Source: Prauserella flavalba (GTDB lineage Bacteria; Actinomycetota; Actinomycetes; Mycobacteriales; Pseudonocardiaceae). Taken from it: 64,000 nucleotides of DNA. Below are positions 1 through 64,000 of this stretch, piece after piece (within the stretch, counting starts at the first letter, position 1; each line of letters starts with the position of its first letter). The notes under the pieces were generated by a model, which worked only from the letters and a program-made list of their open reading frames with translations, had not been told where the DNA came from and did not search any database. The stretch lies in NCBI RefSeq assembly GCF_003202235.1, contig NZ_MASU01000005.1:992001-1056000 (forward strand), read 5' to 3'. A program made the position numbers and the translations under genes.

Positions 1-658
1 GGCTGAGCGGGTTGAGCCGGACCAGCGCGCCGACGTGCACCACACCGGATTCCAGCAGGCGCAGGACCCGCGCCCTGGTGGCTCCCGGCGAAAGGCCGCT
101 GACGCTCGCCAGCTCCGCGAACGACGCACGCCCGTCGGCCCGCAGGTGCGCGAGCAGCGCGTGGTCGGAGGCGTCGAGCTCGATCTCGCTCAGCGGCCCG
201 GGGCTTTCCAGCGGCCCCGGCGGGAAGTACGGGTCCTTCCAGATCCGCAGGTACGTGATCGCCTGCACGGCGCGTACCCCGGGCACCGCCTGCACGCGCG
301 CCAGGCCGTGCGCGAACGCCTCCATGTCCTCGGTACGCAGTTCGGCGGTGACCGCGAACCGGCCCGCCGTGGTGGTGACGAAGGAGATCTCGTCGAGCTC
401 GGCGATCTGCTCGGCGACCGGCGCCGCCGGCCCGTGGGTCTCCACGATCACGTGACCGAGCTGGTTGAGCCCGAACACGGCGGGATGGATGGCGCCGACC
501 AGGCGGATGCCGCCCTCCCCCAGCAGCCGCTGCACGCGCGCCTTGGTGGTCGACCTGGCGAGGCCGACCAGCCGCGCCAGCGTCTCGTAGGAGGCCCTGC
601 CGTCGCGGTGCAGCGCGCGCACGAGCTGCTCGTCGATCTCGTCCAGGTTCGCTCGCAC
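1..658 (-). CDS. Lrp/AsnC-family regulator, two-module form (3' end outside window)
   Basis: DNA-binding regulator of the feast/famine family, cytoplasmic. The chosen start is GTG at 658, giving MRANLDEIDEQLVRALHRDG. An N-terminal helix-turn-helix (about residues 4-60) is followed by an AsnC-type ligand domain (roughly 65-145) and then a second helix-turn-helix region near residues 160-215, beginning ELDASDHALLAHLRADGRAS. The tandem arrangement is typical of long actinobacterial Lrp proteins of 320-340 residues, so about a third is missing beyond the left edge. It is divergent from the peptide transporter at 832 and may control it. Effector unknown. Confidence 0.85.
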   Translation of the reverse strand, partial: MRANLDEIDEQLVRALHRDGRASYETLARLVGLARSTTKARVQRLLGEGGIRLVGAIHPAVFGLNQLGHVIVETHGPAAPVAEQIAELDEISFVTTTAGRFAVTAELRTEDMEAFAHGLARVQAVPGVRAVQAITYLRIWKDPYFPPGPLESPGPLSEIELDASDHALLAHLRADGRASFAELASVSGLSPGATRARVLRLLESGVVHVGALVRLNPLS

Positions 659-737
659 GCGGTCAACCTAACGCATGCCGCCTCGCTCGCCGAATAACGC
701 GCGCACTCTCATGTCGATCGCCGTAACAGCGACCACG

Positions 738-779
738 ACTATCGGAAGCCGTCGAATCGTCTCTTGATCGCCCGATAGT
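738..779. promoter_or_regulatory. Inverted repeat between the Lrp-like gene and the POT transporter
   Basis: ACTATCGG at 738-745 is matched by its reverse complement CCGATAGT at 772-779, with 26 bases between. It lies in the 173-base divergent intergenic region, just upstream of the transporter, where a promoter would sit. Lrp proteins often bind imperfect palindromes, so this is a candidate operator; the link is inference. Confidence 0.35.
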
Positions 780-831
780 GCAGATGTATCGTCTGCTGCC
801 AATCACGGGTCCGGGCGAAGGGTGCGGTGGG

Positions 832-2343
832 ATGGGCAGTACGGATACGGATCGCGCGTTCTTCGGCCAGCCCCGCGGCCTCGTGGGGCTGTTCTTCGCC
901 GAGGCGTGGGAGCGGTTCTCGTACTACGGCATGCGGGCGCTGCTGCTGTACTACATGACCGACCGGATGCTGGACGGCGGACTCGGGATCGACTCCGCCG
1001 ACGCCAGGTCCCTCATCGCGGTGTACGGCTCGGCGACCTACATGGCCGCGATCCTGGGAGGCTGGATCAGCGACCGGCTCCTCGGCGACCGGCGCGCGAC
1101 CCTGCTCGGCGGCGTCCTGATCATGTGCGGGCACATCTGCCTGGCGATCCCGGCCGGCGCTGGAGCCCTGTTCGCGTCGATGATCTTCATCGCGAGCGGC
1201 ACCGGGCTGCTGAAGCCGACGATCTCCTCATCCGTGGGCGACCTCTACGCGCGCGACGATCCGAGGCGCGACTCCGGTTTCAGCATCTACTACATGGGCA
1301 TCAGCGTGGGCGCCGTGGCCGCACCGCTCGTGGTCGGCACGGTCGGCCAGACGTACGACTACCACCTCGGGTTCGGGATCGCGGCCGTCGGCATGGCGCT
1401 CGGCCTGATCGTGTACGTCCGCACGCAGCGGCACCTGAGCCCGCTCAGCGACCGGCCGAAGAACCCGCTGCGGTTGCGGGAGGTCCCGCGTGGACGGCTG
1501 GCGGGCGTGCTCACGGGTATCGCCGCGCTCGTCGCGATCATCGTCGTGACCGTGGCGACGGGCACCCTCGACGCGGGCGGCATCGTCAACGTCATCAGCG
1601 TCGTCGCGATCGCCGTCCCCGCCGCGTACTTCACGGTCATGTTGCGCAGCCGCCGCACCACCACCGTCGAACGCGCGAGGGTCCGCGGCTACATCCCGAT
1701 GTTCGTCGCGGCGGTCGCCTTCTGGTGCATCCAGGAGCAGGGCGCGACGGTGATCGCCCAGTACGCCGACGAGAGCACCGACCTGAACGCGCTCGGGTTC
1801 CCCATCCCGGCGTCGTGGTTCCAGTCGGTCGGCTCACTGGTGCTGATCATCCTGACCCCGGTGTTCGCGGTGCTGTGGCTGCGCCTCGACCGGTCCGCCC
1901 GGCCCCCGTCGCCCGCCCACAAGTTCGCCGTGGGCCTCGCCATCGCCGGGCTGTCGTACCTGCTACTCGTGCTTCCCGCACTGGGCGGCGGGCAGTCCAA
2001 CCCGCTGTGGCTGGTCGCGAGCCTCGCGGTCGTCACGATCGGCGAGATGTGCCTGTCGCCGATCGGGCTCTCGGCGACGGCGCGGCTCGCGCCCGCCGCG
2101 TTCGCCACGCAGACGATGGGCCTGTGGTTGTCCTCCAACGCCGCGGGCCAGGGCATCGGCGCCCAGCTCGTCAAGTTCTACGACGCCGGCTCGGCGGCGG
2201 CCTACTTCGGCCTGCTCGGCGCCGGTGCGGTGGTGATCGCGCTGCTGCTGCTCGCCGTCACTCCCCTCATCCGCAAGCAGACCGAACGGAAAGCGCCGAG
2301 CGGTGACCGCGGCGCCGGGACCCTGAGTGGAGTTGAGCGATGA
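832..2343 (+). CDS. POT/PTR-family proton-coupled oligopeptide transporter
   Basis: Integral membrane symporter expected to import di- and tripeptides with protons. The start is placed at ATG 832 (503 residues) because the family N-terminus GLVGLFFAEAWERFSYYGMR follows at about residue 15; an upstream GTG at 778 would add 18 unsupported residues. The ExxERFxYYG signature is present, followed by about 12 hydrophobic segments and a second family signature near residue 110 (GTGLLKPTISSSVGDLY). The stop codon overlaps the next start by four bases (ATGA), so it is translationally coupled to an amidohydrolase, consistent with peptide uptake followed by hydrolysis. Confidence 0.9.
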   Translation: MGSTDTDRAFFGQPRGLVGLFFAEAWERFSYYGMRALLLYYMTDRMLDGGLGIDSADARSLIAVYGSATYMAAILGGWISDRLLGDRRATLLGGVLIMCGHICLAIPAGAGALFASMIFIASGTGLLKPTISSSVGDLYARDDPRRDSGFSIYYMGISVGAVAAPLVVGTVGQTYDYHLGFGIAAVGMALGLIVYVRTQRHLSPLSDRPKNPLRLREVPRGRLAGVLTGIAALVAIIVVTVATGTLDAGGIVNVISVVAIAVPAAYFTVMLRSRRTTTVERARVRGYIPMFVAAVAFWCIQEQGATVIAQYADESTDLNALGFPIPASWFQSVGSLVLIILTPVFAVLWLRLDRSARPPSPAHKFAVGLAIAGLSYLLLVLPALGGGQSNPLWLVASLAVVTIGEMCLSPIGLSATARLAPAAFATQTMGLWLSSNAAGQGIGAQLVKFYDAGSAAAYFGLLGAGAVVIALLLLAVTPLIRKQTERKAPSGDRGAGTLSGVER

Positions 2344-3554
2344 AGCGCACCGTCTTCCGCGGCGGCACCCTGTTCGACGCGGTGTCCCTGACCGCCGAAT
2401 CCGCCGACATCGCGGTGGAGAACGGCTGGATCGTCGACGTGGGCAGTGGACTGGACGGCGACGAGGAGGTGGACTGCACCGGCCGGGGCGTCCTTCCCGG
2501 ACTGATCGACTGCCACGTGCACCTGACGATGACCGGTTCGGACGTCGTCGAGAGCGCGCAGCAGCCGTTCTCGCTCCAGTTCTACGAGGGCGCGCGGAAC
2601 ATGGCGAAGACTCTCGCCGCGGGCGTCACCACGGTGCGGGACGCCGCGGGCGCGGACCTCGGCATGCGGGTGGCGCAGGAACGCGGGCTGATTCCCGGCC
2701 CACGGATGCAGATCTCGCTCAACATGCTCAGCCAGACCGGCGGGCACGGTGACCCGTGGTGGCCGTCGACCTGTGTCCTCGACCTGCTTCCACCGCACCC
2801 CGGCCGTCCGCCCGTGATCGTGGACGGCCCGGAGGAGATCCGCCGCAAGATCAGGGAACTGGTGCGCGCGGGTGCCGACGTCATCAAGGTCGCCACCAGC
2901 GGCGGCGTCGTGTCGAGCGGTGCGGGGCCGCGGATCCCGCACTTCCGCGACGACGAGATCAGCATGATGGTCACCGAGGCGGCGGCGGCCGGGCTGCACG
3001 TCATGGCGCACGCCCACGGCGAGGGCGCGAAGGCCGCCGTGCGCAACGGGGTCCGCTCGATCGAGCACGGCCACTTCCTCGACGACGAGACGCTCGCGAT
3101 GATGGCCGAGCGCGGCACGTGGCTCGTGCCGACGCTCAGCGCCGGAGTGGGCCTGCGGCAGGCGATCGAGTCCGGTGTCCCCTACCCCGAGCACATCGTC
3201 GAGAAGATCCAGGCACCGAGCGAGAGCAGCGTCCGGCGTGCCGTCGACGCCGGGGTGCGGATCGCGATGGGCACCGACGCTCCCCTGTACCCACACGGCG
3301 AGAACCTCCTCGAGCTGGAGCTCCTCGTCGAGCACGGCCTCTCCCCGGCCGACGCACTGCACGCCGCGACGCTGTCCGCCGCCGAGCTGATGGGGCTCGA
3401 AGCCACGCTCGGTTCCCTGACCCCCGGCAAGCGGGCCGACCTGGTGGTCGTGGACGGCGACCCACTCGACGTGCACGACCTCGGCAAGCGCGTCCTGGCC
3501 GTCTACCAGGACGGGCGGGCCGTGCACGTCGCCGACCGCGATCCGGTCAGCTGA
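2340..3554 (+). CDS. Metal-dependent amidohydrolase, Xaa-Pro dipeptidase/imidazolonepropionase-like
   Basis: A 404-residue cytoplasmic amidohydrolase-superfamily enzyme. Visible metal-site elements are HxH in GLIDCHVHL (about residues 56-64), a lysine in DVIKVATSGG (about 182), histidines in HVMAHAHGEGA and SIEHGHFLDD (about 221-245) and the aspartate of GTDAPLYPHG (about 312). The C-terminal LTPGKRADLVVVDGDPL is the family's beta-sandwich closure. Homologues cleave dipeptides such as Xaa-Pro or act on N-acyl and cyclic amides. Coupling to a peptide transporter favours a dipeptidase role. Its 3' end overlaps the convergent amidase by 8 bases. Confidence 0.85.
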   Translation: MKRTVFRGGTLFDAVSLTAESADIAVENGWIVDVGSGLDGDEEVDCTGRGVLPGLIDCHVHLTMTGSDVVESAQQPFSLQFYEGARNMAKTLAAGVTTVRDAAGADLGMRVAQERGLIPGPRMQISLNMLSQTGGHGDPWWPSTCVLDLLPPHPGRPPVIVDGPEEIRRKIRELVRAGADVIKVATSGGVVSSGAGPRIPHFRDDEISMMVTEAAAAGLHVMAHAHGEGAKAAVRNGVRSIEHGHFLDDETLAMMAERGTWLVPTLSAGVGLRQAIESGVPYPEHIVEKIQAPSESSVRRAVDAGVRIAMGTDAPLYPHGENLLELELLVEHGLSPADALHAATLSAAELMGLEATLGSLTPGKRADLVVVDGDPLDVHDLGKRVLAVYQDGRAVHVADRDPVS

Positions 3555-4962
3555 GCGCGGGAGCGCGCCTGCCGTACCCGGTGGCCTGCTCGAACGCGTA
3601 CCCCACCTGGAGCACGAAGAAGTCCGCCCTCGGCGGGCCGACGATCTGCAGCCCCACGGGCAGCCCGCCGTCGGTGAACCCGCCGGGCACGGACAGCGCC
3701 GGATTGCCCACTGTGGACACGAAGTAGCACGAGCGCATCCAGCCGAGGTAGTCCTCCTGCGGGACGCCGTCGACCGACGCCGGGTATTCCTGCCCGGCGT
3801 CGAAGGGCAGCACCTGGCACACGGGCAGCAGGAGCACGTCGTACCGGGTGAAGAACTCCCGCACCCGGTGGTACAGCTGGGTCCGCAGCGCCTCGGCGCG
3901 GCCGAGGTCCGGGCCGGTCAGCGCCCTGCCCTGCTCGACGTTGCGCCGCAGGGCGGGCTTGACGGAATCCGGCTCGCGGTCGACGAGCTCGCCGAAGGAC
4001 TGCTCGAACTGCCACGCCCGCAGCGTGCGGAACACCTCGTCGGCGCCGGTGAAGTCCGGGCAGTCCCGTTCGACGACGCAGCCCAGCCGCTCGAACAGCT
4101 TCACCTGCGGTGTCAGCACCTCCAGCACGCCGCGCTCCACCGGCACGGCGCCGCCGAGGTCCGGCGACCACGCCACGCGCAACCCGGTGAGGTCGCGTTC
4201 CAGCGGCCGCCGGAACGTCTCGCCGGGGTCGGTCAGCGCGATGGGACTGCGGTCGTCAGGGCCCGCGAGCACCGACAGGGTCAGCGCCGTGTCGGCCACC
4301 GTGCGCGCCATCGGCCCCTGCACGCCGAGGCGCGCGAAGCCCAGCGCGGACGGGTAGCCGGGCACCCGTCCCGGCGAGGGGCGCAGGCCGACGACGTTGC
4401 AGAACGACGCCGGGTTGCGCAGCGAGCCGCCCATGTCGCTGCCGTCGGCGATGGGCTGGAAGCCCGCGGCCAGCGCGGCCGCGGCCCCGCCGCTGCTGCC
4501 ACCGGCGCTGCGCGTGAGGTCGTAGGGGTTGCGCGTGGTGCCGAAGACGGGGTTGAACGTGTGCGAGCCCGCGCCGAACTCCGGGGTGTTGGTCTTGCCG
4601 ATGGTGATGGCACCCGCGGCTCGCAGCCGTTCGACCACGAGGTCGTCCTCGTCCGGCACGAAGCCGGCCAGTGCTGGCGAGCCGAACGTGGTGCGGATGC
4701 CCTTGGTCAGGTGCAGGTCCTTGTGCGCGACGGGCAGCCCGTGCAGCGGGCCCGGCTCCTCGCCCGCGGCGAGCCGGTCGTCGGCGGCCTTCGCGTCGGC
4801 CAGCGCCCGCTCCGGCACGAGCGTCGCGATCGCGTTGACCCGCGGGTTGTGCCGGTCGATGCGGTCGAGGTGGGCCCGCATGAGTTCCACGGCACTGAGC
4901 TCGCGCCGCCGCAGGGCCGACAGCTGCTCCACGGCGCTGAGCCGGCAGAGGTCGTCGTTCAC
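3547..4962 (-). CDS. Amidase-signature family hydrolase (AmiE/GatA-like)
   Basis: A 471-residue serine amidase with the Ser-cisSer-Lys triad: the lysine lies in PVAHKDLHLTKG, and the glycine/serine-rich stretch TRSAGGSSGGAAAALAAG and GSDMGGSLRNPASFC carry the serines. The start is GTG 4962, five bases after a strong GGGAGGA; an ATG 51 bases upstream lacks such a site. The family hydrolyses aryl and alkyl amides. GatA function is unlikely because no gatB or gatC is adjacent. The gene stands alone, convergent with the amidohydrolase. Confidence 0.88.
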   Translation of the reverse strand: MNDDLCRLSAVEQLSALRRRELSAVELMRAHLDRIDRHNPRVNAIATLVPERALADAKAADDRLAAGEEPGPLHGLPVAHKDLHLTKGIRTTFGSPALAGFVPDEDDLVVERLRAAGAITIGKTNTPEFGAGSHTFNPVFGTTRNPYDLTRSAGGSSGGAAAALAAGFQPIADGSDMGGSLRNPASFCNVVGLRPSPGRVPGYPSALGFARLGVQGPMARTVADTALTLSVLAGPDDRSPIALTDPGETFRRPLERDLTGLRVAWSPDLGGAVPVERGVLEVLTPQVKLFERLGCVVERDCPDFTGADEVFRTLRAWQFEQSFGELVDREPDSVKPALRRNVEQGRALTGPDLGRAEALRTQLYHRVREFFTRYDVLLLPVCQVLPFDAGQEYPASVDGVPQEDYLGWMRSCYFVSTVGNPALSVPGGFTDGGLPVGLQIVGPPRADFFVLQVGYAFEQATGYGRRAPALS

Positions 4963-5025
4963 CGAGTCCTCCCAGGTTCGATCACGACCAAGGGTGGGCG
5001 CCGAGGTGTTCACGGGGCAAGGGGG

Positions 5026-5445
5026 TCAGCCGTGGTGGTGTTCGTGCCTGCGCCGGTAGACGAGCCAGGCCATCGCCACGAACATCACGGCGTGCCCGAT
5101 GCCCATCAGCGCGCCGCCGGAGATGAGCCCGGCCCAGTACGGCACGAGCAGCACCACGAACGGTAAGTACATCGCCGCGGTCATCTCGGCCACGGCCGGG
5201 AGGCTGTGCCGGCGCACGAGCATCCAGGCCGCCATCGCGACGGCCATCTCCGTGGCCATGATCATCGCCCGCACGTCGGTGTACTCGAACACGCCCGACC
5301 AGCCCGCCGCACCGAAGGCCCAGCGCACCAGCGGTCCGAGGATCGCCATGCCCAGGCCCATCGCGGCCGACATCTCGAGGTAGTGCAGCACCGCCCTGCG
5401 GGTGACCGAGCGGGAACGCGGGCTGCGGACGGCGGTGGTTGTCAT
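5026..5445 (-). CDS. Small four-helix integral membrane protein, unknown function
   Basis: A 139-residue protein with about four hydrophobic helices (roughly 22-45, 55-75, 85-106, 110-130) and a basic, histidine-rich C-terminus RRRHEHHHG. Methionine-rich membrane stretches resemble actinobacterial proteins sometimes mislabelled as FliP; there are no other flagellar genes here, so that label is not supported. A GGGAGG site precedes the ATG. Paired repeats lie just upstream (5463-5499). Function unknown; the His-rich tail might bind metal. Confidence 0.7.
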   Translation of the reverse strand: MTTTAVRSPRSRSVTRRAVLHYLEMSAAMGLGMAILGPLVRWAFGAAGWSGVFEYTDVRAMIMATEMAVAMAAWMLVRRHSLPAVAEMTAAMYLPFVVLLVPYWAGLISGGALMGIGHAVMFVAMAWLVYRRRHEHHHG

Positions 5446-5462
5446 GGCGACCTCCCAGATCG

Positions 5463-5499
5463 GATAGCTTCACTATCTATAGCGGCAAGCTACACTATC
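5463..5499 (-). promoter_or_regulatory. Direct repeats upstream of the membrane-protein gene
   Basis: On the minus strand GATAGTGTAGCT (5499-5488) and GATAGTGAAGCT (5477-5466) are direct repeats 22 bases apart, differing at one position. The proximal copy is also an inverted repeat, GATAG-N5-CTATC (5463-5477). Two turns of helix between copies suggests a regulator binding side by side about 20-55 bases before the start codon. No cognate regulator is identified. Confidence 0.4.
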
Positions 5500-5611
5500 C
5501 ATATCGGTGCGTCCACGGCGTCACGAACCTTTTCTCCGCCACGATGTCGAGAAGGGGCCGCCGGCTTCGACCAGGCGGTGAACCGCACGCCACCCCGACG
5601 AGGAGGCCGAC

Positions 5612-5902
5612 ATGACCGGCAAGCACCAGGGCCCGCTGGACAAGGAGTTCACCGCGACCCTGCGCACAAGCCCCAGCAAGGGCGGCTGGACCTACGTGGT
5701 CATGCCCGGCTCCGCCGAGTACTTCGGCACCCGCGGGCTCGTCAAGGTCCGCGGAACGATCGACGGCCACCCGTTCCGCGCGTCGTTCATGGCGCTCGGC
5801 GACGGCACCCACAAGCTGCCCGTGAAGACCGACGTCCGCCGCGCCATCGGCAAGAGCGAGGGCGACACCGTGCACGTCCGGCTGCGCGAGCGCCTCGGCT
5901 GA
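5612..5902 (+). CDS. DUF1905 domain protein
   Basis: A 96-residue beta-rich protein matching the DUF1905 family by its opening [21 protein letters not shown] and by [21 protein letters not shown]. The ATG follows a GAGGAG site. Some family members are fused to a YdeI/OmpD-associated domain; this one is the stand-alone form. Function unknown. Confidence 0.8.
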
Positions 5903-6083
5903 CCGGGCGCGACGCCTGCACACCGCCCGCCCGGCGACGGTGAGCCCGACGTGATCCGATGGCACCGGCGCCGTCACAAGCCGGACACATTCGGCACCGA
6001 GACTCACCCGGGTCAGTCCTGATCTGGGACACCGGGCGGGCGCTGGGCGCCGCCGGTGCGCCCGCGGCACAAGGAGCGGCGTC

Positions 6084-6935
6084 ATGTCCTACGTGAACCC
6101 GTCGGAGTTCGTCGGGAAGATGATCGATGCGGGTGAGTCGAAGGCGTTCATGTCCACGCGCGACACCGTGATCCGGGCGTTCATGGCCGGCGCGATCCTC
6201 GCGCTGGCCGCGGCGTTCGCCGTCACGGTGACCGTGCAGACCGGCAACGCGCTCGTCGGCGCACTGCTCTTCCCCGTCGGGTTCTGCCTGCTCTACCTCC
6301 TCGGCTTCGACCTGCTCACCGGCGTGTTCACCCTGGTGCCGCTCGCGTGGCTCGACAAGCGGCCCGGCGTGGGCCTGCGCGCGGTGCTGCGCAACTGGGG
6401 CCTGGTGTTCCTCGGCAACTTCGCCGGTGCCCTCACCGTCGCGCTGATGATGGCTGTGGTGCTGACCTTCGGCTTCTCCATGGACCCGAACGAGATCGGC
6501 CAGCGCCTCGGCGAGATCGGCTCGGATCGCACGGTGGGCTACGCCGAGCACGGTGCGGCCGGGATGCTCACCCTGTTCATCCGCGGCGTGCTGTGCAACT
6601 GGATGGTCTCGACCGGTGTCGTCGCGGCGATGATGTCGACATCGGTGTCCGGCAAGGTGATCGCGATGTGGATGCCGATCCTGGTGTTCTTCTACATGGG
6701 CTTCGAGCACTCGGTGGTCAACATGTTCCTGTTCCCGAGCGGGCTGATGCTCGGTGGTGACTTCTCCATCGGCGACTACCTGCTGTGGAACGAGATCCCC
6801 ACCGTCGTCGGCAACCTCGTCGGCGGGCTCACGTTCGTGGGGCTCACGCTCTACGCCACCCACGCCCGCACCGGGATGTCCCGGCGCCGCCCCGTCGAGG
6901 ACGACTTCGACATCCCCGCCAAGGTCAACGCCTGA
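6084..6935 (+). CDS. Formate/nitrite transporter (FNT) family channel
   Basis: A 283-residue inner-membrane protein with six predicted helices. The FNT signature is visible: VNPSEFVGKMIDAG at the N-terminus, GFDLLTGVFTLVP around residue 74 and the second-half motif FEHSVVNMFLFPSG near residue 213. FNT pentamers conduct formate, nitrite, hydrosulfide or small monocarboxylates. An AAGGAG site sits 8 bases before ATG. No formate dehydrogenase or nitrite reductase is adjacent, so the substrate is open. The gene ends before a strong bidirectional hairpin. Confidence 0.9.
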   Translation: MSYVNPSEFVGKMIDAGESKAFMSTRDTVIRAFMAGAILALAAAFAVTVTVQTGNALVGALLFPVGFCLLYLLGFDLLTGVFTLVPLAWLDKRPGVGLRAVLRNWGLVFLGNFAGALTVALMMAVVLTFGFSMDPNEIGQRLGEIGSDRTVGYAEHGAAGMLTLFIRGVLCNWMVSTGVVAAMMSTSVSGKVIAMWMPILVFFYMGFEHSVVNMFLFPSGLMLGGDFSIGDYLLWNEIPTVVGNLVGGLTFVGLTLYATHARTGMSRRRPVEDDFDIPAKVNA

Positions 6936-6945
6936 GCCGTCCCCG

Positions 6946-6998
6946 GCAGTGAAGGCCACCTTGCCTGCGTTGAACGCAGTGAAGGTGGCCTTCACTGC
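6946..6998. terminator. 17-bp inverted repeat, bidirectional terminator-like
   Basis: GCAGTGAAGGCCACCTT (6946-6962) pairs perfectly with its reverse complement at 6982-6998. The 19-base loop contains a second small stem, CTGCG-N5-CGCAG. It lies between the convergent FNT and M14 genes. There is no U-tract, as is usual for actinobacterial hairpins. Confidence 0.7.
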
Positions 6999-7017
6999 AC
7001 GGTGCGGGGGCCGTGGG

Positions 7018-8028
7018 TCAGTCGGCGCTGTCCACGAGGAGAGCGCCCGCGGCCCGTGGCAACGGCTCCCCGCGCGGCGGGATCCGCTCCGCCGCACCGG
7101 GATCGACCGTGCCGAGCGAGCCGTCGGCGGCGCCGCGCGCGATCGCCCGCATCGAGCTGAGCGCCGAGGCGATCTGCGCCTGCTCGTGCTCGGCGCCCAG
7201 GTCGCTCAGCTCGATGAGCACACTCCCCTTGCCGAGCAGCCCGTAGGCGTTGCGGGCGATGCCCTGGTAGTCACCGCCGGGATACTGCGTGACGTTGCCG
7301 CCGGCCTCGGTCATCGCCCGGTGCGCCACCACCGAGATCTGCTTGGCCAGCGCGACGTCCGCGGGAGCGACGCCGGGGTGGGTCGGCCACATCAGCGACG
7401 CGGTGATCTCCCTGCCCTCGTGGTCGACGTAACGGCCCTGCATGTGGTAGTCGACCACGATGTCCGGGTCGAAGCCCGCGTGGTGGGCCTGGATCAGCCC
7501 GGCCTCGGTGGCGGGGTTGTCCTCGGGTGCGACAGCCGGATCGTGGTACCGGTTGATGTCGTAGCCCTTGCCTGCCTCGCCGTACTCCGGCTGGGCGTCC
7601 GGATCGTAGTTGTAGCGCCAGTTCTGCTCGTGCCCGTCCGGGTTGGCCCGCACGATGATGTCCACCGTGACCTGCGAACGCAGCCAGCGCTGGTACTTGC
7701 TGTGGCCGGCCCCGGTCTCACGCAGGAACTCCAGTGCCGCCGGGGTGCCGAGCGGCTCGTCGCCGTGCTGCTGGGTGATGTAGAGGATGCGCAGCGGCCC
7801 ATGTCCGACCCGGGCGCTCCACACCGGCCTGCCCTGGTTGGACTTGCCGATCTCGGACACGTCGACCGCACCCCGGCTCCGCCATTCCAGCGCGTGCAGC
7901 GCCCAGGCCAGTTCGGCGGTGCTGGGCCGGGGATCGACCGGCCGGTCGCGCGGGGTGGCCTGTGCCGGTGAGACGAAACCGAGTACGGCGACGGCGGCGA
8001 GCAGTCCCGTGAGCGTCGATCTGATCAT
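7018..8028 (-). CDS. Secreted M14-family zinc carboxypeptidase
   Basis: A 336-residue exported metallopeptidase. Starting at ATG 8028 gives a Sec signal peptide (MIRSTLTGLLAAVAVLGF, cleavage likely after AQA near residue 24). Zinc ligands are visible as H88 and E91 in QQHGDEP and H195 in DYHMQG; substrate-binding RANPDG (about 128-132) and the catalytic glutamate in IELSDLG complete the M14 pattern. It would release C-terminal residues from peptides outside the membrane. It fits with the nearby peptide transporter, but is a separate unit. Confidence 0.88.
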   Translation of the reverse strand: MIRSTLTGLLAAVAVLGFVSPAQATPRDRPVDPRPSTAELAWALHALEWRSRGAVDVSEIGKSNQGRPVWSARVGHGPLRILYITQQHGDEPLGTPAALEFLRETGAGHSKYQRWLRSQVTVDIIVRANPDGHEQNWRYNYDPDAQPEYGEAGKGYDINRYHDPAVAPEDNPATEAGLIQAHHAGFDPDIVVDYHMQGRYVDHEGREITASLMWPTHPGVAPADVALAKQISVVAHRAMTEAGGNVTQYPGGDYQGIARNAYGLLGKGSVLIELSDLGAEHEQAQIASALSSMRAIARGAADGSLGTVDPGAAERIPPRGEPLPRAAGALLVDSAD

Positions 8029-8063
8029 GACCAGCCAGTCTGCCGCCCGGAACTGCGGGCCCG

Positions 8064-9278
8064 CTACGCCCGTTCGACGGGTTCGAGCACGTCCCCGACG
8101 CTCATCGGCAGTGGTCGCACTCCTCGAGTCTCCGCGAACCACAGGAAGGCGTCGTAACGCTCGCCGAGCACGGTGGGCACGTAGTTGCCCCACCGCTCCC
8201 GCTCGGGATGGTAGACAACCCCGATCGCCCGGTGGCCCAGCTCGTCGGTGAGAACCTCGGGGGACCGCTCGCCGTCGGGAAACACGAACGCGGCGTGCTC
8301 GGGCGCGGCGTCACACAGCACATCCTCGAGCGAGCCGGGGCGGGCCGGTGGCACGGGCAGGACCTCCGTCGGCGCGCCCCACGCCCGTGCCGCCACCACA
8401 CGGCCGTGGTGCGAGCCGAAGCCCACCAGCACGGTGTCGGCGGAGCCGTGACGCTCGCGGGCGAGTTGGCCGAGGTTCACCTCGCCCGCCTCAGCCATGT
8501 CGGTGGCGCGGGCGTCGCCGACGTGTGTGTTGTGCGCCCAGACCACGGCCTTCGACCCCTTCCCGTAGTGCGCCAGCAGCCGGTCCAGCGTCGCGGCCAT
8601 GTGCCGGTCGCGGATGTTCCACGCCTCCAGTCGCCCGCCGATCATCGCGCGGTAGTACCGTTCCGCCTCGGCCACCACCTCGGCGTGTTGCCACGCCCGG
8701 AACCGCTCGGGACCGTCGGCGGCAGCCCGCTCCCGCAGCCGCACGAGCAGGTCCACGACCTCGTTCTCACAGTTCTCCGGCACGAACCGGGTGGCGCGCG
8801 CGTAGGCGCCCGGATCCTGGTCGTACGGCTCGAAACACCGGTACGCGGCCAACGCCGTCGGCACGGCATCGGGGTCGTGCTCACGCAGGTGGACCAGGAT
8901 CGCGCGCAGCGACTCCCACAGCGAGTACACGTCCAGCCCGTGGAAACCGATCCGCTCGCCCTGCGGCAGTACCGCGTTGTGCGCGCGCAGCCACCGGCAG
9001 AACTCGGCGACCTCGTCATTCGCCCACATCCACGTCGGCCAGCGCTCGAAAGTACCCAGCGCGGCCCTCGGATCGCCGGGCGCACCGCTCAGGCGGCGCA
9101 CGCAGGCGTCGACGCGGTCGCAGTCCGGCCAGTCGCCCTCGACCGCCACGAACGAGAACCCCCGCTCGGCGACGAGCCGCTCGGTGAGCGCGGCCCGCCA
9201 CGCGTAGAACTCGTGCGTGCCGTGGCTCGCCTCGGCGAGCCACGGCACCCGCGCCTCGCCGACGCGGTCCAGCAGCAC
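8064..9278 (-). CDS. Erythromycin-esterase family protein (EreA/B-like fold)
   Basis: A 404-residue protein with the family signatures EASHGTHEFYAWRAALTERL (about 17-36), VAVEGDWPDCDRVD (about 44-57) and the later VVWAHNTHVGDAR. These carry the catalytic His/Glu residues of the esterase/DUF-like fold. GTG 9278 is used, 8 bases after GGGAG. The in-frame sequence just upstream reads EITGLARPLTDAGDLD, which resembles the usual family N-terminus, yet no ATG, GTG or TTG precedes it. Macrolide esterase activity is proven for only a few relatives; chromosomal members often act on unknown esters. It follows the CBS gene by 59 bases. Confidence 0.82.
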   Translation of the reverse strand: MLLDRVGEARVPWLAEASHGTHEFYAWRAALTERLVAERGFSFVAVEGDWPDCDRVDACVRRLSGAPGDPRAALGTFERWPTWMWANDEVAEFCRWLRAHNAVLPQGERIGFHGLDVYSLWESLRAILVHLREHDPDAVPTALAAYRCFEPYDQDPGAYARATRFVPENCENEVVDLLVRLRERAAADGPERFRAWQHAEVVAEAERYYRAMIGGRLEAWNIRDRHMAATLDRLLAHYGKGSKAVVWAHNTHVGDARATDMAEAGEVNLGQLARERHGSADTVLVGFGSHHGRVVAARAWGAPTEVLPVPPARPGSLEDVLCDAAPEHAAFVFPDGERSPEVLTDELGHRAIGVVYHPERERWGNYVPTVLGERYDAFLWFAETRGVRPLPMSVGDVLEPVERA

Positions 9279-9337
9279 GTCCAGATCTCCCGCGTCGGTC
9301 AGCGGCCGGGCCAGCCCGGTGATCTCCTCTCGACAAC

Positions 9338-9751
9338 TCAGCGCGAGATCGCCTCCAGCAGGTCGCCCACCTGCGGGTCATCCAGCGCACGGGCGACGTC
9401 GGCCTGCGCGACGATGCCGACGAGGTCGTGGCCGTCGATCACCGGCAGGCGGCGCACCTGGTGCCGGGACATGGTCCGGAAGATCTCGTCGGCGTCGTCG
9501 TCGGCGCCGATGGTCACGGCCTCGCCCTGTGCGAGGTCACCCGCCCGCACGGCGCGCGGGTCCTTGCCCTCAGCCAGTACCTCGACCACGATGTCGCGGT
9601 CGGTGAGCATGCCCTTGAGCCGGTTGTCCTCCCCGCAGATCGGCAGAGCACCCACGCCGAGCTCAGCCATCCGCTTCGCGGCGTCCAACACGGTTTCGCT
9701 GGTGCGCACGCATTCGGGGTCCCTGGTCATGATGTCGCGTGCCTTCGTCAT
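9338..9751 (-). CDS. Tandem CBS-domain protein
   Basis: A 137-residue cytoplasmic protein consisting of two CBS motifs: MTRDPECVRTSETVLDAAKR... with GALPICGEDNRLKGMLTDRD (first), and the second around VTIGADDDADEIFRTMSRHQ ending LPVIDGHDLVGIVAQADVAR. CBS pairs bind adenosyl nucleotides and sense energy state. Probably in one transcript with the esterase-like gene downstream. The roughly 220 bases upstream hold no supported gene. Confidence 0.88.
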   Translation of the reverse strand: MTKARDIMTRDPECVRTSETVLDAAKRMAELGVGALPICGEDNRLKGMLTDRDIVVEVLAEGKDPRAVRAGDLAQGEAVTIGADDDADEIFRTMSRHQVRRLPVIDGHDLVGIVAQADVARALDDPQVGDLLEAISR

Positions 9752-9975
9752 CGCGAGCTCACTCCCTTCACCGGACCCGGACCGGGTCCACCCCACCGGC
9801 ATACCCGGCGCGGGCGCCGCCAAACGCGAACGTCCACCGGTTCCACTATGGACAACGCGGGGCCGCTCACGCCGGACGGTGCGCACGAACGCGTTCCCGG
9901 CGTCCAGATCGGACAGTGATCCGTCCATGAGCGACGCCATCGCAAACCGCCCCCGCCGCCGGGTCGCCGACCGGG

Positions 9976-10986
9976 CTACCCCAGCGCGTCGGCGGGGGTG
10001 AACTTCTCGCGGTGGATGTGCCGCGGAGCCATGCGGCGGCGCTTGAACGCCTTCACCCCGGCCTCCACCATCGGCGGCGGTCCGCACAGCCAGCCCGACC
10101 ACCCGCGCGCGCTGCCGACGTCCTCGACGAACGCGTCGGTGGGAAAGCCGCCGCGGTACGCCGGGTCCGGTTCCTCGGACAGCACGGGGACGAACTCGAA
10201 GCCCCGGTGCTCCTCCGCCAGCTCGCCGAGGCGCTCCAGGTCGTAGAGGTCCGCCGCGCCGCGCACGCCGTGGTAGAGCAGCACCTGCCGGCCGGGCTGG
10301 CGCCGCAGCGCCGTCCTGGCGATACCCACCAGCGGGGCGAGGCCCGTGCCGCCGCCGATGAGCACCATCGGCCCGCCGTCGTCCTCGGTCTCTGGGGGCA
10401 GGTGGAAGTCCCCGAGCGGTCCGGTCGCCGACACGGTGTCCCCCGCGGCCAGCCCCGCGAAGAGCCAGCCGTCTGTGGCGACGCCGCCGGGCACCCGCCG
10501 GACGTGCAACTCGAGCACCTTGTCCTCGTCGGCGGTGTTGGCCAGCGAGTACTGTCGCCGCGCGCCCGAACCCGGCACCACCAGCTCGACGTACTGGCCC
10601 GCCTCGAACGCCAGCGGCTCGGCCAGACCCAGCAGCACCCGCCGGGTGTCGCGGGCGATGTCGGCGACCTCCAGCACCGTGGCGCTCAGGTCCCGCAGCG
10701 GGTGCGTCGTGCGGCCCTCGGCTCCGCCGCCCACGGTGACGTCGCCGAGCGGGCGCGCCTGACAGGCCAGGGCCAGGCCGGCGCCGCGCTCCTCCACCGT
10801 GAGCGTGTCGAGCGGGGACGCGCCGTGGTCGACCTCCCCGGAGAGCACCGTGAGCTTGCACGTCCCGCACGTGCCCTGGTTGCACGAGTTCGGCATCCAC
10901 ACCCCGGCCCGCAGGCACGCGTCGAGCAGGGTCTGGCCGGCGGCGCACTCGACCCGGCGGCCGCCGACGCTCACCGCGAAGGTCAT
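9976..10986 (-). CDS. gcoB: Aromatic O-demethylase reductase GcoB ([2Fe-2S]-FAD-NAD(P)H)
   Basis: Three-domain reductase (336 residues) that passes electrons from NADH to the P450 GcoA. An N-terminal plant-type [2Fe-2S] domain has C35, C40, C43 and C75 (SCNQGTCGTCK ... LACQ). An FAD domain carries RQYSLAN, and an NAD domain has GGGTGLAPLVG and a C-terminal CGPPPMVEAG. It begins one base after the gcoA stop codon. Fusion of ferredoxin and reductase in one chain is the defining feature of the GcoAB class. Length and sequence match what I recall of GcoB from Amycolatopsis sp. ATCC 39116. Confidence 0.93.
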   Translation of the reverse strand: MTFAVSVGGRRVECAAGQTLLDACLRAGVWMPNSCNQGTCGTCKLTVLSGEVDHGASPLDTLTVEERGAGLALACQARPLGDVTVGGGAEGRTTHPLRDLSATVLEVADIARDTRRVLLGLAEPLAFEAGQYVELVVPGSGARRQYSLANTADEDKVLELHVRRVPGGVATDGWLFAGLAAGDTVSATGPLGDFHLPPETEDDGGPMVLIGGGTGLAPLVGIARTALRRQPGRQVLLYHGVRGAADLYDLERLGELAEEHRGFEFVPVLSEEPDPAYRGGFPTDAFVEDVGSARGWSGWLCGPPPMVEAGVKAFKRRRMAPRHIHREKFTPADALG

Positions 10987-10987
10987 C

Positions 10988-12211
10988 TCAGACCTCCCAC
11001 GTGACGTGCAGGCTCGTCGGGCCGCGGAAGCCCCAGCCCCAGAACTCCACACCCTCGCGGGTGTCGCGCTCCAGGTTCGGGATGGCCTCGAACAGCTCCT
11101 CCAGCGCGATCCGCATGACGTGGTTGGCGAAGTAGATGCCCGCGCAGGCGTGGTTGCCCGCCCCGAAGGCGAGGTGCGGCAGCGGGGGCCGGTGCAGGTC
11201 GTAGGTCGACGGCGCCTCGTACTGCCCCGTGTCGTGGTTGGCCGAGCCGTACGACAGCATCACCGGGGTGCCCTCGGGCAGGTCGACGCCCGCGATCGTC
11301 ACCGGCTTGGTGGAGATCCGCGCGGTGGCCGACCAGATGGGCGAGGTCCAGCGCAGGCCCTCCGAGATCGCCCTCGGGATCAGCGCCGGGTCGTCCACGA
11401 CCTCCTCCAGCTGCTCTGGCCGCGAGAACAGGCCGACGAGCGTGGAGGCCATGCCGTGCCCCGGCTCCTGCATCGCGCCGAGCAGGTAGACGTAGATCGT
11501 CGGGTAGATGTACTCGCGATCGCGGGTCTGCCCCGGGGGCATGCCGTCGTGCAGCCAGTGTGAGATCGCGCTGTCGTCCGGGTGCTCGATCCACCGGTCG
11601 ATCAGCGGGTCGACGATCGCGCGGATCTCGGCCTTCGCCTGGTCGCCCTCCGCGAAGCCCTCCGGGTTGGCGAACTCGCCGTTCTCGTCCACCGCGGCGT
11701 TGGTGAACGAGCGGCTCAGCTTCGCGAACCACTCCCTGAGCTTGTCGGAGTCGACGTCCTGCAGGCCGAGGAGGTCACCGAGCGAGCGCACGCTGACGGG
11801 CTCGCAGTACTGCGCCACCAGCTCCGCCCTGCCGTCGTTCTCGAACCGCTCCAGGTAGCGGCGGGCGATCGGGCGCACGAGGTCCTCGATCCAGCGGTCC
11901 ACCTCGACCGGCTGGAGGGCTGGCTCGACCATCGACCGCAGGTCGGCGTGGATGTCGCCGTTGACCCCGATGATCGCCGGGTGCCCGAAGGTCCGCCCGC
12001 CCGCGGGCGTGATCACGGCCTCGAAGTCGGGGCTCGTGGCGACCTCGCGGCACACCTCGGCGGTGGAAGCGACGTACGAGCCCAGCACCGGCACGTAGGC
12101 CAGTGGCGCCTCGGCCCGCAGCCGCTCGTACGCCTGGTACGGGTTGCGCTCCAGCTCGGTCATGGTGACGTCGTTCAGCCAGGTCAGATCGGGCCGCTCG
12201 GTCGTCGTCAT
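10988..12211 (-). CDS. gcoA: Aromatic O-demethylase cytochrome P450 GcoA (CYP255A-like)
   Basis: A 407-residue P450 that demethylates guaiacol and related methoxy-aromatics from lignin to catechols plus formaldehyde. The heme-binding loop is [10 protein letters not shown] with Cys356. The I-helix reads [10 protein letters not shown] in place of the usual A-G-x-D/E-T, a known peculiarity of this family. ATG 12211 follows GGGAGG. Sequence is very close to the characterised Amycolatopsis enzyme as I remember it. It is co-transcribed with gcoB and divergent from an AraC-type regulator at 12350. Confidence 0.95.
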
Positions 12212-12349
12212 CGCAGGTCCTCCCACGTCGTTGTCCGGGATGGACGGGAAGGTAAGCGGGCGAGAGCGCCCCCGGCGACACGCTTCGCGCGGCGGCGGCA
12301 CGGATCGCGCGACGAGTTCGTGACCTGGCTCTCAGGTATCCTCTCCGCC

Positions 12350-13288
12350 ATGCGCGCACGGCGTGGTGCCGCACCCCGGGACTGGGACCAGGCGTCCCGG
12401 GAGGTGGCGGAGGCGTACTTCCCGCACGAGCTGCGGCTGGTCGGCGGTGGCCGGGACCCGCGCCTGACTCTGCGCACACTCGACCTGGGGCCGGTGCTCG
12501 TCGGCCACGTGGGCTGGGGCGCCGACGTCCGGATCGCGTGCGACTACCCCGGCGCGTACGAGATCAACCTGCCGCTGACCGGGCATCTGGAGAGCCGTGG
12601 CCGGTACGGTCCGGTGACCTCCGTGCCGGGCCAGGCCACGGTGTTCCGCGCGGACACGCCGTCGCTCATCAGCCACTGGGACGCGACGTGCACGGTGCTC
12701 GGGGTGAAGTTCGACTGCGGCTGGCTCGAACGCGAGGCCGAGCGCGTGCTCGGCGGCGATCGCGTGACCGTCCGCGGCGGCCTGCCCGACCAGCTGGACC
12801 TTGCCGACGGCCGGGGCCGCGCGTGGCGGCAGCTCATCGGGAGCCTCGCGACGCACCTGCACGATCCCCAGCTCTTCGGCGACTGCGACCTGGTGCGCGA
12901 GCAGCTCGCCGGCGCGGTGGCCGCCGGTTTCCTGCTCGCTGGCTGCCCCGACGCGGGCGCCGGCCCCGTGCCCGCGCCACGCGCGATCAGGCGCGTCGTG
13001 GACCAGCTGCACGACGATCCGGCGCGGCCGTGGACCGCGGGCGAGATGGCCACCGTGGCGGGCACCAGCGTGCGGCGGCTGCAGGAGGGCTTCCGCCAGT
13101 GGCTCGGCCGCAGCCCGACCGAGTACCTGGTGGGGGTCCGCCTGCAGCGCGCCGACGCGGACCTGCGCGCCGATCCGTCGCTGACGGTCAGCGACGTGGC
13201 GGCCAGGTGGGGTTTCTCCAGCGCCAGCCGGTTCGCCGCGGCGTACCGGCGGCGCTACGGCGTCGCGCCCTCGCAGGCGCGACGCTGA
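12350..13288 (+). CDS. gcoR: AraC-family transcriptional regulator of the gco locus
   Basis: A 312-residue regulator with an N-terminal cupin-type sensor (about 30-190) and a C-terminal pair of helix-turn-helix motifs (about 210-312; TAGEMATVAGTSVRRLQEGF and SDVAARWGFSSASRFAAAYR). ATG 12350 is chosen; an upstream in-frame GTG at 12320 has no better ribosome site. It is divergent from gcoA across a 138-base region, the arrangement known for gcoR, so it probably activates gcoAB in response to guaiacol. Assignment rests on position and family. Confidence 0.85.
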   Translation: MRARRGAAPRDWDQASREVAEAYFPHELRLVGGGRDPRLTLRTLDLGPVLVGHVGWGADVRIACDYPGAYEINLPLTGHLESRGRYGPVTSVPGQATVFRADTPSLISHWDATCTVLGVKFDCGWLEREAERVLGGDRVTVRGGLPDQLDLADGRGRAWRQLIGSLATHLHDPQLFGDCDLVREQLAGAVAAGFLLAGCPDAGAGPVPAPRAIRRVVDQLHDDPARPWTAGEMATVAGTSVRRLQEGFRQWLGRSPTEYLVGVRLQRADADLRADPSLTVSDVAARWGFSSASRFAAAYRRRYGVAPSQARR

Positions 13289-13295
13289 CCGACGG

Positions 13296-13493
13296 CTACT
13301 GCTGTTCTTGCTGGCCCTGCTGGTCGCCTCCGCCGCCGCGCAGGTAGTCCTTCGCCTTGTCGGCGCCCTGGTCGATCTTGTCGGCGTGGTCGCCGAACTT
13401 GCCCTTCGCCGCGTCGGAGGCCTTGTCGATGCCCTGCTCGGCCTTGTCCGGGTTCTTACCGAGAGCTTCCTTGGCCTTGTCGAACATGTTCAC
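13296..13493 (-). CDS. Rv0909-like small antitoxin-family protein
   Basis: A 65-residue charged helical protein of the MT0933/Rv0909 antitoxin-like family, containing MFDKAKEALGKNPDKAEQGI and repeating KA-D pairs, with a Gln-rich tail GGDQQGQQEQQ. AGGAGG lies six bases before GTG 13493 and twelve before the alternative ATG 13487, so GTG is preferred. No toxin partner is adjacent; many family members are solitary and possibly stress proteins rather than antitoxins. Convergent with the AraC gene, 7 bases apart. Confidence 0.75.
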   Translation of the reverse strand: MNMFDKAKEALGKNPDKAEQGIDKASDAAKGKFGDHADKIDQGADKAKDYLRGGGGDQQGQQEQQ

Positions 13494-13618
13494 GGCGAAC
13501 CTCCTCGTTGACAGCGGCCGCTGCTCGGCCGTCCACGCGGAGGGTGCGTCCACACCCGAGGCCGCCAAACGGCAGCCGGGGCAAGGCCACGCGTTCGAGC
13601 GAACCCACCCGGGTGAGG

Positions 13619-15142
13619 TCAGGCCTTCTCCTGCATCGCCCGGCGCGCCGGGTTGCTCTGCTCGGCGGCCTTGGGGTCCTTCTCGTCCTGCTTGGCCCGC
13701 ACGCCTTCCCGGATCCGGTCGCCGATGTTCTTGTCGATGTTGTGCCAGTACTCGAAGGCGCGCTCCAGCACGGGTTCCGACACGCCGTTGAGCAGGTGCC
13801 CCACCACGTTGTCGACGAGCCGGTCGCGGGCGGCGTCGTCCAGCACCTCACGGACCATCGTGCCGGGCTGGCCCCAGTCGTCGTCCTCGGCGTGGTCGAC
13901 GTAGGCGGAGCGGACGATGTGGCCGTCGGTCTCCCAGGTGGGCGGGCTGCCGTACCGCTCGGTGTCGGCCGCCGGACCGCCCTTGGAGTTCGGCGCGTAC
14001 ACCGGGTCCGTCGTCGTGCGGTACGCCATCGCCCCGTCCTTCGAGTAGGTGTTCACCGGCACGACCGGCGCGTTGACCGGAAGCTGCTGGTAGTTCCCGC
14101 CGATCCGGTAGCGGTGCGCATCGGCGTAGGAGAACAGGCGGGCGAGCAGCATCCGGTCCGGACTGGGCCCGATGCCGGGCACGAGGTTGTTCGGCTGGAA
14201 CGCGGCCTGCTCGATCTCGGCGTGGTTGTCCGTGGGGTTGCGGTCCAGCGTCATGCGGCCGACCTCGGTCAGCGGGTAGTCGCCGTGCGGCCACACCTTG
14301 GTCAGGTCGAACGGGTTGAAGCGGTAGTTCGCGGCGTCCTCGTACGGCATGATCTGCACGTAGAGTGTCCAGCTCGGGAAGTCGCCGTCGGCGATGTGCT
14401 CGAACAGGTCGCGGGTGTGGTAGTCGGTGTCCGCAGCGGCCATCTGGTCGGCCTCGTGCTGGGTGAAGAACTCGATGCCCTGGTCGGTCTTGAAGTGGTA
14501 CTTCACCCAGAACCGCTCGCCGTCGGCGTTCACCCACATGTACGTGTGCGAGCTGTAGCCGTTCATGTGCCGCCAGGTGCGCGGGATGCCGCGGTCGCCC
14601 ATCAGCCACGTCACCTGGTGCGCCGACTCCGGCGACAGCGTCCAGAAGTCCCACTGCATGTCGTGGTCGCGGAGGTTGTTGTCGGCGCGGCGCTTCTGCG
14701 ACCGGATGAAGTGCTGGAACTTCATCGGGTCCTTGACGAAGAAGACCGGCGTGTTGTTGCCGACCATGTCGTAGTTGCCCTCGGAGGTGTAGAACTTCAG
14801 CGCGAAGCCGCGAGGATCCCGCCACGTGTCCGGGCTGCCGCGCTCCCCCGCGACGGTGGAGAACCGGGCGACCAGGTCGGTCTTCGCGCCGGGCTGGAAC
14901 AAGGCCGCCTTGGTGTACCGGCTGACGTCGTTCGTGACCTCGAAGCGGCCGAACGCACCGCTGCCCTTGGCGTGCGGCTGGCGCTCCGGGATGCGCTCGC
15001 GGTTGAACTGGGCCATCTGCTCGATCAGGTAGGCGTCCTGGAGCAGGATCGGACCGGCGGGCCCGGCGGTCAGGGAATGCTCGTCGCTCTCGGCGGGAAT
15101 GCCGGCGTCCGTGGTGGTGAACGGGCGAGTCCGCTCGGTCAT
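13619..15142 (-). CDS. katA: Monofunctional heme catalase, clade 3 type
   Basis: A 507-residue catalase that disproportionates hydrogen peroxide. The active-site histidine is in [20 protein letters not shown] (about residue 63), the asparagine in the region of [13 protein letters not shown], and the proximal heme tyrosine in [17 protein letters not shown]. Length is typical of small-subunit catalases. The start overlaps the stop of the Fur-family gene by four bases (ATGA), so regulator and catalase are coupled, as in Streptomyces catR-catA and mycobacterial furA-katG. Confidence 0.95.
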
Positions 15143-15597
15143 CGCTGTCTCTCCTTCTCCTCGGTGCAGGCGGGGCAGAGCCCCCAGAACACGACCTCGG
15201 CCTCCTCGATCCCGAAACCGCGGTCGTCGGCGGGTGCCAGGCAGGGCGCGGCACCGGTGACGCAGTCGACGTCCTCCGTGCGGCCGCACCCGTGGCAGAC
15301 CAGGTGGTGGTGGTTGTCGCCGACGCGGCGTTCGAACCGGGCCGGGTGCCCGGCAGGCTGGATCGAGCGCACCAGCCCGGCCGTGACGCAGGCGTGCAGC
15401 ACGTCGTAGACGGTCTGGTGAGACACCGAGCCCAGCTCGTCGCGTACGCCGGCGAGGATCGCGTCGGCGGTGGCGTGCGGATGTCGCTCGAGCCAGGTCA
15501 GCACCGCTCGCCGGGGAGCGGTCACCCGCAGTCCCGCGGCTCGCAGCAGCCCCGCCACGTCGTCGGTGGGCGCGGCGGCCTCTCGTCGAGTCGGCAT
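15139..15597 (-). CDS. Fur/PerR-family peroxide-responsive repressor
   Basis: A 152-residue metal-dependent repressor. A winged helix (about 12-85, with [20 protein letters not shown]) precedes the dimerisation domain with [17 protein letters not shown] and a C-terminal CPAC, giving two structural-zinc CxxC pairs. Linkage to catalase by ATGA overlap indicates CatR/FurA function: metal- and peroxide-controlled repression of its own operon. Only about 38 bases separate its start from the 21-bp repeat array. Confidence 0.9.
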
Positions 15598-15635
15598 TCG
15601 CGCGGCCTACCCAGAATGGACTGGCTCAAAACAGC

Positions 15636-15835
15636 GCGAGTCGTGCGTTCCCGCACGCGAGTCGTGCATTCCCGCACGCGAGTCGTGCGTTCGGGCACGC
15701 GAGTCGTGCGTTCGGGACGGGGCGCCCGCCGACCGGAGCGCACAACTCGCCGACCGGAGCGCACAACTCGCCGACCGGAGCGCACAACTCGCCGACCGGA
15801 GCGCACGACTCGCGAACCGGAGCGCACGACTCGCG
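15636..15835. repeat. 21-bp repeat array: four direct units followed by five inverted units
   Basis: Forward units with core GCGAGTCGTGC begin at 15636, 15657, 15678 and 15699, each 21 bases apart. After an 11-base centre, inverted units with core GCACGACTCGC or GCACAACTCGC begin at about 15731, 15752, 15773, 15794 and 15815, again 21 bases apart. The array starts four bases after the GNAT stop codon and ends before the Fur start region. A shorter array with the same core and period lies at 28410-28523. It can fold into one very long hairpin. Function unknown; a termination or REP-like role is possible. Confidence 0.9.
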
Positions 15836-15839
15836 GGAG

Positions 15840-16457
15840 CTAGTCGATTTCGGCTTCGCGCGGGCGTTCCGGGAGGAGGCTGCCGCGCACGGCCTGGTCG
15901 AGATCGGCGGGGCGGAGCCGGAAAACCTGCAGCGTGAGCCCGAAGTACTTACCGGTCTCCCCGACCCACTGCATGCCGTTGCGGCGGACGGTCGCGGCAG
16001 CGCGCGTGTTGCCTGGGCGCACGACGGCGAAGATCTCGTCGATGTCGTGGCTGAACGCCCACCGCGCCAGCGCGTGGGTGGTCTCGCTCGCGTAGCCCTG
16101 CCCCCAGTGGTCGGGACGCAGCTGCCAGCCGATCTCGAAGTCCTCATTGCCCGGCGGCAACGGCAGCAGGATCGCGCCGCCCACCACCAGGCCGTCTTCC
16201 CGGCGCTGGATGGCCCAGCGGCCCGCGGGCGGCGGCATCCTGTCGGCCTCCGCGATCCAGTGCTGCAGCAGCAGCCGCATCGCGGCAAGGTCGGGCACCA
16301 GGTCCATCGCCGGGCTCAGCCAGCGCGCCACCGCGGCCTGACCATAGATGGACAGCGCCGCCGGCGCGTCGTCCATCTGCCAGCCGCGCAGGACCAACCG
16401 TTCGGTCTCCAGCGTCGGCCGCGCCGTCGACGGCTCCGGATCGGGACTCCACGCCAT
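15840..16457 (-). CDS. GNAT-family N-acetyltransferase (RimJ/RimL-like)
   Basis: A 205-residue acetyltransferase. It opens with the RimJ/L-type LETERLVLRGWQMDDAPAAL, and the acetyl-CoA loop is in LRPDHWGQGYASETTHALAR (Q/RxxGxG/A variant). A late NTRAAATVRRNGMQWVGE matches motif B. GGGAG precedes ATG. The acceptor is not predictable. The stop codon abuts the 21-bp repeat array. Confidence 0.85.
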   Translation of the reverse strand: MAWSPDPEPSTARPTLETERLVLRGWQMDDAPAALSIYGQAAVARWLSPAMDLVPDLAAMRLLLQHWIAEADRMPPPAGRWAIQRREDGLVVGGAILLPLPPGNEDFEIGWQLRPDHWGQGYASETTHALARWAFSHDIDEIFAVVRPGNTRAAATVRRNGMQWVGETGKYFGLTLQVFRLRPADLDQAVRGSLLPERPREAEID

Positions 16458-16532
16458 ACCGATGCTCCCGTCCCCAGGCCGGGCGTCACCCCGCCCGGCA
16501 CCGCCGATGGTACGCCCGCGCCGGCCGCGAGG

Positions 16533-18446
16533 TCAGTACGAGCGCGCCGTGGTCACGCCGGTCGCGGCGTTCCACGTGATGTAGCCGTGCTCGAAGTTGC
16601 TGCGACGGCCACCGGAGATGGCGAACTCGTCACTCGTCGGGTAGCCGAGGAACGACCGCTCCCAGCCGAGCTGCGCCCACTTCGTCTTGATGGCGCCGCG
16701 GATCTCGTGGGCGCCCGTCGCGGACGTCCAGTAGATCGAGCCGCCCTCGAAGTGGTTGTAGCGGCCCCGGCCGTCGGGCGTCTGCTGCTCGCTGGTCTTC
16801 GGGTAGCCGAGCGGGCCACGTTCCCACCCGAGCTGCGCCCACTTGGATTTGATCGCACCGTAGATCGCCTGTGCGCCGGTGCCGGACGTCCAGTAGATCG
16901 AGCCGTTCTGGAAGTGGTTGTAGCGGCCCCGGCCGTCGGGGGTGCCGCGTTCGTCGGTGGTCGGGTACTTCAGCGGCCCGCGCTCCCAGCCGAGCTGGCC
17001 CCACGCGGTCTTGATGGAGCCGCGGATCTCGTGGGCTCCGGTCGACGGCGTCCAGTAGATCGAGCCGCCCGCCCCGGCGAAGTGGTTGTAGCGGCCGACG
17101 TTGTCCGGGGTGGCGAGCTCGTCGGTCCTCGGGTAGCCGAGGTGCCCGGCCTCGCTGCCGTACGCGGCCCAGGTGTCGCGGATCGCGCCGCCGATGATGC
17201 GGGCACCGGTGCCCTCGGACCAGTACACCGAGCCGGCTCCGCTCGCGAACGTGGTCCGCAGCCCGCCGTTCGCGGCGGACCGCTCCAGCTCGTACACGCC
17301 GCCGAGCGCCCCGGCGTCGGCGCCCGCGGCCTGCCAGCGCTGGTACACCGGGCTGGTGTCCCAGCCGGCCATCAGCTCGGTGACCCGCTGCCGGACGGCG
17401 GGCAGCTGCTGGTAGCCGAGCTCCCCCGGGCACTCGGTGTAGCCGACGTCGCGGTGCCCGTAGATGGTCGGTAGCTCGACCTCGGTGCCCTCCGGGTACC
17501 TCGCGGTTCCGCCGCCGCCCGACACGAGCGTGACCGTCCCGTTCGGATCGCGGTAGCCGCGGGCGAGTTTCCATGCCAGGAACCGGGACACCGACTCCAG
17601 CTGCTCGGGCGTGGGCGCCACGTCGGTGAACGTGCCGAGCATCGACATGCCCACGGTGAACTTGTTGAAACCGCCGGCGTGCGCGCCCCAGACGGGCTTG
17701 TCGAGGCCGCCGAAGCGGCCCTCGAAGATCTGGCCGTACTTGTCGACGAGGACGTTGTAGCCGATGTCGCACCAGCCGAGGTCCTGCGCGTGGTAGGCGT
17801 AGATTCCGCGCACGATGCGCGCCGAGTCGGCCGCGGTGTAGTCGTTCGTGCCCGCCGTGTGGTGGATCGTGGCGGCCTTGACCGTGGGGCTGTACTCGAC
17901 GCCGATTCCCTGCTGCGCGAAGCAGTTGGTGCGGATCGTCTCGTCGGCGCCCCATGCGGCGCGGTTGATCACGGGAGGCTGTGCGACGTCCGCGGCGGCG
18001 GCACGCGTGGCGACCGTGCCGCCGTCACCCGGATCGATGAGCACAATGGACAGTTCGGCGGCGTCGACGGGGGCACCGCCCCGTTCGGCGCGCACCCGAA
18101 GCGCGGTCGAGTCGCCGAGCCACACCGGTTCGCTCGCCCGCACGCCGCCGCGTCCGTCCACGGCCTCCAGCGTCACCCAGTCACCCCACGTGCCGTCTGT
18201 GGCCTGGGCGCGTACGTCGAGCACGTCGGGCGCGGCGCCGCTCCAGCGGGCCGCGGCCAGCGCGAACGGGTTCTCACTGCGCAGTTCCCGCACGTCGGCG
18301 GCCCGGGTGAGGCCGCGAGCGGACGACAACGGCACCGTCTCGATCTCCGGCGTCACCGGCGCGGGGGCAGGCGCGGCGGCGGACGGAACGGGAACGAGCG
18401 CGAGCGCAGGCGCGGCGACGACAGCGATCACCCATCTCGGGCGCAT
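16533..18446 (-). CDS. Secreted N-acetylmuramoyl-L-alanine amidase with five LGFP repeats
   Basis: A 637-residue exported cell-wall protein. The start at ATG 18446 gives a signal peptide (MRPRWVIAVVAAPALALVPV, cleavage after AAA/APA). A PGRP/amidase domain spans roughly 160-360, with ATIHHTAGTNDYTAADSARI and YGHRDVGYTECPG supplying zinc ligands. Five repeats of about 55 residues follow, each with the pattern L-G-W/Y-x-P ... GRYNHF ... GSIYWT ... GAHEIRG, the LGFP repeat that attaches proteins to the actinobacterial envelope. It probably trims peptidoglycan during growth. Confidence 0.93.
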   Translation of the reverse strand: MRPRWVIAVVAAPALALVPVPSAAAPAPAPVTPEIETVPLSSARGLTRAADVRELRSENPFALAAARWSGAAPDVLDVRAQATDGTWGDWVTLEAVDGRGGVRASEPVWLGDSTALRVRAERGGAPVDAAELSIVLIDPGDGGTVATRAAAADVAQPPVINRAAWGADETIRTNCFAQQGIGVEYSPTVKAATIHHTAGTNDYTAADSARIVRGIYAYHAQDLGWCDIGYNVLVDKYGQIFEGRFGGLDKPVWGAHAGGFNKFTVGMSMLGTFTDVAPTPEQLESVSRFLAWKLARGYRDPNGTVTLVSGGGGTARYPEGTEVELPTIYGHRDVGYTECPGELGYQQLPAVRQRVTELMAGWDTSPVYQRWQAAGADAGALGGVYELERSAANGGLRTTFASGAGSVYWSEGTGARIIGGAIRDTWAAYGSEAGHLGYPRTDELATPDNVGRYNHFAGAGGSIYWTPSTGAHEIRGSIKTAWGQLGWERGPLKYPTTDERGTPDGRGRYNHFQNGSIYWTSGTGAQAIYGAIKSKWAQLGWERGPLGYPKTSEQQTPDGRGRYNHFEGGSIYWTSATGAHEIRGAIKTKWAQLGWERSFLGYPTSDEFAISGGRRSNFEHGYITWNAATGVTTARSY

Positions 18447-18598
18447 GAGAAGACCCCCAGTAGCGGCGAAAACCGTGCTGTCACACGGCCGGGTGATGCT
18501 AACCCAGTGCCCGAGGGCGCTGATCATCGCCTGGACCATCCCGTGTGGACACCACGGAATGTGCGTCAGGACGGAAAATCACCGCCGCCGCACGACGT

Positions 18599-20107
18599 TC
18601 AGCCGCGACGAAGGAGCCGGGCGAGCGGCGACGCCCGCCTGCGGGCCGGGCGCAACCTGCCGGCCACCACATCGTCGAGCAGCGTCCCCACGGTCTCGTT
18701 CGCGCACGCCTTGTTGGCGCCGATGCCCCCGGAGGGACCGCGCTTGATCCAGCCGACGACATAGGTTCCCGGCCGCCCCTCCACGCGCCCGCCGGAATGC
18801 GGGATCGTGCCGCTGCCGGTGTCGAAGGGCAGTCCGGGCACCGGCGTTCCCCGGTAGCCGACCGCCCGCACGACGTGTCCCGTCGCGATCTCCACGTCGT
18901 CGCCCGGTCCGGTGACGCGAAGCCCGCGCACCTGGGCGTCGCCGACGATCTCCATCGGGGCGGAGTGGAACCGGAACACGATGCGCCGCCGTCCGTCCGG
19001 CGGCGCGGCGGACCAGTCGACGGCCTCCCGCGTGGCCGCCCGCAGCAGGCCGGCCTTGCCGGAGGGCTCCGCCGCGTCGATCGCCTCCGCCGTGCGCGCG
19101 TCGTGGTCGTCGACGACGAGGTCGAGATCGTCCCGCTCGGTCAGCGCGAGCAGCTCCGGCCGGGTGAAAGCGGCCGCGTCGGGCCCCCTGCGCCCGAGCA
19201 GCACGACTTCACGGACCTTGCTCGACCGCAGCCGGTCCAGCGCCTCCGATGCGATCGAGGTGCCCGCCAGCTCGTCCGGGTCCGTGGTCAGTATCCGGGC
19301 CACGTCGAGCGCCACATTGCCGTTGCCGATCACCACGACGCGCTCGGCCGCGAGGTCGAGCACGTCCGGCGGCGCGTCGGGATGCCCGTTGTACCAGGCG
19401 ACCACCGAGGTCGCCGCGACGCTGCCGGGGAGGTCCTCGCCGGGAAGGCCGAGGCTGCGCGCCGACGAGGCGCCCACGGCGTAGATCACCGCGTCGTGCC
19501 GCGAGGCCAGCTCGTCGGCGGTGACGTCCCTGCCCACCTCGACCCCGAGGCGCAGCCGCAGCCGCGGGTGCGGGTGGAACCGCGCGAAGGTCTCGCCGAT
19601 CTTCTTCGTCGACGGATGGTCGGGCGCGACGCCGTACCGGATCAGGCCACCGGCGACGGGCAGGCGGTCGATCAGCGTCACGTGCGCGTTGGTGTGCAGC
19701 AGCAGGTCCTCGACGGCGTACATCCCCGCGGGCCCGGTGCCCACCACCGCGATGTCGAGCGGCGCCAGGTCGCTCGGGATGGTGCGGGTGAACACCCGCG
19801 GGTTCCACGCGTGGAAGTTCGGCGCCGGATCGGCGGCCTCGGCGACCGGGTGGCGGTCCGCATAGTAGCCGGCGTTGATCCCGGCGTACGCCGTGAACGG
19901 GCCGGTCAGCGCGTCCACCGGGAAGATCGCGTCGACCGGGCACGCGTCGGCACAGGCACCGCAGTCGATGCAGGCGCGCGGGTCGACGTACAGCATCTCG
20001 GTGTTGCCGAAGTCCGGCTCGTCCGGCGTCGGGTGGATGCAGTTGACGGGGCAGACCGCCACACACGAGGCGTCGTTGCAGCACGTCTGGGTGATCGCGA
20101 AGGCCAT
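18599..20107 (-). CDS. fprB: FprB-type ferredoxin-NADP reductase with N-terminal ferredoxin domain
   Basis: A 502-residue fusion. The N-terminus holds a 7Fe/4Fe-type ferredoxin with CCNDASCVAVCPVNC and CIDCGACADACPVDAI. The rest is an adrenodoxin-reductase-like flavoprotein: FAD motif VVGTGPAGMYAVEDL (about 120), YGVAPDHPSTKKI, NADP motif VVIGNGNVALDVARI and C-terminal YVVGWIKRGPSGGIG. It would deliver NADPH electrons directly. It begins three bases after the diiron oxygenase gene, so it is the likely redox partner of that enzyme. Confidence 0.92.
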   Translation of the reverse strand: MAFAITQTCCNDASCVAVCPVNCIHPTPDEPDFGNTEMLYVDPRACIDCGACADACPVDAIFPVDALTGPFTAYAGINAGYYADRHPVAEAADPAPNFHAWNPRVFTRTIPSDLAPLDIAVVGTGPAGMYAVEDLLLHTNAHVTLIDRLPVAGGLIRYGVAPDHPSTKKIGETFARFHPHPRLRLRLGVEVGRDVTADELASRHDAVIYAVGASSARSLGLPGEDLPGSVAATSVVAWYNGHPDAPPDVLDLAAERVVVIGNGNVALDVARILTTDPDELAGTSIASEALDRLRSSKVREVVLLGRRGPDAAAFTRPELLALTERDDLDLVVDDHDARTAEAIDAAEPSGKAGLLRAATREAVDWSAAPPDGRRRIVFRFHSAPMEIVGDAQVRGLRVTGPGDDVEIATGHVVRAVGYRGTPVPGLPFDTGSGTIPHSGGRVEGRPGTYVVGWIKRGPSGGIGANKACANETVGTLLDDVVAGRLRPARRRASPLARLLRRG

Positions 20108-20110
20108 GAT

Positions 20111-21028
20111 TCAGATGAGGTTGGCGCGCTGGTACCAGCGCATCGACGCCTTGGTGAGCAGCCCGGCGGAATCGAGGAACTCCATCAGCCCGGAGCAGCT
20201 CGACCGCAGCATCGACTTGTGGTGCTCGTTGGCCTTCGCCTCGCGCAGCGCCCGCTTCGTGTCGAGCCCCGCGTTGGCGTAGACCCTGGGATTCACCATG
20301 CTGCTGACGATGAAGTACGCGGCGATGGAGACCACGAGCGCGTTGTACTGCCTGCGCAGCCTGCCGACGCCCTTCAGCCGCTCGCGGGTCTCCTCGCGCG
20401 CGAACTTCATGTGCCGCGACTCCTCCACCACGTGGATGTTGTTGATGGTGCGCACGAACGGCACCACGCGCTCGTCACGCATCCAGTCGCGCTGCATGAC
20501 GTCGAGGACCTCCTCCGCGACGAGGATCGCGGCGTAGGCGGCCTCTCCCGTGGCGGTGGTCTTGAAGAAGCGGCCGAGCTCCACGGCCAGGCGGCGCGGC
20601 CGGTAGGCGGGCGCGCGCAGCTTCGCGGCGCCGCGCGCGAACATGATCGAGTGGCGGCACTCGTCGGCGATCTCGGTGAGCGCCCACTGGAACGCGGGGT
20701 CGGTCGGGTCCTTCGCATAGAAGTCCCTGAGCACCATCTGCTGCAGGATCATCTCGAACCAGATGCCGGTGCTCGCCACCGACGCGGCCTCCTGGCGGGT
20801 GAGCTCACGCTGCTGCTCGGGCGTCATCTCCGCCCAGTAGGACGTGCCGTACAGCGTGCTCCACTCCGGGCTCGCGCCGTGGTAGCTCGTGTCGAGCGGG
20901 GTCTCCCAGTCGACCTCCGTCACGGGGTCGTAGGACAACGTCTCCGACGAGTCCAGCAACCGCCGGGCGACCGCCTGGCGGCCGGCGTCGGGCGTGTCGG
21001 CGTGCTGGGTGGTGTCGACGCTGGTCAT
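20111..21028 (-). CDS. AurF-like diiron oxygenase
   Basis: A 305-residue ferritin-like protein of the AurF (p-aminobenzoate N-oxygenase) family. Carboxylate/histidine iron ligands are visible in QEAASVASTGIWFEM, ADECRHSIMFARG and VVEESRHMKFARE, the ExxxH pattern appearing twice. AurF-type enzymes oxidise aryl amines or fatty acyl chains; the many uncharacterised actinobacterial members beside FprB probably hydroxylate lipids. An operator-like palindrome lies 42 bases upstream. Substrate unknown. Confidence 0.85.
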   Translation of the reverse strand: MTSVDTTQHADTPDAGRQAVARRLLDSSETLSYDPVTEVDWETPLDTSYHGASPEWSTLYGTSYWAEMTPEQQRELTRQEAASVASTGIWFEMILQQMVLRDFYAKDPTDPAFQWALTEIADECRHSIMFARGAAKLRAPAYRPRRLAVELGRFFKTTATGEAAYAAILVAEEVLDVMQRDWMRDERVVPFVRTINNIHVVEESRHMKFAREETRERLKGVGRLRRQYNALVVSIAAYFIVSSMVNPRVYANAGLDTKRALREAKANEHHKSMLRSSCSGLMEFLDSAGLLTKASMRWYQRANLI

Positions 21029-21053
21029 CGTTGCTCCCTGGCGACGTTTTCCT

Positions 21054-21084
21054 GTTACCGCGATTTACAGTTACCAACGGTAAC
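21054..21084 (-). promoter_or_regulatory. TetR-type operator upstream of the diiron oxygenase
   Basis: A perfect palindrome GTTACC-AAC-GGTAAC occupies 21070-21084, and another GTTACC half-site lies at 21054-21059. The element sits 26-56 bases before the start codon of the AurF-like gene, where a promoter would be. Size and symmetry fit a TetR dimer. The nearest TetR gene (22039) is a candidate, but that gene also has its own different palindrome, so the partner is uncertain. Confidence 0.5.
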
Positions 21085-21109
21085 ACGAACTTGGCCGGGG
21101 ACGCGAGCG

Positions 21110-21967
21110 TCAGGGGTGCCCCGCGTGCGGCGCCGGCGCGCGGGCGGTGAGCACGCGGCCGGTCGCGGGGCCGGTGAGCAGCCGTTCGAGGTTCTCCTCG
21201 AACCCGTCGGTCATGCGCCAGTCCGCCGTGAGCACGAACAGCGTGCGACCGTCCTCGCCGCCGAGCGCGCACGCGAACCCGGCGTGTTCGAGCGGGACAG
21301 TCTCCAGCACCGCACCCCCTTCGGCGACCCGCACGCAGGCGGGTCCGCTCGCGCCCCAGCCCGGGGTCCAGATCGCCCCCTCGGCATCGAGCACCATGCC
21401 GTCACCGGGCACCGGGGCCCACACCCGCCGGTTCGCCAGTCCGCCGTCCTCGCCGATGTCGAACGCGGTCAGCGTGCCGGCGAAGGACTCCGCGATGACC
21501 AGCGTCCCGCCGTCCGGGGTGACCACCATCCCGTTGGGGAACGCGATCCCGTCGGCCACCTCGCGCACCTCCCCCTCCGGCGTGACCAGCGCGATGAACC
21601 CGGGCGCCTCGCCCTCCGCGGGGTGGAAGTCCGCGCCGCCGTTGACGTAGCCGCGGCCCCGGCCGTCCACGACGATCTCGTTGAGCCCGCCGGGAAGCCC
21701 GCTCAGATCGGCGTGGTCCACGAGCGAACCGTCCGGCTCCTGGCGCAGCAACCGCTGCTCGGGCCCGGCGACCACCAGCAGGCGCCCGTCGGGCAGCCAG
21801 TCGATCGAGAACGGCAGCGTGGTCGGCACCGTGGCCATCACCTCGGCCGCGCCGTCCAGGCCGACGGCCAGCACCTCGCCGGTGCCCCAGTTGGACAGCC
21901 ACAGCCTGCCCTCGTGCCAGCGTGCCGACTCGCCGATCCGCAGGCCGCTCAGCAGTACCTCGGTCAT
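21110..21967 (-). CDS. SMP-30/gluconolactonase/LRE-family lactonase-like protein
   Basis: A 285-residue six-bladed beta-propeller. The family fingerprints are GESARWHEGRLWLSNWGTGE near the N-terminus (metal-binding Glu), LNEIVVDGRGRGYVNGGADF (Asn ligand) and FPNGMVVTPDGGTLVIAESF (Asn and Asp region). Members hydrolyse sugar or other lactones with a divalent metal. It lies between the diiron oxygenase and the TetR gene in the same direction. Lactone specificity cannot be predicted. Confidence 0.87.
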   Translation of the reverse strand: MTEVLLSGLRIGESARWHEGRLWLSNWGTGEVLAVGLDGAAEVMATVPTTLPFSIDWLPDGRLLVVAGPEQRLLRQEPDGSLVDHADLSGLPGGLNEIVVDGRGRGYVNGGADFHPAEGEAPGFIALVTPEGEVREVADGIAFPNGMVVTPDGGTLVIAESFAGTLTAFDIGEDGGLANRRVWAPVPGDGMVLDAEGAIWTPGWGASGPACVRVAEGGAVLETVPLEHAGFACALGGEDGRTLFVLTADWRMTDGFEENLERLLTGPATGRVLTARAPAPHAGHP

Positions 21968-22038
21968 CGTGTCCGCTCCTTCGGTATCGGGGAACCCCGT
22001 TCACCTCCGATACGAACGGGCACCGGCCGGATCGACAC

Positions 22039-22647
22039 TCAGCCGTGATTCACAAGGAAATCGTCCACAAGGCGGGCGCAGAACGCCGGGTCGTTGGGCC
22101 GCCTGGTGATGAGCGTGTTGAACAACAGCGGGCCGACGAGCTGGGCGGCCGCGGCGTCGATCTCGTCGTCGTCCGGCCGGCCCCCGGCTCCGAGGCATGC
22201 GGTGAGCACCGTGTCGAACGGGCTGCGGTAGTTGGTCACGATGTGCTCGCGCAGCGCGGCGAGCCGCGTGCGCTCGGCGGCGTCGGCCGGCGTGTCGGCG
22301 GAAAGCCCGATCGTCGTCATCCACACCACGGCCGCGAGCGTCGGCGCCTGCTCGATCTGCCGGGCCTGCGCTCGCACGAGCCGCAGCAGGCGCTCGCGCG
22401 GGGATCCGTTCGCCGATGGCGGCCGCAGCGGGGGCAGCAGCTGCTGGAACGCCGCCGCGAGCAGCTCGGTGTTGTTCGGGAAGTGGCGGTACAGCGTGGA
22501 CCGGGCGACGCCGCTGCGGGCCGTGACGGCGTCGATCGTCACCTGTCGCACCCCGCCCTCGGACAGCAGCGCCACGGCCGCGGCCAGGATCGCCGCGCGG
22601 GACCGGTCGAGCCGGGGGTCCCGGTGCTCGGTGTGGTGGGTGGTCAC
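22039..22647 (-). CDS. TetR-family repressor of the adjacent MFS exporter
   Basis: A 202-residue TetR protein. The helix-turn-helix (about 15-60) reads ILAAAVALLSEGGVRQVTID followed by ARSGVARSTLYRHFPNNTEL. The C-terminal domain is of the AcrR-like class. It is divergent from a 14-helix MFS exporter, with an 18-bp palindrome between them, the classical layout for drug-responsive control. Confidence 0.88.
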   Translation of the reverse strand: MTTHHTEHRDPRLDRSRAAILAAAVALLSEGGVRQVTIDAVTARSGVARSTLYRHFPNNTELLAAAFQQLLPPLRPPSANGSPRERLLRLVRAQARQIEQAPTLAAVVWMTTIGLSADTPADAAERTRLAALREHIVTNYRSPFDTVLTACLGAGGRPDDDEIDAAAAQLVGPLLFNTLITRRPNDPAFCARLVDDFLVNHG

Positions 22648-22718
22648 GGACGCATTCTCCTGGTAGTCACCGACGACGCTCTACAGAACCGCTGGTCCTG
22701 CTACGATACCGGCAGTTT

Positions 22719-22736
22719 CGTTTCTCGCCCGAAACG
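22719..22736. promoter_or_regulatory. Operator CGTTTC-N6-GAAACG between tetR and MFS genes
   Basis: CGTTTC (22719-22724) and GAAACG (22731-22736) form a perfect palindrome, extended outward by GTTTCG (22715-22720) against CGAAAC (22730-22735). A -10-like TACGAT lies at 22702-22707, so the site would overlap the transcription start of the exporter. It ends 7 bases before the ATG of the exporter. Confidence 0.6.
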
Positions 22737-22743
22737 AGGTGCG

Positions 22744-24258
22744 ATGACGGTAGGTACCGCCGGGGTTCCCGCACTGTCCGCCGGGCGCCGGGCATGGACG
22801 GTCGGCCTGATGTGCTCGGCCGTGGGCCTGGTCATCGCGATGGTCACGATCGTCAACACCGCGCTGCCCGCCCTCGCCGCCGACACCGGCGTGAGCCAGG
22901 CGCAGCAGACCTGGATCGTCGACGTCTACACGCTGGTGCTGGCGGCGCTCGTGCTCCCGGCGGGGGCGCTCGGCGACCGCTACGGCCGCCGGGGCGTGCT
23001 GATCATCGGCCTGGTCGTGTTCGCACTGGGTTGCGCCGCACCGCTGGTCGGCGACTCACCCGCGTGGCTGATCGCGGCCAGGGCCGTCACCGGGCTGGGC
23101 GCGGCGATGATCATGCCCGCGACGCTCTCGATCATCAACGCGAGCTTCCGGGCGGACCGCCGCGGGCGGGCCATCGGCATCTGGGCCGCCGTCGCGGGCA
23201 TCGGCGGCCTCGGCGGGCTGATCGTCGCGGGCCTGCTGCTCCAGCACTTCTCGTGGCAGTCCGTATTCCTCGGGCCCGCGGTGCTGGCCGTGCTGATGGC
23301 GGTCGCGTCAGCCACGGTGCCGACGTCACGCGAGGAGGTCACGCACACCTTCGACACGGTCGGCGCCGTGCTCAGCGCCCTCGCGGTGGGGTCGCTGGTC
23401 TTCGGCATCCTGCGCGCGGCGGACCTCGGCTGGGCGCACGCCGAGGTGCACGTCGCCCTGGCGGCCGGGCTCCTGCTGGGGGTGCTGTTCGCGTGGTTCG
23501 AGACACGGCACCCAGCTCCGCTGCTGGACGTCAGGCTCTTCACCAACCGCGCCTTCGCCACCGGCTCGGTGTCGGTGACCGTGCAGTTCACGGCCGCGTT
23601 CGGCGCCCTGTTCGCGCTGGCGCAGTACCTGCAGCTCGTACAGGGCTACTCGCCGCTGGACTCGGGACTGGTGCTGTGGCCGATCGCGGTGTCGCTGTTC
23701 CCGCTGTCGCTCGCGTCGGCCCACCTGGCCCGCCGGTTCGGGCTGCTCGCCGTGACCTGCGTCGGGCTCTCGATCGTGGTCGCCGGGATGGTGCTGCTCG
23801 GCAGGCTCGGGCCGGACAGCGGCTACCCGGCACTGGCGGTGGCGGTGTGCGTGTTGGGCGGTGGTCTCGGGCTCACCGCACCGGCCGCCACGAGCGCGAT
23901 CCTGGACAACGTGCCGCCCGGCAAGTACGGCGTGGCCTCGGCGGTGAACGACGCGACACGGGAGGTCGGCGCGGCGCTGGGCATCGCGCTCGCCGGGAGC
24001 GTGCTGTCGGCGACCTACACCTCGTCGGTGCGGCCGTCGACGGAGGCGCTGCCCGAGGCCGCGCGGCAGGCGGCGGACGGCTCGCTCGCGGGCGCGCTGG
24101 CCGTCGCGGAACGGTCCGGCCCGGAGGGCGGACGGCTCGTCGACGCCGCGCAGGAGGCGTTCTCCCACGGCATGTGGTTGAGCCTGCTCGCGCTGGGCGG
24201 GATCGTGGCGGCCGGCATCGTCGCCGTCGCGTGCCTCCGCGTGCCGCGCTCCGGGTGA
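22744..24258 (+). CDS. DHA2-type (14-TM) MFS drug exporter
   Basis: A 504-residue efflux protein of the EmrB/QacA group. About 14 hydrophobic helices are visible. Motif A appears as LGDRYGRRGVLIIG (about 78), the D1-type IVNTALPALAADTGVSQAQQ precedes it, and the antiporter motif C region is GIGGLGGLIVAGLLL. It would export hydrophobic or cationic compounds in exchange for protons. The start ATG follows GAGGTGCG. Divergent from and probably repressed by the TetR gene. Confidence 0.9.
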   Translation: MTVGTAGVPALSAGRRAWTVGLMCSAVGLVIAMVTIVNTALPALAADTGVSQAQQTWIVDVYTLVLAALVLPAGALGDRYGRRGVLIIGLVVFALGCAAPLVGDSPAWLIAARAVTGLGAAMIMPATLSIINASFRADRRGRAIGIWAAVAGIGGLGGLIVAGLLLQHFSWQSVFLGPAVLAVLMAVASATVPTSREEVTHTFDTVGAVLSALAVGSLVFGILRAADLGWAHAEVHVALAAGLLLGVLFAWFETRHPAPLLDVRLFTNRAFATGSVSVTVQFTAAFGALFALAQYLQLVQGYSPLDSGLVLWPIAVSLFPLSLASAHLARRFGLLAVTCVGLSIVVAGMVLLGRLGPDSGYPALAVAVCVLGGGLGLTAPAATSAILDNVPPGKYGVASAVNDATREVGAALGIALAGSVLSATYTSSVRPSTEALPEAARQAADGSLAGALAVAERSGPEGGRLVDAAQEAFSHGMWLSLLALGGIVAAGIVAVACLRVPRSG

Positions 24259-24266
24259 TCGAGGAG

Positions 24267-25064
24267 TTACGCCGGTACCGCGTAGCGGCTCAGCAGCTGC
24301 TCGGTCCTGCGCACCGCCGCCGCGCGCTCGGCGCCGTTGACGGCGAGCGCCCGCACCACCGGGTCCTCCGGGCCCCTGCGTCCACGCAACTCGGCCATCC
24401 GCTCGGCGAACGACACCCGCGCACCGTCCGGGCCCGTGGTCATGTCCGCGTACCACAGCGCGTCGCGCACCGGCCCCTGCTCGTCGTCGAACTCCGCGAG
24501 CCGCGGGCCCAGGCCCACGAGCTCAGCCACCGCGGCGGCTCCCGCGTGGTGCGCCACCAGTGCGCACACCCGCCGGGGCACTCCGTGCTCGGCCAGGAAC
24601 CGGGCGCCGTCGAGCTGGTGGAACCCCAGCACGTTCAGCGCGCTCGCGTAGCCGATGTCATGCAGCCACGCCGACGCCACGAGCACGTCGGCCTCGTCGG
24701 AGGGCAGCACACGCGCGACCTCCTCGGCGCGTTCGGCAACGCCTTGCGTGTGGGCCCAGCGGCGGGGCAGCTCGACGGCGAGGATGTCCCTGGCAGTCCG
24801 CCGCGCCCAGACCGCGAGCCGTTCTCCCGAGGAAGCCCCCGGCGCGACAGCTCTGAACTCCGCGCGCACGGCTCGTTCGACCAGGATCGGCACGAACGTC
24901 AGGACACGGGCCCGCGCGAACCGCGCCCGCGCCCGTTCCACCCAGTCGTGCACCACCTGAGCGGGCACCCGGTCCTGTTCCCGCACCAGCCGCGCTTCCA
25001 GGTCCCGGATCTGCTGCTCGACCTGCGACTGCCGCAGGCGGCTCCCCCTCAACGCCTCCACCAT
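24267..25064 (-). CDS. HD-domain phosphohydrolase-like protein with N-terminal three-helix bundle
   Basis: A 265-residue protein. Residues about 10-75 (QVEQQIRDLEARLVREQDRV ... WVERARARF) resemble the three-helix-bundle dimerisation domain seen in several actinobacterial proteins. Residues about 110-200 form an HD domain: H in RRWAHTQGVAERAEEVARVL, HD in SAWLHDIGYA, and further H in FHQLDGARFL and ALVAHHAGAAA. HD proteins cleave phosphoesters of nucleotides; the substrate is unknown. Start set at ATG 25064; a longer upstream frame is unsupported. Convergent with the MFS gene, 8 bases apart. Confidence 0.78.
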   Translation of the reverse strand: MVEALRGSRLRQSQVEQQIRDLEARLVREQDRVPAQVVHDWVERARARFARARVLTFVPILVERAVRAEFRAVAPGASSGERLAVWARRTARDILAVELPRRWAHTQGVAERAEEVARVLPSDEADVLVASAWLHDIGYASALNVLGFHQLDGARFLAEHGVPRRVCALVAHHAGAAAVAELVGLGPRLAEFDDEQGPVRDALWYADMTTGPDGARVSFAERMAELRGRRGPEDPVVRALAVNGAERAAAVRRTEQLLSRYAVPA

Positions 25065-25230
25065 GGCACCCGACCCGCTCCCTCCCCCCGGCGGCCACAC
25101 GCGAAGCCCGAGTCTCGCGGCCCGCCCGGCCCGCCGCAAGGGCTGGAAGTCCCGAGAGAAAGACCTCACAGCCGCCACCCCGACGTCCGGCGTTCACCGG
25201 CTGCTCGCCCACCGGGGATACCGTGCGCGC

Positions 25231-26112
25231 GTGGAGTTGCGGCATCTGATCTCCTTCCTCGCTCTCGCCGAGGAACTGCACTTCGGCCGAGCCGCGGCCC
25301 GGCTGCACCTGGCGCAGCCCTCGCTGTCCCAGCACCTGCGCAGGCTTGAACGTTCCGTCGGCGCAGAGCTGGTGGCCCGCAACTCCCACGAGGTCCGCCT
25401 CACCCCCGCGGGCCACGCCTTCCTCGACCTCGCGCGGGACATCATCGCCAAGGTCGAGCAGGCGGGACAGGCAGCACGCGCCGCCGCCGCGGGCAGGGCG
25501 GGAACCCTGCGGGTCGGCTACAACTTCCCCGCCGGCCAGCGCGTCCTGCCCGCCGCGCTCGCCGAGCTGGACCGCCGCCATCCCGCGATCGACGTGGAGA
25601 TGCGCGAGCTGCGCACCGGCCCGCAACTCGCCGCGCTCACGGAGGGCAGGCTCGACCTCGCCATGGTCTACGGCAAACCGAGCTCCACCTCGCTGCACAG
25701 CCGGAGGCTCCTGCGCGTGCCGCTGGTGGCGGTCGTCGGCCACCAGCACCGCTGGGCCGGCCGGGACCGGGTGCCGTTCAGCGAGCTGGCCGGGGAACCG
25801 TGTGTGCTGTTCCGCCGCGCGCAGTCGGCCGCGATGTACGACACGATCGTCACCGCCGCCCGGGCGAGCGGCATCCGGCTCACGATCGCCGAGGAGGTCG
25901 ACGATCCGGGCGCCACCGCGATCCTCGCCGCGGTCAGGCCCGTCGTCGGGTTCGCCTCGGCGGCGCGGGGCGGACTCGGCGGGACGCGGACGACAGCGGT
26001 GGCCCTCTACGACCCGGTCCCCGTACTGGACGTCCACGCCGTGTGGTCCGACGAGGCCAACCCGCTTGTCGCCGCGTTCCTCGACTGCCTGCCGGCCACG
26101 TCCTCGGTCTGA
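25231..26112 (+). CDS. LysR-family transcriptional regulator
   Basis: A 293-residue LysR protein. GTG 25231 gives the standard start VELRHLISFLALAEELHFGR, with the helix-turn-helix AARLHLAQPSLSQHLRRLE. The effector domain follows from about residue 90. The gene is divergent from the HD gene and convergent with the ArsR-GNAT gene, one base apart. No target operon is obvious. Confidence 0.88.
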   Translation: MELRHLISFLALAEELHFGRAAARLHLAQPSLSQHLRRLERSVGAELVARNSHEVRLTPAGHAFLDLARDIIAKVEQAGQAARAAAAGRAGTLRVGYNFPAGQRVLPAALAELDRRHPAIDVEMRELRTGPQLAALTEGRLDLAMVYGKPSSTSLHSRRLLRVPLVAVVGHQHRWAGRDRVPFSELAGEPCVLFRRAQSAAMYDTIVTAARASGIRLTIAEEVDDPGATAILAAVRPVVGFASAARGGLGGTRTTAVALYDPVPVLDVHAVWSDEANPLVAAFLDCLPATSSV

Positions 26113-26113
26113 C

Positions 26114-26974
26114 TCAGGCGCAGTCCTCGCACCGGGCGACCGCTCCCGCGCGCCGCTCGAGCAGCACGGTGTCGTGCCAGGTGTCGCCGACCTTGGCGAT
26201 GCGCTCGCGGATGCCCACCGTGCGATAGCCCGCGGAGTGGTGCAGCCCGATGCCGGTGCGGTTGTCCGCGAGGATCGACGCCTGCAGCGTCCACAGCCCC
26301 GCGTTGTCGGCTTCGATCACCTGCTGCCGCAGCAGTGCCTTGCCCACGCCGCGGCCCCGCTGTCCGGCCCCGACGTAGACGGAGCTCTCGGCGACCCCCG
26401 TGTAGCAGTCGCGCGCCGAAACGGGGCTCAGCGCCGCCCAGCCCGCGACCCGTCCGTCGAGCTCGGCGACCCAGCGGTGCCCGGGCAGCCAGCGCGCGTC
26501 GAGGGAGGCGCGGCTCGGCACGTTCGTCTCGAACGTCGCGACCCCCGTGGCGATGCCCTCGCCGTAGATGCGCCGGACGTCGGCCCAGTCCCCTGGCTCG
26601 AGCGCGCGCACGCGCACGTCGGCGGGCGGGTCCGCGGGACAGCACGGCGGCGCGGTGACGGTGCCCATCACGACGTCGGCGGCGTGTGGCAGTCCGGTGC
26701 AGCAGGCCTCGTTCACGACGACCTTGGTGGCGGTGCCTTCCTTGTGCAGCCGCACGAAACCGAGGTCGGCGAGCTTGCGCACGTGGTGGGAGCAGGTGGA
26801 CTGGCTGATGCCGAGTCGCCCGGTCAGCGCGCCGACCGTGCTGCCGCCGGGCGTCGTGGCGACGGCGTGCAGGAGCCTCACTCGCGTCGGGTCGGCGAGG
26901 CAGGAGAACCAGTCCGCGTAGGTCGCGGCCTCCTGGTCGGCGAGCAGCCGCGGCACGGGCGCCGTGATCGTCAT
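26114..26974 (-). CDS. ArsR-type HTH fused to GNAT acetyltransferase (ArsN-like)
   Basis: A 286-residue fusion. Residues about 15-90 form an ArsR winged helix (WFSCLADPTRVRLLHAV, ISQSTCSHHVRKLADLGFVR). Vicinal cysteines at about 91-92 and 111-112, and a C-terminal RCEDCA, could bind trivalent arsenic. Residues about 118-275 are a GNAT domain of the phosphinothricin/arsinothricin acetyltransferase type (VRALEPGDWADVRRIYGEGI, and acetyl-CoA loop QRGRGVGKALL). ArsN1 enzymes inactivate arsinothricin by N-acetylation. The gene diverges from a flavoprotein across ATCGA repeats, so it probably autoregulates. Specificity is inferred from family and context. Confidence 0.85.
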   Translation of the reverse strand: MTITAPVPRLLADQEAATYADWFSCLADPTRVRLLHAVATTPGGSTVGALTGRLGISQSTCSHHVRKLADLGFVRLHKEGTATKVVVNEACCTGLPHAADVVMGTVTAPPCCPADPPADVRVRALEPGDWADVRRIYGEGIATGVATFETNVPSRASLDARWLPGHRWVAELDGRVAGWAALSPVSARDCYTGVAESSVYVGAGQRGRGVGKALLRQQVIEADNAGLWTLQASILADNRTGIGLHHSAGYRTVGIRERIAKVGDTWHDTVLLERRAGAVARCEDCA

Positions 26975-27010
26975 ACCGCTGATTATCGGCGAGGCACGAC
27001 TCTTGCGTCA

Positions 27011-27059
27011 ATCGAGCTCCATCGATAGATTCCCTCACAACTTCATCGAGAGTCATCGA
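27011..27059. promoter_or_regulatory. Four ATCGA repeats, ArsR-type operators
   Basis: ATCGA occurs at 27011, 27021, 27045 and 27055. Within each pair the spacing is exactly 10 bases, one helical turn, and the pairs are 34 bases apart. The block fills the divergent region between the ArsR-GNAT fusion (start 26974) and the flavoprotein (start 27078). ATCGAT-like half-sites are common for ArsR proteins, which makes the fusion protein the likely ligand. Confidence 0.55.
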
Positions 27060-27077
27060 TGGAAAGGGGATCCGGAT

Positions 27078-28403
27078 ATGAGTGGCACATTGCCGGTCGT
27101 GGTGGTCGGCGCCGGCCCGGTCGGGCTCGCCGCGGCAGCCGAGTTGCGGGAACGCGGCCTCGAACCGCTGGTGCTGGAACGGGGCCTCTCGGCGGGCGAG
27201 GCGGTCGCGGAGTGGCAGCACGTGCGGCTGTTCTCGCCGTGGCCGGAACTCCTCGCCCCCGCCGCCCTGAGACTGCTCGAGCCCACGGGCTGGCAGCGGC
27301 CGGACGGCACCTATCCGACCGGACGGGAGTGGGCCGAGCGGTACCTGCGCCCGCTGGCCGCGGCGCTCGGCGGGCGGGTGCGCTTCGGCACCGAGGTGAC
27401 CGGCGTGGCACGGCGTGGCCGCGACCGCCTGGTCGACGCCGGGCGGGAGACCGAGCCGCTCACGGTCCACGTCCGCCGGTCCGACGGTCGCGAGCAGCGG
27501 ATCACCGCGCGAGCCCTCGTCGACGCCTCGGGTACGTGGGGAAGCCCGAACCCGCTCGGCGGCGACGGATTGCCGGCGCTCGGCGAACGCGCCGCGGCAG
27601 GCCGGATCGCCTACCGCGTACCGGATCTCACCGACACGGCCCTGCGGGACCGCTACGCGGGCAGGCACGTCGTCGTGGCCGGAAGCGGGCATTCGGCGCT
27701 CACCGCGCTGGTCGCGTTCGCCGGGCTCGCCGGGGAGCACCCGGCCACACGGGTCAGCTGGGCGCTGCGGCGCGGCACGGTGGGCGACGCCTTCGGCGGC
27801 GGTGCGGCCGACCAGCTGCCCGCCCGCGGCGCGCTGGGCATGCGCGCCCGCGAGGCCGTGGCCGGCGGCGCGATCCGCGTGGTCACCGGCTTCCGCACCG
27901 CAGCCGTGGAGTCCGGTTCGGACGGCACACTCACGCTGGTCTCGGAGGCGGGTCACCGGATCGAGGCCGTCGACGAGGTGGTCGCGCTCACCGGCTTCCG
28001 CCCCGATCTGTCGTGGCTGTCGGAGCTGCGGCTCGACCTCGACGCGACGCTGCAGGCCCCGGTCGCGCTGGCTCCGCTGATCGACCCGAACGTGCATTCG
28101 TGCGGCACGGTGTACCCGCACGGTGTCAGGGAACTGGCGCAGCCCGAGCCCGGCGTGTACCTGGCCGGGATGAAGAGCTACGGCCGGGCGCCGACGTTCC
28201 TCGCGCTGACCGGGTACGAGCAGGTGCGCAGCATCGCCGCCGCGCTCGCGGGCGACCGGGAGGCCGCCGAACGCGTCGAGCTGGTGCTGCCGGAGACCGG
28301 GGTCTGCGGCGGCGCGGGCGTGTTCGACGAGCCGGCCGAGGAGGGCGGCTGCTGTGGCGCGCCCACGGGCGCGGAGCCGATCTCGCTGTCGGCCCGGTCC
28401 TGA
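27078..28403 (+). CDS. FAD-dependent monooxygenase-like protein of arsenic loci (ArsO-like)
   Basis: A 441-residue flavoprotein with FAD motif VVVVGAGPVGLAAAAELRER (residues 7-26), a second nucleotide-binding glycine motif VVVAGSGHSALTALV (about 200) and a late YLAGMKSYGRAPTFLALTGY. The C-terminus is cysteine-rich (ETGVCGGAGVF and EEGGCCGAPTG), as in flavin monooxygenases found in actinobacterial ars operons. It is divergent from the ArsR-GNAT fusion across ATCGA operators. It may oxidise an organoarsenical; no arsenite pump or reductase is present here. Ends six bases before the second 21-bp array. Confidence 0.8.
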   Translation: MSGTLPVVVVGAGPVGLAAAAELRERGLEPLVLERGLSAGEAVAEWQHVRLFSPWPELLAPAALRLLEPTGWQRPDGTYPTGREWAERYLRPLAAALGGRVRFGTEVTGVARRGRDRLVDAGRETEPLTVHVRRSDGREQRITARALVDASGTWGSPNPLGGDGLPALGERAAAGRIAYRVPDLTDTALRDRYAGRHVVVAGSGHSALTALVAFAGLAGEHPATRVSWALRRGTVGDAFGGGAADQLPARGALGMRAREAVAGGAIRVVTGFRTAAVESGSDGTLTLVSEAGHRIEAVDEVVALTGFRPDLSWLSELRLDLDATLQAPVALAPLIDPNVHSCGTVYPHGVRELAQPEPGVYLAGMKSYGRAPTFLALTGYEQVRSIAAALAGDREAAERVELVLPETGVCGGAGVFDEPAEEGGCCGAPTGAEPISLSARS

Positions 28404-28409
28404 CGACCC

Positions 28410-28523
28410 GCGAGTCGTGCACTCAGGACCGCGAGTCGTGCACTCAGAACTGCGAGTCGTGCACTCGAGAGCACGACTCGCGGTCGGGAACGCACGACTC
28501 GCGGTCGGGAACGCACGACTCGC
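28410..28523. repeat. Second 21-bp repeat array: three direct and three inverted units
   Basis: Core GCGAGTCGTGC begins at 28410, 28431 and 28452. Its reverse complement GCACGACTCGC begins at 28471, 28492 and 28513. Spacing is 21 bases in both halves, identical to the array at 15636-15835. It begins six bases after the stop codon of the flavoprotein and lies between convergent genes. The two arrays, 12.6 kb apart, share core, period and symmetry but differ in flanking bases and unit number. Confidence 0.9.
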
Positions 28524-28595
28524 GAGCGCGGCGGCCGTCGAGCGCGGCGCTGCGGATCGTCGGCGTCCCGCTCGATGACTCCACTGTGGATGCTG

Positions 28596-29390
28596 CTAGT
28601 GCAGTAGTGCCGCCGCCCGGTCGACCGTGGACCGCATGAGCTCGGCGATACGCTTGATGTCGGCCCGCTTGACGCGGCTCACCGGCATCGCCGTGTTGAA
28701 CGACAGCCGCAGCGCCGAATGCTCGGCGGGGAACGCCACGGACACCGACGACACGCCCTCCTCGCTCTCCTCGGAGCTCGTCGCGTAGCCGCGGCGCCGG
28801 ATCCCGGCGATCTCACGCTCCAGCGCGGCCCTGCTGCGGATCGAGTGCTCGGTCAGGCCGGGCAACTCCTCCTCCGGGTAGAGCTGGTGCAGGCGCTCGG
28901 TGGACAGCGACGCCAGCATCGCCTTGCCCGTCGACGTGCAGTTGGCGGGCATCGACCTTCCCAGCCTCGAGGCGACACGCACCGCGCGGGGACTCTCGAT
29001 GGCGTCGATGAACCGCACCGTGGTGCCGTCGAGCGTGGCGACGTGGACGGTCTCCCCGGTCTCGTCGCGGAGCTCCTCCAGGAACGGCCGGAGCGTCTGC
29101 CGCACGTCGAACTGCTGCAGGATCGAGAACGCGACCCCGGTCAGCGCGGTACCCGGCACGTACGCCTTGGAGCGGCGGTCCTGCCGGATGAAGCCACGGT
29201 AGTGCAGCATCGCGAGCAGCCGGTGGGCCGTCGACGAGGCGACGCCGAGGTACTCGGCGACCTCCGTGAGCCGTAGCTCACTGCGCTCCCCCAGCAGCAG
29301 CAATATCCTCAGCGCGTTGTCGACGGACTCGATGGGGTACTGGGGCCGCGGGCCCAGCACCACCGAGTCGGCCGCAGAAGAGTTCTTCAC
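28596..29390 (-). CDS. IclR-family transcriptional regulator of the aromatic-acid island
   Basis: A 264-residue IclR protein. GTG 29390 gives an N-terminal winged helix (SVDNALRILLLLGERSELRL and ASSTAHRLLAMLHYRGFIRQ) and an effector domain with ETGETVHVATLDGTTVRFID and the conserved NCTSTGKAMLAS. A -10-like TAGGCT seven bases before the GTG suggests a possibly leaderless transcript. It closes the catabolic gene run at 29431-37946 in the same orientation and probably senses the aromatic acid or an intermediate. Confidence 0.88.
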   Translation of the reverse strand: MKNSSAADSVVLGPRPQYPIESVDNALRILLLLGERSELRLTEVAEYLGVASSTAHRLLAMLHYRGFIRQDRRSKAYVPGTALTGVAFSILQQFDVRQTLRPFLEELRDETGETVHVATLDGTTVRFIDAIESPRAVRVASRLGRSMPANCTSTGKAMLASLSTERLHQLYPEEELPGLTEHSIRSRAALEREIAGIRRRGYATSSEESEEGVSSVSVAFPAEHSALRLSFNTAMPVSRVKRADIKRIAELMRSTVDRAAALLH

Positions 29391-29430
29391 AGCAGAAAGC
29401 CTAGCCGACCCGGCGCCACATCCCCCACTG

Positions 29431-30420
29431 TCACACGATGACCTCCTCCAGTGTCTCCGGCGCGAACAGCTCCTCTGGTTCGTACCGGCGCTCGGCCAGC
29501 CCCTGCGCGTGGGAGTAGCGCAGGAACGTGTCCAGCGTGGCGCGGTTCGGCTCGAACCCGTACGGCCACCACTCCTCGCCCAGCGCCGCCCGGGTGCGCT
29601 CCACCTCTGCCCACAGCCACGGCAGCCCGTACCGCAGCGCCGCCGTCTCGCCGAGCCCGGACAGCGCTGCCGCCTTGGCCCGCTCACACGCCTTCACCAG
29701 CTCACGGGCCAGCCACCGGTGTCGTTCGTAGACGTCGCGCCGCAGCACGAGCGTGTGCATGATCGGGAAGATGCCCGTGCGGTCGTGGTAGCCGCGCTCG
29801 GCGGCCTCCGGATCCGGGAACAGCCGCCTGAGCCCGCCACCGTCGGGGGTGTTGAACGGTCCGGGGTTGCGGGCGCTGTAGACGGCGTCGAGCGCGCCGT
29901 CGAGCAGCAGCCGCGACAGCGTCTCCTTCTTGCCGATCGGCCGCACGTCGATCGCGGGCGGCAGGCTCAGCTCCAGCTTCTCCTCGCGACCGGGCGTATC
30001 AAGGCCGCCCGTGCGGTAGCGCACGGACTCCACCGGCAGCCCGTAGTGTTCCGCCAGGATGCCGCGCACCCACACCGCCGCGGTGATCTGGTACTCGGGA
30101 ACGCCTACCGTGCCGCCCGCAAGGTCCGCCGGGTCGGTGATCGGCGAGTCTCTCCGGACGTACACGGCGCTGTGCCGGAACGCCCGCGAGGGGAAGACGG
30201 GCACCGCGACGAACGGTGCTCCCTTGGCCAGGGTCAGCACGTAGGTCGAGAGCGACATCTCGGCGATGTCGAACTCCGCGAACCTCAGCATCCGGAAGAA
30301 CGTCTCCTCCACCGGCAGGTCGAGGAAGTTCAGCTGCGCACCAGCGACGCGGACCTCTCCGGTGCGCAGCGGCTCTATCCGGTCGTACGCCTGGCAGGCC
30401 ATCGTGAACAGAGGCGGCAC
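29431..30420 (-). CDS. 4,5-dihydroxyphthalate decarboxylase-like protein (Pht5 family)
   Basis: A 329-residue protein with a periplasmic-binding-protein fold but no signal peptide. The N-terminus (TMACQAYDRIEPLRTGEVRV then LDLPVEETFFRMLRFAEFDI and AEMSLSTYVLTLAKG) is the diagnostic pattern of the Pht5-type decarboxylase, which converts 4,5-dihydroxyphthalate to protocatechuate in Gram-negative phthalate pathways. Here it lies beside genes for the alternative 3,4-dioxygenase route, so the substrate may be a related dihydroxy acid. It follows a class II aldolase by 15 bases. Confidence 0.78.
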   Translation of the reverse strand: MPPLFTMACQAYDRIEPLRTGEVRVAGAQLNFLDLPVEETFFRMLRFAEFDIAEMSLSTYVLTLAKGAPFVAVPVFPSRAFRHSAVYVRRDSPITDPADLAGGTVGVPEYQITAAVWVRGILAEHYGLPVESVRYRTGGLDTPGREEKLELSLPPAIDVRPIGKKETLSRLLLDGALDAVYSARNPGPFNTPDGGGLRRLFPDPEAAERGYHDRTGIFPIMHTLVLRRDVYERHRWLARELVKACERAKAAALSGLGETAALRYGLPWLWAEVERTRAALGEEWWPYGFEPNRATLDTFLRYSHAQGLAERRYEPEELFAPETLEEVIV

Positions 30421-30435
30421 GGCGACGGGCTCCCT

Positions 30436-31137
30436 TCAGCGCGGTTCGAGGGCGGGCAGCTGCCGCACCAGGTACTCCCACACGGCCGAGACGGCCTTGT
30501 CGTGGTAGATGTGCTCTCGTTTGGCCCGCGACTCCTCCGGAGGGGACCAGGTCGGCCAGCCGCCCGCCGCGTGGGTCAGCAACTGTTGCTCGCACGCGCG
30601 TTCCAGCAGGATCGCCGCCACGGTCGCCTCCTCGACATCCCTGCCGACGGCCACGATGCCGTGGTTGACGAGGAATGCCGCGCTCGCGCTGCCGAGCACG
30701 CCGGCCAATGAGCGACCCAGCTCGGCGGTGAGCACGAGGTCGGCGGTGTCGGTGAAGCGGGGCACCTGCGGCGGAACGAAGTAGTTCGCCGCGTGGCTCA
30801 CGGGCCGGAGCGAGTCGCCCGCCGCAGCCAGTGCGACGGCATGCGGCGGGTGCGTGTGCACCACCGCGCCGACGTCCGGCCGGGCGGCCATGATCTCGGT
30901 GTGGATGGGGTACTCGCTGTGCCGGGTACCGTCGCCGCTGCGAACCATGCCGTCGCCATCGACGAGGTGCACGCGCTCGGGGGTCACCTCGTCGAGGCCC
31001 CACTCCGCCGACTTCAGCCACACGCCCCTGCCCTCGGGGTCACGCGCCGACACGTGGCCCCAGATCAGGTCTCCGTGGCCGGAGGCCGCCAGCATCCGCG
31101 ACGAGGTCGCCACGATCTCACGGACGTCACCGCTCAT
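30436..31137 (-). CDS. Class II aldolase/adducin-family protein, first copy
   Basis: A 233-residue zinc enzyme. The metal site is visible in AVVHTHPPHAVALAAAG (HTH) and an upstream glutamate in YPIHTEIMAARPD; LVNHGIVAVGRDVEEAT supplies the third histidine. Family members include fuculose-phosphate aldolase and aromatic decarboxylases such as 3,4-dihydroxyphthalate decarboxylase. It sits between the MatC-type carrier and the Pht5-like gene, so an aromatic-acid role is likelier than sugar metabolism. A second divergent copy is at 32619. Confidence 0.82.
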   Translation of the reverse strand: MSGDVREIVATSSRMLAASGHGDLIWGHVSARDPEGRGVWLKSAEWGLDEVTPERVHLVDGDGMVRSGDGTRHSEYPIHTEIMAARPDVGAVVHTHPPHAVALAAAGDSLRPVSHAANYFVPPQVPRFTDTADLVLTAELGRSLAGVLGSASAAFLVNHGIVAVGRDVEEATVAAILLERACEQQLLTHAAGGWPTWSPPEESRAKREHIYHDKAVSAVWEYLVRQLPALEPR

Positions 31138-31167
31138 GTTTCTCGCTTTCCGTTCGGGAGGGGACTG

Positions 31168-32520
31168 TCAAGGTGCGGTCGGCAGGACGAAGATGAGCCA
31201 CGTGAGCACGGGCGCGGTGAGGGCCATCGCGATGCCCCACGTGAGCATCGTGCGAAAGAGCGGCCTGCGCTCCGGCTCGGGCGCGTTGGCCAGTGTCAGT
31301 GCGCCGACGGACGAGAACGGCGTCGAGTCCACCACCGTGGCCGAGATCGCGAGCGCGATGATCATCGCGGTGGCGCCGACCTCGCCCTGCACCAGGAACG
31401 GCACCGCGAGCGGGATCAGCACGCCGAGCAGACCCGCGCTGGAACCGAACGCCGAGGTGAAGGCACCGACGAGGCAGAGCAGGAAGGCTGTCAGCAGCGG
31501 CGCGCCCAGGCTCGCGATGCCGTTGCCGACCGCGTCCACCGTGCCATAACGCTCCATCGCGCCGACGAGCGTCGTGACACCGCAGATCAACAGCACGACC
31601 GACCACACGATGCGCTTGTCGGCCTTGTCGAACCGCTTCGGGAACACGGCGTGCAGCGCCACGGCCGCGATGAGCGCGAGGAAGCCGATCTCGATGTCGA
31701 ACACGAGCGCGCCGACGCCGACCCCGAGCATGACGGCGAGCGTGATCGTCTGGTCGGCACGCAGCGGTGTGGATCCACCGCGAGTCTCCGTGCGGTCGTG
31801 GTCCACTGTGGTCACGGCCGCACTGCCCGGCACCGGATCGGAAGCGCCCGTGGCCGTGGCACTCACGCTCGCGCCGACGGTCGCGGCGGCCGTCGCGACG
31901 CGCAGTCGCCGTTCCCGCAACAGGGTGCGGCCACCGAAGCAGAGGTAGATCACCACGGCGAGGCCGATGTTGTAGGCCGCGTTGCCGAAGAACAGCGCCG
32001 AGGAGGAGATCGAGACACCGCTCGCACCGGCGGCCTTCTGCACGATGATCGCGAGGCCGTTGAGGGGCGAGAAGTTGCCGAGGCAGGACCCGTGCATCAC
32101 CATCAGCGCGGACATGCGCCGGTCGATGGCGTAGCGCTCACCCAGCCGCAGGCACAGCGGCGCGAGCATCGCCACACCCGCGGGACCGAGTGCTCCCGCC
32201 GTGGTCGGCACGGCGGAGAAGACGAAGATCAGCCAGGGCACGAGTGCGGGACGGTCACCGAACAACCGCACCGCCCTGTCGATGATCCATTCGATCGTGC
32301 CGTTCGAGGCGGCGAGACCGAACAGATAGGTCACACCGACAAGAAGGACGAACAAGTCGGGGGGAAAACCCGCCAGTACCTCGTCGGGCGTTTCGTTCGC
32401 GACCAGCGTTCCGATGAGGAACGTGGCCACGAGCGCGAGAGCACCGATGCTGACGGGCCTCGCGGTGCCGATGACGAACACCAGCACGAGTGCCACGACT
32501 CCGATGACGTGGATGGACAC
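31168..32520 (-). CDS. MatC-type dicarboxylate carrier (SLC13-like permease)
   Basis: A 450-residue membrane protein. The N-terminal half matches the MatC_N family (GVVALVLVFVIGTARPVSIG, FPPDLFVLLVGVTYLFGLAA, SCLGNFSPLNGLAI), and the C-terminal half repeats the fold with SSAGLLGVLIPLAVPFLVQG. About 11-12 helices. GTG 32520 follows AGAGGA by six bases. It heads the downstream part of the aromatic-acid island and, with phthalate-like genes around it, probably imports an aromatic or aliphatic dicarboxylate. The TCTGCGATGCAGA palindrome lies 71 bases upstream. Confidence 0.85.
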   Translation of the reverse strand: MSIHVIGVVALVLVFVIGTARPVSIGALALVATFLIGTLVANETPDEVLAGFPPDLFVLLVGVTYLFGLAASNGTIEWIIDRAVRLFGDRPALVPWLIFVFSAVPTTAGALGPAGVAMLAPLCLRLGERYAIDRRMSALMVMHGSCLGNFSPLNGLAIIVQKAAGASGVSISSSALFFGNAAYNIGLAVVIYLCFGGRTLLRERRLRVATAAATVGASVSATATGASDPVPGSAAVTTVDHDRTETRGGSTPLRADQTITLAVMLGVGVGALVFDIEIGFLALIAAVALHAVFPKRFDKADKRIVWSVVLLICGVTTLVGAMERYGTVDAVGNGIASLGAPLLTAFLLCLVGAFTSAFGSSAGLLGVLIPLAVPFLVQGEVGATAMIIALAISATVVDSTPFSSVGALTLANAPEPERRPLFRTMLTWGIAMALTAPVLTWLIFVLPTAP

Positions 32521-32590
32521 ACCAATTCCTCTCCGCGCGCTTCGTTGGGCACGCCCACAGAGTGGGAGCAGGACCGTTCGGGACACTGTC

Positions 32591-32603
32591 TCTGCGATGC
32601 AGA
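32591..32603. promoter_or_regulatory. TCTGCGATGCAGA palindrome upstream of the carrier operon
   Basis: A 13-base palindrome (TCTGC-GAT-GCAGA) in the 98-base gap between the PhtC-like gene and the carrier gene. The identical sequence in reverse orientation occurs at 38082-38094 before the aldehyde dehydrogenase, with a degenerate copy at 37973-37985 before the dioxygenase. It is a candidate site for the IclR regulator. Confidence 0.6.
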
Positions 32604-32618
32604 ATTACCTTCTTCTAT

Positions 32619-33368
32619 TCACCCGTTCGTGTCAACTGCCGCGCGGGCGAGCTCATGCCGCCACGCCGTCGCGGTGTTGAACGCCGCCCCGAGATCGGGC
32701 AGCTCGGCCAGATCGGCCGCGGGCAGGTCGGTGAGCGTCCCGCCCGCACCCACGACGCGCAGGGACAACGTCGCCAGCCGGTCGACACCGACGGACTGGA
32801 GCACGGCCTGTTCCACGCTCGCCGCGGCGCTGGTCAGGCCGTGACCTCGCAGCACGACGACGGGCCGCTCCCCCATCGCGGCCACCATCTCACCCGCCAG
32901 GCGCCGGTCACGCACCAGCACGCCACGAAGGTAGACGGGCACCCCTCCGGCGGCGAGCCGCGTGCCGGGAATGTCGAAGGCGCCGACGATCGGCCGGATG
33001 GCGATGCCCGCGAGATCGGCCGCGACGACGGCGGGCGGATGTGCGTGCACCACAGCGTCCACATCGGACCGTCTGCGCAGGACCTCGGCGTGCAGGGGCA
33101 GCTCGTTCGGCGGGGAGTAGCCGCCGTCCAGCTCCCCTGCCGCGCCTGGTTCTCCCGACAGGTCCACGAGCCGGATGTCCGCGTCGGTGGTGAAGGCGAG
33201 GCCACGTTCCTCGGGGCCACGGCAGCGGACGAGCATCCTGCCCACGTCGACCCGGAGGCTGACGTGCCCGAGGATCCCGTCGGCGAGGCCACGCGCCGCG
33301 AGCACGCGGCAGGCGTCGGCGAGCAGTGTCCGCAGTGGAGCGAGCTCGGCGCTCGGCGGTGCGTTCAT
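32619..33368 (-). CDS. phtC: Class II aldolase-family 3,4-dihydroxyphthalate decarboxylase (PhtC-like)
   Basis: A 249-residue class II aldolase-family enzyme with zinc ligands in DAVVHAHPPAVVAADLAG (HAH) and VVLRGHGLTSAAASVEQAVL. ATG 33368 overlaps the stop of the ferredoxin reductase gene (ATGA). In Arthrobacter and Rhodococcus, the pht operon ends with such a decarboxylase turning 3,4-dihydroxyphthalate into protocatechuate. Position and family both support this; the substrate is inferred from the operon. Confidence 0.8.
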   Translation of the reverse strand: MNAPPSAELAPLRTLLADACRVLAARGLADGILGHVSLRVDVGRMLVRCRGPEERGLAFTTDADIRLVDLSGEPGAAGELDGGYSPPNELPLHAEVLRRRSDVDAVVHAHPPAVVAADLAGIAIRPIVGAFDIPGTRLAAGGVPVYLRGVLVRDRRLAGEMVAAMGERPVVVLRGHGLTSAAASVEQAVLQSVGVDRLATLSLRVVGAGGTLTDLPAADLAELPDLGAAFNTATAWRHELARAAVDTNG

Positions 33369-34603
33369 GGTCGTGCTCCCGTCGTCGTACGCGGCCTGGC
33401 CGCGGTCACGCGATCCCGGACCTCCGCTGCCGGCGCTTCCGTGCCGACGGCTTGCCGGCAAGCGACCAGCGCTCGAGGCCAGTTCACCGTGACCGCACCG
33501 GTGAACGTTCCCTCGGCGTCCGCGTAGAGCACCGCGAACGAGCGGTCCGGATCAGGGCCGGGCACGGTCAGGTGGCCGAGTCTTCCTCCGGTGCGGCCCG
33601 TGAGCTGGATCGTGTGGTCGTACTGGTCGCTCCACACGTACTCGACCGGCGCGTGCGCCCTCGGCTGCCGAGGCCGGGTGATGTTGTGCGCCACGCACGC
33701 CGCCTGCTCGACCGCGTTGGTCCAGTGCTCCGCCCTGACGAGCTCGCCCGCGCGGGGGTGCGGCCACCTGGCGACGTCGCCGACGGCGTGCACGTGCTCC
33801 GTCCCCACCGCCCGGCTGTACCGGTCGCACACCACCCCGTCGTCGATCCGCAGTCCCGACGACCGCAGCCAGCCGTCCTGGGGAACGGCCCCGATGCCGA
33901 CCACCACCGTCGCCGCGGGCAACCGTGCCCCGTCGGCGAGGCGCACGACGAGGCCGTCACGGGCCCGGTCGATGCCCTCGACGCCCACGCCGAACCGGGT
34001 CGTCACGCCGTGTCCGGCGTGCAGGCCCGCGAACCAGCGGGCCACCTCGGGGTCGAGTACCCGGCTCAGCGGCACCGGAGCGGGATCGACCATCGTCACG
34101 TCGGCGGCGCCCAGCCCTCGCGCGGTGGCGGCAACCTCGGCGCCGATGAACCCCGCGCCGACGACCACGAGCGGTCCGCCCCGGCGCAGGTCCACGGCCA
34201 GCCGCTGCGCGTCGCCGAGTGTGCGCACCACGTGCACCCCTCGCGGCTCGCCCCACGGGGACGGTCTGGCGCGCGCGCCCGTAGCGATCACCACGTCGTC
34301 GTACCGCAGCCGCTCGCCGTCGGCCAGCGTGACGGTGTTCGTCCCGATGTCCAGTCCGGTGGCGGCCCTGCCGAGCAGCAGCCGGATACCGGCCTCGCGG
34401 GCGGCGCGCTCGGTCAGCAGGGTGAGGTCCTCGATGCTCGAGGTCCCGGCCAGCAGGCCCTTCGACAGCGGCGGTTTGTCGTAGGGCAGGGCGGTCTCCT
34501 CGCCGACGAGCAACACCTCGCCGTCGTAGCCGGCAGCGCGCAGGCCCTGCGCCGTGCGCACGCCGCCGATCGACGTGCCCACGATCACCGTCACCGGGCT
34601 CAC
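33365..34603 (-). CDS. phtAd: FAD-dependent ferredoxin reductase of the dioxygenase
   Basis: A 412-residue NADH-ferredoxin reductase of the oxygenase-coupled type. FAD motif VIVGTSIGGVRTAQGLRAAG is at the start, followed by PYDKPPLSKGLLAG, then NAD motif LVVVGAGFIGAEVAATARGL (about 147) and VHAVGDVARWPHP. GTG 34603 overlaps the ferredoxin stop (GTGA). The first glycine motif reads GTSIGG rather than GxGxxG, a variant found in this family. It passes electrons to the adjacent ferredoxin. Confidence 0.88.
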   Translation of the reverse strand: MSPVTVIVGTSIGGVRTAQGLRAAGYDGEVLLVGEETALPYDKPPLSKGLLAGTSSIEDLTLLTERAAREAGIRLLLGRAATGLDIGTNTVTLADGERLRYDDVVIATGARARPSPWGEPRGVHVVRTLGDAQRLAVDLRRGGPLVVVGAGFIGAEVAATARGLGAADVTMVDPAPVPLSRVLDPEVARWFAGLHAGHGVTTRFGVGVEGIDRARDGLVVRLADGARLPAATVVVGIGAVPQDGWLRSSGLRIDDGVVCDRYSRAVGTEHVHAVGDVARWPHPRAGELVRAEHWTNAVEQAACVAHNITRPRQPRAHAPVEYVWSDQYDHTIQLTGRTGGRLGHLTVPGPDPDRSFAVLYADAEGTFTGAVTVNWPRALVACRQAVGTEAPAAEVRDRVTAARPRTTTGARP

Positions 34604-34797
34604 GAGTCCGCCACCTCGAGCGCCGAGACCGGGCAGGTACGGGCCGCGTCCACGATCCGGGGCCGCTCGGACTCCGGGACCTCGCCGCGCAGCACCAGTA
34701 CCACGCCGTCGTCGTCGATGTCGAACACGTCGTCCGCGGCCACCACGCAGTTCGCGTAACCCTGGCACAGCGCCAGGTCGGCCTTCACCACCGCCAT
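34600..34797 (-). CDS. phtAc: 3Fe-4S/4Fe-4S single-cluster ferredoxin
   Basis: A 65-residue ferredoxin. Cluster ligands are CQGYANC (C11, C17) and the late C of ARTCPVSAL; the second position of the usual CxxCxxC is not cysteine, as in 3Fe-4S ferredoxins that serve P450s and the phthalate dioxygenase. AGGAGG precedes ATG. It lies between the dehydrogenase and its reductase and should feed the Rieske oxygenase. Confidence 0.88.
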   Translation of the reverse strand: MAVVKADLALCQGYANCVVAADDVFDIDDDGVVLVLRGEVPESERPRIVDAARTCPVSALEVADS

Positions 34798-34835
34798 GTC
34801 GGTTCCTCCTCGTCGTCGCCACCTCGGTGGCACGC

Positions 34836-35621
34836 TCATGCCTTGACGGCGATCCCGCCGTCGGGGTGGACCACGCCACCTGTGATGCCCCGGGAACGAT
34901 CCGAGGCCAGGAAGACGTAGCTCCACGCGTGGTCCTTTCCGGACAGTGCGACCCGCAGTGGTACGCGCCCGGCCAGCTCGGCCTCCCGACCCGGGGCGGA
35001 GCCGAGGCTGCGGGACTCGAGGCCGAGGCTGCCGAGCCCGCGCAGGTCCGTGCCGACCGTGCCGCCGGGCGCGACACCGTTGACCCTGATCCCGGGCGCC
35101 AGCTCGTGCGCGAGCGCGGTCACCAGGCCCCGCACCGCGAACTTCGACGAGACGTAGAGCACCCCGCCCCGCCCCGGGTAGTACGCCGAGGTCGACTCGG
35201 TGAGCACCACGCTGCCGCCGCTCTCCCGCAGCGCGGGCAGCGCGGCCTTGACGGCGTGCAGCTGGCTCTTGACGTTGACGGCGAACATCTCCGCGAACGC
35301 GTCGTCGATCCGCTCGGCGTCGAGTTCTCCGAGGCCGCGGTAGAAGTCGAACACGCCGACGCAGCTGACCAGCACGTCGAGCCCGCCTAACGACCCCAGC
35401 GCCGCCGCCACGGCCTCCTCGTTGGCCGCTCGCGTGGTCGCGTCGCCCACCACGACCGGCAATCCCGGGATCTCCTCGGCCAGTCGCGCGCACTTGGCCG
35501 CGTCCCGTTCGAGCACGGCCACCTGAGCTCCCTCGCCGAGGAAGGCGTCGACCACGGCCCGGCCGATGCCCGAGCCCGCGCCGACGACCAGGGCCCTGCG
35601 GCCCTCCAGCCAGCCCGTCAC
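34836..35621 (-). CDS. phtB: SDR-family cis-dihydrodiol dehydrogenase
   Basis: A 261-residue short-chain dehydrogenase. The cofactor motif is VVGAGSGIGRAVVDAFLGEG (about 12-31), the active site is S in TESTSAYYPG and YxxxK in YVSSKFAVRG. GTG 35621 overlaps the preceding stop (GTGA). Its place between oxygenase and ferredoxin genes indicates that it re-aromatises the cis-dihydrodiol formed by the dioxygenase. Confidence 0.85.
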   Translation of the reverse strand: MTGWLEGRRALVVGAGSGIGRAVVDAFLGEGAQVAVLERDAAKCARLAEEIPGLPVVVGDATTRAANEEAVAAALGSLGGLDVLVSCVGVFDFYRGLGELDAERIDDAFAEMFAVNVKSQLHAVKAALPALRESGGSVVLTESTSAYYPGRGGVLYVSSKFAVRGLVTALAHELAPGIRVNGVAPGGTVGTDLRGLGSLGLESRSLGSAPGREAELAGRVPLRVALSGKDHAWSYVFLASDRSRGITGGVVHPDGGIAVKA

Positions 35622-35932
35622 GTGTCCTCCTCGTCGTGGCCCAGCAACGGCCCGAACGGCCGGCCGATCATCGCGGAAAAGGTCCTCGGGTTCTGCCAGG
35701 TAAGCGCCTCGAGCTCGAACGGGCACAGCGCGACCCACTGGCCCGACTTCGGCGACTCGATCAGCAGCCGCGAGCCGTTGCGCGTCTCCACGCGGCACAC
35801 CCGGATCTCCGCGAACTCGTTGGCCAGCACGATCTCCGGGCCGTGCTGGTGGTCGAGCAGTGCGCGCCGCTCGGCCGCCGCGCGGGCGGCCGCCCTCGCG
35901 TCCTCGTCCTCCCCGTCCCAGCGCACGGTCAT
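35618..35932 (-). CDS. Small conserved-looking protein inside the dioxygenase operon
   Basis: A 104-residue protein locked into the operon by ATGA overlap upstream and GTGA overlap downstream, so it is certainly translated with it. An acidic, alanine-rich N-terminus precedes EIVLANEFAEIRVCRVETRN and KSGQWVALCPFELEALTWQN. I do not recognise a domain. The pattern of an FxxL...W rich C-terminus may mark a subunit or assembly partner of the oxygenase. Function unknown. Confidence 0.75.
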   Translation of the reverse strand: MTVRWDGEDEDARAAARAAAERRALLDHQHGPEIVLANEFAEIRVCRVETRNGSRLLIESPKSGQWVALCPFELEALTWQNPRTFSAMIGRPFGPLLGHDEEDT

Positions 35933-36549
35933 AGGAAGATCGCCAGGTTCTGGGTGCGCAGCACCGAGTCGTCGACCAGGATCGTCCGGCGGGCCAGTGC
36001 CCAGCCCGCCTCGCCGGGCATGCGGCGCAGCAGGTCCTCGCGCCCGGCCGAGACGATCGCGGCCTCGCGCACGTCGCCGCGGCTGCGGTACAGCAGCACC
36101 GCGGAGTCCACGACGACGTGGTCGGGATCGTCGGTGGCGAACGTCCGCACGTTGGTGACGTAGTGCCGCAGCCGCGACGGCGGGTCCTCGGTCCACGCGT
36201 GCTCGGTACGAAACCGCGCGACCCGCCGCGACAGCGAGTACTTGTTCTCGTCGAAGTGCGCCATCCCCGGCGCGGAGTCGAAGCCCGCGCCGAGAGCGGT
36301 GCTGACCCGCACCGGCATGAGGTAGTGGATGTCGTCGGTGAGCAGGTCCAGCCACTCGTCGTAGCGCTGGGCGTCGAGCAGGTACGCCTCCTCGACCAGC
36401 CAGTGGTGGGCTTGCAGGTGCCGTTCGTCGGAGAACGGCAGCGACCGGCCCGTGCGCTGTGTCCTCGGCGCGTGCCCGCCCAGTGCGGACTCGGCCGAGT
36501 ACGGTCCGCCGTTGCCGCTCTCGCGCTCCCGCGTCCGCACCCTCCTCAT
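35929..36549 (-). CDS. phtAb: Ring-hydroxylating dioxygenase small (beta) subunit
   Basis: A 206-residue cone-shaped beta subunit (SnoaL-like fold) of a Rieske oxygenase. The family pattern EEAYLLDAQRYDEWLDLLTD followed by DIHYLMPVRVS and a C-terminal ARRTILVDDSVLRTQNLAIF is clear. ATG 36549 overlaps the large-subunit stop (ATGA). It has no metal site and serves structure. Confidence 0.92.
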   Translation of the reverse strand: MRRVRTRERESGNGGPYSAESALGGHAPRTQRTGRSLPFSDERHLQAHHWLVEEAYLLDAQRYDEWLDLLTDDIHYLMPVRVSTALGAGFDSAPGMAHFDENKYSLSRRVARFRTEHAWTEDPPSRLRHYVTNVRTFATDDPDHVVVDSAVLLYRSRGDVREAAIVSAGREDLLRRMPGEAGWALARRTILVDDSVLRTQNLAIFL

Positions 36550-37946
36550 GCCCGCACCACCTTCCCGGCGGCGCCGGCCGCCTCCACGCCGTTGACCTGG
36601 ATCCGCTCGGCCGGGCTCGCGGGCCGCTCCAGGTAGTCGGCCCAGCGCCGCAGCAGGTGGCGCTGGTTGTACTCGCCGTAGCCGACGTAGGCCTCCCCCG
36701 GTCCGGAGAACTGCCCGGCCGACAGTGGGGGCACCACCGTGGCGTCGTCCTCGAGCAGGCCCATCCGGCTGTTCAGCGCGAGCCGCCGCGCCATCGACCC
36801 CGCGGCCGTGTTCGTGAGCGACACCCAGTTCTCCACGTCGTCCTGCTCGAACATCCCGGTGCTGCCGAAGCACATCAGGTATGCCTTGTACGACAGGGCC
36901 TTGAACTCCTCAGGGGCCTCGGCGTCGACCGCGAACCACGACAGGACCTCGGTCTCGTCCGGCCCCACCGGCTGCCACGTCCGGATCGAGATGAACGGCA
37001 GCACGTCCTCGGAGTCCTCGACCCTCGGCCAGTTGTGCACGAAGCTCAGGTTCGGAAACGCCGAGGCCGCGGAGACCATGAACCCGTCCCGGCCGACGAC
37101 GTCGAGCTGTTCCCGTGACCAGGTGCGCTTCATGCGCTCGACCATCACGTCGGGATAGCCGACGTAACGCAGCCGTTCCTCCAGCGTGCCCGGCGGCAGC
37201 TTGTAGGTCGTGCCACCACCGTTGCCCGCCCAGTACGTGCAGCCGTCCTTGCGTTTCTCCGCCTTCGGTTCCCGGAACAGCCCGATCTCCACCACGCTCG
37301 TGTGCGTCTGCGGCGTGTGGTACATGTCGCCGGCGAAGTTCTCCGCGCCGATCTTCCAGTTCGCCTTGATCCGCCAGCGTTGCGGTCCGCGCAACTCGAT
37401 TCCGCTCGGGGACTGCTTGGTGTAGTAGTCCAGGTAGAACGCGAAGTCTCCGAGATACTCCCGCAACGGCGGCGCGTCCGGATCCATGCTCACGAAGATC
37501 AGGCCGTTATAGGTGTCGAGCGCCGGAGCGGGCAGCAGCGTCTGGCCCTTGCGCCGGAACCCGGCCTCCCCGCCGTAGGCCTCCTTGTGGAACGGCAGCC
37601 CCACCAGCCTGCCGTCGTTGCGGTAGGACCAGCCGTGGTACGGGCAGCGGAAGTGCGAGGCGTTGCCCATCTCCGCGCGGCACACCTGCATGCCGCGATG
37701 CAGGCACATGTTGAACAGCGCCCGCACCTCGTGGTCCTCGCCCCTCGCCACGATGAACGAGTCCTCCAGCACGCGGCGCACCACGTAGTCGCCCGGCTGC
37801 GGGATCTCAGACTCGTGCCCCACGAAAACCCATGCGCGGCTGAACAGCCGTTCCCGTTCGAGCCGGAACACCTCCTCGTCGTTGTAGATGTGTGCAGGAA
37901 TCATGCCCCGCCGCACGTCCTCGAGGAGATGCGACTGTTCGGTCAT
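36546..37946 (-). CDS. phtAa: Phthalate 3,4-dioxygenase-like large subunit (Rieske/non-heme iron)
   Basis: A 466-residue catalytic subunit. Rieske ligands are C81-x-H83 and C101-x2-H104 (CLHRGMQVC and CPYHGWSY). The iron site is in ENFAGDMYHTPQTH (D207, H210, H215). ATG 37946 is preferred over the adjacent GTG 37949 because GGGAG is six bases upstream. Overall similarity, as I recall, is to the Arthrobacter/Rhodococcus PhtAa group, and the operon order Aa-Ab-x-B-Ac-Ad-C supports this. It dihydroxylates an aromatic acid; phthalate is the likeliest, a terephthalate- or other carboxylated ring is possible. Confidence 0.88.
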   Translation of the reverse strand: MTEQSHLLEDVRRGMIPAHIYNDEEVFRLERERLFSRAWVFVGHESEIPQPGDYVVRRVLEDSFIVARGEDHEVRALFNMCLHRGMQVCRAEMGNASHFRCPYHGWSYRNDGRLVGLPFHKEAYGGEAGFRRKGQTLLPAPALDTYNGLIFVSMDPDAPPLREYLGDFAFYLDYYTKQSPSGIELRGPQRWRIKANWKIGAENFAGDMYHTPQTHTSVVEIGLFREPKAEKRKDGCTYWAGNGGGTTYKLPPGTLEERLRYVGYPDVMVERMKRTWSREQLDVVGRDGFMVSAASAFPNLSFVHNWPRVEDSEDVLPFISIRTWQPVGPDETEVLSWFAVDAEAPEEFKALSYKAYLMCFGSTGMFEQDDVENWVSLTNTAAGSMARRLALNSRMGLLEDDATVVPPLSAGQFSGPGEAYVGYGEYNQRHLLRRWADYLERPASPAERIQVNGVEAAGAAGKVVRA

Positions 37947-37972
37947 CACTGGCTCCCACTCGCCGTAGCTTC

Positions 37973-37985
37973 TCTGTTCTGCAGA
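37973..37985. promoter_or_regulatory. Degenerate copy of the TCTGC palindrome before the dioxygenase operon
   Basis: TCTGTTCTGCAGA matches TCTGCATCGCAGA at 10 of 13 positions, keeping the outer TCTG and GCAGA. It is 27 bases upstream of the large-subunit start and just downstream of a -10-like TAAGAT/TATAAG on the minus strand (around 37992-38001), where a repressor would block initiation. Confidence 0.45.
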
Positions 37986-38081
37986 GTTGGAATCTTATAA
38001 GCAGAGAGCTTCTCCGGAAGCCGCCCGCCTGTCAACCGTCACAACCATCTCGTTGACCGCGCGACCGGACCGGGGCTATCT

Positions 38082-38094
38082 TCTGCATCGCAGA
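38082..38094. promoter_or_regulatory. TCTGCATCGCAGA palindrome before the aldehyde dehydrogenase
   Basis: Exact reverse-complement match to the palindrome at 32591-32603. It is 31 bases upstream of the GTG start of the aldehyde dehydrogenase and 136 bases from the dioxygenase start. Finding the same 13-mer at two promoters 5.5 kb apart argues for one regulator. Confidence 0.6.
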
Positions 38095-38124
38095 GACTCT
38101 TTCCACATACTGGAGGTTGCTCGC

Positions 38125-39609
38125 GTGTCTGTGGTGGATGACCCGATCCGGGCGGCCGCGGTCGCCGCGGATCGCGACTGGCGGCTCGCGGTCGGCGGGC
38201 ACGCGCTTGCCGGAAGCGGCGGAACGTACACAGTGGAGTGTCCCGCGACGGAGGAGGCCCTCGCCGAGGCGCCGGACGCCACGGCGGAGGACGTCGACGC
38301 CGCCGTGCGCTCCGCCGCCGACGCCGCGGTGGGCTGGCGGAACCTGGAGCCGCGCGAACGCGGCCGCAGGCTGCGCGCGCTCGCCGAGGCGCTCCGGGCG
38401 CACACCGACGAGCTGGCGATGCTCGACGCACTCGACTCGGGCAACCCGGTCACCGCCATGCGCACCGACGTGGAGTGGGGCGCCGAGGTATTGGAGCTGT
38501 TCGCCGACTACACCGCCCAGCTCGGCGGCGAGACGATTCCCGCCAGCGTCGAGAACCTGCACTTCACGCGCCGCGCGCCGTACGGTGTGGTCGCCCGGAT
38601 CGTCCCGTTCAACCACCCGGCCATGTTCGCGGCGGCCAAGATCGCCGCGCCCCTCATGGCGGGCAACGCGGTGGTGCTCAAGCCCTCCGAGATCACCCCG
38701 CTGTCCGCACTGCGCATCGCCGAGATCGCGGCCGGAATCCTTCCCCCCGGCACCCTTTCGGTGATCACCGGCAACGGACCGGACGCGAGCCGCGCGCTGG
38801 TGCGGCACCCCCTCGTGCGCCGCATCGGCTTCATCGGCAGCGACCGCGTGGGCCGGCTCATCCAGCGCGACGCCGCGGAAGTCGGTGTCAAGGACATCAG
38901 CCTGGAACTGGGCGGCAAGAACGCGCTCATCGTGTGTCCCGACGCCGATCTGGACGCCGCCGCGACCGGCATCGTCAACGGCATGAACTTCGCCTGGTCC
39001 GCGGGCCAGTCCTGCGGCTCGACCTCACGCGTGCTGCTGCACACCGAGATCGCCGGCGAGGTGCTGCGGCTGGTCCGCGAGCGGGTCGCGGCCATCACGA
39101 TCGGCTCGCCCGTCGACCCCGCCACGCGGATGGGCCCGCTCGCCTCCCGCGCCCAGTACGACAAGTCGCGGCGGTACATCAAGGCGGCCACGGACGAGGG
39201 CGCCACCCTCTTCCACGGTGGCGCGCGGCCGAGCGGGCCGGGCCTCGACCGCGGCTACTACCTCGAGCCGACGATCTTCACCGGCGTCGAACCGCGGATG
39301 CGCATCGCCACCGAGGAGATCTTCGGGCCGGTGCTGTCGGTGCTCACCTTCTCCGACCTGGACGACGCGGTGACCATCGCCAACGGCGTCGACTACGGCC
39401 TCACCGCCAGCATCTGGACGCGCGACGTCTCCACCGCGCTGCGGCTGGCCGAGCGGGTGGAGGCCGGATACGTGTGGATCAACGGCTCCTCGCGGCACTA
39501 CTGGGGCGTGCCCTTCGGCGGCACCAAGTCCTCCGGCCTCGGACGCGAGGAGAGCGTCGAGGAGCTCGTGAGCTACACCGAGCTCAAGGCGGTGAACGTT
39601 GTCGTCTGA
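38125..39609 (+). CDS. NAD(P)-dependent aldehyde dehydrogenase
   Basis: A 494-residue aldehyde dehydrogenase. Catalytic E261 lies in SLELGGKNALIV and Cys297 in AGQSCGSTSR; the cofactor loop contains IGFIGSDRVGRLI. GTG 38125 follows GGAGG by eight bases. It is divergent from the dioxygenase and overlaps a benzoylformate-decarboxylase-like gene by 11 bases. In context it may oxidise an aromatic aldehyde such as 2-carboxybenzaldehyde to the acid attacked by the dioxygenase; that is inference. Confidence 0.9.
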   Translation: MSVVDDPIRAAAVAADRDWRLAVGGHALAGSGGTYTVECPATEEALAEAPDATAEDVDAAVRSAADAAVGWRNLEPRERGRRLRALAEALRAHTDELAMLDALDSGNPVTAMRTDVEWGAEVLELFADYTAQLGGETIPASVENLHFTRRAPYGVVARIVPFNHPAMFAAAKIAAPLMAGNAVVLKPSEITPLSALRIAEIAAGILPPGTLSVITGNGPDASRALVRHPLVRRIGFIGSDRVGRLIQRDAAEVGVKDISLELGGKNALIVCPDADLDAAATGIVNGMNFAWSAGQSCGSTSRVLLHTEIAGEVLRLVRERVAAITIGSPVDPATRMGPLASRAQYDKSRRYIKAATDEGATLFHGGARPSGPGLDRGYYLEPTIFTGVEPRMRIATEEIFGPVLSVLTFSDLDDAVTIANGVDYGLTASIWTRDVSTALRLAERVEAGYVWINGSSRHYWGVPFGGTKSSGLGREESVEELVSYTELKAVNVVV

Positions 39610-41272
39610 CACCCCACGGCTGGGCGCCGGCCTGGTCGCCGACACCCTCGCGGCCGAAGGCATCACCCATGTGTTCGGCCTTCCGGGCACCACGGTCATG
39701 GAGCTCATCGACGCGCTCGGCGAGCACGGCACCGTCCGGTACCTGTCGACGCGGCACGAGCAGGTCGCCGGGTTCATGGCCGACGGCTTCTCCCGCGCGG
39801 GCGGGCTCGGGGTCTGCCTCGCGTCCCGCGGGCCCGGCGCCGCGAACCTCGCCATCGCCGTGCAGAACGCGCATGACGAGTCCGTCCCGCTGCTCGCGCT
39901 CATCGGCCAGGTGCCCCGGTCGATCACGCATCGCCGCTCGTTCGAGGACATGGACGTGGTCTCCGCGTTCCGGCCGATGTGCAAGTGGGCGGTCGAGATC
40001 ACCGAGCCCGACCGCATCCCCGAGCTGCTGCAGCGGGCGGTCCGTACCGCCGTCGGCGGCAGGCCGGGCCCCGTCGTCGTCTCGCTGCCGCTGGACGTGC
40101 TGCAGGCTCCGGCGCACGCGAGCATCGGGCCCCGGGTGCGCACCTACCCGCCCGCGCCGGACCCCGCCGGCATCGCGGAGGCGGCCCGGCTGCTCGCCGG
40201 GGCGCGGCGCCCGGCGGTGATCGTCGGCGGTGGAGGTGCGGGCGACCCGGAGGCCGTACTGGCGCTCGCGGAGACGGCGGGCGCGCCCGTGGTGAGCACC
40301 TGGCTGCGCAAGAACGCGCTGCCAGGCGGCCATCCCGCGTTCCTCGGCTCGCTGGGCTACGGCGCGCACGACGTGACCGACCAGCTCGTCCGCGACGCGG
40401 ACGTGGTCGTGGCGCTCGGCTGCCGGTTCTCCGAGTTCACGACCAAGCGGTGGACCCTCCTGCCCCCGGCGGCGAAGCTCGTCCACGCCGACGTCGACCC
40501 CGAGGAGCTGGGCCGCGTCCACCCCCCGGCCGTCGGTCTCGTGTCCGACGCCGCGGCCGCCGCCCGCGCCCTCACCAGGGCGCTCACCCCGCTTATCGCC
40601 GCCGACCGGGCCCGCGCGGCCTCCCGGACGGCTCGGCGCGTGGCGCTGCGCAAGGCCTTCGAGGAGGCGGCGGCACTACCGGTCACGCCGGCCTCGGAGG
40701 GCACCGTGAGCTCCTCGGCACTCGTCCGCGCCGTCCAGGGGCTGGCCGACCGGGACGGCGTCGTGCTCGTCCAGGATGTCCACACGTTCGGGCCGTGGGT
40801 GCAACGGTACGTGCACGTCGAACGCCCCCGCAGCTACTACGGCTCCGCGGGCGGGGCGATGGCCTGGGGTTTCCCCGCCGCGATGGGCATGGCGCTCGCG
40901 CGGCCCGGCGAGCGGATGGTCACGCTCAGCGGCGACGGCAGCTTCTGGATGGTCGCGCAGGACTTCGAGACCTGCGTGCGCGAGGGCATCGACGTGGTCA
41001 CGGTCGTGGTCAACAACCACGCATACGGCAACACACGCGACCGCCAGCGCTTCGCCCACGACGGGCGCTACCACGGCGTCTTCCTCGGCAACCCCGACTT
41101 CGCCGAGTACGCGCGGATCCTGGGTGGTCACGGCATCCGCGTCACCTCGGACGCGGAGCTGGGCCCCGCCATCGAGGAGGCGCTCGCCCAGGAGGGGCCG
41201 TGCATCGTCGACGTGGTGCAGGACCGGATGGAGGGCCTGCCCTCCGGGCTCACCCCGCCCCGGGCGCGCTGA
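39599..41272 (+). CDS. Thiamine-diphosphate-dependent decarboxylase (benzoylformate decarboxylase/ALS family)
   Basis: A 557-residue ThDP enzyme. The cofactor-activating glutamate is E54 in STRHEQVAGFMADG. The ThDP/Mg motif is SGDGSFWMVAQDFETCVREG ending VVVNN. TTG 39599 is the only in-frame start near the ribosome-site-like AAGGCGG. Family members include acetolactate synthase and benzoylformate decarboxylase; no small ALS regulatory subunit is adjacent, and coupling to an aldehyde dehydrogenase favours a 2-oxoacid decarboxylase that makes an aldehyde. Substrate inferred only. Confidence 0.85.
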   Translation: MSSDTPRLGAGLVADTLAAEGITHVFGLPGTTVMELIDALGEHGTVRYLSTRHEQVAGFMADGFSRAGGLGVCLASRGPGAANLAIAVQNAHDESVPLLALIGQVPRSITHRRSFEDMDVVSAFRPMCKWAVEITEPDRIPELLQRAVRTAVGGRPGPVVVSLPLDVLQAPAHASIGPRVRTYPPAPDPAGIAEAARLLAGARRPAVIVGGGGAGDPEAVLALAETAGAPVVSTWLRKNALPGGHPAFLGSLGYGAHDVTDQLVRDADVVVALGCRFSEFTTKRWTLLPPAAKLVHADVDPEELGRVHPPAVGLVSDAAAAARALTRALTPLIAADRARAASRTARRVALRKAFEEAAALPVTPASEGTVSSSALVRAVQGLADRDGVVLVQDVHTFGPWVQRYVHVERPRSYYGSAGGAMAWGFPAAMGMALARPGERMVTLSGDGSFWMVAQDFETCVREGIDVVTVVVNNHAYGNTRDRQRFAHDGRYHGVFLGNPDFAEYARILGGHGIRVTSDAELGPAIEEALAQEGPCIVDVVQDRMEGLPSGLTPPRAR

Positions 41273-41799
41273 TGACGGCCGCGCTGCCGGTGACCGTGCT
41301 CGTGTCCCGTACCGCGCGCACCGACGGCGCCGCCCTGCTGCGGTGGGCGCACGGCCTGTGTCAGGACGCCGCGCGGTTCCCCGGCCACCTGGCGTCCCAC
41401 GTCGGCACGGCCGAGACCGGCGGGTCCGTGACCGTCCACATCGGAGTCTCCTTCGCCTGCTCCGCCGACCTGGCCCGCTGGGAACGCAGCGACGCGCGGG
41501 CGAGACGCCTCGCCGAGGGCGACCGGCTCACCAGGGGCGAGCCGGTCGCCCTGTCGCTCGCCGACCTCGGCCCCGCGGGGGCACCGCCCGCCGGCGGCAG
41601 GCTGCGGTCGGCCATCCTCATCTGGGTCGCCCTGTTCCCGCCGGCCGCCGCGGTCAACGCCCTGCTGATCCCGTACCTCGACGCCTGGCCCGGGCTCGCG
41701 CGCACCCTCGTGCTGACGCTCGTGCTCGTCCCGGTGGTCGTCTTCGGCACACTGCCGCCCCTGCAACGTGCCCTCGCCCGCCGGTCCCGCCCGCGCTAG
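41272..41799 (+). CDS. Membrane-anchored monooxygenase-like (ABM-fold) protein
   Basis: A 175-residue protein beginning one base into the previous stop codon (TGATG). Residues 1-95 resemble the antibiotic-biosynthesis-monooxygenase ferredoxin-like fold (ALLRWAHGLCQDAARFPGHL, HIGVSFACSADLARWERSDA). Two C-terminal hydrophobic helices follow (about 112-132 and 142-160). ABM/TM proteins of this kind are common and uncharacterised. Co-transcribed with the ThDP enzyme; role unknown. Confidence 0.75.
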   Translation: MTAALPVTVLVSRTARTDGAALLRWAHGLCQDAARFPGHLASHVGTAETGGSVTVHIGVSFACSADLARWERSDARARRLAEGDRLTRGEPVALSLADLGPAGAPPAGGRLRSAILIWVALFPPAAAVNALLIPYLDAWPGLARTLVLTLVLVPVVVFGTLPPLQRALARRSRPR

Positions 41800-41897
41800 C
41801 GCATGCGCCGATCGCCGATTGACCACACCGGTGTTCACACCGCGCCGTGGAACGGGCAGACTGTTCTCGATCTCCACGGTCGATACGGAGGATGCGG

Positions 41898-42725
41898 TTG
41901 AACGAGGCGGAGCGGCTCGGCGAGTCGGTGAACAAGGTCTCGGTCGGGCGGGTGTACGACTACCTGCTGGGCGGTGTGCACAACTACGCGGTGGACCAGC
42001 AGTTCGCCGAGGAGCAGCTCAAGCGGCTGCCGGAGATGCGCAACTTCGCGCGCTCCAACAGAGCCTTCCTCGGCCGGGCCGTGCGGTTCGCCGTCGACCA
42101 GGGTGTGCGGCAGTTCGTCGACATCGGGTCGGGGCTGCCGACGCAGGGCAATGTGCACGAGGTCGCCGAGGAGGCCGCGCCCGGCGAATGCAGCGTCGTC
42201 TACATCGACAACGAGCCGATCGCCCAGGCGCACGCGCACATCCTGCTCGAGCGCACCGCGGACCCGGAGCGGCACCGCGCGCTCGACGCGGACTTCTTCG
42301 ACGGGCCGAAGCTGTGGGAGCGCGTACTCGAGACCGGCGTCATCGACCCCGAGCGGCCGATCGCGCTGCTCGCCGTGGCGCTGCTGCACTTCATGCCGCC
42401 GGAGACCGAGCCGGAACGACTGCTGGCCTACTACCGCGACCAGCTCGCCCCCGGCAGCTTCGTGGCGCTGTCGCACATCCACGTGCCGCCGGAGGACGCC
42501 GAAACCCTCGCCGCCGCGGAGAAGGTCATCGACTCCTACCGCAGGCAGGCCAACAGCGTCGCCAGGCCGAGGCCCCGCGAGGACATCGCCGCCTTCTTCG
42601 AGGGCCTGGAGCTCGTGGAACCCGGCCTGGTGTGGGTGCCCGAGTGGCGCCCCGACGGTGACGACCCGTACCAGAACGAGCCCGCCCGCTCCCGCGGCCT
42701 GGCGGGGGTCGGCCGCAAGGCCTGA
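41898..42725 (+). CDS. SAM-dependent methyltransferase, PF04672/DUF574 family
   Basis: A 275-residue methyltransferase. The family signature VSVGRVYDYLLGGVHNYAVD opens the protein, and the SAM-binding motif is FVDIGSGLPTQGNVHEVAEE followed by VVYIDNEPIAQAHA. GGAGG at 41887-41891 is six bases before TTG 41898, whereas ATG 41892 directly abuts it, so TTG is chosen. This family is abundant in actinomycetes; substrates are unknown. Confidence 0.82.
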   Translation: MNEAERLGESVNKVSVGRVYDYLLGGVHNYAVDQQFAEEQLKRLPEMRNFARSNRAFLGRAVRFAVDQGVRQFVDIGSGLPTQGNVHEVAEEAAPGECSVVYIDNEPIAQAHAHILLERTADPERHRALDADFFDGPKLWERVLETGVIDPERPIALLAVALLHFMPPETEPERLLAYYRDQLAPGSFVALSHIHVPPEDAETLAAAEKVIDSYRRQANSVARPRPREDIAAFFEGLELVEPGLVWVPEWRPDGDDPYQNEPARSRGLAGVGRKA

Positions 42726-42730
42726 CCCCG

Positions 42731-43000
42731 CTACTCGGTCAGGTGCGCGGGCCGCCGGGTGACGGCCTCGATGTCGGCCGCGGTCGCCTCGATCAGCTGA
42801 TGTGACAGATCGGCCATCGCCCTGGCGACCGCGAGCTCGTCACCAATCGCCGGAACGTTGGCGTCGTGCGGGTGTTTGCGGGCGGTTCCGGTGCCGGTCC
42901 GCTCGGTGCCCGCGCCGGTGCTCAGCCGAGCCTCGGCGCGCGTGCGGTCGTCGTACTCGTGGATGTCGATGTCGACGGTCCACCTGGTCTCGTGTTCCAT
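42731..43000 (-). CDS. DUF1876 domain protein
   Basis: An 89-residue protein of the DUF1876 family, recognised by WTVDIDIHEYDDRTRAEARL and DELAVARAMADLSHQLIEAT, which resembles a small double-stranded-RNA-binding-like fold. Such proteins are common in mycobacteria and Pseudonocardiales and sometimes associated with stress regulons. Function unknown. Convergent with the methyltransferase, five bases apart. Confidence 0.8.
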   Translation of the reverse strand: MEHETRWTVDIDIHEYDDRTRAEARLSTGAGTERTGTGTARKHPHDANVPAIGDELAVARAMADLSHQLIEATAADIEAVTRRPAHLTE

Positions 43001-43037
43001 CGCGCACCTCCTGCCGTACCCCTTGATGGTCCCTCGC

Positions 43038-44429
43038 TCAGACCACCACGTCGAGCAGGAGGATGAGCGGGAGCGAGAGCACCGACGACAGGGTCATCGC
43101 CACGCTGTGCGTCTTGAGCGTTCCCCTGGTCGTGAAGCCGAGCAGTGACTGGAACATCCAGAAGAAGTTGCTGCTCACGTGGGGCACGAACAGCGCGCCC
43201 GATCCGGCCGCGAGCGCGATGAGCACCGGTTCGACACCGAGCCCGCCCGCGAGCGGGGCGAGCAGGCCTGCGGCGGTGATCGCGGCGACCGAGATCGAGC
43301 CCAGCGCGATGTGCAGGATCGCCGCGACCAGCCAGACCAGCAACAGCGGCGGCAGGAATCCCACGGAGAAGTACCCGGCCAGCACGTCCTCGAGCCCGGA
43401 CTCGCCGATCACCGCCGCGAGCGACCCGCTGACGCCGGTGAGCACGAGGATGGGGCCCGCGGTCGTCAGCGCCGAGGAGACCGCGGCGCCGACCTCCGTG
43501 CCGGGCAGGTGGCGGCGGGCCACCGCGTAGGCCGCCGTGGCGCCGAGGAACATCGCGATCACCGGGTCACCGACGAAGCCCACGACGGCCGGGGTCCACC
43601 CGAACGCCTCGGCGAGCGCACCGGCCGAGATGAGCAGCAGTGTGAGCACCACCGGCGCCACGCACAGCGCCAGCGGGGGTGGCGTCCGCTCCGGTTCGCC
43701 CGTGGCCTCACCGCTCTCGCCGGAACCCGCAGCGGGCACCGCCGAGGCCCGGACCCGGTCGTCGTCCGCCGTCTCGGCGGCGGCGAGCTCGTCCAGCTCG
43801 GCGTTCCAGCGCAGGGCCCCGCGGCTGAGCCAGCTGAACACGAGCATCGTGAGCAGCGCCGTCGGGAGTGCGACGACGAGGCCCAGTACGAACATCGTGC
43901 CCAGCGGCACGTGCAGGAGGCCGGCCACCGCGACGGCGGCCACGCCGGGGACCACGAAGACGAGACCCACCTCGATGCCCGCCGTCAGCGCCCCGCCCAT
44001 CAGCGCGAGGCCCTGGGGGCCGAGCTTCGGCGCGAGCCTGCGCGCCAGCGGAGCGGTGAGCACCAGCAGCACATCGGAGTAGATGGACGTGAAGAGGCTG
44101 CTCAGTGTCGCGCTGAACACGTAGGGCACACCCTGCGGAGGCACCCTGCGCGTGATGGCCTCGGTCACCCTTTGCATCGTGCTGGTCGCCGTCAGCATGG
44201 ACCCGAGCAGCACCCCGAACGTGATCAGCAGCCCGATCTCCGTCATCAGCTCCCCGAAGCCCTCGGCGACGACCTTCGTCGTGTCGTCGAGGCCGAGTCC
44301 GGTGACCAGTCCGAAGTAGAGGGACCCGGCCAGGAGCGCGATGATGGGCGGAACCCGGAGCCAGGTGATGATCACCACGATGCCCGCGATCGTGATGCCG
44401 GTGTGGAGCAGGAGCATGCTGTCGGCCAT
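43038..44429 (-). CDS. GntP-family (gluconate:H+ symporter-type) permease
   Basis: A 463-residue transporter with about 12 helices. ITIAGIVVIITWLRVPPIIA, GFGELMTEIGLLITFGVLLG and the C-terminal PHVSSNFFWMFQSLLGFTTR match the GntP/CitMHS-like group. A long hydrophilic loop (about 215-270) separates the halves. ATG 44429 follows AAGGAAGAGG. It is divergent from a LysR gene, across GATAGG-N5-CCTATC, and shares that site with the dehydrogenase at 45497, so it probably imports tartrate, malate or a sugar acid. Confidence 0.85.
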   Translation of the reverse strand: MADSMLLLHTGITIAGIVVIITWLRVPPIIALLAGSLYFGLVTGLGLDDTTKVVAEGFGELMTEIGLLITFGVLLGSMLTATSTMQRVTEAITRRVPPQGVPYVFSATLSSLFTSIYSDVLLVLTAPLARRLAPKLGPQGLALMGGALTAGIEVGLVFVVPGVAAVAVAGLLHVPLGTMFVLGLVVALPTALLTMLVFSWLSRGALRWNAELDELAAAETADDDRVRASAVPAAGSGESGEATGEPERTPPPLALCVAPVVLTLLLISAGALAEAFGWTPAVVGFVGDPVIAMFLGATAAYAVARRHLPGTEVGAAVSSALTTAGPILVLTGVSGSLAAVIGESGLEDVLAGYFSVGFLPPLLLVWLVAAILHIALGSISVAAITAAGLLAPLAGGLGVEPVLIALAAGSGALFVPHVSSNFFWMFQSLLGFTTRGTLKTHSVAMTLSSVLSLPLILLLDVVV

Positions 44430-44512
44430 GTGCCTCTTCCTTGAGGTCGGCGGTTCGCACTCAGTGAAGGCCGCGCTCCCGGCCACGTCCAAGACGGGTT
44501 TCCTCCCAGTCA

Positions 44513-44529
44513 GATAGGGTGCGCCTATC
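44513..44529. promoter_or_regulatory. LysR operator GATAGG-N5-CCTATC, copy 1
   Basis: GATAGG (44513-44518) and CCTATC (44524-44529) with five bases between. It lies between the permease start (44429) and the LysR start (44550). The same palindrome recurs at 45424-45440 before the dehydrogenase. Confidence 0.65.
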
Positions 44530-44549
44530 GACAGCGGTGAGGAGGCGCG

Positions 44550-45428
44550 ATGGACGCGCGGCAGCTCAGGTACTTTCTCGCCGTCGTCGACCACGGCACG
44601 GTGCACCGGGCGGCGGCGGAGTTGTTCGTCGCGCAGCCCTCGATCTCCCAGGCGTTGCGGGCCCTCGAACGGGACCTCGGGACGCTGCTGTTCCACCGTG
44701 CGGGGCGCAAGCTCGTCCTCAGCCCCGCGGGCGAGGCGCTGATCGACCCGGCCCGGCAGGTGATGCGCTGGCTCGATCTCGCCAGGGCGAGCGTGGACGC
44801 GGCGGAGGGACTCGAGGCGGGTCAGCTCGTGGTGGCGGCGATGCCGTCCCAGTCGGTGGATCCGCTGACCACGCTCATCGCCGGCTTCAGCGCGCGCCAT
44901 CCCCGGGTGCGGATCTCCGTGCGGACCGCGGCGACCCCCGCCGACGTCACCGCGTCGCTGCGCACGGGTGACGCCGAGCTGGGCCTGGTGGCGGCGCGGG
45001 AACGCGCGGGCCACGGCGACCTGGTGAGCCACCCGCTCGAGACGCAGCGGTTCATCGTGGTCGCCCCGCCGGACGACGCGCTGCCCGCGCACACCCCGCT
45101 GCGGTTCGCCGACCTCGCGGGAAGGCGGCTGGTGGTCGGCCAGCCGGGAACCGGGATGCGCCGGGTCGCCGACGCCGTCGTGGCCGCCGCACCCGGCAGC
45201 TACGCGGCCGTGGAGACCGAACACAGGGCCGCGATCCTGCCGCTGGTTCTCGCCGGGGTCGGCGTCGCGGTGCTGAGCGAGTCGTGGCGCCAGCTCGCCG
45301 CGACCGCCGGGGCGCTGGTGCGCGACCTCGACTGCGACGAGGCGCTCCACGTCGCGCTGGTGCACCGGAGCGGCCCGGTCAGCCCGGCCGCCGCGGCGTT
45401 CCTCGCGGTCGCGAACGCACTGAGATAG
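44550..45428 (+). CDS. LysR-family regulator of the tartrate/D-malate module
   Basis: A 292-residue LysR protein. The N-terminus MDARQLRYFLAVVDHGTVHR and helix-turn-helix AAELFVAQPSISQALRALER are standard; the effector domain spans about 90-290. AGGAGG precedes ATG. Flanking palindromes on both sides and the neighbouring dehydrogenase parallel E. coli dmlR-dmlA and tartrate loci. Its own stop codon lies inside the second operator. Confidence 0.88.
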   Translation: MDARQLRYFLAVVDHGTVHRAAAELFVAQPSISQALRALERDLGTLLFHRAGRKLVLSPAGEALIDPARQVMRWLDLARASVDAAEGLEAGQLVVAAMPSQSVDPLTTLIAGFSARHPRVRISVRTAATPADVTASLRTGDAELGLVAARERAGHGDLVSHPLETQRFIVVAPPDDALPAHTPLRFADLAGRRLVVGQPGTGMRRVADAVVAAAPGSYAAVETEHRAAILPLVLAGVGVAVLSESWRQLAATAGALVRDLDCDEALHVALVHRSGPVSPAAAAFLAVANALR

Positions 45429-45440
45429 GTATGCCCTATC
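45424..45440. promoter_or_regulatory. LysR operator GATAGG-N5-CCTATC, copy 2
   Basis: GATAGG (45424-45429), five bases, CCTATC (45435-45440). Overlaps the LysR stop codon and lies 57 bases before the dehydrogenase start. Identical arms to copy 1. Confidence 0.65.
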
Positions 45441-45496
45441 AACTCGTGAGGAACGCGGTCTTGGACAGCGGGCTCGCCCACCGGTCCACTGGGCCC

Positions 45497-46555
<1,059 letters not shown>

Positions 46556-46605
46556 CCGGAACAGCCGCCGCGCCCCCTCCCGGGTCACACGGATCACAGT
46601 GCGAG

Positions 46606-46624
46606 TTAGGCAAGCCTTGCCTTA
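46606..46624 (+). promoter_or_regulatory. Iron box (IdeR/DmdR-like) upstream of fprA
   Basis: TTAGGCAAGCCTTGCCTTA is symmetric at 16 of 19 positions with its own reverse complement and resembles the actinobacterial iron box TTAGGTTAGGCTAACCTAA. It is 38 bases upstream of fprA. DtxR-family repressors with bound Fe(II) bind such sites, so fprA would be induced in iron limitation. Confidence 0.6.
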
Positions 46625-46661
46625 GCGTGATGGCGGTCGGTAGTCGAGGAGAGGGTGTTCT

Positions 46662-48011
46662 GTGAGTCGTTCCCTGCGGGTCGCCATCGTCGGGGCGGGA
46701 CCGGCCGGCATCTACGCGGCCGACTTCCTGCGCAAGTCCGGCACGGACGTCGAGGTGGACATCTTCGAGCGGATGCCGGCGCCGTTCGGGCTGATCCGTT
46801 ACGGCGTGGCCCCCGATCATCCGCGCATCAAGGGAATCGTCGACGCGCTGCACCGCGTGCTCGACAAGCCGGGCGTGCGGCTGTTCGGCAATGTCGGCTA
46901 CGGCACGGATCTCAAGCTGGACGACCTCCGCCAGTTCTACGACGCCGTGATCTTCGCGACCGGTGCGGCGAAAGACCGCCCGCTCGACATCCCCGGCATC
47001 GAGCTCGACGGCAACTACGGCGCCGCCGACTTCGTGTCGTGGTACGACGGACATCCGGACGCGCCGCGCGCCTGGCCACTGCACGCGAGGAGCGTCGCCG
47101 TGCTCGGCGTCGGCAACGTGGCGCTCGACCTCGCCAGGGTGCTGGCCAAGTCGCCCGCCGAGCTGCTGTCCACGGAGATTCCCGACAACGTCCATAGTGG
47201 ACTTCTCGGCAACGCGGTGACCGATGTGCACGTGTTCGGCAGGCGCGGCCCGGCGCAGGCGAAGTTCACGCCGATGGAGCTGCGCGAACTGGACCACTCG
47301 CCACACTTCGAGGTCGTCGTCGACCCCGAGGACATCGACTTCGACGAGGGCTCGATGGCGGCGATCCGCGGCTCCAAGCAGGTCGACATGGTGGTGAAGA
47401 CCCTGCAGGACTGGGCCATCCGCGACCGCGTGGAGCATCCACGGCGCCTGCACCTGCACTTCTTCCACTCCCCGGTCGAGGTGCTCGGCCCCGACGGCAC
47501 GGTCACCGGGCTGCGCACCGAGCGGACCGAGCTGACCGGTGACGGCAGCGTGCGGGGCACGGGCACGTACCACGACTGGGAGGTCCAGGCCGTGTACCGC
47601 GCCGTCGGCTACCTGTCCTCGCACCTGGCCGACGTGCCGTTCGACCACGAGTCGGGCACGGTGCCCCACAAGTCGGGGCGCGTGCTCGACATCGACGAGA
47701 ACCAGCTCGAAGGCGTCTACGTCACCGGCTGGATCAAGCGCGGCCCCGTCGGCCTGATCGGGCACACCAAGGGCGACGCCACGGAGACCGTCACGAGCCT
47801 GCTCACCGACGCGCCGAACCTGCCGTCCGCACCGCAGCGTGACCCGCTCGCGATCGAGGAGTACCTCACCGAACGCGGCATCGCCTACACCACGTGGGGC
47901 GGCTGGCTGCGGCTCGACGCCCACGAGCGCGAGCTGGGCAGGCTGCGGGGCCGTGAGCGTCTGAAGGTCGTGGAGCGCGACGAGATGGTGCGGGTCTCCC
48001 GCCGGGACTGA
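46662..48011 (+). CDS. fprA: FprA-type ferredoxin/adrenodoxin-NADP reductase
   Basis: A 449-residue FAD enzyme that passes NADPH electrons to ferredoxins. FAD motif VAIVGAGPAGIYAADFLRKS, then FGLIRYGVAPDHPRIKGIVD, NADP motif VAVLGVGNVALDLARVLAKS, VHVFGRRGPAQAKFTPMELR and C-terminal GWIKRGPVGLIGHTKGDATE are all present. GTG 46662 follows AGGAGAGGG. Unlike the FprB-type gene at 18599, it has no ferredoxin domain. It could support P450s, radical SAM or siderophore-linked reactions. Confidence 0.93.
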   Translation: MSRSLRVAIVGAGPAGIYAADFLRKSGTDVEVDIFERMPAPFGLIRYGVAPDHPRIKGIVDALHRVLDKPGVRLFGNVGYGTDLKLDDLRQFYDAVIFATGAAKDRPLDIPGIELDGNYGAADFVSWYDGHPDAPRAWPLHARSVAVLGVGNVALDLARVLAKSPAELLSTEIPDNVHSGLLGNAVTDVHVFGRRGPAQAKFTPMELRELDHSPHFEVVVDPEDIDFDEGSMAAIRGSKQVDMVVKTLQDWAIRDRVEHPRRLHLHFFHSPVEVLGPDGTVTGLRTERTELTGDGSVRGTGTYHDWEVQAVYRAVGYLSSHLADVPFDHESGTVPHKSGRVLDIDENQLEGVYVTGWIKRGPVGLIGHTKGDATETVTSLLTDAPNLPSAPQRDPLAIEEYLTERGIAYTTWGGWLRLDAHERELGRLRGRERLKVVERDEMVRVSRRD

Positions 48012-48028
48012 GCATGATCGCCGGGAGT

Positions 48029-48085
48029 CCGGTGTGGACGCCGTGGGCGGAAAGTTTCCTTTCCATAAGGCGAAGTCCACGCCGG
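48029..48085. repeat. Nested inverted repeat between fprA and the radical SAM unit
   Basis: Outer arms CCGGTGTGGAC (48029-48039) and GTCCACGCCGG (48075-48085) pair at 10 of 11 positions. An inner perfect hairpin GGAAAG-TTTC-CTTTCC occupies 48049-48064. The element begins 17 bases after the fprA stop and ends about 100 bases before the next gene. It may end fprA transcription, or be a leader structure or operator for the radical SAM unit. Confidence 0.6.
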
Positions 48086-48188
48086 ATTCCCACGTGTGAC
48101 CCGAGTGGACGATTGTGTCTTGACTCGCTCGCCGTCCCGGGGAGACCCTGAGCGAACGACTCCTCACCCCACGCGAACGGGGGCGGCC

Positions 48189-48998
48189 ATGAGCCAGTTC
48201 CTCACGCTCGACGCACCAGTCATGGTCTTCACCGACCACACGTTCACGGCGGGCGGGGTCACCGACGGCTCCGTGCCTGCCGCGATTCTGACCAGGGGCA
48301 CCACCCTGCTCCTGCGAGATTTGTTCTTTCCCGAGGCGGGCACCGAACAGGCCGAGGCGCCACCGTTGTCGGTCGACGCGCTCGAGAGTCAGCTGCAGGA
48401 GCGCGTGCCCGGCCGCAGCCAGGAAGCGGCGTCCGGCCTGGTGGCGATGTTCCTCGAACAGATCCCGCACCTGGCCACGCGCGAAGGTCCGACCACGCTC
48501 GGGCCCGTCGAGATCCAGGAGTTCTCCGAGGACGGTCTGGTCGAGCTCGCACCGGGCACGAGGGCGTTCCGGCCCGCCGGCAGGCTCTACCGGAGGGCCG
48601 TCAACGACCGGACGATGTGGTTCGCGGTGGCCGAGGAGTCCCTGGCGGGGGTCGTGGAGCCGAACTCGTCCATCACGTCGTTGACCACGGACTACTCGGG
48701 CGTCACGATCTCGGACCTCAGCGTCGTCCGCAGCGGCAGCGGCTGCGGGTCCTGTGGCGCGTGCGGGGCGTGCGGACTGTGCACCTTCTGCGGCGAGCTG
48801 AACCTCGGCTCTGGCGTCTCGGCCGCGATCGCCGTCACAGCATTCGCGGCGCTCGGCGAGGCGAAGACGGAACGCCCGGTGTTCGAGGTGGACCTGCGGG
48901 CCAGGCCCACCCCCACTCCGATCCTCACCGAGGTGGACCGGCGACTCCGGGAACTGGGCACCGTGGCCAGGACCCTGGACGACGACTGGGGCCGGTGA
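48189..48998 (+). CDS. Six-cysteine protein, candidate substrate/partner of the radical SAM enzyme
   Basis: A 269-residue protein I do not recognise. There is no signal peptide. Its outstanding feature is CGSCGACGACGLCTFC at residues 186-201: cysteines at 186, 189, 192, 195, 198 and 201, each exactly three residues apart, in a glycine/serine-rich setting (SGSG before, GELNLGSG after). No other cysteine occurs in the chain. The N-terminal 180 residues look like a folded domain (a beta-rich start and an acidic helical middle with LVAMFLEQIPHLATREG). The stop codon overlaps the radical SAM start by one base, so the two are made together. A large RiPP-like precursor, a modified structural protein or an iron-sulfur/metal carrier are all possible. 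ATG 48189 is preferred to an upstream ATG at 48096. Confidence 0.7.
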   Translation: MSQFLTLDAPVMVFTDHTFTAGGVTDGSVPAAILTRGTTLLLRDLFFPEAGTEQAEAPPLSVDALESQLQERVPGRSQEAASGLVAMFLEQIPHLATREGPTTLGPVEIQEFSEDGLVELAPGTRAFRPAGRLYRRAVNDRTMWFAVAEESLAGVVEPNSSITSLTTDYSGVTISDLSVVRSGSGCGSCGACGACGLCTFCGELNLGSGVSAAIAVTAFAALGEAKTERPVFEVDLRARPTPTPILTEVDRRLRELGTVARTLDDDWGR

Positions 48999-50455
48999 TG
49001 ACCACGGCACGCGATCGCGCCGGCGTCCTGTCTCAGGAGTACCCGCTGGCCAGTGACCGGCTGGAGATCCACCGCACCGCCGCGGGCGGAACCCTGTTCA
49101 CCTACTCCGCGCGGGAGCGGTCCACGCCTTCGATGCTGCTGGACCAGTTCGAGACCGAGGGCTACTTCCTGCGGTTCCTGGAGCTGGCCGACGGCACGCG
49201 GTCCTTCGGTGACATCCAGGCCGCGTTCGGCACCGAGTTCGGCGAGTTGTTCGGTGCCGCGCTCGCCGACAAGGCCGCCCGGGTCGCGATGGAGGCCGGC
49301 ATCTGCACCGCGCTCCGCGAACCCGCCGGGGCCCCGTCCGGGGTCCGGCGCGTCACGGGCTCGACCCGCGGTTTCTTCCCGCTGCACGCCACGGTCGAGA
49401 TTATCGAGACGTGCAACTTCACCTGCACCCACTGCTACTACTCGTCGTCTCCCGCGAAGAAGGGCCGCCTGTCCCTCGACCAGTTCCGGCAGGTCGTCGA
49501 CAACCTCGTCGAGCACGGGGTGCGCATCATCGAGATCACCGGCGGTGAGTGCACGATCCACCCCGACTTCCGCGAGATCCTCCGCTACGCCGCGGCGCGG
49601 TTCGGCCTGTTCGCGATCATCACCAACGGATACCTCCTCGGTAAACGCCCGGATCTGCTGGCGGAGGTGGCGTCGTATCCGAACATCATCGCGCAGATCA
49701 GCATCGACGGACTCGAGGAACACCACGACCGGTGGCGCAGGCAGCGTGGCTCGTTCCGGGCGGCGGTCGCCGCGGCGGGCGCGCTCGCGCGGCGCGGTGT
49801 GCCGGTCCGGATGGCGTGCACGATCTCGAGCGCGAACGTCGCCGAGGTGGTGCCGCTGTACGAGCTCGCCAAGTCGCTCGGCGTGTCGGCCGTGTCGTTC
49901 GCCCCGGTCGCGGCGCTCGGCCGGGGGTGCAACCTCACCGAACCCGGGCTCGGCGCGCGGGAGCTCATCGAGGCCATCAACTCGCAGCTGACACCCTTCT
50001 CCGGCGACCCGTTGCTGAGCTGGGGCGACCCGAGTGGCCGGGCGGGCACCCGCCAGAGCCACAACTGCGGGGCGGGCTCGCGTACCTACGCCGTCGACTA
50101 CGACGGCAACGTCCGCGCCTGCAACTTCTCCCGGGACTCCAAGAAGTTCGGCAACGTTCTCGCCGAGAGCTACGAGACCGTCTTCGGTCAGCAGGCCAAC
50201 TACCTGTTCCGCAACGCTCCGTCCCCGGGCGGACCGGAGTGCGCCGGGTGCCGGTACTACTTCTACTGCAACGGGTGCTTCGTGAAGGCGTTCATGACCT
50301 CCGAGTCCGAGTACCCGGAATGCCCGTGGCGGCGCAAGTGGTTCCCCGGCATGTCGCTGGACCGTGACGAGGTCCGGCGGCCACCGGAACGGAAGCTCCT
50401 GCCGCTGCTGCTGAACAACGGTGGCGCCTCCGGCTGCGGATGCGGGCACGGCTGA
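48998..50455 (+). CDS. Radical SAM/SPASM maturase with N-terminal recognition-like domain
   Basis: A 485-residue radical SAM enzyme. Residues about 45-110 resemble a PqqD-like peptide-recognition winged helix (FLELADGTRSFGDIQAAFG). The radical SAM cluster is C139-x3-C143-x2-C146 (CNFTCTHC), followed by GGE at 182-184. A SPASM region has seven cysteines: 357, 375, 415, 418, 424, 427 and 442 (GNVRACNFSRD and CAGCRYYFYCNGCF), enough for two auxiliary 4Fe-4S clusters. The C-terminus adds GASGCGCGHG. Architecture matches enzymes that form thioether or carbon crosslinks in peptides. It follows the six-cysteine protein with a one-base overlap and ends at a strong hairpin. Confidence 0.88.
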   Translation: MTTARDRAGVLSQEYPLASDRLEIHRTAAGGTLFTYSARERSTPSMLLDQFETEGYFLRFLELADGTRSFGDIQAAFGTEFGELFGAALADKAARVAMEAGICTALREPAGAPSGVRRVTGSTRGFFPLHATVEIIETCNFTCTHCYYSSSPAKKGRLSLDQFRQVVDNLVEHGVRIIEITGGECTIHPDFREILRYAAARFGLFAIITNGYLLGKRPDLLAEVASYPNIIAQISIDGLEEHHDRWRRQRGSFRAAVAAAGALARRGVPVRMACTISSANVAEVVPLYELAKSLGVSAVSFAPVAALGRGCNLTEPGLGARELIEAINSQLTPFSGDPLLSWGDPSGRAGTRQSHNCGAGSRTYAVDYDGNVRACNFSRDSKKFGNVLAESYETVFGQQANYLFRNAPSPGGPECAGCRYYFYCNGCFVKAFMTSESEYPECPWRRKWFPGMSLDRDEVRRPPERKLLPLLLNNGGASGCGCGHG

Positions 50456-50458
50456 GAA

Positions 50459-50491
50459 GGCCCAACGGAGACCCTGGAGTCCCGTTGGGCC
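50459..50491. terminator. 10-bp hairpin between the radical SAM gene and the MFS transporter
   Basis: GGCCCAACGG (50459-50468) and CCGTTGGGCC (50482-50491) pair perfectly, with 13 bases between. It sits three bases after the radical SAM stop and five before the stop of the convergent transporter, consistent with a bidirectional terminator. Confidence 0.8.
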
Positions 50492-50496
50492 GCCCG

Positions 50497-51822
50497 TCAC
50501 GGCGCCGACGCGCGGAGGTTGTCCCCCGCCGTCTCGGGCACCGTCCACAGGGTCAGCAGGGTGACCACCGACGCGAAGATCATGTAGAAGGCGGGGCTGA
50601 GCGTGCTGCCGGTGGTGGCGACGAGCCATGTCGCGATGAGCTGGTACGGCGCGGCACCGATGACGCCGGCGAGGTTGAAGCCCAGTGAGATCCCGCTGTA
50701 GCGCACGCGGGTCGGGAACAGCTCCGCGAAGATCGTGTACGCGACGCCCTGCACCACGCCGTACGGCACGTTCAGGACGAGCCCGGCCACGAGCGCGAGT
50801 GCCAGGTTTCCCTGCTGCATCAACCAGAAGCACGGTACGGCGAGCACCGCGAAGCCCGCGAAGCCGAACGCGAGGACACGGCGCCTGCCGAGCCGGTCGG
50901 ACAGGCTTCCCGACCACGGCATGAGCGCCACCGGCATGATCGCGATCACCGCGATCAGCCACGTGGTACCAGAGAGCGCGTAGTCCAGCTGCGCGAAGTG
51001 CACCACGAGGTACACCGAGCCGAGCCCGCCGGCGACCATCTGCCCGAAGGCGATCCCGATCACCTGGAACACCGCCTTCGGGTGGCGGCGCACCACCTCG
51101 GTCACGGGCGCCTTCGGTGGCTCGTTCTCGGCGACGAGCTCCTTGAAGATCGGCGAGTCCTCGATCCGCATGCGGTACACGAGGCACAGCACGAGCAGCG
51201 GGAACGCCACGAGGAACGGAATCCGCCACGCCCACGTGGTCATGGCGGAGCCGGCGAAGAGACTGACGAGCCCCACCACCACGGCCGCCGACGACATGCC
51301 CACCGCGATACCGATCGACGTCGCGGAGCCGAACAGGCCGCGGCGCTTGCGTGGCGCGGACTCGGCGACCAGTGCGGCCGCGCCGCCGATCTCCCCGCCG
51401 GCCGAGAAACCCTGCAGCACGCGCAGCACCGCCAGCAGGATCGGCGCGGCGACACCGAGCGCGGCGTAGGTGGGCAGGAGTCCCGTGAGGACGGTCGCCA
51501 CGCCCATCATGACCACGGTGATGAGCAGCACCCGCCGCCTGCCGACGCGGTCGCCGAGCCTGCCGAACACCAGCCCGCCGACCGGGCGGGCGAGAAAGCC
51601 GCTGCCGAACACGGCGAGCGTCGACAGCAGGCCCGCGGCGCTGCTCTCGCCTGGGAAGAACAGCGGCGCGAGCACGACCGTCAGGTAGCCGTACACGGCG
51701 AAGTCGTAGTACTCGACAGCGGTTCCGGCCGCTGCGGCGATGCTCGCCCGGCGGCCGACGGCCGCCAGTTCGGCTTCCGTGTACTTGGCTGAAGTCGCGT
51801 CTGTCCGATCGGTAGTCACCAT
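50497..51822 (-). CDS. MHS-family MFS transporter (metabolite:H+ symporter, ShiA/ProP-like)
   Basis: A 441-residue 12-helix transporter. The MHS signatures are [16 protein letters not shown] at helix 1, [16 protein letters not shown] (motif A) and [20 protein letters not shown]. The substrates of this family include osmolytes, shikimate, alpha-ketoglutarate and aromatic acids. ATG 51822 is used. It may serve the CoA-thioester cluster upstream at 52-57 kb, to which it is next but separated by 170 bases that hold no gene. Confidence 0.88.
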
Positions 51823-51991
51823 TGACCGTCCCCGGAGGTTGACTGCGGGCGCCGCCCTCCGGCTGCCCGCGTGTGTCACTAGGATGAGTGAACACGAATC
51901 CGACGTCAAGTTCTTGTCTGAGCCTCGCGGAGAATGATTACCGAGCTGTGACCGTCACCTCGGGGCGGAGCGCGCCGGCGCGAGCGGTCGC

Positions 51992-52423
51992 TCAGTCGCC
52001 CGGCTCCCAGTTGGGCACCACGGTGCCGTCCTCGGCCCGGTCGAAGCGCACCCGCATGGGCTGCCCCGCGGTCAGGACCGGCTCCCCGGCCAGGCGCCCC
52101 ACGAGCCGCGTGCCGTCCGGCTGACCGTCCACGTCGACCACCACCACGGTGTACGGGACCGCGAACGCCGGGTGAACCTGGTGCGTCACCACCGTCCACG
52201 CGTACAGGTGGCCCCGGCCCGGGACCGGTCGCCACTCGCTCTCGTTGCCACCACACGCGAAGCACGCCTGCCGGGGCAGGTGCAGCACCTGGTCGCACGC
52301 CGTGCAGAACCTGAGTACCAGCTCACCCCTGCGGGCCGCGGCGAAGAACCCGGCGGTGTCACGGTCGTGCTCGGCCGGCAGCAGCGGGTGGGCCACGATG
52401 TCGGTGAACGCCACGGACGTCAT
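51992..52423 (-). CDS. DUF35/OB-fold zinc-ribbon protein, acyl-CoA aldolase/thiolase partner
   Basis: A 143-residue protein with a rubredoxin-like zinc ribbon (CTACDQVLHLPRQACFACGG) and an OB-fold (GHLYAWTVVTHQVHPAFAVP). Such proteins bind acyl-CoA and pair with thiolase-like enzymes: BbsA with BbsB, and the DUF35 part of ChsH2 with Ltp2. ATG 52423 overlaps the thiolase stop (ATGA). A stand-alone DUF35 gene implies partnership with that protein. Confidence 0.88.
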   Translation of the reverse strand: MTSVAFTDIVAHPLLPAEHDRDTAGFFAAARRGELVLRFCTACDQVLHLPRQACFACGGNESEWRPVPGRGHLYAWTVVTHQVHPAFAVPYTVVVVDVDGQPDGTRLVGRLAGEPVLTAGQPMRVRFDRAEDGTVVPNWEPGD

Positions 52424-53604
52424 CCCTTCACCAGCAGCAACGCGGAGGTTCCCGGTGGCGGCGCCGAGGTCACGAGGCTCACCTCGGCGCCCTCCACCTG
52501 CGAGGTCGACGTGCCCCGCAATTGCCGCACGCCTTCCAGCACGTGGTTCATCCCGTGGACGTAGCCCTCGGACATGTTGCCGCCCGCGGTATTGCTCGGC
52601 AGCGAACCGCCCCGCCGCAGCGCTCCGCTCTCGGCGAACGGTCCACCCTCGCCCTTGGCGCAGAACCCGAAGTCCTCCAGCTGCAGCAGGACCGTGATCG
52701 TGAAGCAGTCGTAGAACTGCGCGACATCCACATCGGACGGACCGAGCCCCGCCCGGGAGAACAGCGTCCGCGCGGCCGTCGCCGACGGCGTGACCGTGAC
52801 GTCGGGCCGCTGGAGCATCGGGTACATGACCCCGGGCTGCACCCGTGGCCCGGTGGACTGCGTGACCGCGCGGACCAGTACCGCCGGGTGCGGCGAGTCG
52901 GCCGCCCGCTCCGCCGCGGTGACGATCACCGCGCACGCACCGTCGGTCTCCAGGCAGAAGTCGAACAGGCGCAGCGGCAGCGAGATGGGCCGCGCGATCG
53001 CGCACTCCTCCAGCGTCAGCACCCGGTCGTGCATCTGCGCCGCCGGGTTGCGGTTCGCCGCCTCCCGGCAGGCGACCGCGATGTGCGCGAGCGCCTCGTG
53101 TCTCGTTCCGTATGTCGCCATATGTCGCTGGGCGAGCAGCGCGAAGAACTGCCCCGGTGTCACGAGTCCGTAGGGCGCGAAGAACTCCTCGTAGCCACCC
53201 TGCCCGCCGACCCTCGCCGCCGGGTCGGGAGTGCCCTGGCCGAAGCGGCGCCCGGAGCGGCCGTTGAGCGCGCGGTACACGAGCACGGTGGTGGCCTGGC
53301 CCGACAGGATGGCCGCGACGGCCTGGCCGACCATCGCGCAGGGGCCCGATCCGCCGGGCCCCGTCTGCCCCCAGTAGGTCAGGTCGGGGATGCCGAGCGA
53401 CTCCGCGATTCCGCTGTAGGACACCAAGTCGTGGTCGCACGAGACCACGCCGTCGACGTCGGCGACGGTGAGCCCGGCGTCGGCGAGCGCCGCCCGCGCC
53501 GCCTCGGTGGCGAGCGTCAGCTCGCTGCGCCCGCTGTCCTTGGAGAACTCGGTGGCCCCGATGCCGGTGATCGCGCAGCGGTCCCGGTGCGAGTAGCCGG
53601 TCAT
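52420..53604 (-). CDS. Lipid-transfer/SCP-x-type thiolase or acyl-CoA aldolase
   Basis: A 394-residue thiolase-superfamily protein. The signatures are AITGIGATEFSKDSGRSELT at the N-terminus, YDCFTITVLLQLEDFGFCAK near residue 305, and SEGYVHGMNHVLEGVRQLRG near 352. Members with a DUF35 partner carry out retro-aldol cleavage of side-chain hydroxyacyl-CoAs (Ltp2) or thiolysis (BbsB). The active-site tyrosine/histidine pattern is intact by eye; which reaction applies cannot be told from sequence alone. Confidence 0.87.
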   Translation of the reverse strand: MTGYSHRDRCAITGIGATEFSKDSGRSELTLATEAARAALADAGLTVADVDGVVSCDHDLVSYSGIAESLGIPDLTYWGQTGPGGSGPCAMVGQAVAAILSGQATTVLVYRALNGRSGRRFGQGTPDPAARVGGQGGYEEFFAPYGLVTPGQFFALLAQRHMATYGTRHEALAHIAVACREAANRNPAAQMHDRVLTLEECAIARPISLPLRLFDFCLETDGACAVIVTAAERAADSPHPAVLVRAVTQSTGPRVQPGVMYPMLQRPDVTVTPSATAARTLFSRAGLGPSDVDVAQFYDCFTITVLLQLEDFGFCAKGEGGPFAESGALRRGGSLPSNTAGGNMSEGYVHGMNHVLEGVRQLRGTSTSQVEGAEVSLVTSAPPPGTSALLLVKG

Positions 53605-54776
53605 CGGCCCAGCACCGCCTCGGTGTGCTCGCCGAGCCGGGGCGCGCGGCGGGGTCCCTCGGCGGAGAACGCGCTGAACCAGAACGGGCTTCCCGGCTGG
53701 AGCGCGGGCTCACCGCCGTCCTGCTCCACCTCGACGAAGAAGCCCCGCGCGGCCAGGTGCTCGTCACCGAACAGCTCCTCCGGCGCGTTGGTGATGCCGA
53801 TGGGCAGACCGCGCCGCTGTCCCTCGTGGTAGGCCGTGTCGCCGTCCAGCAGCAGGAAGAATACCTCGACCAGTTCCTGCACGTGGGAGAAGTTGGCCTG
53901 CCGGTGCGCGAGGTCGGCGTACTCGGGCTCCACGAGGTCCGCGGCGAGCCCCAGCGAGTCCATCCAGTCGACCAGCGCCTGCCACGGCTTCTGGTCCGCG
54001 AGGATGAGTGCGAAGTAGACCCACCGCCCGTCGGCGCACTGGAACAGTGCGGGCTGTGTCGGTGAGGGCTGTGCGTGCCGGCACGTCTGCCGTCGCACGA
54101 TCGCCCTGGGGTAGAACCAGAAGGGGTTGGCCAGTTCCCCGCTCACCGCGAGCGCGGAGTGCATCGACACGTCCACGACCTGTCCCCTGCCGTCCCGCGT
54201 CCGCTGGAGCAGGGCCAGCAGCAGCCCGGTGTGGGCGAAACTCGCGGCGGTGGCGTAGCCCTGGTTGCCGCCCGGCCGGATCGGCGGAATGGAATGGTCG
54301 TCGTAGCCGCAGGAGTTGAGCGGCCCGCCCAGCGCGAGCCCCACCAGATCGCTGGACCGGTACGACGCCCACGGGCCGTCCAGCCCGAACGGCGTCACCG
54401 CCAGCACGATCAGCCGGGGATGGGCCTCCGCGAGCGCGTGCGGGCCGAGCCCGCACACCGTCGACCGCCCGGTGATCAGCACGTCCGCATCCGCGATGAG
54501 CGCGGCGAGGGCGGCTCGTCCGTCCGCTGTGGACTCGTCGAGCACCACGCTGCGCTTGCTCGTGTTGTACCAGCGGAAATTCAGGCTCGCCTCGGCGTCG
54601 TCGCGCCCGCGTACGAAGGGCCCGGTCCGCCTGCTGGCGGCGCCGCCCGGCGGCTCCACCTTCACCACGTCGGCACCCTGGTCGGCCAGCAGCTTGCCGG
54701 TGTACTCCCCGGCCGGGTCCTCGGACAGCTCGACGACCGTGAGCGCCGCGTACGGGTTGGTGCCCGCTGTCGTCAC
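53601..54776 (-). CDS. Family III CoA-transferase (CaiB/BaiF), first copy
   Basis: A 391-residue CoA-transferase. Typical features are KLLADQGADVVKVEPPGGAA near the N-terminus, YNTSKRSVVLDESTADGRAA and the late GLPIGITNAPEELFGDEHLA. GTG 54776 overlaps the next CoA-transferase stop (GTGA) and the stop overlaps the thiolase start. Two adjacent family III genes may form a heteromer, as for BbsEF. It would activate an organic acid by CoA transfer. Confidence 0.87.
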   Translation of the reverse strand: MTTAGTNPYAALTVVELSEDPAGEYTGKLLADQGADVVKVEPPGGAASRRTGPFVRGRDDAEASLNFRWYNTSKRSVVLDESTADGRAALAALIADADVLITGRSTVCGLGPHALAEAHPRLIVLAVTPFGLDGPWASYRSSDLVGLALGGPLNSCGYDDHSIPPIRPGGNQGYATAASFAHTGLLLALLQRTRDGRGQVVDVSMHSALAVSGELANPFWFYPRAIVRRQTCRHAQPSPTQPALFQCADGRWVYFALILADQKPWQALVDWMDSLGLAADLVEPEYADLAHRQANFSHVQELVEVFFLLLDGDTAYHEGQRRGLPIGITNAPEELFGDEHLAARGFFVEVEQDGGEPALQPGSPFWFSAFSAEGPRRAPRLGEHTEAVLGR

Positions 54777-56059
54777 AGGATCCCCTCCTCGGTCAGTTCG
54801 GCGACCTCGTCCGCAGGCATCCCGAGCAGCGTGGTGAACACGTACTCGTTGTCCTCGCCCAGCAGCGGTGCGGAGCGCCAGTTGTCCTGCTCGGTGCGCG
54901 AGAACAGCACCGGGCTGCCCTCGAAGCGGGCCTCGCCGATCACGGGGTGGTCGAGGTCGAAGAACGTCCCCCGGTGGGCCAGCTGGGGGTCCCGCTCGTC
55001 GAGGTCCCGGGAGTTCTGCACCGCGCCTGCGGCGACACCCGCGGCCTGCAGCCGGTGCATGGTCTCGTGCGCGTCGCGCTCCCGGGTCCACGCCGAGAGG
55101 TGCTCGTCGAGCGCGTCCTGGCTGGCGAAGCGGCCCGCCTGTGTGGCGAACCGGGGGTCGGCCGTCCATTCCGGCGATCCCAGTTCGGCGACGAGGGCTT
55201 TCCAGTCGGCGTCGTCGAACACGGCGATGGCGATCCACCGGTCGTCGCCCGCGGCCGGGTACACGCCGTGCGGCGCGGCCCGCGGATGCTCGAGGCGGTT
55301 GCCCGTTGGGAAGTCCGGCCGCCGGGTGACCGCGCCGTTCGCCGCGACGTCGAGCAGGTCCGGCCCGAGCAGGTTGATGCCGACCTCCACCGCCGACACG
55401 TCGATGAGAGTCCCCGCTCCGGTCAGCTCGCGGTGGAGCACGGCCATCATGATCGCCGCCGAGTTGTAGTAGGCGGCCTGGTTGTCCATGTAGGAGAAGC
55501 CCCAGCCGCTGGGCTCGCGTCCCGGCAGCCCGCTGATGTGGGTCAGGCCGCTGACGGCCTGGATCACGGGGCCGTAGCTGCGGTACTCCGTGTGCGGGCC
55601 GCGGTGGCCGTACCCGCTCATGCGCGCGAAGATCACGTCGGGGCGCAGTTCGCACAGGTGCTCGTAGGTCAGGCCCCAGCGCTCCATCACGCCGGGCGCG
55701 AAGTTCTCGGTGACCACCGACGACGCCGCGATCAGCCGTTCGGCGACCTCGCGCCCGCGCTCGGTGCGCATGTTGATGGTGACGCCGAGCTTGTTGCGGT
55801 TGTAGTTGTTGAACAGCCCGCCCTTGTCGGGGTCCGGGTTGGGGTCCTCCTCGCCGTAGGTGCGCACGTCGCCCTTGTAGAACGGGAGCCTCCGCGGCAT
55901 GTCGAGCCGGGTCCGGTCCTCGATCTTGATGACGTCGGCGCCGAAGTCGGCGAGCATGCGCGTCGCGACGGCACCCACACCCATCCAGCAGAAGTCGGCC
56001 ACCACGAGTCCGGCGAGCGGGCCTCGCCGCTGCCGCGGCCTGCGATCCACGGTCACCAC
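54773..56059 (-). CDS. Family III CoA-transferase (CaiB/BaiF), second copy
   Basis: A 428-residue CoA-transferase with LVVADFCWMGVGAVATRMLA, DVIKIEDRTRLDMPRRLPFY, NRNKLGVTINMRTERGREVA and VVTENFAPGVMERWGLTYEH, all matching the family. The first of two tandem GTG codons (56059) is used, five bases after GGAGGG. About 25% longer at the N-terminal half than the partner copy. One base separates it from the MDR gene stop. Probably acts with the first copy. Confidence 0.87.
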   Translation of the reverse strand: MVTVDRRPRQRRGPLAGLVVADFCWMGVGAVATRMLADFGADVIKIEDRTRLDMPRRLPFYKGDVRTYGEEDPNPDPDKGGLFNNYNRNKLGVTINMRTERGREVAERLIAASSVVTENFAPGVMERWGLTYEHLCELRPDVIFARMSGYGHRGPHTEYRSYGPVIQAVSGLTHISGLPGREPSGWGFSYMDNQAAYYNSAAIMMAVLHRELTGAGTLIDVSAVEVGINLLGPDLLDVAANGAVTRRPDFPTGNRLEHPRAAPHGVYPAAGDDRWIAIAVFDDADWKALVAELGSPEWTADPRFATQAGRFASQDALDEHLSAWTRERDAHETMHRLQAAGVAAGAVQNSRDLDERDPQLAHRGTFFDLDHPVIGEARFEGSPVLFSRTEQDNWRSAPLLGEDNEYVFTTLLGMPADEVAELTEEGIL

Positions 56060-56060
56060 C

Positions 56061-57092
56061 TCAGCCCTCCGTCCTGTCCGTCAGCGACACCACCGTCTTC
56101 CCGACGTTGCCGCCGCCGAGCATGTCCAGGAACGCGGGCCACGCCTGGGTGATCCCACCCCGCACCGTCGTCTCCACGGAGCGGATCGCGCCGGAGCACA
56201 GCCAGCCGGCCATGTCCCGCTCGAAGTCCGGCCGCAGGTCGAGGTGCCGGGTGACGAGGAAGCCCTCCATGCGCAGGCGCCGCCAGATCATGAGCAGCAG
56301 GTTGCGCGGCCCGGGTACGGGCTCCGTCGCGTTGTAGGTGGAGATGGCCCCGCACAGCGCGATGCGGCCCTCCTCCCGCATACACCGGATGGCGCATTCC
56401 AGCTGCTCGCCACCGACGTTGTCGAAGTACACGTCGATCCCGGCGGCACCCGCCCGCTCCAGCGCGGCGGCGAGCAGATCGCGCACCGCCCCGTCGTGGT
56501 AGTCGAAGGCCGCGTCGGCACCCAGTTCCCGGGTCAGGAACGCCACTTTCTCCGCCGATCCCGCACTGCCGATCACCGTGCAGCCCTTGGCCTTGGCGAT
56601 CTGCACCGCCGTGGCACCGACGGCACCAGCCGCGGCGGACACGAACACCGTCTCGCCGGGCTTCAGCGACGCGATGCGCAGGAGCCCGGCGTAGGCCGTC
56701 AGGCCGGTCTGGCCGAGCACGCCCAGGTGCAGGGCGGGGTCGAAACCGCGCACATCGACCGGTTCGGCCTCGGCGGCCTTCACCAGCGCGACCTCCCGCC
56801 AGCCCAGTTCGTGCCGTACCCAGCTACCCTCGGGCAACACCGGATCAGCGGAGGCGATGACCTCGCCCACCGCATGTCCGCTCATGGGCTCGCCGAGCGC
56901 GTAGGGCTCCACATAGGACCTGGCCTCACTCATCCGGCCGCGCATGTACGGCTCCACCGACATGACGGCGTTGCGGACGAGCACCTCGCCGGGCCCGGGA
57001 TCGGGAACGTCGACCGGCACCAGGGCCACGTCGTCGTCGGTGGGCTCACCGACCGGCCTGCGCACCAGCTGCCATTGCCTGCTCGAGGTCAC
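56061..57092 (-). CDS. MDR-superfamily NADP-dependent oxidoreductase (CurA/PTGR-like)
   Basis: A 343-residue zinc-independent MDR enzyme. The NADPH motif is SAAAGAVGATAVQIAKAKGC (about 155-174), with IDVYFDNVGGEQLECAIRCM and AYAGLLRIASLKPGETVFVS as family hallmarks. It reduces alpha,beta-unsaturated ketones or acyl derivatives. It is first in the minus-strand operon that runs to the DUF35 gene, and its promoter carries two CTCATGAGGAATAG sites. Confidence 0.87.
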   Translation of the reverse strand: MTSSRQWQLVRRPVGEPTDDDVALVPVDVPDPGPGEVLVRNAVMSVEPYMRGRMSEARSYVEPYALGEPMSGHAVGEVIASADPVLPEGSWVRHELGWREVALVKAAEAEPVDVRGFDPALHLGVLGQTGLTAYAGLLRIASLKPGETVFVSAAAGAVGATAVQIAKAKGCTVIGSAGSAEKVAFLTRELGADAAFDYHDGAVRDLLAAALERAGAAGIDVYFDNVGGEQLECAIRCMREEGRIALCGAISTYNATEPVPGPRNLLLMIWRRLRMEGFLVTRHLDLRPDFERDMAGWLCSGAIRSVETTVRGGITQAWPAFLDMLGGGNVGKTVVSLTDRTEG

Positions 57093-57142
57093 GGTGCCGC
57101 GGTCCTTTCGCCATTGACGGACGTCCCTCAGCGAGCGAATTG

Positions 57143-57156
57143 CTCATGAGGAATAG
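57143..57156. promoter_or_regulatory. CTCATGAGGAATAG site, copy 1
   Basis: A 14-base element with palindromic core CTCATGAG, 51 bases upstream of the MDR start and just downstream of the -10 of its promoter. Identical to copy 2. It is one of five sites in this island; the GntR protein encoded at 58977 is the likely ligand. Confidence 0.65.
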
Positions 57157-57161
57157 ACCGA

Positions 57162-57189
57162 GATTATGGCGCACCTCACCCCCTGTCAA
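57162..57189 (-). promoter_or_regulatory. Promoter of the MDR-CoA-transferase-thiolase operon
   Basis: On the minus strand TTGACA at 57189-57184 is followed after 16-17 bases by ATAATC/TAATCT (57167-57161). The -35 is perfect. CTCATGAGGAATAG sites flank it on both sides, at 57143-57156 and 57192-57205. Confidence 0.55.
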
Positions 57190-57191
57190 CC

Positions 57192-57205
57192 CTCATGAGG
57201 AATAG
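57192..57205. promoter_or_regulatory. CTCATGAGGAATAG site, copy 2
   Basis: Identical 14-base element to copy 1, 49 bases away (start to start), lying just upstream of the -35 TTGACA of the operon promoter. Two sites flanking one promoter suggest looping or cooperative binding. Confidence 0.65.
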
Positions 57206-57240
57206 GGGCGCGGACGGCCTCGGTCAGCGGCGCCGCGTGC

Positions 57241-57882
57241 TCATGGGTTCGCCGACGGCCTGCGGACACCCAGGGCGTTGGCCCACAACACCGACAGCTG
57301 CTCGGCGGCGGTGTCGAGGTCGTAGTCCGCGTCGCGGGCGGACCAGCGGTACACGAAGTTGCTGACCATTCCGGTGAGCGCCACCGCGGCGTACTCGGGA
57401 TCGAGCGCGGGGTCGGCGATTCCCTTCTGCTGCCAGTGTTCGATCGCGACCGCGATCCGGTGGGCGAACCGGTCGGCGGCGTCCCGGCGCAGCCGCTCCA
57501 CCTCGGGATTGAGCGTCGCCACCTGCTCCCACACGATCATGATCGCGCGGTCCTGCCGGTACGCCTTCAGATAGGCGCGGTTGGCACGGAGGATCTGCCC
57601 GTACGGGTCGGCGGCGCTGGGCTCGTCCGAGGAGCGCTCGGCGGGGTGCCACAGCTCCTCCTCGAGTTCCCTCAGCAGCGCCACGAAGATCTCTTCCTTC
57701 GAGTCGAAGTAGGTGTAGAACGACCCGTGGGCGGCGCCGGCCGTGTCGGCGATGTCGGTGATCCGCGCGTCGGCGAAGCCATCGCGGGCGAAGACCGTCT
57801 TCGCCGCGTCCAGCAGCGCCTGCCTGCTCCGCCTGCCCCTGGCGGTCGCTGGCAACGGACGGACGGCGTCGATGTCGGTCAT
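57241..57882 (-). CDS. TetR-family regulator
   Basis: A 213-residue TetR protein. The helix-turn-helix region is LLDAAKTVFARDGFADARIT and AGAAHGSFYTYFDSKEEIFV (about 22-65). A C-terminal ligand domain typical of acyl-CoA or lipid-responsive TetR proteins follows. ATG 57882 is used. It is divergent from the LLM oxidoreductase and upstream of the CoA-transferase operon; either may be its target. Confidence 0.88.
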   Translation of the reverse strand: MTDIDAVRPLPATARGRRSRQALLDAAKTVFARDGFADARITDIADTAGAAHGSFYTYFDSKEEIFVALLRELEEELWHPAERSSDEPSAADPYGQILRANRAYLKAYRQDRAIMIVWEQVATLNPEVERLRRDAADRFAHRIAVAIEHWQQKGIADPALDPEYAAVALTGMVSNFVYRWSARDADYDLDTAAEQLSVLWANALGVRRPSANP

Positions 57883-58056
57883 GGCGTGAGTCCCCGTGTT
57901 CGGTGTCGGCGCGCTGGCAAACCGGATGCTATCGCCGCGAAGGGCGCGGGCGTGGGAGATCGGCCCGGGCTCCACTCCCCCGTCGGAGCCGCGCGCGCGT
58001 CGGCGACTTCGACGTCAGGTTCATATTACGTGAGATTCGCCGTAAGGTGCATGCGC

Positions 58057-58950
58057 ATGACGGACTCTTTTCGGGTCGGCATCAGCGCCTACGACGTCGA
58101 CGCGGCCGATTTCACCGAACTGGCCGCCGCCGCGGACGGGCTCGGCTTCGACACACTGTGGCTCGGCGAGCACGTGCTCGCGCCGGAATCGGCGAACGAG
58201 ACCGCCCACCCGGCCACCGAAGGCCAGCCACGGCACCACACCGGAGGCCTGCTCGACCCGGCCGTGCGCCTCGTCGACCCGCTCACCACGCTCGCCGCAG
58301 CCGCTGCCCGCACGCGCCGGATCACGCTCGCGACGGGGGTGTACCTGCTGCCGCTGCGGCATCCGCTGGCCACGGCCCGCGTGGTGAGCACCGTGCAGCA
58401 ACTGGCGGGCGGCAGGTTCCACCTCGGCATCGGCGCCGGCTGGCTGGAGGCCGAGTTCGCCGCGCTCGGCATCGACTTCCGCACGCGGTTCAGCCGCATG
58501 GAGGAATGCGTCGACGTCCTCAGGGCGGCCTGGCGTGGTGGCTGGTTCTCCCACTCCGGCAAGCATTTCCGCTTCGGGCGGGTGCACCTTTCGGAGCACC
58601 CGGTGCGCGTTCCGCTGGTTCTCGGCGGCAACTCCGGGCCCGCGCTGCGCCGCGCCGCGCGGCTTGCCGACGGCTGGCTCAGCTCCGGCACACTGGACTA
58701 CGACACCGCGGCCCGGCTGCGTGACCAGCTCGCCGCCGCGGATGCCGCAGAGGGCCGCACGACGCCGTTGCGGTGCTGGTTCCGCATCGAACGGCCCGAT
58801 CCGGTGCTGGCCGGGCGGTTCGCCGCGGAGGGGATGACCGATCTGGTGGTGTGGGCCGACCAGGTCTGGAAAGGGCCCGGCCAGGACGATCGCCGGAATT
58901 CCCTGGCACGGGCCGCCGCTGAACTGGGGGTCGCGCCATCCGGTCCCTAA
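58057..58950 (+). CDS. LLM-class F420-dependent oxidoreductase
   Basis: A 297-residue luciferase-like TIM-barrel enzyme. Diagnostic strings are GFDTLWLGEHVLAPESANET, RITLATGVYLLPLRHPLATA, GGRFHLGIGAGWLEAEFAAL and VLGGNSGPALRRAARLADGW, the pattern of the TIGR03619-type F420 family. Two methionines (58051, 58057) are possible; ATG 58057 better fits the upstream AAGG. It would oxidise or reduce a ketone or alcohol using F420. Confidence 0.85.
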   Translation: MTDSFRVGISAYDVDAADFTELAAAADGLGFDTLWLGEHVLAPESANETAHPATEGQPRHHTGGLLDPAVRLVDPLTTLAAAAARTRRITLATGVYLLPLRHPLATARVVSTVQQLAGGRFHLGIGAGWLEAEFAALGIDFRTRFSRMEECVDVLRAAWRGGWFSHSGKHFRFGRVHLSEHPVRVPLVLGGNSGPALRRAARLADGWLSSGTLDYDTAARLRDQLAAADAAEGRTTPLRCWFRIERPDPVLAGRFAAEGMTDLVVWADQVWKGPGQDDRRNSLARAAAELGVAPSGP

Positions 58951-58951
58951 G

Positions 58952-58959
58952 CTCATGAG
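58952..58959. promoter_or_regulatory. CTCATGAG site before the GntR gene
   Basis: CTCATGAG followed by CAAT, two bases after the LLM stop and 17 before the GntR start. It lies upstream of a -10-like TAGGAT (58965-58970), so it could serve autoregulation. Confidence 0.6.
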
Positions 58960-58976
58960 CAATGTAGGATCGTTCG

Positions 58977-59798
58977 ATGAGCAAAGCGGTGGACACGGCC
59001 TTCCCCCGACCCGGAATCCCCATCCTCTACCGCCCGGGATCGCAGTACCGCCAGGCGCACGCCAGGAACGGCACCACCGCTCAGCGCGGCCCCAAGTCCT
59101 CCGAGCTGGCGGCCGCCGCGATCGTGCGCGACATCGTCGACGACCGGCTGCAGGTGGGTGACCGGCTGCCTTCTGAGGCGGAGATGCTCGCCCACTACAA
59201 CGTCAGCAGGGAGACCCTGCGTGAGGCGCTGCGACTGCTGGAGGTCCAGGGCCTGATCGTCATCCGCCGCGGACCCGGCGGCGGGCCGATGGTCGAACCA
59301 CTCAACGCCGCCTACCTCGCGCGCACGGCGACGCTCTACTTCAAGCTGAGCGGGGCGACCTACGGCGAGCTGTTCGACACCTGGGAGATTCTGGAGCCAC
59401 CGCTGTCGGCCAAGGTCGCCCGCCTGCCCGACCGCGCCCGCAAGGCCGAGGCGTTCGCCCCTTTCCTGGACTACGACCGCGAGCAGCACCAGCGCGACGA
59501 GGTCTTCGAGGACCTCAACAACTTCCACGCGGTGATCGCGCTGCTGAGCGGCAACCGCGTCCTGACCCTGCTCACGCAGGCGGTGACCCACATCGTCACC
59601 GACCACGTGCTGGAGAGCATCGACCCGGTCGCCGAAAGCGATCACATGCTCCACGCCCACACGGCGGTCGCCGAGGCGATCATCGCCGGGCGGCCGAGGA
59701 AGGCTTCGACCCTCATGGAGGAGCACATCGTCACCGTGACGACGAGCTACCGGGAGCGCTTTCCCGAGTTGCTCGACAAGACCATCGAGTGGCGCTAG
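58977..59798 (+). CDS. GntR/FadR-family regulator of the CoA-thioester island
   Basis: A 273-residue FadR-type GntR protein. The winged helix has GDRLPSEAEMLAHYNVSRET and LREALRLLEVQGLIVIRRGP (about 60-100). The FCD effector domain fills about 125-260, with metal-site histidines likely in FHAVIALLSGNR and HAHTAVAEAII. TAGGAT six bases before ATG suggests a leaderless transcript. Its promoter carries a CTCATGAG site, and four more copies lie at the two flanking promoters, making it the probable master regulator. Confidence 0.88.
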   Translation: MSKAVDTAFPRPGIPILYRPGSQYRQAHARNGTTAQRGPKSSELAAAAIVRDIVDDRLQVGDRLPSEAEMLAHYNVSRETLREALRLLEVQGLIVIRRGPGGGPMVEPLNAAYLARTATLYFKLSGATYGELFDTWEILEPPLSAKVARLPDRARKAEAFAPFLDYDREQHQRDEVFEDLNNFHAVIALLSGNRVLTLLTQAVTHIVTDHVLESIDPVAESDHMLHAHTAVAEAIIAGRPRKASTLMEEHIVTVTTSYRERFPELLDKTIEWR

Positions 59799-59805
59799 AG
59801 CCCTT

Positions 59806-60591
59806 TCACCACAACGACTCTCCCCCATCCACGACCACGTTGGTACCCGTCACGAACGACGCCGCCGGGTCCGCGACGTAGAGCACGCCCTGCGCGACGT
59901 CGGCGGGCAGTCCGGCCCTGCCCAGCGGGGCCAGTTCGGCACCCAGTTCCTCGGCCTTCGGGTTGTTGGCCAGCGCCATCGGCGTCACCACGAGGCCGGG
60001 TGACACCGCGTTGACGCGGATGCCCAGTGGCGCGAGCTCGTACGCGGCCACACGCACCAGCTGGTTGAGCCCGGCCTTCGTGCTGGAGTAGGGCAGCGTG
60101 CCGGGCCGCGCCCCCTGAGCGCGAATCGAGGAGACCACCACGATCGAGCGGTTCTCCGCCGGCCGGTCGCGCATGAGCTTCGCGGCGGCCTGCGTGCAGC
60201 GGAACGTACCGGTGAGGTTGGTGTCCACGATGCCGCGCCAGTCCTCATCGGACACCTCGAGAAACGGCCGGAAGATCCCGTAACCGACGTTGGCCACGAA
60301 AACGTTGAGCACGGACAGCTCGGCCGCGAGGTAGCCGAACAGGTCGGCCACGCCCGCGCGATCGGCCGTGTCGGCCACGACCGTCTCGACCCGCTGCCCC
60401 TCCCCCGCGTGCGCGCGCAGCCGCCCTGCGGCGTCATCGAGCGCCTGTTTGTCGCGCGCGGCGAGCACCACGTCGGCTCCCTCCGCGACGAACAGCTCCG
60501 CGATGCCGAAGCCGATGCCCTTGCTGCCACCGGTGACCACGGCTTGCTGCCCACGCATCCGGCCGGTGCCGTTACCCCTGGCTACTGACAT
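59806..60591 (-). CDS. SDR-family oxidoreductase
   Basis: A 261-residue short-chain dehydrogenase. Cofactor motif VVTGGSKGIGFGIAELFVAE (about 8-27), NNAG-equivalent VANVGYG, catalytic YSSTKAGLNQLV and C-terminal GTNVVVDGGES are visible. GGAGG is six bases before ATG 60591. The promoter region includes the CTCATGAG site at 60632. It would oxidise a hydroxyl group in the pathway served by this island. Confidence 0.88.
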   Translation of the reverse strand: MSVARGNGTGRMRGQQAVVTGGSKGIGFGIAELFVAEGADVVLAARDKQALDDAAGRLRAHAGEGQRVETVVADTADRAGVADLFGYLAAELSVLNVFVANVGYGIFRPFLEVSDEDWRGIVDTNLTGTFRCTQAAAKLMRDRPAENRSIVVVSSIRAQGARPGTLPYSSTKAGLNQLVRVAAYELAPLGIRVNAVSPGLVVTPMALANNPKAEELGAELAPLGRAGLPADVAQGVLYVADPAASFVTGTNVVVDGGESLW

Positions 60592-60631
60592 GTGCGACCT
60601 CCATCGGCTCACCTGGCAGAGGACGGTAATC

Positions 60632-60639
60632 CTCATGAG
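60632..60639. promoter_or_regulatory. CTCATGAG site before the minus-strand SDR
   Basis: CTCATGAGGAAG, 41 bases upstream of the SDR start at 60591. It is followed 24 bases later by another copy (60664), which faces the divergent SDR at 60769. Confidence 0.6.
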
Positions 60640-60663
60640 GAAGTTCTCGCAAGCCAGCGAAAC

Positions 60664-60675
60664 ATCATGAGGAAT
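60664..60675. promoter_or_regulatory. ATCATGAGGAAT site before the P450-SDR operon
   Basis: One base differs from CTCATGAGGAAT (A for the first C). It directly abuts the -35 TTGACA at 60677, so binding would block RNA polymerase. Confidence 0.6.
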
Positions 60676-60676
60676 A

Positions 60677-60705
60677 TTGACAGCCTGTGGCGTGGGCCAC
60701 TACCG
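60677..60705 (+). promoter_or_regulatory. Promoter of the SDR-ferredoxin-P450 operon
   Basis: TTGACA (60677-60682), a 17-base spacer and CTACCG (60700-60705) as a weak -10. It lies 64 bases before the SDR start. The -35 is perfect. Confidence 0.5.
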
Positions 60706-60768
60706 TCTCGCCGCAATCGTGGTTTCGGAAATCACGCCGACATCGGCGTCGGAATGAAATGAGGGACT

Positions 60769-61599
60769 ATGGGACGGGTATCCGGGCGCGTCGCGCTGAT
60801 CACCGGGGCCGCTCGCGGGCAGGGCCGGTCCCACGCCGTGCGGCTCGCGCAGGAGGGTGCCGACATCGTCGCCGTCGACCTGTGTCGAGACCAGCCGGAG
60901 CTGCTGTACGGCCAGGGCACGCCGGACGACCTGGCCGAGACGGTACGGCTGGTCGAGAAAGAGGGCCGCCGCGTCATCGCCAGGGCGGGCGACGTGCGCG
61001 ACCAGACCACTATGGACGCCGTGGTCGCCGAGGCGCTCGGCGAGTTCGGCAAGATCGACATCCTGGTCTCGAACGCCGGGATCGCCAACCAGAGCGCGGC
61101 ACACGAGCTCACCGACAAGCAGTGGGACGACATCCTCGGCACCAACCTCGTGGGGGCGTTCCACGCGGCGAAGGCCGTGATCCCGGGAATGCTGGAGCGG
61201 CGCAGCGGCTCCATCGTCTTCGTCAGCTCCACCGTCGGCCTCCGCGGCGTGCCGGGCATGGCCCACTACGGCGCGTCCAAGCACGGTCTGCAGGGGCTGA
61301 TGCTGAGCCTCGCCAACGAGCTCGGCCCGAGCGGGATCCGGGTCAACTCCGTCAACCCCGGCACCGTCAACACGCCGATGGCGATGAACGACACGTTGCT
61401 CAAGATGTTCATCCCCGACGTCGAGAACCCCACCGAAGAGGATGCGGCGAAGGCGTACGGCACGCTCACGCTGCTGCCCGCCCCGTGGGTCGAGCCCGAG
61501 GACGTCAGCAACGCCGTGCTGTGGCTCGCCTCCGACGAGGCCCGGTACGTCTCGGGCGTCGCCATTCCCATCGACTGCGGGCAGCTCGCCCGCGCCTGA
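60769..61599 (+). CDS. Mycofactocin-coupled SDR-family oxidoreductase
   Basis: A 276-residue SDR of the TIGR03971 type. The diagnostic start is VALITGAARGQGRSHAVRLA with DIVAVDLC; catalytic YGASKHGLQGLM and a C-terminal YVSGVAIPIDCGQ follow. These enzymes keep NAD tightly bound and depend on the peptide cofactor mycofactocin for reoxidation. No mft gene is in the window. It is first in an operon with ferredoxin, P450 and a SnoaL-like protein, so it probably oxidises the alcohol produced by the P450. Confidence 0.88.
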   Translation: MGRVSGRVALITGAARGQGRSHAVRLAQEGADIVAVDLCRDQPELLYGQGTPDDLAETVRLVEKEGRRVIARAGDVRDQTTMDAVVAEALGEFGKIDILVSNAGIANQSAAHELTDKQWDDILGTNLVGAFHAAKAVIPGMLERRSGSIVFVSSTVGLRGVPGMAHYGASKHGLQGLMLSLANELGPSGIRVNSVNPGTVNTPMAMNDTLLKMFIPDVENPTEEDAAKAYGTLTLLPAPWVEPEDVSNAVLWLASDEARYVSGVAIPIDCGQLARA

Positions 61600-61618
61600 C
61601 CCAGTACAGGAGCCAGCC

Positions 61619-61816
61619 ATGCGCGCACAACTTCGAATCGACCTCGGCATGTGCCAGGGGCACGGGCGCTGCTACGAGATCGCGCCCGATGTCATCGACG
61701 CTGACGACGACGGGCTCGCGGTGCTCACCAGCACCGAGCCCATGGACGCCGCCAGGGCCAAGGAGATCGCGGGCACCTGCCCCGAGTTCGCCATCGAGGT
61801 GGAGGACGCATCGTGA
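61619..61816 (+). CDS. 3Fe-4S ferredoxin partner of the P450
   Basis: A 65-residue ferredoxin with CQGHGRC (C12, C18) and the late C of AGTCPEFAI, the 3Fe-4S pattern. ACAGGAG precedes ATG. Its stop overlaps the P450 start (GTGA), so it is the dedicated electron donor. A reductase is not in this operon; fprA or the FprB-type protein could serve. Confidence 0.9.
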   Translation: MRAQLRIDLGMCQGHGRCYEIAPDVIDADDDGLAVLTSTEPMDAARAKEIAGTCPEFAIEVEDAS

Positions 61817-63030
61817 CCACCGAGCAGCCGAGCACCGGGAAGAAGCTCTGCCCGGTCGACGTCTGGTCGCCCGAGTTCAACGCCGAGTTCTGGCAGACCA
61901 TCGGACACCTCCAGCAGAACGCCTCGCTCGGGGTGCACACCCAGGGCAGCACGCCGTGCTACTTCGCGACGCGGTTCGCGGACGTGTTCTCGGTGCTGCG
62001 CGACACCACGACGTACTCGTCCGAGCACGGCGTCGCGATCCTCGGCGGCGACAACCGTGCAGAGCCGCCGAAGAACGAGGGCCGGTTCCTGCCCGAGGAC
62101 CTCGACCCGCCGGTGCAGACCGACTGGCGGAAGCTGATCGACCCGTACCTGACCACGAAACGTGTATCGGAGTACGAGCCCACGATCCGCGCGGTCACCG
62201 ACGAGCTGCTCGACGCGGCACTGTCCGCCGGCCGCTTCCATGTGATGGCCGACTTCCTCCGGCCGCTGCAGCTGAAGGTCGTCTTCTCCGAGATCCTGCA
62301 CCTGCCGGGCAGCGAGATCGACGACTGGATGCACTGGAGCCACGACCTATTCGTCGGTGAGACACCGGAGATCGCCGGTGCGGCGTTCGTGAGCATCAAC
62401 AAGGCGGCCGAGGACCTGGTTCGCGAGCGCATGGCCAACCCGCTGCCCGACGACCTGGTGAGCGCGGTCTGCGCGGTCACCGAGATCGGTGGCAGGGAGC
62501 CGACGCTGGCCGAGCGTACGGCCGTGGTGGTCCCGCTGGCCATCGCGGGCACCGAGTCGGTCGGCACCGTGCTCGGCGGCATCGTGCATCATCTCGCGAG
62601 CCATCCGGACGACCTGGCCGAACTGGCCGGCGACCGGAGTCTCGTGCCGGCCGCCGTCGAGGAGGGCCTGCGCATGTTCGCGAACGTCACGGCGCTGCAG
62701 CGAACGGCCACCGTGGACACCGAGCTGGCCGGGGTGCCGCTGGAGGCCGGGGCGAAGGTGTGGACGAGCTACAACGGCGCCAACCGCGACCCGGAGCGCT
62801 TCCCCGACCCGCACACGTGGAACCTGCACCGCGACGAGGTGCGGCACGTCGCGTTCAGTGTCGGCCCGCACCGCTGCCTCGGCGCCAACCACGCGCGGCT
62901 GATGATGCGCACCGCACTGGACCGGCTGCTGGAGCGGGCTCCGCGCTTCCGGCTCGCGCCCGGCCAGGACATCCAGCATTTCTCCATGCCGACCCGGGGC
63001 ATCCACGAGTTCTCGATCGAGGTGAGCTGA
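61813..63030 (+). CDS. Cytochrome P450
   Basis: A 405-residue P450. Heme loop FSVGPHRCLG has Cys355; the K-helix ExxR is EEGLRMFANVTAL; the I-helix oxygen-binding stretch AIAGTESVGTVL has Glu-Ser where Asp-Thr is usual. GTG start overlaps the ferredoxin stop. It is associated with a mycofactocin SDR and CoA-dependent catabolic genes, suggesting hydroxylation of a terpenoid, steroid-like or alicyclic substrate. Family number not assigned. Confidence 0.92.
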   Translation: MTTEQPSTGKKLCPVDVWSPEFNAEFWQTIGHLQQNASLGVHTQGSTPCYFATRFADVFSVLRDTTTYSSEHGVAILGGDNRAEPPKNEGRFLPEDLDPPVQTDWRKLIDPYLTTKRVSEYEPTIRAVTDELLDAALSAGRFHVMADFLRPLQLKVVFSEILHLPGSEIDDWMHWSHDLFVGETPEIAGAAFVSINKAAEDLVRERMANPLPDDLVSAVCAVTEIGGREPTLAERTAVVVPLAIAGTESVGTVLGGIVHHLASHPDDLAELAGDRSLVPAAVEEGLRMFANVTALQRTATVDTELAGVPLEAGAKVWTSYNGANRDPERFPDPHTWNLHRDEVRHVAFSVGPHRCLGANHARLMMRTALDRLLERAPRFRLAPGQDIQHFSMPTRGIHEFSIEVS

Positions 63031-63033
63031 CCC

Positions 63034-63420
63034 ATGACAGCACCGGACCAGGCCCTGCTCGACCGCGCACACGCGGTGGTGGCCGCGTGGAACGCGCTCG
63101 ACTACGACGCCCTGCGGGAGCTCGTGCACGAGGACGTGACCGTCGTTCACCAGAACCGCGGCGTCGGCGCGCAGGGCCGCGAGAAGATGTTCGCGACGAT
63201 CGACGCGATGGGCAAGGCGTTTCCTGACCGCTCGATCGGCAAGACCACGCGCTGGGCGGTCAGCGGCCGCACGGTCTTCCGCGAGACCGTGTGGCAGGGC
63301 ACGGCGGCCGTCGACGTGCCCGGCTTCGGCAAGGCGGGCGAACACTGCTCGCTCAACGTCGCCTCGCTGATGACCTTCGGCGACGACGGCCGGCTCGTGG
63401 AGTGGTGCGACTACGGCTGA
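63034..63420 (+). CDS. SnoaL/NTF2-like protein
   Basis: A 128-residue protein with the NTF2-like start AHAVVAAWNALDYDALRELV and a beta-rich remainder (FRETVWQGTAAVDVPGFGKA, LMTFGDDGRLVEWCDYG). Relatives include polyketide cyclases, steroid isomerases and hydrolases. It begins three bases after the P450 stop. An isomerase or hydratase role in the same pathway is possible. Confidence 0.8.
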   Translation: MTAPDQALLDRAHAVVAAWNALDYDALRELVHEDVTVVHQNRGVGAQGREKMFATIDAMGKAFPDRSIGKTTRWAVSGRTVFRETVWQGTAAVDVPGFGKAGEHCSLNVASLMTFGDDGRLVEWCDYG

Positions 63421-63424
63421 CGCA

Positions 63425-63460
63425 CCGGGCACTGGGCCGCTGCGGCGGCTCAGTGCCCGG
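63425..63460. terminator. Hairpin between the SnoaL-like gene and the convergent SDR
   Basis: CCGGGCACTG (63425-63434) pairs perfectly with CAGTGCCCGG (63451-63460); an inner GCCGC-TGC-like stem lies in the loop (63436-63447). The right arm includes the stop codon of the convergent SDR, so it probably ends both transcripts. Confidence 0.7.
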
Positions 63461-64000
63461 ACATGCCACCGTCCACGGCGAGCGTGACGCCGGTGATGTA
63501 GGACGACGCCGGGCTCGCCAGGAACACCACGGCCGCGTCCAGCTCGTGCTGCACCCCGAGCCTGCCCAGCGGACTGGTCTGCTTGAGGAAGGGCAGCAGG
63601 ACGTCGTCGGGGATCTCCTCCGTCATCTCGCTGGCGAAGTATCCCGGCGCGATGGCATTGACCCGGATTCCCTTACGGCCGGACCACTGCTGCGCGAGGT
63701 CGCGGGTGAGCCCGAGCACGCCCGCCTTGCTCGCGGCGTAGGCGGCCTGCGGCGCATACGACTTGACCAGTGCCAGCACACTGCTGATGTTCACGATGCT
63801 CGAACCGGGCCCCATCACCCGGCCGCAGGCCTGGGCGGCCCAGTAGGCACCATTGAGGTTGACGTCGATCACGCGGCGGAACTCGTCGGGAGACTCGCGC
63901 AGCGCCGGCACGGCGGTGCCCACCCCCGCGTTGTTCACGAGTACGTCGACGCGGCCGAACTCCGCGGTCGCCGCCTCGGCCAGCGCGGTGCAGCTGTCCG
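63450..64000 (-). CDS. SDR-family oxidoreductase (5' end outside window)
   Basis: The C-terminal two-thirds (about 183 residues) of a short-chain dehydrogenase. VDVLVNNAGVGTAVP, NISSVLALVKSYAPQ, catalytic YAASKAGVLGLTRD and C-terminal YITGVTLAVDGGMSGH are visible. The frame is open to position 64000, so the start lies beyond the right edge. It is convergent with the P450 operon and probably belongs to the same catabolic region. Confidence 0.88.
   Translation of the reverse strand, partial: DSCTALAEAATAEFGRVDVLVNNAGVGTAVPALRESPDEFRRVIDVNLNGAYWAAQACGRVMGPGSSIVNISSVLALVKSYAPQAAYAASKAGVLGLTRDLAQQWSGRKGIRVNAIAPGYFASEMTEEIPDDVLLPFLKQTSPLGRLGVQHELDAAVVFLASPASSYITGVTLAVDGGMSGH

Follow-up and report, generated by a model that had tools for sequence, protein, structure and literature searches.

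What does a radical SAM/SPASM enzyme do when the neighbouring gene encodes not a short peptide but a protein of 269 residues with six regularly spaced cysteines? Such enzymes, when they act on neighbouring gene products, mostly modify short peptides, which are then cut and exported. The question is raised by a gene pair in the window, the whole 64,000-nucleotide stretch of Prauserella flavalba DNA analysed here. The class of the enzyme is well known, and it is the putative substrate that is unusual. Both genes, like their parts and the two hairpins described below, were read on the plus strand, and both are open frames from ATG to TGA: the six-cysteine partner, the putative substrate, at 48189..48998 (269 aa) and the enzyme, the putative maturase, at 48998..50455 (485 aa). 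The first-pass annotation had described a one-base overlap between them, and this was found to be exact, with the A of the partner stop codon being the A of the enzyme start codon. The GC content of the pair was 0.69-0.70, compared with 0.70 in the flanking genes, and GC3 was 0.90-0.92 (0.90 in the partner), compared with 0.92-0.93 in the flanking genes. Since these values match, both frames appear to be normal coding genes of this genome.

The partner indeed carries the unusual cysteine block that had been noticed at first sight. It contains exactly six cysteines, at residues 186, 189, 192, 195, 198 and 201, one at every third residue, giving the pattern C(x2C)5. Random placement of six cysteines in 269 residues did not produce this pattern in any of 200000 trials, and no other array of this kind occurs in any of the six reading frames of the window. 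The N-terminal domain (residues 1-150, 48189..48638) was predicted by AlphaFold2, with moderate confidence, to be folded and of mixed beta/alpha type. The cysteine block (residues 183-205, 48735..48803) reads G..C-x2-C-x2-C-x2-C-x-L-C-x2-C-x-E-[LV]-N and is common to this partner and two homologues described below. It is followed by a hydrophobic tail rich in Ala, Gly, Val and Ile (residues 206-222, 48804..48854), at about the end of which the two homologues stop, and by a hydrophilic C-terminal extension (residues 223-269, 48855..48995) found in the window copy and in neither homologue.

The AlphaFold2 model of the partner was built from a three-row alignment and had a mean pLDDT of 54, and low values in it may reflect thin data rather than disorder. 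In blocks of ten residues, pLDDT was 53-89 for residues 1-150 and 25-42 beyond; after residue 152 it stayed below 50 nearly throughout, with some helices drawn in the low-confidence part. This segment of the model may be consistent with a flexible substrate segment. Comparison of the model with PDB folds gave no match at E 0.001 or better. For the window partner, no match was obtained in NCBIfam and Pfam at E up to 10, in PHROGs at E up to 1 or in PADLOC at E up to 1e-5, and the three partners gave none in Pfam and NCBIfam at E up to 10. Against PDB sequences, the window partner gave six matches at E 0.2 to 0.9, which were taken as chance, and the partner profile gave none. These results agree with the initial impression, in which no described family was recognised.

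The assignment of the second gene to the radical SAM/SPASM class was confirmed by PF04055 (4.3e-21, 76.2 bits against a gathering threshold of 29.5) and by the SPASM profile PF13186 (1.3e-06, 29.0 bits against 21.5). The CX3CX2C radical SAM motif lies at residues 139-146 (49412..49435), with seven of its eight residues invariant in the window enzyme and its two close relatives. The seven-cysteine SPASM set at residues 357-442 (50066..50323) reads CX12GX4C...CX2CX5CX2C...C with the same spacing in all three enzymes; the fifth and sixth cysteines are thus spaced CX2C, compared with CX3C in the consensus CX9-15GX4C..CX2CX5CX3C..C given in PMC6231123. Two further cysteines, 185 and 311, are invariant, and 2 to 5 more follow the SPASM set in each enzyme; in the Cys-rich tail of the window enzyme (C480-G-C482, 50435..50443), two cysteine columns are invariant in the three-row alignment. 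The N-terminal domain (residues 1-117, 48998..49348), a possible RRE, was predicted as three strands followed by three helices, which is the order expected of an RRE, although the strands lie partly in low-confidence stretches of a modest model (mean pLDDT 50, three-row alignment). The recognition domain suspected in the first-pass annotation therefore fits the predicted topology, while sequence profiles gave it no support and the hhalign probability was 14%. A PADLOC match to viperin (pVip, 3e-16) was rejected, as the similarity lay only in the radical SAM core, residues 134-283.

Six eight-residue enzyme peptides, searched against a collection of 84,980 species genomes, gave 11 loci. Close, nearly full-length enzyme relatives were found at two of them, L005 in a Calditrichia MAG and L006 in a gammaproteobacterial MAG, and this number is a lower bound because an exact-peptide scan detects only close relatives. 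At both loci a partner homologue of 225 aa lies directly upstream of the enzyme (7284-7961 at L005; likely start 7298, to 7975, at L006), matched by the window partner in two-sequence BLAST at E 6e-22 and 6e-19, respectively. With the likeliest starts, the gap between partner and enzyme is 60 bases at L005 and 4 at L006, and partner length across the three loci is 225-269 aa. Order and adjacency are kept in all three loci, which belong to three phyla. The two genes form a unit that is conserved and sporadic in its distribution, since both close enzyme relatives have a six-cysteine homologue with the same array directly upstream. The two-gene system proposed from the window sequence was thereby upheld, all three known partner homologues standing directly upstream of an enzyme gene.

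Whole-length identity between the enzymes was 52% for window and L005, about 50-51% for window and L006, and 55% for L005 and L006; between the partners it was about 28%, 22% and 41%, so that L005 and L006 form the closer pair for both proteins. For the SPASM part alone, window and L005 (71%) were closer than L005 and L006 (65%). An all-against-all comparison of frames of at least 60 aa from window positions 40189-58455, L005 and L006 showed no sense-strand homology shared by the three loci other than the pair itself, minus-strand frames over the pair being its shadows. A LysR gene shared by the window (44541-45425) and L006 (5930-6814, 26%) and a TetR-like frame shared by the window (57244-58014) and L005 (10105-10764, 31% over 71 aa) were set aside as generic regulators. 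The GC content of the L005 and L006 pairs (0.46-0.49) was near that of their loci (0.48 and 0.45), whereas their GC3 (0.42-0.51) was lower than that of the measured flanking genes (0.55-0.65), most clearly in L006. Low GC3, scattered occurrence and 50% enzyme identity suggest that the pair may have spread horizontally. The L005 and L006 contigs are long (280 and 132 kb), which makes an assembly accident less likely. At the nine further loci (22-28% identity), no frame of at least 30 aa with C-x2-C-x2-C-x2-C was found except one at L007, an 80-residue minus-strand frame that lay far from the enzyme and was judged by eye to be unrelated.

In the genome samples searched, the pair was rare. The partner query matched 3 of 390 genomes in the window's family, its own included; the other two matches, L002 and L003 (E 1e-4 and 6.6e-4; 28% over part of the protein; internal stop), were dropped on tblastn, where L002 matched neither partner nor enzyme and L003 matched only a weak partner stretch, without the enzyme. 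With no credible partner in the 389 other genomes of the family and relatives in two other phyla, the pair is not confined to actinobacteria. No partner was found in three other genomes of the window's genus. Partner profile A1 returned only the seed genome from the window's class (394 genomes), the phylum of L005 (40), the order of L006 (40) and the phylum of L006 (363), and nothing from 362 genomes of the phylum of L007, a Eubacterium MAG, in a search that had no positive control. The enzyme, at E up to 1e-60, found only itself among 396 genomes of the window's phylum. These genome sets are samples which may overlap, and their counts are not additive; first-look candidates were partly scored in the family, class and window-phylum searches and in some genomes of the L006 phylum. 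In phmmer with a database of 50000, the L005 and L006 partners were recovered at 1e-21 and 2e-17, so a single-sequence search should detect relatives as distant as these. Partners without the enzyme, which would have spoken against a dedicated pair, were not seen in the genome samples, two of the three homologues having been found via the enzyme. Scans of IMG/VR with the partner and with profiles A1 and A2 gave no relative. In plasmid records the partner gave chance matches only (E 1 to 8), and the L006 enzyme gave 191 matches, all below 60% identity, with the 20 listed at 21-27%. A literature search by title and abstract, with supplements and most subscription journals outside its scope, gave no description of the pair, and the pair is unnamed in the family libraries and literature listings searched.

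We also examined the sequence around the pair, which had been described as isolated by a nested hairpin upstream and a terminator downstream. The upstream element holds: a long interrupted hairpin with two 17-nt arms lies at 48023..48091, in the gap that separates the partner from the oxidoreductase gene upstream, and its region (48012-48135) had a z score of -5.38, with none of 200 shuffles as good. The downstream element does not hold in the same way, since the stem-loop after the enzyme gene (50459..50491), a possible terminator without a T run, had a z score of -1.87 with 12 of 200 shuffles as good, and a terminator scan found none. Rfam at its gathering threshold gave no family within 47900-50700, upstream hairpin included. 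The oxidoreductase gene (46662-48011) matched only pyridine nucleotide-disulphide oxidoreductase and glutamate-synthase-like library entries and looks like a ferredoxin-NADP reductase; it was rejected as a part of the system, there being no homologous frame at L005 or L006. The next gene downstream of the enzyme is a convergent MFS transporter, which has many paralogues within the genus, the best at 58% outside its own genome.

We propose that the enzyme is a maturase with its own protein substrate, that thioethers are formed in the cysteine array, and that the product is kept full-length in the cell, a reading to which we give about an even chance. It would best explain why the pair is the sole shared sense-strand homology, why all three enzymes score best against the AlbA family and why they carry the full seven-cysteine SPASM set. 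Cysteines are, moreover, nearly confined to the array, two of the three partners having none outside it and the third having one. According to this proposal, the enzyme would recognise the folded N-terminal domain of the partner, its auxiliary Fe-S clusters would lie near the substrate thiolates, hydrogen atoms would be abstracted within the C(x2C)5 block or immediately after it, and carbon-sulfur (thioether) bonds would be formed to the array cysteines. Rather than being secreted as a small peptide, the product would remain inside the cell at full length and carry, towards its C terminus, a knot of crosslinked cysteines, which might be kept for a function of its own, for example as a rigid metal or redox site. 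Parts of this chemistry have precedents. In AlbA, a radical is formed at the acceptor residue and a donor cysteine closes the thioether, the auxiliary clusters being needed for the bond (PMC8172795). AlbA, which also has seven C-terminal cysteines, has been proposed to leave a cluster site open for a cysteine of the substrate, and in CteB such a cysteine was observed on a cluster (PMC6231123).

The array could also serve without being modified. The partner would then be a dedicated metal or Fe-S carrier that gives electrons, sulfur or clusters, and the true substrate of the enzyme would be elsewhere. CxxC spacing is typical of metal sites, and metal or Fe-S binding would account for C(x2C)n just as naturally as crosslinking. 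In agreement with a carrier, the six cysteines are kept in three phyla while the rest of the block varies except for G183, L197, E203 and N205, which are invariant in the three partners, and the conserved Cys-rich tail of the enzyme could exchange clusters. However, the usual ferredoxin pattern is CxxCxxCxxxC, which the array does not contain, and Pfam offered no match to the partner even at permissive E-values. The enzyme, moreover, resembles peptide maturases, for which an adjoining Cys-rich gene product is normally the substrate. We therefore regard the carrier as doubtful.

The partner might instead be a precursor of the conventional sactipeptide-like kind whose leader is exceptionally long. 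Its last ~40 residues would be cleaved off and exported to act outside the cell, with the protease and exporter encoded elsewhere or, at L005, with export by the products of nearby efflux genes. The L005 and L006 proteins do end about 20 hydrophobic residues past the array (mean hydropathy of the tail +1.7, +1.2 and +1.4 in the three partners), and this order, with donors first and possible acceptors after them, is like the topology of nested-hairpin sactipeptides (PMC8172795). At L005, a TetR gene is followed by genes for outer-membrane efflux, HlyD-type and AcrB-type proteins, which lie downstream of the pair in the same orientation. L006 has a cation-efflux gene near the pair and the window its MFS gene, and the presence of exporter genes near the pairs counts against a product that is kept in the cell. 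However, these exporter genes were not homologous in the all-against-all comparison, so that no exporter is common to the three loci, and profile scanning of 24 distinct neighbours at the three loci revealed no protease. The leader would be ~180 residues long with a predicted domain in it, and the window copy has 47 more residues beyond the hydrophobic tail. The conserved part is the array rather than the leader: invariant columns in the three partners numbered 20/150 in the N-terminal domain, 10/23 in the cysteine block, the most conserved of four parts compared, and 0/17 in the hydrophobic tail, and pairwise identity was 48-70% in the array block compared with 21-33% in the N-terminal domain. 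Judged from these three sequences, the pattern is the reverse of that expected for a usual RiPP precursor, and we consider a long-leader RiPP unlikely. Since no shared gene found at the three loci would cut or export the protein and the array is what is conserved, the preferred reading is that the modified protein would be kept whole with the array as its functional part.

As to the type of chemistry, the window enzyme matched 85 NCBIfam models, and none of the 25 listed reached its cut-off. AlbA (NF012164) was the best family for all three enzymes, at 159.7 bits in the window, 149.7 in L005 and 159.6 in L006, far below the cut-off of 850. Mycofactocin maturase (TIGR03962) was second in all three (117, 122.4 and 119.5 bits, below 265), with haem-pathway enzymes close behind it. 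The SkfB (TIGR04403) and StsB (NF045574) models were matched by all three enzymes, the window enzyme scoring 100.2 bits (cut-off 300) and 87.8 bits (cut-off 625), respectively, both below the cut-off; SkfB was third-best for L005 and L006. The nearest solved structure by sequence was SkfB, its profile match reaching no further than the radical SAM core and the first part of the auxiliary domain, and a structure search with the poor enzyme model gave SkfB first and SuiB second, with the epimerase EpeE among the matches. The enzyme could then modify the partner without thioethers, for example by oxidation, epimerisation or a C-C linkage near the array. Dehydrogenases and C-C cyclases are known among SPASM enzymes (PMC6231123), and SuiB, EpeE and the constant second place of mycofactocin maturase point the same way. 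Only three members of the family are known, and with mycofactocin second-best and haem enzymes near, the likeness does not single out thioether formation. Still, the best sequence scores were obtained with a thioether-forming maturase, and among the candidate residues it is cysteines that are conserved most strongly, so modification without thioethers seems quite improbable. The small number of loci is all that speaks for two unrelated neighbours overlapping by chance; homologous proteins in the same gene order in three phyla make this hardly credible, and no partner or enzyme homologue standing alone was seen in the samples searched.

In three phyla the pair retains a protein of full length, predicted to be partly folded, with an invariant six-cysteine array. 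Crosslinking of its cysteines, if it occurs, would add to the few cases in which radical thioether chemistry builds a permanent site in a protein, and the pair would then be a minimal system of one enzyme and one substrate. More tentatively, and with rather less confidence than the maturase reading itself, we suggest that a folded carrier domain presents the six-cysteine array, which would become a multiply thioether-locked knot serving as an intracellular metal or redox cofactor, in a two-gene unit passed between phyla.

Among known systems, AlbA, SkfB and StsB resemble the pair in that the enzyme consists of an N-terminal domain, a radical SAM core and an auxiliary-cluster domain, and the partner, like their precursors, has a Cys-rich stretch followed by a hydrophobic stretch. 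The pair differs in the low scores of the window enzyme, in a partner of 225-269 aa in place of a short peptide, in six cysteines at every third residue and in the lack of a common exporter or protease. Sactipeptide clusters encode a precursor made up of leader and core, and in general they also contain genes for a protease and for transport (PMC8172795); here the partner is far longer, the 24 scanned neighbours include no protease, and exporters are not shared, efflux genes standing near the pair at L005. SCIFFs and other ranthipeptides likewise have six cysteines in a short stretch and an adjoining radical SAM/SPASM enzyme, whereas the six cysteines here span 16 residues behind ~180 others, and the three partners had no NCBIfam match at E up to 10. 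SCIFFs are also described as widespread in Clostridia (PMC8326336), whereas the partner profile found none in the 362 sampled genomes from the phylum of the Eubacterium MAG. The ACGX family (TIGR04340; window enzyme 91.1 bits, below the cut-off of 400) has by its name a Cys-Gly-containing target, with cysteines every four residues, as inferred from the name only, compared with every three here. QhpD was absent among the 25 listed of the 85 NCBIfam matches of the window enzyme, and the partner had no credible relative in PDB sequences. QhpD forms thioethers within the small subunit of quinohaemoprotein amine dehydrogenase, which is no RiPP (PMC8326336), and under the proposed reading the pair would be like it in placing thioethers within such a protein.

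An interrupted hairpin is located upstream of the six-cysteine partner gene (window 48023-48091), and the sequence of one of its arms was searched for across the window. The result showed 6 matches at no more than 3 mismatches, including the hairpin's own two arms, while 0.71 were expected. Because the matches exceeded expectation, the repeated sequence suggested that this hairpin may be a small dispersed element.

A short Cys-rich tail closes the radical SAM enzymes of the window (50435-50443), of the Calditrichia locus L005 and of the gammaproteobacterial locus L006. At L006, a gene for a CVNH (cyanovirin-N-like) protein was also observed close downstream of the pair, on the minus strand (L006:9568-9963).

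On the minus strand of the window (52423-56059), a gene for a thiolase/lipid-transfer-like protein has a class III CoA-transferase-like gene close by, and this group is probably an acyl-CoA catabolic cluster. A tartrate dehydrogenase gene and an adjoining LysR-type regulator gene occupy 44550-46552 of the window. In the profile scan, the dehydrogenase matched TIGR02089 above the cut-off, and frame comparison showed 26% identity between this LysR-type regulator and the one upstream of the pair at L006.
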